Of a stretch of DNA of 25,364 nt, positions 1-25,364 are shown piece after piece (within the stretch, counting starts at the first letter, position 1; each line of letters opens with the position of its first letter). A model generated the notes under the pieces. It was not told where the DNA came from. It saw only the letters and a list, made by a program, of their open reading frames with translations, and searched no databases. The DNA comes from Prolixibacteraceae bacterium (GTDB lineage Bacteria; Bacteroidota; Bacteroidia; Bacteroidales; Prolixibacteraceae). Position numbers and translations under genes: made by a program. The DNA lies in contig JAGODU010000051.1 in NCBI GenBank assembly GCA_017998095.1, forward strand, positions 1-25,364. Reading direction: 5' to 3'.

Positions 1-2
1 AA

Positions 3-203
3 GCAATCTTTCGAAAACTCAATAAGGAATACAAGGGGAAACGCCTCCGGCTTATCCAGATGAACGACGAGCCAAATCCTGTACCTCGAGGAACTGAAGG
101 TACCATTTATTATGTGGATGCCGCTGGGACAATTCATGTCAGATGGGATGACGGAAGTCTTTTGGGCGTTATTATTGGGTTGGATGAGTACCAGATTCTG
201 TAA
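3..203 (+). CDS. DUF4314-like protein, 3' end only
   Basis: The reading frame is open from the window edge to a TAA at 201-203, giving 66 residues with no start in view, so the gene begins outside the window. The residues include GKRLRLIQMNDEPNPVPRG, then a turn and IHVRWDDGSLLGVIIGLDEY. This matches the small SH3-like barrel I recognise as DUF4314: a conserved 'pP.Gt.GtV..VDd.G.ihV.WDnGs.l.li.G.D' pattern. DUF4314 domains are often found in mobile-element and phage-associated proteins of unknown role, so the function is not assigned. The match is from memory of the family pattern. Confidence 0.7.
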   Translation, partial: AIFRKLNKEYKGKRLRLIQMNDEPNPVPRGTEGTIYYVDAAGTIHVRWDDGSLLGVIIGLDEYQIL

Positions 204-215
204 TGAGCAATTATA

Positions 216-542
216 TTACTTTTTCTGCTCAATAATCTCCAAAGAAGTGGGACCGGCTAAAATTTTCAGTATAAGATTCTCGGATCCAATTTGGGGTTTT
301 AATCCTGATGTCCCTTTCATGTAGGAATCAATCACACTGAATGAATAATCAGTGCCATCCACAGAGAAATCATAGTGCGTTCTTAGTCCCCCAGGACCGT
401 GACCCCAGTATGATCGAATTCTAATCATAATTATTTGACCTCTCCAGTTAATTGTCGTGTCACCAACATAACATTCACTGGTATCTCCAGCAAAAGTATA
501 CCGGGACCATCGTATTAATAAAATTTTTCTTAGTGATTCCAT
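216..542 (-). CDS. hypothetical protein, 108 aa
   Basis: This ORF runs from an ATG at 540-542 to a TAA at 216-218 and ends convergently 12 nt from the DUF4314-like gene. I do not recognise the family. The composition is protein-like, with Trp, Tyr and Gly spread through it and strand-like alternation (for example INWRGQIIMIRIRSYWGHG and THYDFSVDGTDYSFSVIDSY). That suggests a small beta-rich soluble protein. No signal peptide or membrane segment is visible. No gene overlaps it on the other strand except the tail of the 112-324 frame, which is a shadow of the DUF4314 gene. It is probably real, but there is no homology support. Confidence 0.55.
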   Translation of the reverse strand: MESLRKILLIRWSRYTFAGDTSECYVGDTTINWRGQIIMIRIRSYWGHGPGGLRTHYDFSVDGTDYSFSVIDSYMKGTSGLKPQIGSENLILKILAGPTSLEIIEQKK

Positions 543-803
543 TTATTAAATGTAAAAAGGTATTGTAAAACAACATGTTACTTTTCACATCAAGAACAAT
601 CTGGAGAGTCGCTGATTCTAACATTTTTGACTGACCGTCCACATCGTTTTACCACCGTGGTGTTAACTCGGTTGGTATCCAGTTAAGGATTCTTGATGCT
701 TATGGAACAAAAATAAGGATTATTTCAAAATTTCTAAATGAAATACTAAACGAACGGGAAATTATCTTAGAATACAAAGCTGAGAATTCCTATTTTATAG
801 GAG

Positions 804-1511
804 TTAATTCAACTTCATTTTGGCTGCAATATCCTCAATTGTAACTAATCCTAAAAGTTTCTCTTCTCTTTTACCTGTTGAAGTTATAAAAAGTGCATCA
901 AGGTTTCTTTTAAAAGTATTAATATGTCCAATGAAAAGATCATAAGCAGTATAGATAGAAGTATTCCGAGAAATGAATTTGTAATTTTCACGAAATTCTA
1001 TCTCATCCATCAAAGCTTTTATTTTGACCTTTTCAACTATTATTGTACCGTTACTTTCAAGCTGAGAAGATAACCATCTTGCAATAGTATTTGTGCTGAT
1101 AACCTCTATGACGAACCCGTTTTTATCAAAAACTGGAAATTGAGAGAAAGATCTTTTCCCCATTTCCAATAAGATATTATTTATAAAATCATCTTCATGT
1201 GCACCTAAGACCTCATGGTGAAACTCTGGAATTACTTTTATTGGATTAATAATTTTCTCATGCAAATCCTTGATCTGCAGAACTACTTCTTCATGAGGTT
1301 CTGCTATCACTTTGTTTTTAATTTTCGGATAGTGGATAATTGCATTTCTTAATTCCCCTAATGAGAGTAACTCATTTTTATAGCATTTTACCACAGCATT
1401 ACTTGAAGTTTTTACCTTTTGGGCAAATGTTACCTCGGGATTGTGGTTCCCTGCTTTTCTCAAATACAAATCAATTTTGTTGTAATAGTCTAAAAAATCT
1501 TCAGAATTCAT
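804..1511 (-). CDS. HEPN-like motif plus CBS-domain protein, third gene of the restriction operon
   Basis: A 235-residue soluble protein. The N-terminal ~65 residues are helical and carry LGELRNAIIHYP, with R55-N56 and H60. This fits the RX4-6H motif, with a polar residue after Arg, that defines HEPN ribonuclease/toxin domains. From about residue 95 on, the pattern (RSFSQFPVFDKNGFVIEVIS, then LFITSTGKREEKLLGLVTIEDIA) is that of paired CBS motifs, which commonly bind adenine nucleotides. The ATG at 1509-1511 is chosen as the start; a TTG at 1523 would add four residues. The gene follows the restriction subunit after 40 nt on the same strand, so it is probably cotranscribed. CBS assignment is fairly secure. 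The HEPN assignment rests on one motif, and a nucleotide-sensing regulator without nuclease activity is an alternative. Confidence 0.75.
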   Translation of the reverse strand: MNSEDFLDYYNKIDLYLRKAGNHNPEVTFAQKVKTSSNAVVKCYKNELLSLGELRNAIIHYPKIKNKVIAEPHEEVVLQIKDLHEKIINPIKVIPEFHHEVLGAHEDDFINNILLEMGKRSFSQFPVFDKNGFVIEVISTNTIARWLSSQLESNGTIIVEKVKIKALMDEIEFRENYKFISRNTSIYTAYDLFIGHINTFKRNLDALFITSTGKREEKLLGLVTIEDIAAKMKLN

Positions 1512-1551
1512 AGTAAATATCAATTATGTTGTTAGTATGCAGCTGATTACA

Positions 1552-4500
1552 TTATATTAAATTCAAGAATCTCGCAAGTATTTTTCTTACCAAGAACTTA
1601 CAGTCCGATGCCTTATCTCGTGAAATTGTCGAAATATGAGCTGATTTGTTCCTGAATTTATTCAGGAGTTCGTTCAACTCAGCCAAAAACTCTGTATTAT
1701 ACAAATCAGGGGAGAAGTTATCAATTACGTATAGATGGAAGTCACTAATGAGCCTGCTTCTCTCTAACAAGGTTCCATCGTTAAGGTTATTCAGTATGAA
1801 ATACATACTGCCCAGCGATATAGAATGTCTATTATTTATCACTGCCTGGGCAAAAAGCCGAGTAGCTGGGTGATTTTGGTCTTCTTCGTAATCTTTATCA
1901 CAATTGGGATTAATATTCCTTATGTAATTGATAAAAGGTACAAATGCTTTGAAAAGGAGTTCACTTTCCACTGATCTTGAGAGTTGTAGCACATATGGAC
2001 TATAATCCTCAGAGAACTGTTTTACCAGTGTATCATGTATATATTCAGCTGATATCAGGAATGAAAAACTCTGTCTTTCAAGTTTTGGAGCATCCTTGAT
2101 ATATCCCCGTACCCTGGCATCAAATATGTTATTGTCAGTAGGAGTTATTCCGTCGAGGTGATTATATATTTTTTGTTGAATTTCTTCTTCATCGACAAAA
2201 ACCTCTGAATTCCCCTCCAATGCCGACTGAATTGAATGAGTAATATTCTTGATGTTATTTTTTAACAACTCCTTGGCAACGATAGTAATCATCCCTTCAA
2301 GTGTTCCTGCCTTTCTAAGGTCTTCAACTGTGATATCATAGAAAGTTGAAAGATCGTTTCTTCGCAATTCAAGCTCTTCTGGCTGAACATTTTCCTTCTG
2401 AGGCAGATAAGCTTCAGCAGGGAATTCTCTATATTTTTCTAATATGTCATAAATTTCTGAAGAGTTAAAGACAACAGCCCAATGCCATTTTCCAAATCTG
2501 GTGGTTGTATTAACAGCTCGTACCCAGAAGTTCAGAAATTCCCTTTTTACCCTGTTCTCATCATTATCTTGCCCTTTGACTTCCAGAATTAGTTTATCGC
2601 CGTTCTTGAGTTCAATTAAATAATCAGGGATATAGTTTCTTATTAAGCCCTTATAGTGGTACTTAATTATGAATCCAAGGTGATCATTTTTTACAAATGC
2701 CCTTACTGCTTCATGTTTATCAATAATATTCGCATTATTTGCCTCCCAGGTACTGTCAAAAACCGTGAAGTTTATATGACATTTTTTGTGCCATTCATTC
2801 GGTTTGGAGGTATACCATGTTGGCATGTCTGACGTTGAGCGAATTGGCTTCTCATTATCAAATACTGGGGTAAGTACCGCAGCATTCTGATCTTTAATCG
2901 CAACCCAAAAATGCTGAATTATCCTTGAAATGTTCAATGTTAAAAGTATGTTCTTCCTTACATTATCTCTATTGAACAGATCTGTTTTTATTAAAAGCTT
3001 ATTTGAGCTAATGAATTCCTCAGTTAGCTTAAGAAGCTGGGCAAGAAAGTCATATTCATTTCCCTTCCAATTTGGCTTTTCCCTACTGTAGATATTGGTA
3101 GCAACTCTGAAAATCACTGACTGTAAGCGAAATCTTTCTGAGTATTCCTTCAGGTCAATATCAGTTAATGCAGCTGGCACTACATTATTCTGAATTACTC
3201 CAGCAAGTTCGGCTACCGTAATACTATCATTGGGATCAATTACAATAGGTTTAATTTCATTATAATCTATTGACAGACTGGATTTATATACAGTGTCAAC
3301 TCTTAGGATATTAGGGAATTTGATTTCAAAATTTAACTTTTCATTTATGGGTTCAATCTGGTATTTTGGCTTCGGTGGACGTGGAACTGAAACACCACCT
3401 TCATGTGGAATGAAGGAAAATGGAACACCGAAGACATTCACATATTCAGGTTCCAACATCTGGTTTTCATCAAATTCGTAGGAAATCCTCCTTAATCCCC
3501 TTCCTATAACCTGTTCACAAAGCAATTGGCTTGAAAAAGCTCTCAGTCCCATGATTTGAGTTACGTTTTTCGCATCCCATCCCTCGGAGAGCATACTAAC
3601 ACTTATTACATTCTGGATCTGCTCTCCTGGTTGACCAACTTTACCAACAGTATCAACTTTTTCACGTAATTGTTCTGCTAGCAATTTCTTTGATCCAGAG
3701 AGATTTTCATCCTCATTTTCAATCTGGTTTAAGATTTCACTGTCAATCTGAAGTGTCTTATCTATATCACAGAGCTCCTTTACTTCACACTCTGATGAGT
3801 CGAAATAGAATTTAATTCGTTCTGAGGTAGCGGTAGTATTTGCAATTGTAATCATAGCAGGAGGAATTTTGATGCCTCTCCTTATCCATTCCTGTTTTGT
3901 TTTCAACCAATCTGATCCTAAGAGGTTGTAAGCGTTCTTAACCAAGTCGGGTATTGGCGTTTCTTTGACTACCTGCTTCTGATTTAGATCCTCCCTTACT
4001 TCATCATCGTTGTAAATGTGGTATAAACGTGATTTATAATCGGAAGTGTATTTCCCATCATCCCTGAATACTACTCTTGGAGTTTTAACCAGTCCAGATT
4101 CAATTGCATCATTTAACCCAAAATCACTTATGATCCATTCATACAAACCCAACTCAGAAGTTCTTTTACCTGTTGGAGCAAATGGGGTAGCTGAGAAATC
4201 ATGGCACCGAAGTATTTTTACCTGCCTGTGAAGTTTATCAAGTCCTCCTACCCATACAGTATTGTCAATGTCTTCCCTTTTTACCTGCTTTTCTTTACTT
4301 TCAGCAGCAGTTCTCCATGCATGATGGGCTTCATCATTAATAACCAAAATATTATTTGATTTAGCCAATTCTCCTAAGACCATCTTAGCGTAAGTGGAAT
4401 CGCTAACTTCCATGTATCGTCTCTTATCAACACTTCTCAATTGTCTTTTCTGGGCTTTTTCATTAAGTCTTTCCTGTGTATCCCAGGCCAGCATATGCCA

Positions 4501-5157
4501 GTTTATTACAAGTATCTGGCCTTGTCGCAGTTTATCCATCAATGTTGGAGGTACTATATTGAATTCATTATAGTAATTGTTTTCATCTGGAGGATAAAGA
4601 ACTGCCAATCTGCTTTTAACAGTTAGTCCAGGAGAGACCACTAATATATTTTTAGAAAACCTATTATCCTGTTTATATGATACTTTGTTCAATATATTGT
4701 AAGCGATTAACATGGCCATTACAATCGTTTTCCCACTTCCAGTAGCCATTTTACAGCACCATCTTCCAAAGTCACCACCATCTTTGGGAATGGAAATGCC
4801 AGTTTTAAAATGGTCTGGGGCTTCGTTCAAAAAAATAATAGTCTCGATTGCTTCTAACTGACAAAAGAACAAAGGATAAGTTCTCCGGTTACCGTCTTCC
4901 CAATATTCTAATAGGTCACGAGTAATGCCAGTTAATCCCGGTCTGTTATTCTCTTTCCACTCTTTTAATCGTCTTCTAATTATGTTTACCAACGGAAGTT
5001 CAATGAACTCTCCAATATTTTGAGAAGAGGCAATAGTATATCCAGCAGGTCTTCGGCCTTCAGCTTGAAAAAATTCTTGTGTCGCTAGCTCATATTTCCA
5101 ATGGACATGAGGTTCCTTGTACGGAGAACAAAGTATTAACTTATCAATTTGTTTCAT
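1552..5157 (-). CDS. Type III-like restriction endonuclease subunit (SF2 helicase plus PD-(D/E)XK nuclease)
   Basis: 1201 residues, cytoplasmic: an ATP-driven DNA translocase and endonuclease. SF2 motifs run in order: Walker A GSGKT (140-144), DEAH box (275-278), FSATPF motif III (about 322), and SEGWDAKNV then QVIGRGLRR motifs V/VI (about 520-555). The nuclease site is IPDY...ILEVKGQ, with D845, E859 and K861. The start resembles the BPTD_3080-type Res family ('dkLIl.SPY.ePh.HW.y'). From memory those proteins are near 1000 residues, so the last ~200 residues may be an extension; they contain FRNKSAH (R1169 to H1174), another RX4H motif. The ATG at 5155-5157 overlaps the upstream methyltransferase stop (ATGA overlap), indicating translational coupling. 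The frame is intact throughout. Because Type III-like Res needs Mod, it may be inactive here. Confidence 0.92.
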   Translation of the reverse strand: MKQIDKLILCSPYKEPHVHWKYELATQEFFQAEGRRPAGYTIASSQNIGEFIELPLVNIIRRRLKEWKENNRPGLTGITRDLLEYWEDGNRRTYPLFFCQLEAIETIIFLNEAPDHFKTGISIPKDGGDFGRWCCKMATGSGKTIVMAMLIAYNILNKVSYKQDNRFSKNILVVSPGLTVKSRLAVLYPPDENNYYNEFNIVPPTLMDKLRQGQILVINWHMLAWDTQERLNEKAQKRQLRSVDKRRYMEVSDSTYAKMVLGELAKSNNILVINDEAHHAWRTAAESKEKQVKREDIDNTVWVGGLDKLHRQVKILRCHDFSATPFAPTGKRTSELGLYEWIISDFGLNDAIESGLVKTPRVVFRDDGKYTSDYKSRLYHIYNDDEVREDLNQKQVVKETPIPDLVKNAYNLLGSDWLKTKQEWIRRGIKIPPAMITIANTTATSERIKFYFDSSECEVKELCDIDKTLQIDSEILNQIENEDENLSGSKKLLAEQLREKVDTVGKVGQPGEQIQNVISVSMLSEGWDAKNVTQIMGLRAFSSQLLCEQVIGRGLRRISYEFDENQMLEPEYVNVFGVPFSFIPHEGGVSVPRPPKPKYQIEPINEKLNFEIKFPNILRVDTVYKSSLSIDYNEIKPIVIDPNDSITVAELAGVIQNNVVPAALTDIDLKEYSERFRLQSVIFRVATNIYSREKPNWKGNEYDFLAQLLKLTEEFISSNKLLIKTDLFNRDNVRKNILLTLNISRIIQHFWVAIKDQNAAVLTPVFDNEKPIRSTSDMPTWYTSKPNEWHKKCHINFTVFDSTWEANNANIIDKHEAVRAFVKNDHLGFIIKYHYKGLIRNYIPDYLIELKNGDKLILEVKGQDNDENRVKREFLNFWVRAVNTTTRFGKWHWAVVFNSSEIYDILEKYREFPAEAYLPQKENVQPEELELRRNDLSTFYDITVEDLRKAGTLEGMITIVAKELLKNNIKNITHSIQSALEGNSEVFVDEEEIQQKIYNHLDGITPTDNNIFDARVRGYIKDAPKLERQSFSFLISAEYIHDTLVKQFSEDYSPYVLQLSRSVESELLFKAFVPFINYIRNINPNCDKDYEEDQNHPATRLFAQAVINNRHSISLGSMYFILNNLNDGTLLERSRLISDFHLYVIDNFSPDLYNTEFLAELNELLNKFRNKSAHISTISRDKASDCKFLVRKILARFLNLI

Positions 5158-6719
5158 CGTTTGATGATTTTCAGACTTTCAATACCTCTATCGTCGATGA
5201 TTTTAACAGCAATGACTTTACCTGGAGTAAATGGTAAAGAAATTGTTCCATTAAATGCTTCTATTTTGTCTTCATCAATTTCTGATTTCATGTTTTTTGC
5301 AAGTTTTGACCATCCTTCACTACTACCCGAAAGAGGGAGAAACACTTGTCTTGGCAACAAACTTCGCCCATCATAATCAGGATCTAAAAGCCACATAGCA
5401 ATATTCTTTTTACCTCCACTCTCAATAGCACCTGTTCGTGGATTATAATAATCGAAACCTAATACTTCAACCTGAATTTTCCCTCTGTTCTCACCATCTT
5501 GAATTTCATGTAATCGAACTTCAGGCTGTCCAATGAGCCAAAAACTTTGATTAGTATTACTTTTCTTCTTAAGATCATCGGTTTGTAAGTCCATGTTCAT
5601 TTGAGCCTTCAATAGTTTAAATCCCACCAATCTATCAGGTGTTTCATCAATATCCTTAGCGGCTTCATCATCAAATTGGAATGCACAAAACAACAGAATA
5701 TCAGGTTTTAAATATCGGGCTTCATCAATGGCTAATTCCACAGTCCGTTGTTCAAGAGGAGCATGTTCTGGCCCGAAAACAATTAAAACTTGTTCGGGAT
5801 TCTCAATCTTGGTCTCAGCTTGAGCCTGAATATGTTTTGTTCCTTCTATAGCTTTTACATAGGTGAAATTCATAATTGCCCCACCTTTGGCTCGGACTCC
5901 AGTCCTAAGCAATTCGTCACGCCATTGATCTTGTCTTATAGTTTCGCCAACTCTTGAAATAGAGTTATCTACATCCATTTCAGTTTCCAAAATCCCTTCA
6001 AGGTCTCTAACAATAGGTGAAGGAATACTTTCAACTGTAAATGGGCCTGATATTCTCAACTTTTTAGCATCTATTATTGGTTGATCGATAAAATGGATTT
6101 CTTCTGGCTGCAATTTTTCCGCTAAAATCTCTAAGTTTATTCTCTTTGCAGATTTATATTTAAATCCATTCCCTACTCCTTCATTTGGCAGTGCCAACTC
6201 AAAAAAATCAAAATTGGCAGTTACCAACCTTTGCTTTGCTAACGTAATTGCTACCCTTGATGTATCACAAGTAATCCAGCGTCGCCCCCACTGCTCAGCA
6301 ACATAGGCGGTTGTGCCACTCCCACATGTAATATCCATAACTAATTCCCCTGGCAAAGTAGAAAGTAAAATACATCTTTGGATTGGCAATTCATCAGTTT
6401 GAACAGCAAAAATAGGTTCCATTTCAGCTGCAGTATCATCCCAGAGATTATTTAAAATGTAATATGGGAAATCTGTAATGTACTCTTTATATGGTCTCCA
6501 TGAACTATTACCCGTCAAACGGTTAAGATCTATAAGTGTTTTTAATCCTTTTAAGTCAAATTTCCACTCCTGGCCACTCGGAGGTATAATATCTTTACCA
6601 TTTATATTGATTGGAAAAGTATTTTGAGGATTCTTAGTCTTTTTTGAACCAACTTGTGTCCTAAAAACCTTCGAAAGATCAAGATTGGAATTTCTTATGT
6701 CTTCAGTTAGACAAACCGC
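5154..6719 (-). pseudogene. Type III-like site-specific DNA methyltransferase, N-terminus missing
   Basis: The frame is open from 6719 to a TGA at 5154-5156 (521 residues), but a stop sits at 6720-6722 and there is no ATG between 6518 and 6719. The first available start is a TTG at 6518, inside conserved sequence. Visible parts are the segment before motif I (NTFPININGKDIIPPSGQEW) and the SAM-binding motif I/post-I block (ELVMDITCGSGTTAYVAEQW, then GRRWITCDTSR) near 6285-6340, followed by the usual long C-terminal region. In beta-class methyltransferases the catalytic DPPY-type motif lies upstream of motif I. That half is absent, so the protein cannot methylate. The 5' break lies about 15 nt from the IS21 left end. 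A split gene with its N-terminal half elsewhere cannot be excluded. Confidence 0.8.
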
Positions 6720-6730
6720 TCAAAAAAAGC

Positions 6731-6735
6731 AGTCC
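6731..6735. repeat. possible IS21 target-site duplication, left copy
   Basis: AGTCC lies immediately before the proposed left tip and recurs at 9427-9431 directly after the right tip. Five bp is within the 4-8 bp range known for IS21-family insertions. A 5-bp match could be chance, because the left tip is slightly degenerate. Confidence 0.5.
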
Positions 6736-6737
6736 TC

Positions 6738-6832
6738 GCCAGAGTAAACTGACCACCTCCTGCCGATTAATATTTACAACCTCTGCCGGAGCAAACTGAC
6801 CACCTCCTGCCGGAGCAAACTGACCACACTTC
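6738..6832 (+). repeat. IS21 left-end tandem repeats
   Basis: Four head-to-tail units of about 24 bp: 6738-6761, a degenerate one at 6762-6784 (GCCGATTAATATTTACAACC), 6785-6808, and 6809-6832. The clean units share the core AAACTGACCAC. Such multiple end repeats are the known binding sites of IS21-type transposases. The degenerate second copy keeps the spacing while losing the core. Confidence 0.8.
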
Positions 6833-6900
6833 AAATCGTTATTTACACTTCTGATTAGTGACATGATTGAGTAATGTTGGGCTTTCCAATTTTATTAATC

Positions 6901-8463
6901 ATGTGTAATAATTTAATTAGAATGAGTAAAGTACGAAGCATCATCAAGCTGTACGCCCAGGGCGTCAGCAAGCTCTCAATCGGAGAGCGCACCCAGTTAC
7001 CGAGGAATACGGTAAGACGGTACATACATTTGTTTTTGGCTTCAGGGTTGAGTCTGGAAGACCTTGACAAACTGGATGACAAGTCCCTGGAACAGTTGTT
7101 TCTGGATATGAGTAGCCGGGAACATATAGAGGACGATCCCCGTTATCTGGCTCTGAAAGAGCTGTTTCCTGAGATCGATAAAAAGTTAAAACAAAGAGGA
7201 ATAACCAAAGAGATGCTCTGGAAGGAGTACTTTGAGAAACACCCGGACGGTTACCGGGTATCTCAGTTCAAGGCACATTTTTTACGTTGGAAAAGGGCCA
7301 GTAATCCAACCATGCATATAGATCACAAGGCTGGAGAGAAGATGTATGTGGATTATGCGGGTGAAAGGTTGTATTATCTGGATGTTTTTACAGGAGAGCT
7401 TGTTGAAGCTGAAATTTTTGTGGCGATCCTGGGTGCCAGCCAGCTTACCTATGTCGAAGCCAGTAGCAGCCAGCAGAAAGAAGATTTCATAAGTTCTTGT
7501 GAAAACGCTCTACACTTCTTTGGTGGAGCTCCAAAGGCGATTGTCACTGATAACCTGAAGTCGGCGGTGATCAAAAGCAGTAAGTACGAACCCACACTGA
7601 ACCAGGCCTTCGTTGATTTTGTCAGCCATTATACGATGGCAGCTTTGCCGGCCGGACCTTACAAACCAACCCACAAGGCGTTGGTGGAAGGAGCCGTTAA
7701 AATCATCTATCGGACTATTTACCCGGAAGTGAAAAACCAGGTTTATTCTGGTCTGGAAAGCCTGAACCGTGCCATACAGAAAGCGCTGGGAAACCATAAC
7801 AACCGCTTGCTCAATGGAAGACCATACAGCCGCAGGCAGTTGTTCGAGGATATAGAACGGGATCAGTTACAGGGATTACCACAAACCCGCTTTGAGATCA
7901 AACGTCGGAAAGTAGTGACGGTTATGAAGAATAATTACGTGTGTCTGAGCGAGGATAAGCATTACTACAGTGTTCCTTATCGTTACCTGGGAAAACGAGT
8001 GACAATTTTGTACAGCCAGTCAGAGGTTGAAGTGTTCCATCACTATGAGCGGATAGCTTTGCACCTGCGTGATAGAAAGCATTACGGGCATACCACTGTT
8101 GAGGATCATCTGGCCTCCAAGCACCGGTTCATGAGCGATTGGAACCCCGATAAGTTCATCAATAGGGCTTCTGAAGTAGGTCCGGATACCAAAGAATACA
8201 TCATCGGTCTACTGGGCAGCCGACAGCATCCGGAGCAGGCCTATCGATCATGCCAGGGGGTATTGAGCTTCAGTGCCCGGGTGGGAAAGGAAAGGCTGGA
8301 AAAGGCCTGCCGCAGGGCCATGCAGTATGGAGATTACAGCTATCACACCATCCGGGTGATCCTCGAACGTGGACTGGATAAAGATGAGTTCGAAGCCGGT
8401 GAAGGACAAACGCCGGTACCGCCGATCCATCCCAATATCCGGGGGCCCAGGTATTACGCTTAA
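6901..8463 (+). CDS. istA: IS21-family transposase IstA
   Basis: A DDE integrase-superfamily transposase that binds the terminal repeats and carries out strand transfer, working with IstB. The N-terminus has an HTH (AQGVSKLSIGERTQLPRNTV) as in IS21/IS408 proteins. The rve-type catalytic core shows D151 (VDYAGE), D217 (IVTDNLKSA) and E263 (KALVEGAVK). The C-terminal region resembles the Mu-transposase C-terminal beta domain (NYVCLSEDKHYYSVPYRYLG). The ATG at 6901 is chosen because relatives usually carry a short leader before the 'M.KVR.II' block. ATGs at 6874 and 6922 are alternatives. Length of ~520 residues is normal and the frame is intact. Confidence 0.93.
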   Translation: MCNNLIRMSKVRSIIKLYAQGVSKLSIGERTQLPRNTVRRYIHLFLASGLSLEDLDKLDDKSLEQLFLDMSSREHIEDDPRYLALKELFPEIDKKLKQRGITKEMLWKEYFEKHPDGYRVSQFKAHFLRWKRASNPTMHIDHKAGEKMYVDYAGERLYYLDVFTGELVEAEIFVAILGASQLTYVEASSSQQKEDFISSCENALHFFGGAPKAIVTDNLKSAVIKSSKYEPTLNQAFVDFVSHYTMAALPAGPYKPTHKALVEGAVKIIYRTIYPEVKNQVYSGLESLNRAIQKALGNHNNRLLNGRPYSRRQLFEDIERDQLQGLPQTRFEIKRRKVVTVMKNNYVCLSEDKHYYSVPYRYLGKRVTILYSQSEVEVFHHYERIALHLRDRKHYGHTTVEDHLASKHRFMSDWNPDKFINRASEVGPDTKEYIIGLLGSRQHPEQAYRSCQGVLSFSARVGKERLEKACRRAMQYGDYSYHTIRVILERGLDKDEFEAGEGQTPVPPIHPNIRGPRYYA

Positions 8464-8474
8464 CCAAATGAATT

Positions 8475-8506
8475 AACCCACGGCGGGTAGTGGCCCGCAG
8501 TGGGTT
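8475..8506 (+). promoter_or_regulatory. strong hairpin between istA and istB
   Basis: AACCCACGGCGGG (8475-8487) pairs with CCCGCAGTGGGTT (8494-8506) around the 6-nt loop TAGTGG, with one internal mismatch. It lies 11 nt after the istA stop and about 30 nt before the istB ATG. There is no T-run after the stem, so a simple intrinsic terminator is unlikely. A role in setting the IstA:IstB ratio, by mRNA stability or attenuation, is an inference. Confidence 0.6.
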
Positions 8507-8538
8507 CGTTAAATAATCAAACAATAAATCAATACATT

Positions 8539-9294
8539 ATGAATGAAGAAACTTTGCACAGAATGAAACAGATGAAGTTCCTGGGTATGGCCAATGCCTT
8601 CCGGGCAACTATGGAAGCTGACCCAATCGCATCCCTTACCAATGATCAAATGGTATCGTTACTTATTGATGCCGAGTGGGATGATCGGAACAACCGACGC
8701 ATTGAAAGAAGGCTAAGGTTAGCCAGGTTCCGCTACATGGCGAACATGGAACAAATCCTCTTTAACCTGGACCGCAACCTGGATAAAAACCTCGTAATGC
8801 GCCTGGCGGAATGTGGCTTTATCGACAAAGCGGAAAACCTCCTAATCACAGGTAGCACGGGGGTTGGTAAAAGCTACATTGCGTCTGCTCTCGGGAACCA
8901 GGCCTGCACGATGGGTTACCGGGTGATATACGGCAATACCGGCAAATTGATGTCACGACTGAAAATGGGGAAATCGGACGGATCCTATCTTAAAGAAATC
9001 TCCAGGATCGAGAAGCATGATCTGTTGATCCTCGATGACTTTGGGCTGCAACCCTTTGACAATATTACACGTTCCACATTGATGGAGATCATCGAGGATC
9101 GACATGGCAAACGCTCAACCATCATCACATCCCAGTACCCCGTATCCGATTGGCATACCATAATTGGTGAGCAAACGGTAGCCGATGCCATCCTCGATCG
9201 CATCGTTAACAATACGCATCGCATTGATCTAACTGGGCCTTCATTGAGGGAACTGCTATCCGGGAAAAAGAAACAGACAGTTGAATTGGATTAA
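8539..9294 (+). CDS. istB: IS21-family AAA+ transposition helper IstB
   Basis: A DnaC-like AAA+ ATPase that helps IstA select the target and assemble the transpososome. The Walker A motif is GSTGVGKS (105-112, K111) and the Walker B is LLILDDFGLQP (D166-D167). The N-terminal helical region starts MNEETLHRMKQMKFLGMANA, typical of IstB. The ATG at 8539 is chosen; a GTG at 8500 would place the start inside the hairpin and add an atypical leader. The 251-residue length is normal. It follows istA after 75 nt, probably on one transcript. Confidence 0.95.
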   Translation: MNEETLHRMKQMKFLGMANAFRATMEADPIASLTNDQMVSLLIDAEWDDRNNRRIERRLRLARFRYMANMEQILFNLDRNLDKNLVMRLAECGFIDKAENLLITGSTGVGKSYIASALGNQACTMGYRVIYGNTGKLMSRLKMGKSDGSYLKEISRIEKHDLLILDDFGLQPFDNITRSTLMEIIEDRHGKRSTIITSQYPVSDWHTIIGEQTVADAILDRIVNNTHRIDLTGPSLRELLSGKKKQTVELD

Positions 9295-9356
9295 AAAATG
9301 TATCTTTGAAATAAGACTATCAGACAGCAAAATGATCGATTTGAAGAAAAGGAAAA

Positions 9357-9426
9357 GTGACTGGTTAGTTACTTCGGCGTAGGGTGGTCAGTTTAAATCG
9401 GTAGAGACTGATCAGTTTGGTCGGCA
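9357..9426 (-). repeat. IS21 right-end tandem repeats
   Basis: Read on the minus strand, three units of about 23 bp follow one another inward from the tip: GCCGACCAAACTGATCAGTC, then ACCGATTTAAACTGACCACC, then CGCCGAAGTAACTAACCAGT. They are inverted relative to the left-end array and share its (A)AACTGA(C/T)CA core. Confidence 0.75.
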
Positions 9427-9431
9427 AGTCC
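9427..9431. repeat. possible IS21 target-site duplication, right copy
   Basis: AGTCC directly follows the right tip (TCGGCA) and matches 6731-6735. Confidence 0.5.
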
Positions 9432-9457
9432 ACTTTATTGCTGAACTTATAATTACA

Positions 9458-12400
9458 ATGCAATTAAAATCATCATATTTCTTAGAAGGTATTAAATCAC
9501 AGCTTGTTAATCATTTAAAGGGAGAAATTCTTCATTCAAATGAATTTGATTATAATAGCAATTGGGAACGCACACTTGAATCACTTGTTACTGATGAAGC
9601 AAGAAAAAAGAAACTTGAGAATGAACTACTCTCAAAACAAAATCAATTAGAAGGACTAATAAATTGGTTATCTTGGTTTCATGTCAACCGTGAAATTGAA
9701 CTACCTGAAACGCCAAATCCAATTCTTGCAGTTCTAAATAACCTTATTAGCCGAGGCGAGTTTACAAAGCCCTCATTATTTGTTGAAGAAGTTTTTTCGA
9801 AAGCATTTCAAAAAACTACTATACAATTAGATGAAAGTCTGGGCAGTATCAATACAAATTTGCTTGACAAATCACAAGAGTTTTTCAACTCTGTCTGGAC
9901 AACATTGCACATTATTGACACAACCGCACAATGTGATAGCGTTAGCAAAATAAAATTGGGGGACCCGAATTCAACATTTGAACGCTGGATTATCTCTGAT
10001 TTTATCTCAGAACAAACCTCTTTTCTTAGGCAAATACTTCAACAACAACGGACATTGAATTCAATTTGTCTCCCTGAACAGCAAAGAGGGTTTAAAGGAA
10101 ACAGAGTTGATTTCTCTGTGGAGTGCCCATATTATTTTTCAGATGAAGTTGATGAATTTTTCTGGAAAAAGAGTTTTAAAATTAAAAGACGACATGGTTT
10201 AGTTATTGAAATTGACGGATCACCTTACCATGAACTTGGACCTCAAAAAATTCACGATGAAAATCGAGACATTGCGTTAAATTTATCTAAATGGCAAGTC
10301 AAACGTGTGTCCTCTGCAAAAAAAAATGAAGATTCTGAGAAGGCAATCTCAGCTTTACTTAAAACGCCTTTCGTTCAGACAACAAAGATTAATTTTGATA
10401 TATCTAACAGTGAGAGAAGGCTTTTTGCTCAATTAGTCTTATCTCCAATAGCAATTGCTAGAATTCAAAAGACAATTGTAAGGTATCTTATTTCACTAGG
10501 TGATATTATATCTAAGAAAAGCATTTTTAAAATAGCAATTATTGAACGAGATGTTCCTTGTGGATTTATCTCAGTTGATGACTTGAATGAGCTGATAAAA
10601 AATCTATGCCAATTGAAAGGAGTAAATAATCTTCCAAAAATTGAAGCAACGGTTTATAATGACTCTGAATATTCTGGCTCACCACTTCAATTAAGGGAAG
10701 TACTGAAATCATCAACTTTGAATCTTTCAGAAAATGATTTTGATTTAATCATTGACAACTCTATTTTAAGAAGGGAAGGAGTTTTTTTGGACGATTCTTT
10801 ATTCCAGTCAGACAAGACAATTATAATTCGATCAACACATTATACAGAGAATGAAAATGAAAGTATTCTTTGTTCTGATACTATTAAATACAAGAAAATT
10901 GTCAATCCCTTAAATGATGGCACATATGAGGAGTATGCAAAAGAAAAAGAAATATTGACCTATTTTCTTCAAAATATATTTCGCAAGATTGAATTTAGAG
11001 TTGGGCAATTACCAATTCTGAACAGGGCATTACAACTCAAATCTGTAATTGGCTTGCTTCCAACAGGTGGGGGGAAATCATTAACCTACCAATTAGCAGC
11101 ACTGCTTCAACCAGGAATAACACTTGTTGTTGACCCAATAAGATCATTGATGATCGACCAATTTCAAAACCTCTCGAAAACAGGCATCGAAAACTGCAAT
11201 TTTATCAATTCAAATTTGGATACAAATGAAAGAGGCATAAATATTAGTAAGCTCATAAGGGGTGAGATTCAATTCTGTTTTATTTCACCTGAAAGATTAG
11301 TTACCGAAGAATTCAGGCAAACACTTAAAGAATGCGGAGAAAAGGGTAAATACTTTTCTTATTGTGTAATTGATGAGGTCCATTGTGTAAGTGAATGGGG
11401 GCACGATTTCAGAACTCCTTACCTATCGCTGGGAAAAAATGCAAGAAAATATTGTCCATCTTTTAAAAGAAGATTTTTTGAAGATGGTTATAAACTTCCC
11501 CTTTACGGATTGACTGCGACAGCCTCGTTTGATGTATTGGCTGATGTTGAAAGAGAATTGGAAATTTTATCAAGTGAAGTTGATGATACCATTATAAGTT
11601 TTGAAAACACATTACGGGAAGAGATTCAGTATTCAATAATCCAGACAGATATAGACCTAAATACCAATCTGCTTCCATCTCCACAAAGACTGAATGTTTG
11701 GTTAAATCCCAATCTGAAAGGGGCTGGTTTTACAGGTTATATACCACCTCAGATAGATGCTGCTAGTAATGTCGTTGGAGATTTACCATTGAAAACAGAA
11801 ATTGGAAAAAGAAAACAAAATGAAGTGACTGACATTCTGCAAAATAAGTTTCTTCAAAATTGGACATACTTTTCAAACGAAGCCATTCAGAATGAACTTC
11901 TAAATATCTCATTTACAGATTATTTAGATGAGAAACAAAAAGCATCTTTTAAAAATGATGAAACAAATTATATCGCAAAAAAAATATCCAATATAATTCA
12001 TGAAAATGAAATCACTGCTGATAATATTTGGAGTGAAAACAACAATGGTTTTATAATTTTTGCTCCACACAGAACAAGTTACTTCGGAGTAACAGATAAA
12101 TTTAAAAAAGATGCTAAGGGCAATCCCTTTCCTTTAGCAAAACATCATGGAATTTTTGATAACATTCAAGGACAGTTTTCTTCGGGTATTTTTATGGGTT
12201 CAGGGGATGATACAGATGAAAAAACAAATGAAGAAATACAAACTGAGTCATTTAAGCACCAGGAAAAGTTTATCAACAGCGATATTGCTATAATGGTGGC
12301 AACAAAAGCCTTTGGAATGGGAATTGATAAACCCAATATCCGTTCAACTATTCACATTAATATGCCAAGTTCACTTGAAAGTTTTGTTCAGGAATCTGGA

Positions 12401-14458
12401 AGGGCTGGAAGGGATGGAAAGCTAGCAATCAGTTTTCTTTTATTTAATCAGCAGCGCTTTAAATACTTTGCTCCCCAAACTTATAGAAACCTTTATTCAG
12501 GTAACACAAAACATGGCATTGAAAGAAAAAAGGTTCAACTGGCAGATTATACAACCTGTATACAACTAAGACAGATTGCTAATACAAATACTTTAATAGA
12601 CAAGCATCGTTACCTGAGATCAGATTTTGATAGTATCCTGACAAACATAAATAATCCCCTTCTTGATACAAGCAGCCCTCCCAATGAAATATCCCACAGA
12701 GAAAAACTTAAAATTGCAGCTGAAGAACAATGGGTGGATTTTGATATACTTGAATATTTTCATTACAATTCATTTAAAGGTATTAATAAAGAACTTGTAA
12801 TATTAAACGAGTTACTAACCGAAATCTCATTCCCGCATAGAGAAAAGAAAGATGAAATCGCCGAAGAGTTTTCCGAAGAAATTAATCGAAAATCATTGTT
12901 AAAATGGGGAAATGGCAAACATTCAAATAATTTATGGTTAAATTGTGAAGAAACAGGAAGAGGATATGGATTTATTAATACCAATGATTTTTCCGTTCAT
13001 TTTTATATTGATGGAGGCTTTGAAAAAGGTGAAGCACTTCAAATATTAAATCAATTAAAGGAATTCATCTTACAGCACCCAGATTTCGCTAAACTTACAA
13101 CAAACCACCAAAGATGTGATTTACTGAAGTCAATGGTTTTAAAAGGAAGTTGTGAAGGACTAATTCATGCTTTAGAAGCAGGTGAAACAGAGCTTGACTT
13201 TGGATTAATTAATCGCTTTTATCAAACTAAAGATATCAGAGGAAATTTTATTCCTGAAACCCCATGGTTAAATCAAATAACCGCAATACTAAGAAAAAAA
13301 TTCGCTGAAATAGACCAATTATCAGATTCATTAATAGTTGACAAGTTTCTCAATAATATATTTTTCCCAAATCAAACCTCCGATCCTATATCATCTGTTG
13401 AAGATTTATGGAATAACATTGAGAAATTCTATCAAACATTACCTGCTCCATTTGGACCAAATTATGATTTGACTCTACTGCATACACCTGACAGAGAGTC
13501 CGCTTTGGAAAAAGGATTTTATTGTGACAGAAATAGCTCTGATACTTTAAAAGCCATCTATAGATTAATGTCCATTGGCATAGTAAACGATTATGAAATT
13601 GACTATAGAAGAAGGACTGTATTACTGAAGTTTTCATCAGACGGTATTCCACAAATTTATAAATCAAATCTGAAAGAATTTTTCAAGAGATATTTCTCAG
13701 AAGTTCAATCTCAGAATAGGATTAACCAGTTAAATATTGAAAATGAAAATGACATAAATGAAACAATCACAAAATGTTTGAAAGCTCTGATTGAATTTGT
13801 TTATGAAGAAACTGAGGAAAAAAGATTCCAAGGTATAAAGGAAATGGTTGAAGCAGTTCAACAAGGGTTACCCCGACCGAATGAATCTCCAATTGAAGGT
13901 AATAAAAGATTTAAGGAGGAGATTTACTATTACTTCAATGCCAAATATGCAAGAAAATATGTTTTACCAACTGGTGAAGCAGCTTCATTAGTTGCAGATA
14001 CTGAAATAGGAAAAATTTCGAATTTTAACATTTGTGAAAAATATTTTCGTGTGCTAAGGGAGGACAGAGGGGCTTATCTTTCGAACCTTAAACATCTTCG
14101 TGGCTCAACACAGAAAATTTTAAGAGCTGTAAATCAGAATAATGCTTGCTTGAAAATCCTAAAAGCATTTTCCCTTTACCAATTAAGCCAGACACAAACA
14201 TATTTCATTGATGAAGTGATAAATCCAGTTGATGGGTTATTTGTTAACGGTTTTGTGTCTTTATTTCAAGAATCAAATTGGAAATTATCTGAATTGCAAA
14301 TTGCACTTGACAAATTAGAAATTGAGTGTAACAGATATTATCCCGAACATAGATTTAAGAACGAATGGTTAGCATGTAGAGAATCAATCTATCTTAAACA
14401 CCACAATTGGTGGCTTTCAAATTTTATTAACAGAATTACTCCAGTAGAAAATGCCTGA
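9458..14458 (+). CDS. PD-(D/E)XK (Vsr/DUF559-like) nuclease fused to RecQ-type helicase
   Basis: 1666 residues, cytoplasmic. Residues ~1-200 are helical and unrecognised. Residues ~210-290 are Vsr/DUF559-like: VDF (D218), VIEIDG (E251, D253), YHE (H258), then ENRDIALNLSKWQVKRV. A RecQ-family SF2 core follows: PTGGGKS Walker A (K540), DEVH box (639-642) within CVSEWGHDFR, LTATAS (~686), then ATKAFGMGIDKPN and SFVQESGRAGRDGK (Q978, R982, R985). Between the two RecA lobes is an unusually long ~200-residue stretch, including the block around FAPHRTSYFGVT. The last ~650 residues have no domain I can name and no clear RQC zinc cysteine set. RecQ proteins are normally 500-700 residues, so this is a large fusion. 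The ATG is 27 nt after the IS. It overlaps the next gene by 8 nt, implying a shared complex. A defence role is inferred from architecture and neighbourhood; repair or recombination is possible. Confidence 0.88.
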   Translation: MQLKSSYFLEGIKSQLVNHLKGEILHSNEFDYNSNWERTLESLVTDEARKKKLENELLSKQNQLEGLINWLSWFHVNREIELPETPNPILAVLNNLISRGEFTKPSLFVEEVFSKAFQKTTIQLDESLGSINTNLLDKSQEFFNSVWTTLHIIDTTAQCDSVSKIKLGDPNSTFERWIISDFISEQTSFLRQILQQQRTLNSICLPEQQRGFKGNRVDFSVECPYYFSDEVDEFFWKKSFKIKRRHGLVIEIDGSPYHELGPQKIHDENRDIALNLSKWQVKRVSSAKKNEDSEKAISALLKTPFVQTTKINFDISNSERRLFAQLVLSPIAIARIQKTIVRYLISLGDIISKKSIFKIAIIERDVPCGFISVDDLNELIKNLCQLKGVNNLPKIEATVYNDSEYSGSPLQLREVLKSSTLNLSENDFDLIIDNSILRREGVFLDDSLFQSDKTIIIRSTHYTENENESILCSDTIKYKKIVNPLNDGTYEEYAKEKEILTYFLQNIFRKIEFRVGQLPILNRALQLKSVIGLLPTGGGKSLTYQLAALLQPGITLVVDPIRSLMIDQFQNLSKTGIENCNFINSNLDTNERGINISKLIRGEIQFCFISPERLVTEEFRQTLKECGEKGKYFSYCVIDEVHCVSEWGHDFRTPYLSLGKNARKYCPSFKRRFFEDGYKLPLYGLTATASFDVLADVERELEILSSEVDDTIISFENTLREEIQYSIIQTDIDLNTNLLPSPQRLNVWLNPNLKGAGFTGYIPPQIDAASNVVGDLPLKTEIGKRKQNEVTDILQNKFLQNWTYFSNEAIQNELLNISFTDYLDEKQKASFKNDETNYIAKKISNIIHENEITADNIWSENNNGFIIFAPHRTSYFGVTDKFKKDAKGNPFPLAKHHGIFDNIQGQFSSGIFMGSGDDTDEKTNEEIQTESFKHQEKFINSDIAIMVATKAFGMGIDKPNIRSTIHINMPSSLESFVQESGRAGRDGKLAISFLLFNQQRFKYFAPQTYRNLYSGNTKHGIERKKVQLADYTTCIQLRQIANTNTLIDKHRYLRSDFDSILTNINNPLLDTSSPPNEISHREKLKIAAEEQWVDFDILEYFHYNSFKGINKELVILNELLTEISFPHREKKDEIAEEFSEEINRKSLLKWGNGKHSNNLWLNCEETGRGYGFINTNDFSVHFYIDGGFEKGEALQILNQLKEFILQHPDFAKLTTNHQRCDLLKSMVLKGSCEGLIHALEAGETELDFGLINRFYQTKDIRGNFIPETPWLNQITAILRKKFAEIDQLSDSLIVDKFLNNIFFPNQTSDPISSVEDLWNNIEKFYQTLPAPFGPNYDLTLLHTPDRESALEKGFYCDRNSSDTLKAIYRLMSIGIVNDYEIDYRRRTVLLKFSSDGIPQIYKSNLKEFFKRYFSEVQSQNRINQLNIENENDINETITKCLKALIEFVYEETEEKRFQGIKEMVEAVQQGLPRPNESPIEGNKRFKEEIYYYFNAKYARKYVLPTGEAASLVADTEIGKISNFNICEKYFRVLREDRGAYLSNLKHLRGSTQKILRAVNQNNACLKILKAFSLYQLSQTQTYFIDEVINPVDGLFVNGFVSLFQESNWKLSELQIALDKLEIECNRYYPEHRFKNEWLACRESIYLKHHNWWLSNFINRITPVENA

Positions 14459-15065
14459 ACTTGAAGACATCCAAAGACAAATCCATGGTGAAATTTCCTC
14501 ATTACAGGAAAACCTTAAATCATTGAACACTATTCGGCTTGAATTTGAACAAGCCAAAAACCTTGTAAAAGAACATATCACCAAGGTTGATGAATACATT
14601 CGAAGTATTCAGACTCATTCCACGAACTTGCAGAATTTACTATCAAAATATGCCGATGAAATAAAAGAACATACTATTCAAGAAATAAACCGCGCAATTT
14701 CGTCACTTGAAGCAGTTTCAAATGAAATAATAAGAACAGTTAATTCTTTAAAGGAAGAAATTAAAAATCTCTTACAAACAAACAAGGAGCTTATTCAAGA
14801 AGCAAAAGAACTTTTTAAGCAGATTGATGAAATTAATTTACCTAAACGGTTTGATGAACTTGAAAAGAGTTTATATGATATTAACGAAAAAATTACTCGA
14901 CTTGAAAATAAAGTTGAGGCGTATTTTAAATCAATTAAAGCAGAGATTGATGATATTCACAGAAGTAACTCTAGGTTAAAAAAACAAAATAAACTATTAC
15001 TATATTTCTTAATCGGAATAAGTGTTATTGCTATAATGACACTTATTATTTTAATAATGAAATAA
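14451..15065 (+). CDS. coiled-coil protein with C-terminal membrane anchor
   Basis: 204 residues. Residues ~1-180 are almost continuous heptad-rich helix (for example EINRAISSLEAVSNEIIRTV and EKSLYDINEKITRLENKVEA). Residues ~181-203 form one hydrophobic span (LLLYFLIGISVIAIMTLIIL) ending in K. There is no signal peptide, so the expected topology is a cytoplasmic coiled coil held to the inner membrane by its tail. The ATG lies inside the last codons of the nuclease-helicase gene (8-nt overlap, different frame), so translation is coupled and the products probably act together. The family is unrecognised. Such a partner could tether the nuclease-helicase to the membrane, oligomerise as a sensor, or act as a membrane effector; the sequence does not choose between these. 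Confidence 0.85.
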   Translation: MPELEDIQRQIHGEISSLQENLKSLNTIRLEFEQAKNLVKEHITKVDEYIRSIQTHSTNLQNLLSKYADEIKEHTIQEINRAISSLEAVSNEIIRTVNSLKEEIKNLLQTNKELIQEAKELFKQIDEINLPKRFDELEKSLYDINEKITRLENKVEAYFKSIKAEIDDIHRSNSRLKKQNKLLLYFLIGISVIAIMTLIILIMK

Positions 15066-15259
15066 TTGACAGCCTGCTAAGCATATATGCCTTTGCATGT
15101 TTCACGATCCTTTCAGGAAAATCCGCTGACCAAAGCTATATGATAACGGATAAGATTGACCTCCCGATAGCAGAGTTAATCACTTGGTAAATTAACAAAA
15201 ATGAAGATGTTTCAATACCCAACCGGATGGGGTCAACGTTACCGGCTTTTACACTCAAT

Positions 15260-16429
15260 TTAACTTAACATTAAGAGACTGTCTACCATACTCTCGTCCA
15301 GATAAGGATAAAAGACTTTTCCCCATAATGATTTATTGCTTGTCATATGTTCCCAAATCCATTTTTCGTGAAACTCTTCTATTATCTCAAGAGACCATGG
15401 GACATATGTTGCACAGCTTAAGTCAGGCCAATACCAAAAGTCTTCGAATTTCTTTATTAAATCCAATGACCATGGTAAATTGGTGTTAGTCGTTAATCCT
15501 GAAGTGATTGATAAAAAACCTTTTGGAGTAAGTTCTTCATGACCCCACTCCCATCTATCTTTGAATCTTTCAATTAAATCTATTGACCATGGAAGGCTTG
15601 CACAAAGACTTAGATGATCCCAGTCCCAATAATCCTTATATTTTTCAAGTAGATCTAAAGACCAAGGCACTCGGTCTTCATAGCTCATTTTATGCCAATC
15701 TGGATTTTTCAATACATGGTTTAATTCTTTAGCAGAATATTTACCCTTTATAACTTTGGGTTCAGATTTATAATCCCAGTTAATATCTAACCATAATTCA
15801 CAATTTTTTTCCTTATAGGTTTCAAAATTAAAGCTGGATTGATACTTGGTAATTAAATCATTGGTCCAGTTAACTGCTCTATTTCCACATAATATATCCC
15901 AGTTCCAGTATGAAGAAAGGCTTTCAATAAGCTCTTCAGTAAAATTTAAAAATTCATTTCCACTTATGTAATCCCAATAAAGTCTGTCAGAGAATTCTTT
16001 AAGTATTTCGGGGTACTTATTTAACAATTCAGTATTTCCTGATATCATCCCCCAATCGATTCTCTCCTGATATTTTTTAAGGATATTGAAGGACCACTTT
16101 ACTGATTTATTTTCAGCCAAGCAACAATCCCAAATGTTTTCTTCTTTTGTCCAATGCCATCTATTCGCATACTTGATTATTAAAGTATCAGACCATGGGA
16201 TGCGTTCATTTCCACTCAAAGTTTCCCAATCCCAATAATTCTCATATTTAGCTATCAGCTTAACCGACCATTTAAGATATTCACTACTACTGAGTAACTT
16301 CCAATCAAGGTGATCCTTATATTTTTCAATAATATTTTCTGAGAGTGGGTATTCAAGACAGATATGATTAAAGAAGAAACTTAAATTCTCTTGCAAAAAA
16401 GTAACTATTCTTTCTTTTTGTGAGTTCAT
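15260..16429 (-). CDS. Trp-rich ~25-residue tandem-repeat protein
   Basis: 389 residues from an ATG at 16427-16429, with no signal peptide or membrane span. Nearly the whole protein is a repeat with the consensus S.N..(L/V)PWS.(D/E)LI.K(F/Y).D.W.W..L. Good copies include SGNERIPWSDTLIIKYANRW, EDRVPWSLDLLEKYKDYWDW and TYVPWSLEIIEEFHEKWIWE. About ten copies can be counted. The array is interrupted near the middle by a less regular stretch (around YKEKNCELWLDINWDYKSEP). Each unit looks like a short helix (LDLIEKF..) between Trp-rich turns, so a solenoid-like binding scaffold is likely. I do not know a named function. It points away from the helicase pair and is probably separately expressed. Confidence 0.85.
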   Translation of the reverse strand: MNSQKERIVTFLQENLSFFFNHICLEYPLSENIIEKYKDHLDWKLLSSSEYLKWSVKLIAKYENYWDWETLSGNERIPWSDTLIIKYANRWHWTKEENIWDCCLAENKSVKWSFNILKKYQERIDWGMISGNTELLNKYPEILKEFSDRLYWDYISGNEFLNFTEELIESLSSYWNWDILCGNRAVNWTNDLITKYQSSFNFETYKEKNCELWLDINWDYKSEPKVIKGKYSAKELNHVLKNPDWHKMSYEDRVPWSLDLLEKYKDYWDWDHLSLCASLPWSIDLIERFKDRWEWGHEELTPKGFLSITSGLTTNTNLPWSLDLIKKFEDFWYWPDLSCATYVPWSLEIIEEFHEKWIWEHMTSNKSLWGKVFYPYLDESMVDSLLMLS

Positions 16430-16795
16430 TCTTCCATCATTCTCACCAAAATTAATGAATATATGGAAATTCCTTTGAATTTGAGCACCCTATTCCCGAT
16501 TCAATAGAACAGTCCAATTGAATCCGGAATGATATATCCAATATAGTCTGATATTTGGTGCTCATTCCGATCGGATTTTACAACCTTGTCTTTCAATCAA
16601 AAATCTGTAGCAAAGTCCCCAAATTGGCATCAAATCTGGTGTTTCAGAAAATAAAAATCATACTTTTGGCCCCATTTTCTTAACCTGAAATTTTGTTTTC
16701 AGGCTTTTTTTCGATATATTTTATTTGAACCCTGATAAGGGCGATAAAAGATAAAAATATTGAATTAAACATTGAAAACAGAAAACACATATTAC
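16430..16795. other. 366-bp non-coding region between divergent genes
   Basis: It separates the divergent repeat-protein and excisionase-like genes and must contain both promoters. I see an inverted pair CGGAATGA (16525-16532) / TCATTCCG (16562-16569) and the hairpin with T-run at 16684-16711. No tRNA gene or convincing ORF is visible. As the upstream region of an integrase operon it could also hold an att or Xis-binding site, but no matching att copy was found in the window. Confidence 0.5.
16684..16711 (+). terminator. intrinsic-terminator-like hairpin upstream of the excisionase gene
   Basis: CCTGAAA (16684-16690) pairs with TTTCAGG (16697-16703) around a T-rich loop, then C and seven T residues follow. 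The polarity is plus. The nearest plus-strand gene upstream ends at 15065, and the next gene starts about 85 nt downstream. It could end a long or unseen transcript or act as a leader attenuator for the xis-int operon. Confidence 0.6.
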
Positions 16796-17023
16796 ATGAA
16801 TGTCGCAATGGTTTCCGAGTATCTGCATGTTGCCAAATCAACGATCTATAAGTGGGTGGAATCTGGATTCATTCCTCATAAGAAGCTCCGTAAAAAGGTT
16901 CTTTTTATCAAAAAAGACATAGATCAATGGGTAGAGAATGGAGGGGTGCATAAAATTGAACTGCCAGAGCTACCAAAATCAATTAAAAGTAAGTACGATG
17001 GCGAAATTTCACTTAGAGCTTGA
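16796..17023 (+). CDS. excisionase-like helix-turn-helix DNA-binding protein
   Basis: 75 residues with one winged-HTH of the MerR/AlpA/excisionase kind (HTH_17): AMVSEYLHVAKSTIYKWVES, then GFIPHKKLRKKVLFIKKDID and QWVENGG. Proteins like this bind the ends of integrated elements or steer the neighbouring recombinase between integration and excision. The ATG at 16796 is preferred; a TTG at 16772 would add eight residues (MKTENTYY), which would still fit the family. Its 3' end overlaps the recombinase gene by 26 nt, so the two are cotranslated. A transcriptional regulator of the integrase is the alternative. Confidence 0.85.
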   Translation: MNVAMVSEYLHVAKSTIYKWVESGFIPHKKLRKKVLFIKKDIDQWVENGGVHKIELPELPKSIKSKYDGEISLRA

Positions 17024-18230
17024 TAAAAGAGTCCCCCTGAAAGATAGTAAATACAATCTATCCGTCAGAATGTGTCATAAGAACGATGTAATGTATCTTA
17101 AAATCGTACCTGTGACCGAGAAACAATATGAGAAGGTATTTGTAAGGAAGGCCGACGACAAGAAGAGCACCGAGTTCCGTAATGAGTGCATGGGGTTCAT
17201 TGGTAGATGTGAAAACATCTTTGCTGAGATGAAACCCTTCAACAAGAAAAGGTTTCGGGAACTGGTTTATGGTAAAGAATCCGCTAATAATGATACAAAA
17301 GTGTCACTCAAACTAATTGATCTGATTGACCGATATGTGGATGCACGGGGAACAGCCAAACTCCACACAAAGGACATGTATAAGACTGCAATCAATAAAT
17401 ACAATAGCCTGAAACCCGATATCTCAATTCTGGACATCACCCCTGCCCTGCTCATGGAATTTGAAAAGAAAATGCTTGATGACGATTTCTCACCGTTCAC
17501 GGTTTCAAGCTATATGAGACACTTGCGTAGCCTGGTAAACCATTTTATTAATGTTGATAAAGTGATCCCCAATGATTTCAAGTATCCATTTGGTAAAAAT
17601 GGAGGGTATGTAGTTAGGAAAGGGAGAAGTTTGAAATTGGTTATGTCAAATACCGAGATTAATAAAGTACTGGAACTCTTTGATTTTCAAAGTCCCGAAG
17701 AAGAGTACGCTCGAGACTGCTGGGTGCTTTCATATCTATGTAATGGCCAAAATTATCAAGATCTTTTCTGTCTTAAATGGTCTAGTATTCATGATGATTT
17801 AATCATGTTAACACGATTGAAAACGGAAAACACAACACGAAATAACTCTCGGGATATTGTAATTCCGGTTATTCCAAAACTCAGGGAGTTAATTGAAAAA
17901 ATCGGAGATAAAGACAGTCCATATGTCTTGGGGCATTTGAAGAAAGGGTATAATGATAAGAATTTAAGAAGCCAGAAGGACTGGCAACTTCAGAAGATAA
18001 GGGCTGGGCTGAACTCTATTAGTGAAAGATTAAAATTGTCCGTTCCTTTGAAAATGAAAACCGCCAGAGATTGCTATAACAATGTCTTAAAGAGAGCTGG
18101 ATGGGATCAAAATACCAGAGGTGATATGATGGGACATTCTCCAGGTAACATATTAGCGGCTCACTATGATGGAGTTATTGATAAAGAAAAGCTATTTGAA
18201 ATCAACAGTTGCCTAATTAACTTACATTAA
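16998..18230 (+). CDS. tyrosine recombinase / integrase
   Basis: 410 residues with the usual layout: N-terminal arm-binding region, SAM-like core-binding domain (~residues 105-205, including FTVSSYMRHLRSLVNHFINV), then the catalytic domain. Catalytic-box residues visible are LKTENTTR (beta Lys box), KTARDCYNNVLKRAGW (box II Arg), MMGHS (His) and AAHYDG (nucleophile Tyr). The first box reads LCNGQNYQDLFCLKW, where many relatives have an Arg before the G. I recall similar NG-type boxes in other Bacteroidota integrases, so this need not mean loss of function. The ATG at 16998 gives the normal N-terminus; an upstream ATG at 16938 lies wholly inside the xis-like gene. It presumably drives integration or excision of a local element. 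Confidence 0.9.
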   Translation: MAKFHLELDKRVPLKDSKYNLSVRMCHKNDVMYLKIVPVTEKQYEKVFVRKADDKKSTEFRNECMGFIGRCENIFAEMKPFNKKRFRELVYGKESANNDTKVSLKLIDLIDRYVDARGTAKLHTKDMYKTAINKYNSLKPDISILDITPALLMEFEKKMLDDDFSPFTVSSYMRHLRSLVNHFINVDKVIPNDFKYPFGKNGGYVVRKGRSLKLVMSNTEINKVLELFDFQSPEEEYARDCWVLSYLCNGQNYQDLFCLKWSSIHDDLIMLTRLKTENTTRNNSRDIVIPVIPKLRELIEKIGDKDSPYVLGHLKKGYNDKNLRSQKDWQLQKIRAGLNSISERLKLSVPLKMKTARDCYNNVLKRAGWDQNTRGDMMGHSPGNILAAHYDGVIDKEKLFEINSCLINLH

Positions 18231-18338
18231 ATAGAATTTTTTTTAATCTGAAGACTAGGGTTTTTGGCAACCTTAAACGATTGGTAATATAAATAAACTA
18301 ATAGGTTAATTTAAATTATGCGACCAATGTTAATTTAA

Positions 18339-19964
18339 TTAATTTTTTACACAACGAATAGCATCTCCTGTTGTTCTTAAATGTACAGTTCCCGTAACAG
18401 AGTTGCTGTCATATCGAATGTATCGTACATTTGCATTTTCATTATAAGGGGTACTGGTCCACCAGACTGCCACTAGACCAAGACTTTCAAAGGGCCCAAT
18501 ATTGCTTTGGCGAATTCCACTTGGTGGAGCATTAAAGCCGCTTCCATTATTACTTGTCTGATTATTTCCAACATTTCCGGCTATTGGATCTATTGACCAC
18601 ATGGTCGTTGAAGCTATTGATTTAGCAATATCGCTACCACTACCTCCATAACCAAATCCATTATTAGTCAAATAATTAATCAAGACCAACCATTCGGCAT
18701 CTGTCGGGACATGCCAACCATTTGGACACACATTCCTGCCACCGTTTCTTGTGACATCTATAGTATTCCAATTATATAATGCTCCATAAATTTCTCTATT
18801 TAATCCATCATTATTATACCAACAATATCCAGGTGTGGTTAATGCAGACCATGCTGATGCATCTGTTACATTTGGAATTGATGTGCCGTCATTAAATCTG
18901 GTAGTTTTAAGATTTTCTGCCATCCAGATTTGGTTACCAATTGTAACAATCTGGTAAGTATTACCATCAATATCATTCACATGATTTATTGGCTCTGTAG
19001 TAAAAACCATGTCTCCACCATAAACTGTACCTATTGAATTCACTGCTTTAATTCTGTAGTGGTAAGTTGTACTTGAAGTCAAACCCGAAAGAACAGCACT
19101 AACATTCGTACTTGCGTTTCCAGTTACTGTTCCAGGGACAGATACTACTGAATTGCCATATGAAATGGTTGTACCATATTCAAAAGTTACAATTGTGGAA
19201 AGATAGTTTGCATTAACTGATCCGTAGAGTGTTGCTCCTGTTGATGATAAACAACAAGCAGCCTGAGTTACAGCAACAGGAGCACTGCCAAATGTTGTGA
19301 ATGTCATATCATCACCATAGGTTGTTCCAATACTATTTTCAGTCTTTATTCTATAATGATACGTGGTTCCAGGAGATAATCCTGAGATATTGACAGTTAC
19401 ATTTATAATGTTATTACCTGTAAAAGGGTTTTGGATTGGTGTAGCAGTCTGTCCATAACTAGTTGTTGCACCATATTCGAAGGTCACGGTTGTTGAAAGG
19501 TAATTCGGATTTACAGTACCATTCAAATTAGCTTCAGTACTAGAAATATTTGTTGCAGGTTGAGTTAAACCCGCTGGAGCTAATCCCAAGGTGGTAAATG
19601 AGATATCGGCACCATAAGCAGTACCTACTGAGTTTGTTGCATATGCTCTTATATGATAAGTTGTCCCTCCTGAAAGGTCTGTAAGATTACTTACAAATTG
19701 GCCAATGCTTCCACCGTCGATGGTCTTTGAATCGCCTAATGAAGGATTTGTAATGGTACTCCAGCATACTCCACTTGCGGAAATTGTAGCGCCTCCATCA
19801 TCCGTGATAGTCCCACCACTTGTAGCAGTCGATACAGTAATATTTGTTGCCGGTGTGGTTGAAACTATTGGTAATTGCGGTGGATCCTCTTTTTTACAGC
19901 TACTAAAAAGTTGTAAAATTAGCAAAATTAAGACCGTAGGATAATTGCAGATTCTTTTATTCAT
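18339..19964 (-). CDS. FISUMP-domain lipoprotein with two Fn3-like repeats
   Basis: 541 residues. A lipoprotein signal (LILLILQLFSSC, lipid-attached C23) is followed by KKEDPP, so export and membrane anchoring, possibly surface display, are expected. Residues ~24-127 form a divergent module with GGTITDDGGATISASGVCWS. Two 99-residue Fn3-like repeats follow (128-325; TFEYG...SYG...G...ISGL.PGTTYHYRIK). The C-terminus from ~330 is a Fibrobacter succinogenes major paralogous domain: DIDGNTYQIVTIGNQIWMAE, NLKTTRFNDG, YCWYNND, YGALYNW, CPNGWHVPTDAEW, and final IRCVKN. FISUMP resembles C-type-lectin-like formylglycine-family folds, but its ligand is not known. It is the next gene downstream of a longer paralogue on the same strand, 130 nt away. 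Confidence 0.92.
   Translation of the reverse strand: MNKRICNYPTVLILLILQLFSSCKKEDPPQLPIVSTTPATNITVSTATSGGTITDDGGATISASGVCWSTITNPSLGDSKTIDGGSIGQFVSNLTDLSGGTTYHIRAYATNSVGTAYGADISFTTLGLAPAGLTQPATNISSTEANLNGTVNPNYLSTTVTFEYGATTSYGQTATPIQNPFTGNNIINVTVNISGLSPGTTYHYRIKTENSIGTTYGDDMTFTTFGSAPVAVTQAACCLSSTGATLYGSVNANYLSTIVTFEYGTTISYGNSVVSVPGTVTGNASTNVSAVLSGLTSSTTYHYRIKAVNSIGTVYGGDMVFTTEPINHVNDIDGNTYQIVTIGNQIWMAENLKTTRFNDGTSIPNVTDASAWSALTTPGYCWYNNDGLNREIYGALYNWNTIDVTRNGGRNVCPNGWHVPTDAEWLVLINYLTNNGFGYGGSGSDIAKSIASTTMWSIDPIAGNVGNNQTSNNGSGFNAPPSGIRQSNIGPFESLGLVAVWWTSTPYNENANVRYIRYDSNSVTGTVHLRTTGDAIRCVKN
18990..19583 (-). repeat. two tandem 297-bp Fn3-like coding repeats
   Basis: Two 99-codon units encode LAPAGLTQPATNISST... 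and SAPVAVTQAACCLSST..., each with TTVTFEYG/TIVTFEYG, TYHYRIK and T.YG.DM.FTT at the same register. They match the five units of the neighbouring gene. The second copy carries an unusual CC pair. Confidence 0.85.
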
Positions 19965-20094
19965 TACAAATTTTTCTTATATTCAGATCTATCAGTCTTA
20001 TTAAACAGTAGAATTAATTTTAGCTTAATGGGTAAAGAATATCTTAGGACCATTATCACTATATTATTTTAAGATCAGCCACTGACCTATATTT

Positions 20095-22539
20095 TTATTC
20101 GTTTTTGACACATCGAACAGAAAGTCCAACGTTTAGTGCTCCGGCACCATAATCTGCTCTTACCTGGTTAAAATGAACAGCATAAGCCCCAACCCAGTCT
20201 GGGATGGATTCAGAAGACAGGAAATTTGCATGTTCACCTAATTGAAAGAATATGTCAGCACGGTGACCTCCAGGTAATGCAGAAAATCCGCTTTCATTTG
20301 TTGCTCCTGTATTGGGACTTAACCAATGTGTTAATCCGACTGTTTTCATTTTCCCGCCAGCCACATCAAGTCCACCCAGATAATCTATCAGAACAAACCA
20401 TTCAGCATTGTTTGGCACATGCCAGCCAATCGGGCAAAGTTTGCCTGTAGCAGCGGTGTACCAATTATATAAAGCTCCATATACGTCGCCATAGGTACTC
20501 CTGTCATTATTATACCAACAATATGCGGGTGTTGTTAAAGCATCCCAGTTTGACTGATCTGCAACTATTGGAATAGGACTATTATCATTATATCTGGTTG
20601 TTTTTAAGTTTTCAGCCATCCAAATCTGAGAGCCAATGGTCACCGTTCTATAAGAGTTACCCTCCACATCAGAGATAGTATAGGCAAATGTCCTATCATT
20701 ACCATATGTTGTTCCCAAAATATTTATTGCTCTTACTCGAAAGTGATAAGTAATTCCTGCTGTTAGACCGGAAATAGTGGCGCTTACATTTGTATTTGAG
20801 TTTCCTGACAACGGACTTTGGGTAGCATTTACTGTATTCCCATAGCTGGTCGATGTCCCATACTCAAATGTTATCGTGGTTGGGAAATAGTTGGGATTAA
20901 CTGTTGCATTTAAAACAGCGTCATTTGTAGAAATATTTGTGGCAGGCTGTGTTAAGCAGTAAGGAGCTGAGCCAAGGGTGGTAAATGTCAAATCGTTTCC
21001 GTTTAAAGTACCAAGTGAATTAACAGCCTTTACTCTGAAATGATATGTGGTGCCCGGTGCTAAGCCTGTAATAATCGAGCTCGTACCGGAGCTAACATTT
21101 CCTGTTAATTGACTGGGTGTAGCAGAAGCCAACTGACCATAGCTTGTTGTAAGCCCATATTCAAATGTGACTGTTGTAGGTAAATAATTGGGATTTACTG
21201 ATGCATTAAGGGTTGCGCCAGTTGTTGAAATATTTGTAGCAGGTTGTGTCACACCTGTTGGTTGCTGCCCCTGCGTAACGAAATACATATCAGTTCCATA
21301 ACTTGTTCCCACTGAATTTACAGCTTTAACCCTGAAATGATAGGTTGAACCAGGATTCAGACCAGTCAGACTGATGTTTACATTAGTATCGCCATTCCCT
21401 GACACGGGACTTTGAACAGCAGTTGCAACGCTGCCGTAACTAGTTGTAGGACCATATTCAAAGGTAACTGTGGTAGGGAAATTTCTGGCATTTATAATAC
21501 CGTTAAGGATTACACTACCTGTGGTAACGTTACTTGCGGACACTGTTGTTGCCAAGGGGACTTCACCCGATGTCATAAATGACATATCACTTCCATAAAC
21601 AGTTCCTAACGAATTGACGGCCTTTATCCTGAAATGATATGTCGTACCGGGTGTTAATCCTGAAACCACAGCGCTAACGGCAGAGGTGTTATTCCCTGTA
21701 AGGGTGCCTGGGGTTGCAGCGATTGAATTGCCATACGAAGCGGTTAGTCCATACTCAAAAGTAACAGTGGTTGAAGCAGAATTTGGATTCACTGTTCCAT
21801 TAAGGGTAGCTCCGGTCGAAGATAGAGAAGATGTGGTCTGAGTTACAACAATAGGAGCCTGACCCGAAGTGGTGAAGGTCATATCATCGCCATATGTTGT
21901 ACCAAGGCTGTTTACTGTTTTAATCCTGTAATGATATGTCACCCCTGCTGATAATCCTGAAATACTGGCCGAAACATTGGTAATGCTATTCCCATCAACA
22001 GGAGACGGATATGCTGTGACAGACTGTCCATAACTGGTGGAAATCCCGTATTCAAACGTAACAGTAGTTGAAAGATAGTTGGCGTTAACAGTTCCATTGA
22101 GTGTTACTCCCGTTGCCGAATTATTGGTTACTGGCTGGGTGAGACTTATGGGTGCAAGGCCAAGGGTAGTAAATGACATATCTGCTCCATATGCAGTACC
22201 GGCAGAATTTGTGGCATAGGCTCTGATGTGGTAGATTGTTCCTCCCTCCAGGCCTGTAAGATTACTTATATACTGGCCAATCGAGCCCCCATCTACCGTC
22301 TTTGAACCATCAGTTGTAGGATTGGAATTAACTCCCCAGCATACTCCGTTTGCCGTAATGGTAGCCCCTCCATCTGAAGTTATTGTTCCACCACTGGTTG
22401 CTGTTGATACGGTAACTTCAGTTGCCGGAGTTGTTGAAACAACAGGTAATTCAACAGGATCTTCTTTTCTGCACCCTTGTGTAATAAATAGGAAAATACA
22501 TATTGCACTAGCAGAATAAAATTTAAATGTTGTTTTCAT
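20095..22539 (-). CDS. FISUMP-domain lipoprotein with five Fn3-like repeats
   Basis: 814 residues from the ATG at 22537-22539. A frame extending to 22635 would put 32 residues ahead of a good lipoprotein signal (MKTTFKFYSASAICIFLFIT, then QGC with C23), so the internal ATG is chosen. Residues 24-127 match the N-terminal module of the neighbouring paralogue. Residues 128-622 are five consecutive 99-residue Fn3-like repeats, a rod likely to project the C-terminal FISUMP domain (EGNSYRTVTIGSQIWMAENL, YCWYNND, YGALYNW, CPIGWHVPNNAEW, LSVRCVKNE). A surface adhesion or ligand-binding role is plausible but not demonstrated. Together with 18339-19964 it is a clear tandem duplication that then differed in repeat number. 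Confidence 0.92.
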   Translation of the reverse strand: MKTTFKFYSASAICIFLFITQGCRKEDPVELPVVSTTPATEVTVSTATSGGTITSDGGATITANGVCWGVNSNPTTDGSKTVDGGSIGQYISNLTGLEGGTIYHIRAYATNSAGTAYGADMSFTTLGLAPISLTQPVTNNSATGVTLNGTVNANYLSTTVTFEYGISTSYGQSVTAYPSPVDGNSITNVSASISGLSAGVTYHYRIKTVNSLGTTYGDDMTFTTSGQAPIVVTQTTSSLSSTGATLNGTVNPNSASTTVTFEYGLTASYGNSIAATPGTLTGNNTSAVSAVVSGLTPGTTYHFRIKAVNSLGTVYGSDMSFMTSGEVPLATTVSASNVTTGSVILNGIINARNFPTTVTFEYGPTTSYGSVATAVQSPVSGNGDTNVNISLTGLNPGSTYHFRVKAVNSVGTSYGTDMYFVTQGQQPTGVTQPATNISTTGATLNASVNPNYLPTTVTFEYGLTTSYGQLASATPSQLTGNVSSGTSSIITGLAPGTTYHFRVKAVNSLGTLNGNDLTFTTLGSAPYCLTQPATNISTNDAVLNATVNPNYFPTTITFEYGTSTSYGNTVNATQSPLSGNSNTNVSATISGLTAGITYHFRVRAINILGTTYGNDRTFAYTISDVEGNSYRTVTIGSQIWMAENLKTTRYNDNSPIPIVADQSNWDALTTPAYCWYNNDRSTYGDVYGALYNWYTAATGKLCPIGWHVPNNAEWFVLIDYLGGLDVAGGKMKTVGLTHWLSPNTGATNESGFSALPGGHRADIFFQLGEHANFLSSESIPDWVGAYAVHFNQVRADYGAGALNVGLSVRCVKNE
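20674..22158 (-). repeat. five tandem 297-bp Fn3-like coding repeats
   Basis: Five exact-length units of 99 codons (residues 128-622) start with LAPISLT, QAPIVVT, EVPLATT, QQPTGVT and SAPYCLT. Each has TFEYG at unit position ~34 and TYH(Y/F)R(I/V) near 74. The fixed length without indels suggests expansion by recombination between units. Confidence 0.9.
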
Positions 22540-22705
22540 GGATTCATTGGTATTGAATGAATGGATAAATGAAGTAATGCTGATCATACTCGAATATATT
22601 GTTTTATAACAATAAAATAAAGTTGAGTTTCCCATCGTAAGGTTTTTGGAAATTTCCGTTATGAGAGACGAAAAAGTATTAAAGGATTTCAGGAAAAGGG
22701 GTTAA

Positions 22706-25364
22706 TCATTTTAATCTTTTGACCAGGAGATTTATGACAACCTGAGTTCCACTGGGAGTATCCTTATCAAATAAATCATAAATGGTAATTTTGTGCTTAT
22801 CAGTGTGATACATTGCATTAAGTAGAATCAGTCTCTGTTTAATTATTTTGAGACCTTTACCATTATGGCCATTATTATCTGATGTTTTTGCAGCTTCCCT
22901 TCCAACACCATTATCTTCAACAATGACTGAAAGCACATCGCCAATCAGATTAAAATCCACTTTAATTATGCCTTTGCCTGATTTTCTTCTGATGCCATGT
23001 TTAATGGCATTCTCAATAAGAGGTTGAATAAGCATTGGAGGAATCATAATGCTTGAATCTCCAACCTCATTATTGAAATATACCTGGAGTTTATTACTAA
23101 ATCTGATTCTTTCAATGTCCACATATTTTTGAAGGAATTCTATTTCGCTTGTTAGGTTAATATACTCCTCTGAAGCATTTTCAAGGTTGGTTCTTATTAT
23201 GCTTGCCAATTCTCCAAGATATTTAAGGGATTCCCCGGTATTCTTATTTATGATAAGACTCTGTATTGCCGTAAGAGCATTAAAAATAAAATGAGGATTC
23301 ATCTGAATCTGAAGAGACCTTAGCTGTAATTCCGAGTTGCTGATTATTAACCGGGATTTCTCTTCATGTTGACTCCTAACTAACTTAATCCGTAACTTTA
23401 CAAAAAGGCTTACAAAGGATAATAATACTATCAGGCATGTTATAATAAACCAGCCAGAGTACCAAAATGGAGGCCTAACAGCAAATTGAAGAGTCTTAAC
23501 AAATGCAGACCTATTTTCAATGTTGCTTCCTTCAAGGGATATCCTATAATTCCCAGGTCTTAAGGATTGAAGCACTACCTGGTTTCCCGTAATCCAATTA
23601 CCTTCGTTGATCCTGTACCGGTATCTTAAATTTCCACTTACAGGGTACTTAATAACATTAAAAAGAAAAGAAACCTGTTTTTGATTATACCTTAGAATCC
23701 TGTTTTCAAGCCATGCCGGAGATTCGCTTGCTCCATTAATAAGAAGATTTTTTATGTTTAAATACTCAGGGGAGCGGCTATAAAAACTTGTATCAATTGA
23801 TATTACCTCATGTGAAGTTTGAAGATATATTTTGTCTTTTCCATCATAAACAGGTGATCCAGCTGAAATATAATTGTAGCCGTTATAACTATTATAGAAA
23901 TAATCTATTGCCGGTTGATCAGAATTGAGATTCTCGTAACTGATTACGTTCAATCCTTTATTTGTTCCAATTAGAAGATATGCACCATTGAATTTAATCC
24001 ATTTGCAGGTATTACCTTGTAGTCCTGCTAGGCTGAGGTTAATTTCTCTTTTTATTAATAATGAATCCGAAAAAACTATATTGTAAAGAAAACAGTTTGT
24101 AGAAGAACACCAAATATTTCCTTCTTTGTCAATGTCAATCCCAGTAAGGAATTGATCGATATCAGAATTTTCTTCGGAAAGCCTAAAAACCTCATTGTTA
24201 TTAATTGCATATACCCCTTTTGATGGGGAAAGGCAATACATTACCCCCTTTGATTCTTTAATATCAGTGATATCCAAAACCTCCCCTCCAGGACCAGAAA
24301 GAACGGTCCATGCTAAAGAATCCTTGATTGATGGGTAAAATCTTAATGGAGAATAATTAATATATGAATAGATACTTTTACTATTTATGGTCCCGATGAT
24401 ACCTGCTGCCAAAGGGAGATAAGACTTCATGTCAGGCACTGAAATTGCACCCCTTTGCGTGCTGACGAATAACTTTCCCCAACATTCCTGGAATGAATCT
24501 AGTCCAGTAAAATGGGCATGATCAAAAACCAGATAAGGAATCTTTTTAGGATCCTGAGTATATTTATTAAACCAATAATTGATTCTTGACATCACCTGAT
24601 CTTTCGATAAAATAGTAACAACCTTACTATTGCTTTGATGAAAAATTCCTTTATCAGTTAGTATCAATAATGAATCACCTGCAAAACCAATATCCAAAAT
24701 TGTCTTATCGCTACCTATCTCAAAATATTCAAAAGGTGATTTAAAAAGAGCAGTCAGGCCATTGTCTCTTGCTATCCAGATAATATTTGATAAAGAATCG
24801 CAAAGGATTGAGTTTACACTTTCATTATTTTGCTCTATTGGTAAAGGACTTGCAACATTTTTCTTCGGATCATAAATAACGATATTTCCAATAAATCTGC
24901 CTTCTCCAAATCCTCCAATCAGGATTCTATCATTCTCATATTGAGAATATCTCCATATAAACATCGAAGTATTTATCTCACTCTTATGATATTGTACATG
25001 AGGATCATACGGGTTGTACCTTGAGATACGGTTATACAAGCCTCCATAAAGTGTATCCCCAACTAGAATACATGAATACCCTCCTTCCCTAAAAATGATA
25101 TTTTCGGAATAAGCATTCCCGAGATCGCTTAAATTCAGATGCAATCTATAAATCCCCTCATCCGCCACTGAAAAAAATATCAGAGAATCCCTGCCTGTAA
25201 TTTCAGAAACAACTTTTTTATCAGGCTCCACAGTTTGAACCGGGATATTAATCAGAACCGAATCCTCCAGAACAAAAAGCCCATTGTCTGTACCTATAAT
25301 GAGTCTGTCATAAAACCTTGAATAAAACAACTTTCGGATTATATTCTTTTGTTTATTCGGAAAG
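22706..25364 (-). CDS. two-component sensor (beta-propeller, Y_Y_Y, LytS-type histidine kinase), 5' end outside the window
   Basis: The frame is open to the window edge. A TTG at 25330 lies inside the propeller sequence and is not a credible start, so the entry is partial. From the N-terminus: a Reg_prop-like beta-propeller (NGLFVLED, IIWIARDNGL, GNIWCSS, LLIGTNKGLNVI), and a Y_Y_Y-type domain (RYRYRINEGNWITGNQVVLQ, LRPGNYRISLEG). One membrane segment follows (GWFIITCLIVLLSFVSLFV), then a coiled linker. The kinase is of the LytS/His_kinase family: QMNPHFIFNAL (phospho-acceptor His codon at 23291-23293), LIENAIKHG N box, VEDNGVGRE G1 box, and KGLKIIKQRL. The propeller should sit outside the membrane and sense a ligand. 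No LytTR response regulator is in view; it may lie upstream. It precedes the FISUMP lipoprotein genes on the same strand by 166 nt. Confidence 0.92.
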   Translation of the reverse strand, partial: FPNKQKNIIRKLFYSRFYDRLIIGTDNGLFVLEDSVLINIPVQTVEPDKKVVSEITGRDSLIFFSVADEGIYRLHLNLSDLGNAYSENIIFREGGYSCILVGDTLYGGLYNRISRYNPYDPHVQYHKSEINTSMFIWRYSQYENDRILIGGFGEGRFIGNIVIYDPKKNVASPLPIEQNNESVNSILCDSLSNIIWIARDNGLTALFKSPFEYFEIGSDKTILDIGFAGDSLLILTDKGIFHQSNSKVVTILSKDQVMSRINYWFNKYTQDPKKIPYLVFDHAHFTGLDSFQECWGKLFVSTQRGAISVPDMKSYLPLAAGIIGTINSKSIYSYINYSPLRFYPSIKDSLAWTVLSGPGGEVLDITDIKESKGVMYCLSPSKGVYAINNNEVFRLSEENSDIDQFLTGIDIDKEGNIWCSSTNCFLYNIVFSDSLLIKREINLSLAGLQGNTCKWIKFNGAYLLIGTNKGLNVISYENLNSDQPAIDYFYNSYNGYNYISAGSPVYDGKDKIYLQTSHEVISIDTSFYSRSPEYLNIKNLLINGASESPAWLENRILRYNQKQVSFLFNVIKYPVSGNLRYRYRINEGNWITGNQVVLQSLRPGNYRISLEGSNIENRSAFVKTLQFAVRPPFWYSGWFIITCLIVLLSFVSLFVKLRIKLVRSQHEEKSRLIISNSELQLRSLQIQMNPHFIFNALTAIQSLIINKNTGESLKYLGELASIIRTNLENASEEYINLTSEIEFLQKYVDIERIRFSNKLQVYFNNEVGDSSIMIPPMLIQPLIENAIKHGIRRKSGKGIIKVDFNLIGDVLSVIVEDNGVGREAAKTSDNNGHNGKGLKIIKQRLILLNAMYHTDKHKITIYDLFDKDTPSGTQVVINLLVKRLK

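Follow-up and report, generated by a model that had tools for sequence, protein, structure and literature searches.

Which task could call for a giant protein in which a putative nuclease is joined to a RecQ-type helicase, with a small membrane-anchored coiled-coil protein encoded directly behind it? This question is raised by a locus in a contig of a Prolixibacteraceae bacterium (the whole stretch analysed, 25,364 nt, is here called the window), for which an original prediction, made from the sequence itself, had proposed an anti-phage role. We compared the two genes with their relatives, with domain and defence libraries and with structure models, and the pair looks like a candidate bacterial defence machine so far undescribed.

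The two genes form a conserved unit

The original prediction described a giant of 1666 residues followed, with an overlap of 8 nt, by a partner of 204 residues, and both open reading frames are present in the window as described (Table 1). An overlap of 4, 8 or 11 nt between the two frames is seen again in relatives.

Table 1. Features of the gene pair in the window (res, residues of the encoded protein).
Feature	Position	Strand	Details and basis
Giant nuclease–RecQ gene	9458..14458	+	1666 aa, ATG start; ORF, Pfam/NCBIfam and 75 related giants
N-terminal helical domain (res 1-165)	9458..9952	+	Motif NN-L/I-I-S/T-R-G-x-(P/F)-T of the family
DUF559/Vsr-like PD-(D/E)XK domain (res about 166-310)	9953..10387	+	Conservation, profile matches, hhalign, weak fold matches
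Putative nuclease-site residues	E175 9980-9982; D218 10109-10111; E251 10208-10210; D253 10214-10216	+	Conservation
Connecting domain (res 311-495), conserved IERD-x-PC segment	10388..10942	+	Alignment and model
RecA-like lobe 1 of RecQ (res about 500-727; Walker A K540, DEVH 639-642)	10955..11638	+	Pfam, NCBIfam, conservation
Insertion between the lobes, containing long helices (res about 728-862)	11639..12043	+	Gap-rich alignment block; model helices, partly of low pLDDT
RecA-like lobe 2 (res about 863-1010; motif VI Q978, R982, R985)	12044..12487	+	Pfam, conservation, fold comparison
Second insertion (res about 1011-1432), which includes a winged-helix-like segment near res 1355-1400	12488..13753	+	Conservation and model
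Probable RecQ-Ct-like helical hairpin without zinc cysteines (res about 1433-1497)	13754..13948	+	Structure comparison
Overlap of giant and partner reading frames, 8 nt	14451..14458	+	Read in sequence
Tail-anchored coiled-coil partner gene	14451..15065	+	204 aa, ATG start; ORF, and such a gene after the giant in 69/74 listed loci
Partner motif INLPKRF	14832..14852	+	Pattern (IVLM)(DNGST)(FLI)P-x-(RK)(LFM)
C-terminal membrane span of partner (res about 183-203)	14997..15059	+	Sequence

Searching 5.8 billion proteins with the giant gave 7994 scored candidates, 5195 of them at E<=0.001. Among the best 120 of these 5195 relatives, 12 are 56-100% identical to the window giant and the rest 35-43%, with the best local alignment taking in 19-97% of the query. 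Contigs representing one genome per species were scanned with an alignment as query, which succeeded where the single giant sequence had returned no locus; the best 80 of 583 confirmed loci were listed, and IMG/VR added 9. From these 89 we kept the 75 in which the best ORF is 900 aa or longer and aligns with the giant at E<1e-40, and 14 were dropped as short, broken or plain RecQ.

Pairing was counted in the 74 listed loci with at least 500 nt of downstream sequence, a partner-type gene being co-directional, spaced -100 to +60 nt from the giant, 120-520 aa long and ending, at its extreme C-terminus, in a single hydrophobic span. In 69 of the 74 loci such a gene stands directly after the giant, while 3 of the 336 remaining pairs of adjacent co-directional genes in these loci satisfy the rule. 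In the five exceptions, the giant ORF ends early at 971 aa with nothing behind it (L040), a 480-aa gene has coil and span and then an extra domain (L042), the next gene, of 354 aa, is 252 nt away (L055), a 277-aa gene with a terminal hydrophobic segment fails the rule (L056), or the coil is present without a span (L079). The coil also follows all four more distant giants inspected (Raoultella, Haliscomenobacter, Salinibacter and Rhodothermus plasmids). Co-occurrence across genomes, which had been put forward as a check of the prediction, thus found the partner almost always present, and its retention in 69/74 listed loci excludes chance as the source of the gene pair. That the window locus is a stable two-gene unit, pairing a nuclease–RecQ fusion with a predicted tail-anchored coiled coil, is well supported by these comparisons.

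The giant joins a putative nuclease to an unusual RecQ helicase

Significant matches of the window giant in Pfam, NCBIfam and PADLOC fall on its helicase part only. The Pfam domains DEAD (6.9e-17) and Helicase_C (6.3e-11) are both above cut-off, as is NCBIfam recQ_fam (228.7 bits, cut-off 219.8), and K540, D639 and E640 are unvarying in 76/76 aligned giants (the window giant and the 75 listed relatives). The full RecQ motif set that had been predicted is therefore present, and helicase motifs together with RecA-like lobes place the giant in the RecQ family, whose helicases have 3'-5' polarity. A canonical, compact RecQ with zinc-binding RQC was rejected, since the equivalog model gives 258.9 bits against a cut-off of 640.2 and a long insertion precedes the hairpin.

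The long inter-lobe insertion of the original prediction is real, at about residues 728-862. The C-terminus, which had been left without a name, still has no full naming, but parts of it can now be discerned. In the model, a pattern of helix and beta-hairpin suggests a winged helix in the second insertion at residues 1355-1400, where R1369 is kept in 75/76, G1374 in 65/76 and K1365 in 63/76 giants, and the C-terminal hairpin is probably RecQ-Ct-like, placed after an insertion of roughly 420 residues.

The nuclease domain of the window giant stays below the Pfam cut-off (MTES_1575, E 0.006; DUF559, E 0.096), and several other lines of evidence bear on it. DUF559 is above cut-off in the Rhodothermus and Raoultella relatives (L151, L123), and hhalign aligns the nuclease-region profile with the Raoultella protein at a probability of 99.3. 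An AlphaFold model of residues 1-520 (mean pLDDT 90.8) has weak fold matches to PD-(D/E)XK nucleases; a PDB sequence search with the N-terminal half returned weak rows only, such as the endonuclease-like 3hrl (E 0.0045), and Foldseek and VIA-align of the N-terminal model gave nothing decisive and no evidence of a new fold either.

In a 28-sequence alignment (the window giant and 27 of the best 120 relatives), E175, D218, E251, D253, H258, D267 and D271 are unvarying, as are the main helicase motifs, N95, G100 and T103 of the N-terminal domain, and E363, R364, D365 and P367 of the connecting domain, which is well folded in the model. All four nuclease residues are found in 66 of the 76 aligned giants, that is, in 66 of the 72 with an intact N-terminus. 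The N-terminus is missing from four ORFs, of which L037, L047 and L076 start at a contig end and L005 starts behind an IS21-like insertion; the L065 giant has N at the fourth position, and five giants (L070, L075, L077, L078, L080) have 0-29 residues in place of the domain of about 146. The PD-(D/E)XK site that had been proposed at D218, E251 and D253 thus has its residues in place and is conserved in 66/72 N-terminally intact giants, suggesting that the giant probably cuts DNA. Across the sequences compared, the nuclease is nevertheless not an invariant part of the family, being absent from 5 of the 72 N-terminally intact giants, and the invariant core is RecQ with the predicted membrane coil.

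The partner is a tail-anchored coiled coil

The partner had been described as a helical protein with one C-terminal membrane span; the span is real, and its tail position is kept in 69 relatives. In these 69 listed relatives, a median of 2 residues separates the end of the span from the C-terminus, and 2.8 K/R are found in the 12 residues before the span and 0.8 after it. Because more K/R precede than follow the span, the positive-inside rule predicts a cytoplasmic rod. BLAST joins the downstream partner genes of 33, 17 and 12 loci into three groups and leaves the others unlinked at the threshold used. Of 73 downstream genes, 30 contain the pattern (IVLM)(DNGST)(FLI)P-x-(RK)(LFM), which was picked after sight of the sequences, compared with 2 among 1127 other ORFs in the listed loci. 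Assignments of the partner as ZorA, LmuB, JetC or SMC-like were discarded, the matches being at the level of composition only.

Related forms carry a changed front end

In the loci compared, the family pattern is a constant helicase and predicted membrane coil with a front-end chemistry that changes. Nuclease–RecQ plus coil is the window's form and that of the majority of listed loci. A second form is seen in 22 of the 75 listed giants, which are extended at the N-terminus by about 200-250 aa or more; methyltransferase motif I is present in 22/22 of these against 0/53 others. By Pfam, the extension matches Methyltransf_31 above cut-off in L066, has sub-threshold methyltransferase matches in L058 and L075 and matches nothing in L080.

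The extended giants also have distinctive neighbours. Among listed loci with at least 1.2 kb upstream, a gene for AlkB or for DUF1848 (which we take to be radical-SAM-like) lies within eight genes of 20/21 extended giants and 0/42 unextended ones; the extended giant L081 is without such a neighbour, and L033 has DUF1848 downstream. Over all 75 listed loci, AlkB-like genes lie within eight genes in 4 and DUF1848 in 18, and 17 of the 18 DUF1848 genes are upstream of the giant, one of them as a 99-aa piece at a contig start. These neighbours were identified by Pfam for DUF1848 in L058, L066 and L080 and for all four AlkB, the others by BLAST grouping. In the tree, the extended giants fall in one clade of 24 tips, together with L029 (no extension, no DUF1848) and L047 (cut at a contig end). 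Because this is one clade, the association is largely one origin plus one joint loss and not 20 independent events.

The five nuclease-less giants, a third form, are all extended and retain helicase motifs and the tail-anchored partner; they are not one clade in the tree, and their front-end type combines the methyltransferase with AlkB or DUF1848. A fourth form, on enterobacterial plasmids and chromosomes, consists of three genes joined by 4-nt overlaps: the first encodes DprA, the second a HAD–PRTase–DUF559–RecQ giant and the third a 162-aa coil that has its span at the C-terminus. In PADLOC its DprA matches ShosA (1.9e-65) and a part of the giant's fused front end matches ShosT (2.3e-7), the PRTase label resting on this ShosT match and a weak Pfam PRTase_2 (E 0.049). 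Of 7965 candidates, 1269 are related to this giant at E<=0.001, and most of the best 120 contain HAD and DUF559. The last form is giant plus coil on Rhodothermus, Salinibacter and Haliscomenobacter plasmids.

The pair is accessory and its relatives have defence-rich neighbours

The giant is an accessory, patchy gene. With a profile of the N-terminal region, matches were found in 11/395 genomes of the phylum of Xanthocytophaga (L019) and in 4/72 genomes of the genus of Algoriphagus sp. AK58 (L030), one match per matching genome and the centre genome included in both surveys. The phylum of Ellagibacter (L080) gave 2/296 genomes, centre included, and in Pseudomonadota, the phylum of L016, the nuclease-region/N-terminal profile found 1/398, the centre itself; the full P0123 profile at E<=1e-100 gave 0/398 there, which says nothing by itself. 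The E. coli version is present in 7/5426 genomes, two of these IS-interrupted. MAG records assigned to further phyla (Clostridium, Lachnospiraceae, Beckwithbacteria) could be mis-binned. The pair is found on plasmids, and two IMG/VR contigs match the giant over most of its length. With the enterobacterial branch, IMG/VR gave 20 loci, of which one is the contig of L082 and the other 19 match the helicase part only.

We scanned 113 of the 190 eligible proteins lying within three genes of the pair in 46 loci. At E<=1e-15 these neighbours hit 247 PADLOC families, whereas a control set of 111 proteins, taken from elsewhere in 12 giant-holding genomes, hit 9; as PADLOC families are redundant, 247 versus 9 is a ratio of matches and not of genes. 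Among the families matched by neighbours are type I restriction, with 3 members, and the DUF1848 profile, with 8. In E. coli ET846, a related unit is flanked by type I restriction on one side and by the MzaABC anti-phage genes on the other. Accessory distribution and nearness to defence genes were thus both found.

In the window itself, a tyrosine integrase and IS21 adjoin the pair, the IS abutting the start of the giant gene, and the restriction neighbour is damaged-looking. Because of this damaged look and of the IS directly against the giant start, the window's own surroundings are weak evidence for a defence setting. The defence-like setting of the original prediction therefore holds for relatives, with their defence-rich neighbours and the ET846 unit, and is weak for the window's own neighbourhood. 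Of the two outcomes named beforehand as speaking against the prediction, a stable core repair gene without the coil does not describe the family, since 11/395 phylum genomes and 4/72 genus genomes match and the partner is kept; nor does any named-system profile in the libraries searched span both genes.

What the pair may do

We give a probability of about one half to the reading that the pair is an accessory module of two genes that is mobile and most probably defends against invading DNA, with RecQ and coil forming a tethered chassis for a front-end effector. Both the anti-phage role and the membrane tethering are what we infer from the comparisons above. The coil would form oligomers and hold the giant to the inner membrane, the place of arrival of phage or plasmid DNA, and the helicase would load on DNA ends, single-stranded tails or damaged or recombining foreign DNA. 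Unwinding, together with the large inserted domains, would license the front-end enzyme, and in the window copy the nuclease would then cut DNA. Because RecQ and coil are constant while the front end changes, the former may be viewed as a chassis for recognition and localisation and the front ends as exchangeable effectors: a nuclease, a methyltransferase with AlkB or DUF1848, or a HAD–PRTase with DprA. A wider proposal, possible but doubtful, is that RecQ and coil are a general membrane chassis for cutting (DUF559), DprA-controlled phosphoribosyl transfer or a write–erase methyl cycle, in which DUF1848 would be a radical-SAM eraser of DNA marks replacing AlkB, and a mark which the resident cell alone can add or remove would distinguish self from invader.

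Abortive infection appears unlikely as an alternative. Here, the helicase would sense phage DNA or replication damage and release or cluster the coil, which would depolarise or seal the membrane and stop the cell, with the front end as sensor or second effector. The five nuclease-less versions, in which the membrane coil is retained with RecQ, would fit such a mechanism, as would the related RqlHI and ShosTA, which behave as toxin–antitoxin pairs in the available portions of PMC4670107 and PMC9122126. However, one span, a tail of about 2 residues and a long cytoplasmic rod are more tether-like than pore-like, and the toxic part of RqlHI is, in the same portion of PMC4670107, the PRTase and not a membrane protein, while the window giant has no PRTase match.

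Patchy distribution, defence-rich neighbours and plasmid carriage argue against accessory DNA repair, in which the giant would resolve or cut alkylated, cross-linked or stalled DNA at the membrane with AlkB, DUF1848 and DprA as co-workers, and which we regard as decidedly unlikely. It would account for AlkB-like genes in 4/75 and DUF1848 in 18/75 listed loci, for DprA in the enterobacterial form and for the RecQ fold, yet both AlkB and DUF1848 are missing from the majority of the 75 loci, and the PADLOC DUF1848 profile is RTasDUF1848, described as DRT, which we read as reverse-transcriptase-associated. A plain RecQ repair gene as the complete answer is ruled out by patchiness and the conserved partner. 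That the pair serves the maintenance or competition of mobile elements, destroying rival plasmids and phages or addicting the host, with nearness to restriction arising as islands collect cargo, would suit its presence on plasmids and two IMG/VR contigs and the tyrosine integrase and IS21 beside the window pair; its occurrence on chromosomes beside anti-phage genes, and the fact that no antitoxin-like gene besides the coil recurs in the two-gene form, make this highly unlikely.

If the reading as a defence module with exchangeable effectors is right, the pair would represent a widespread defence family that ranges from Bacteroidota as far as plasmids of enterobacteria, keeps its helicase–membrane core constant while interchanging its effectors, and has no name in the Pfam, NCBIfam and PADLOC versions used. 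Such a family would tie together toxic RecQ–PRTase/DprA pairs, DUF1848 and the AlkB genes within such operons. Laboratory tests should be straightforward because an E. coli version exists.

Comparison with known systems

The original prediction had pointed to no named system with this gene content, and profile searches (Pfam, NCBIfam, PADLOC) do not cover the pair as such. In the open-licence PMC literature we found no description of a nuclease–RecQ plus membrane-coil architecture and no paper on DUF1848; the pair family is without a name in the libraries and open-licence literature searched.

Zorya combines a membrane ZorAB complex bearing a coiled rod with cytosolic helicase and nuclease effectors. 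The window pair resembles it in working only, by a membrane-anchored coiled rod and a helicase–nuclease, but its partner has one C-terminal span and matches ZorA at coiled-coil noise (best 3.7e-4), and neither giant nor partner matches ZorB, ZorC or ZorD in PADLOC (for the partner, among the best 25 of 27 families). In Hachiman (HamAB), a nuclease–helicase sensor of DNA damage, the helicase restrains the nuclease and senses DNA integrity, according to the available part of PMC12278908. By analogy, a similar logic is plausible for the window pair, whose giant differs in being RecQ-type and a single polypeptide with a membrane coil; neither HamA nor HamB is among the giant's 25 PADLOC matches at E<=0.01. 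CoCoNuTs, which also have coiled coil and nuclease, were set aside as McrBC-based in the accessible sections of PMC11090510.

The best PADLOC label of the window giant is DpdF (2.2e-74), through the RecQ part, with the best stretch at residues 500-731. Membership of Dpd, the 7-deazaguanine system, was rejected for the window, as NCBIfam DpdF gives 147.8 bits against a cut-off of 550 and other Dpd genes are absent: none was found among six window proteins scanned with PADLOC, the giant's DpdJ match being to helicase motifs only (0.0056). Because a PADLOC profile labelled DpdF, PDLC02868, with 1078 positions, aligns with the enterobacterial giant across residues 469-1471 at 374.7 bits, some relatives may already be filed as DpdF.

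RqlHI/PsyrTA likewise join a RecQ-family helicase and a regulator in one operon of two genes, and PsyrT matches the window helicase part (1.5e-50). As far as the available portion of PMC4670107 describes it, RqlH is a RecQ-like protein of about 690 aa whose attached enzyme, a C-terminal PRTase, is toxic unless checked by its operon partner RqlI. The window giant differs in having a nuclease and a membrane coil and no PRTase or DprA; no PRTase is among its Pfam matches up to E 0.1, and no DprA-like partner (DNA_processg_A) was found among the window proteins scanned with Pfam, the partner being a coiled coil. ShosTA, a DprA–PRTase pair that guarded E. coli against T7 and lambda (PMC9122126, available sections), is approached by the enterobacterial relative (L123), with its ShosA-like DprA upstream and ShosT-like front-end stretch, but the system itself is not known to include RecQ, nuclease or membrane coil, and neither ShosA nor ShosT was matched among six window proteins scanned with PADLOC (for two of them, among the best 25 matches). 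In conclusion, we read the pair as a form of helicase–nuclease defence, related to RqlHI, PsyrTA and ShosTA and yet distinct from them.

An IS21-type element abuts the pair

An IS21-type element lies directly before the pair formed by the nuclease–RecQ giant (1666 aa) and its tail-anchored coiled-coil partner (204 aa). Just about 36 nt separate the right end of the element from the ATG of the giant, so the sequence natively upstream of the pair in the window is gone or displaced. To the left of the element, the restriction enzyme belongs to the BPTD_3080 family (1012 bits, NCBIfam). The Pfam match of the neighboring methyltransferase ORF is limited to the end of the domain (positions 168–220 of 221), so beside IS21 this ORF seems to lack its N-terminal portion. 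An element of the same kind adjoins the giant in Flagellimonas aequoris (L005), where it immediately precedes a giant that has no N-terminus; its ORFs of 522 and 245 aa were assigned by eye to IstA and IstB.

Features of the window and of loci with related giants
Locus	Feature	Position	Strand	Details
Window	CBS-domain protein	804-1523	-	weak DS11 match
Window	BPTD_3080-family restriction enzyme, methyltransferase ORF	1552-6518	-	NCBIfam, Pfam
Window	IS21-type element	6789-9422		IstA-like and IstB ORFs, terminal inverted repeats
Window	Terminal inverted repeats	6789-6830/9381-9422		42 nt, imperfect, 71%
Window	IstA-like ORF	6874-8463
Window	IstB	8500-9294
Window	389-aa protein	15260-16429	-	between pair and integrase
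Window	Two Fib_succ_major/Fn3-like proteins, 874-aa ORF	18339-25330	-	domain matches
L005	IS21-like element	131-2499
L073	1628-aa protein	4220-9103		flanked by DUF1848 gene and giant
L074	1627-aa protein	4223-9103		flanked by DUF1848 gene and giant
L077	AlkB-like and DUF1848-group genes	1113-2740		tandem
L150	E. coli ET846 island	15416-23162		adjoins DprA–RecQ–coil unit

Other neighboring genes

Searches of Pfam, NCBIfam, and PADLOC gave no match for the 389-aa protein. Further right, the proteins of 541 and 846 aa carry Fib_succ_major and Fn3-like domains, which are typical of Bacteroidota surface proteins, and the 874-aa ORF carries histidine-kinase domains. At the opposite end, the CBS-domain protein weakly matches the anti-phage family DS11 (E 1e-5, 24.8 bits versus a cut-off of 260).

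Among the related loci, the ET846 island encodes a PD-(D/E)XK nuclease, a restriction endonuclease, and MzaABC genes. The L077 tandem, whose AlkB-like gene matches Pfam 2OG-FeII_Oxy_2, stands immediately 5' of a methyltransferase–RecQ giant that lacks the nuclease and retains its coil. The 1628-aa protein of L073 combines NERD and helicase domains and matches the Mokosh MkoA and PDC-M16A profiles.
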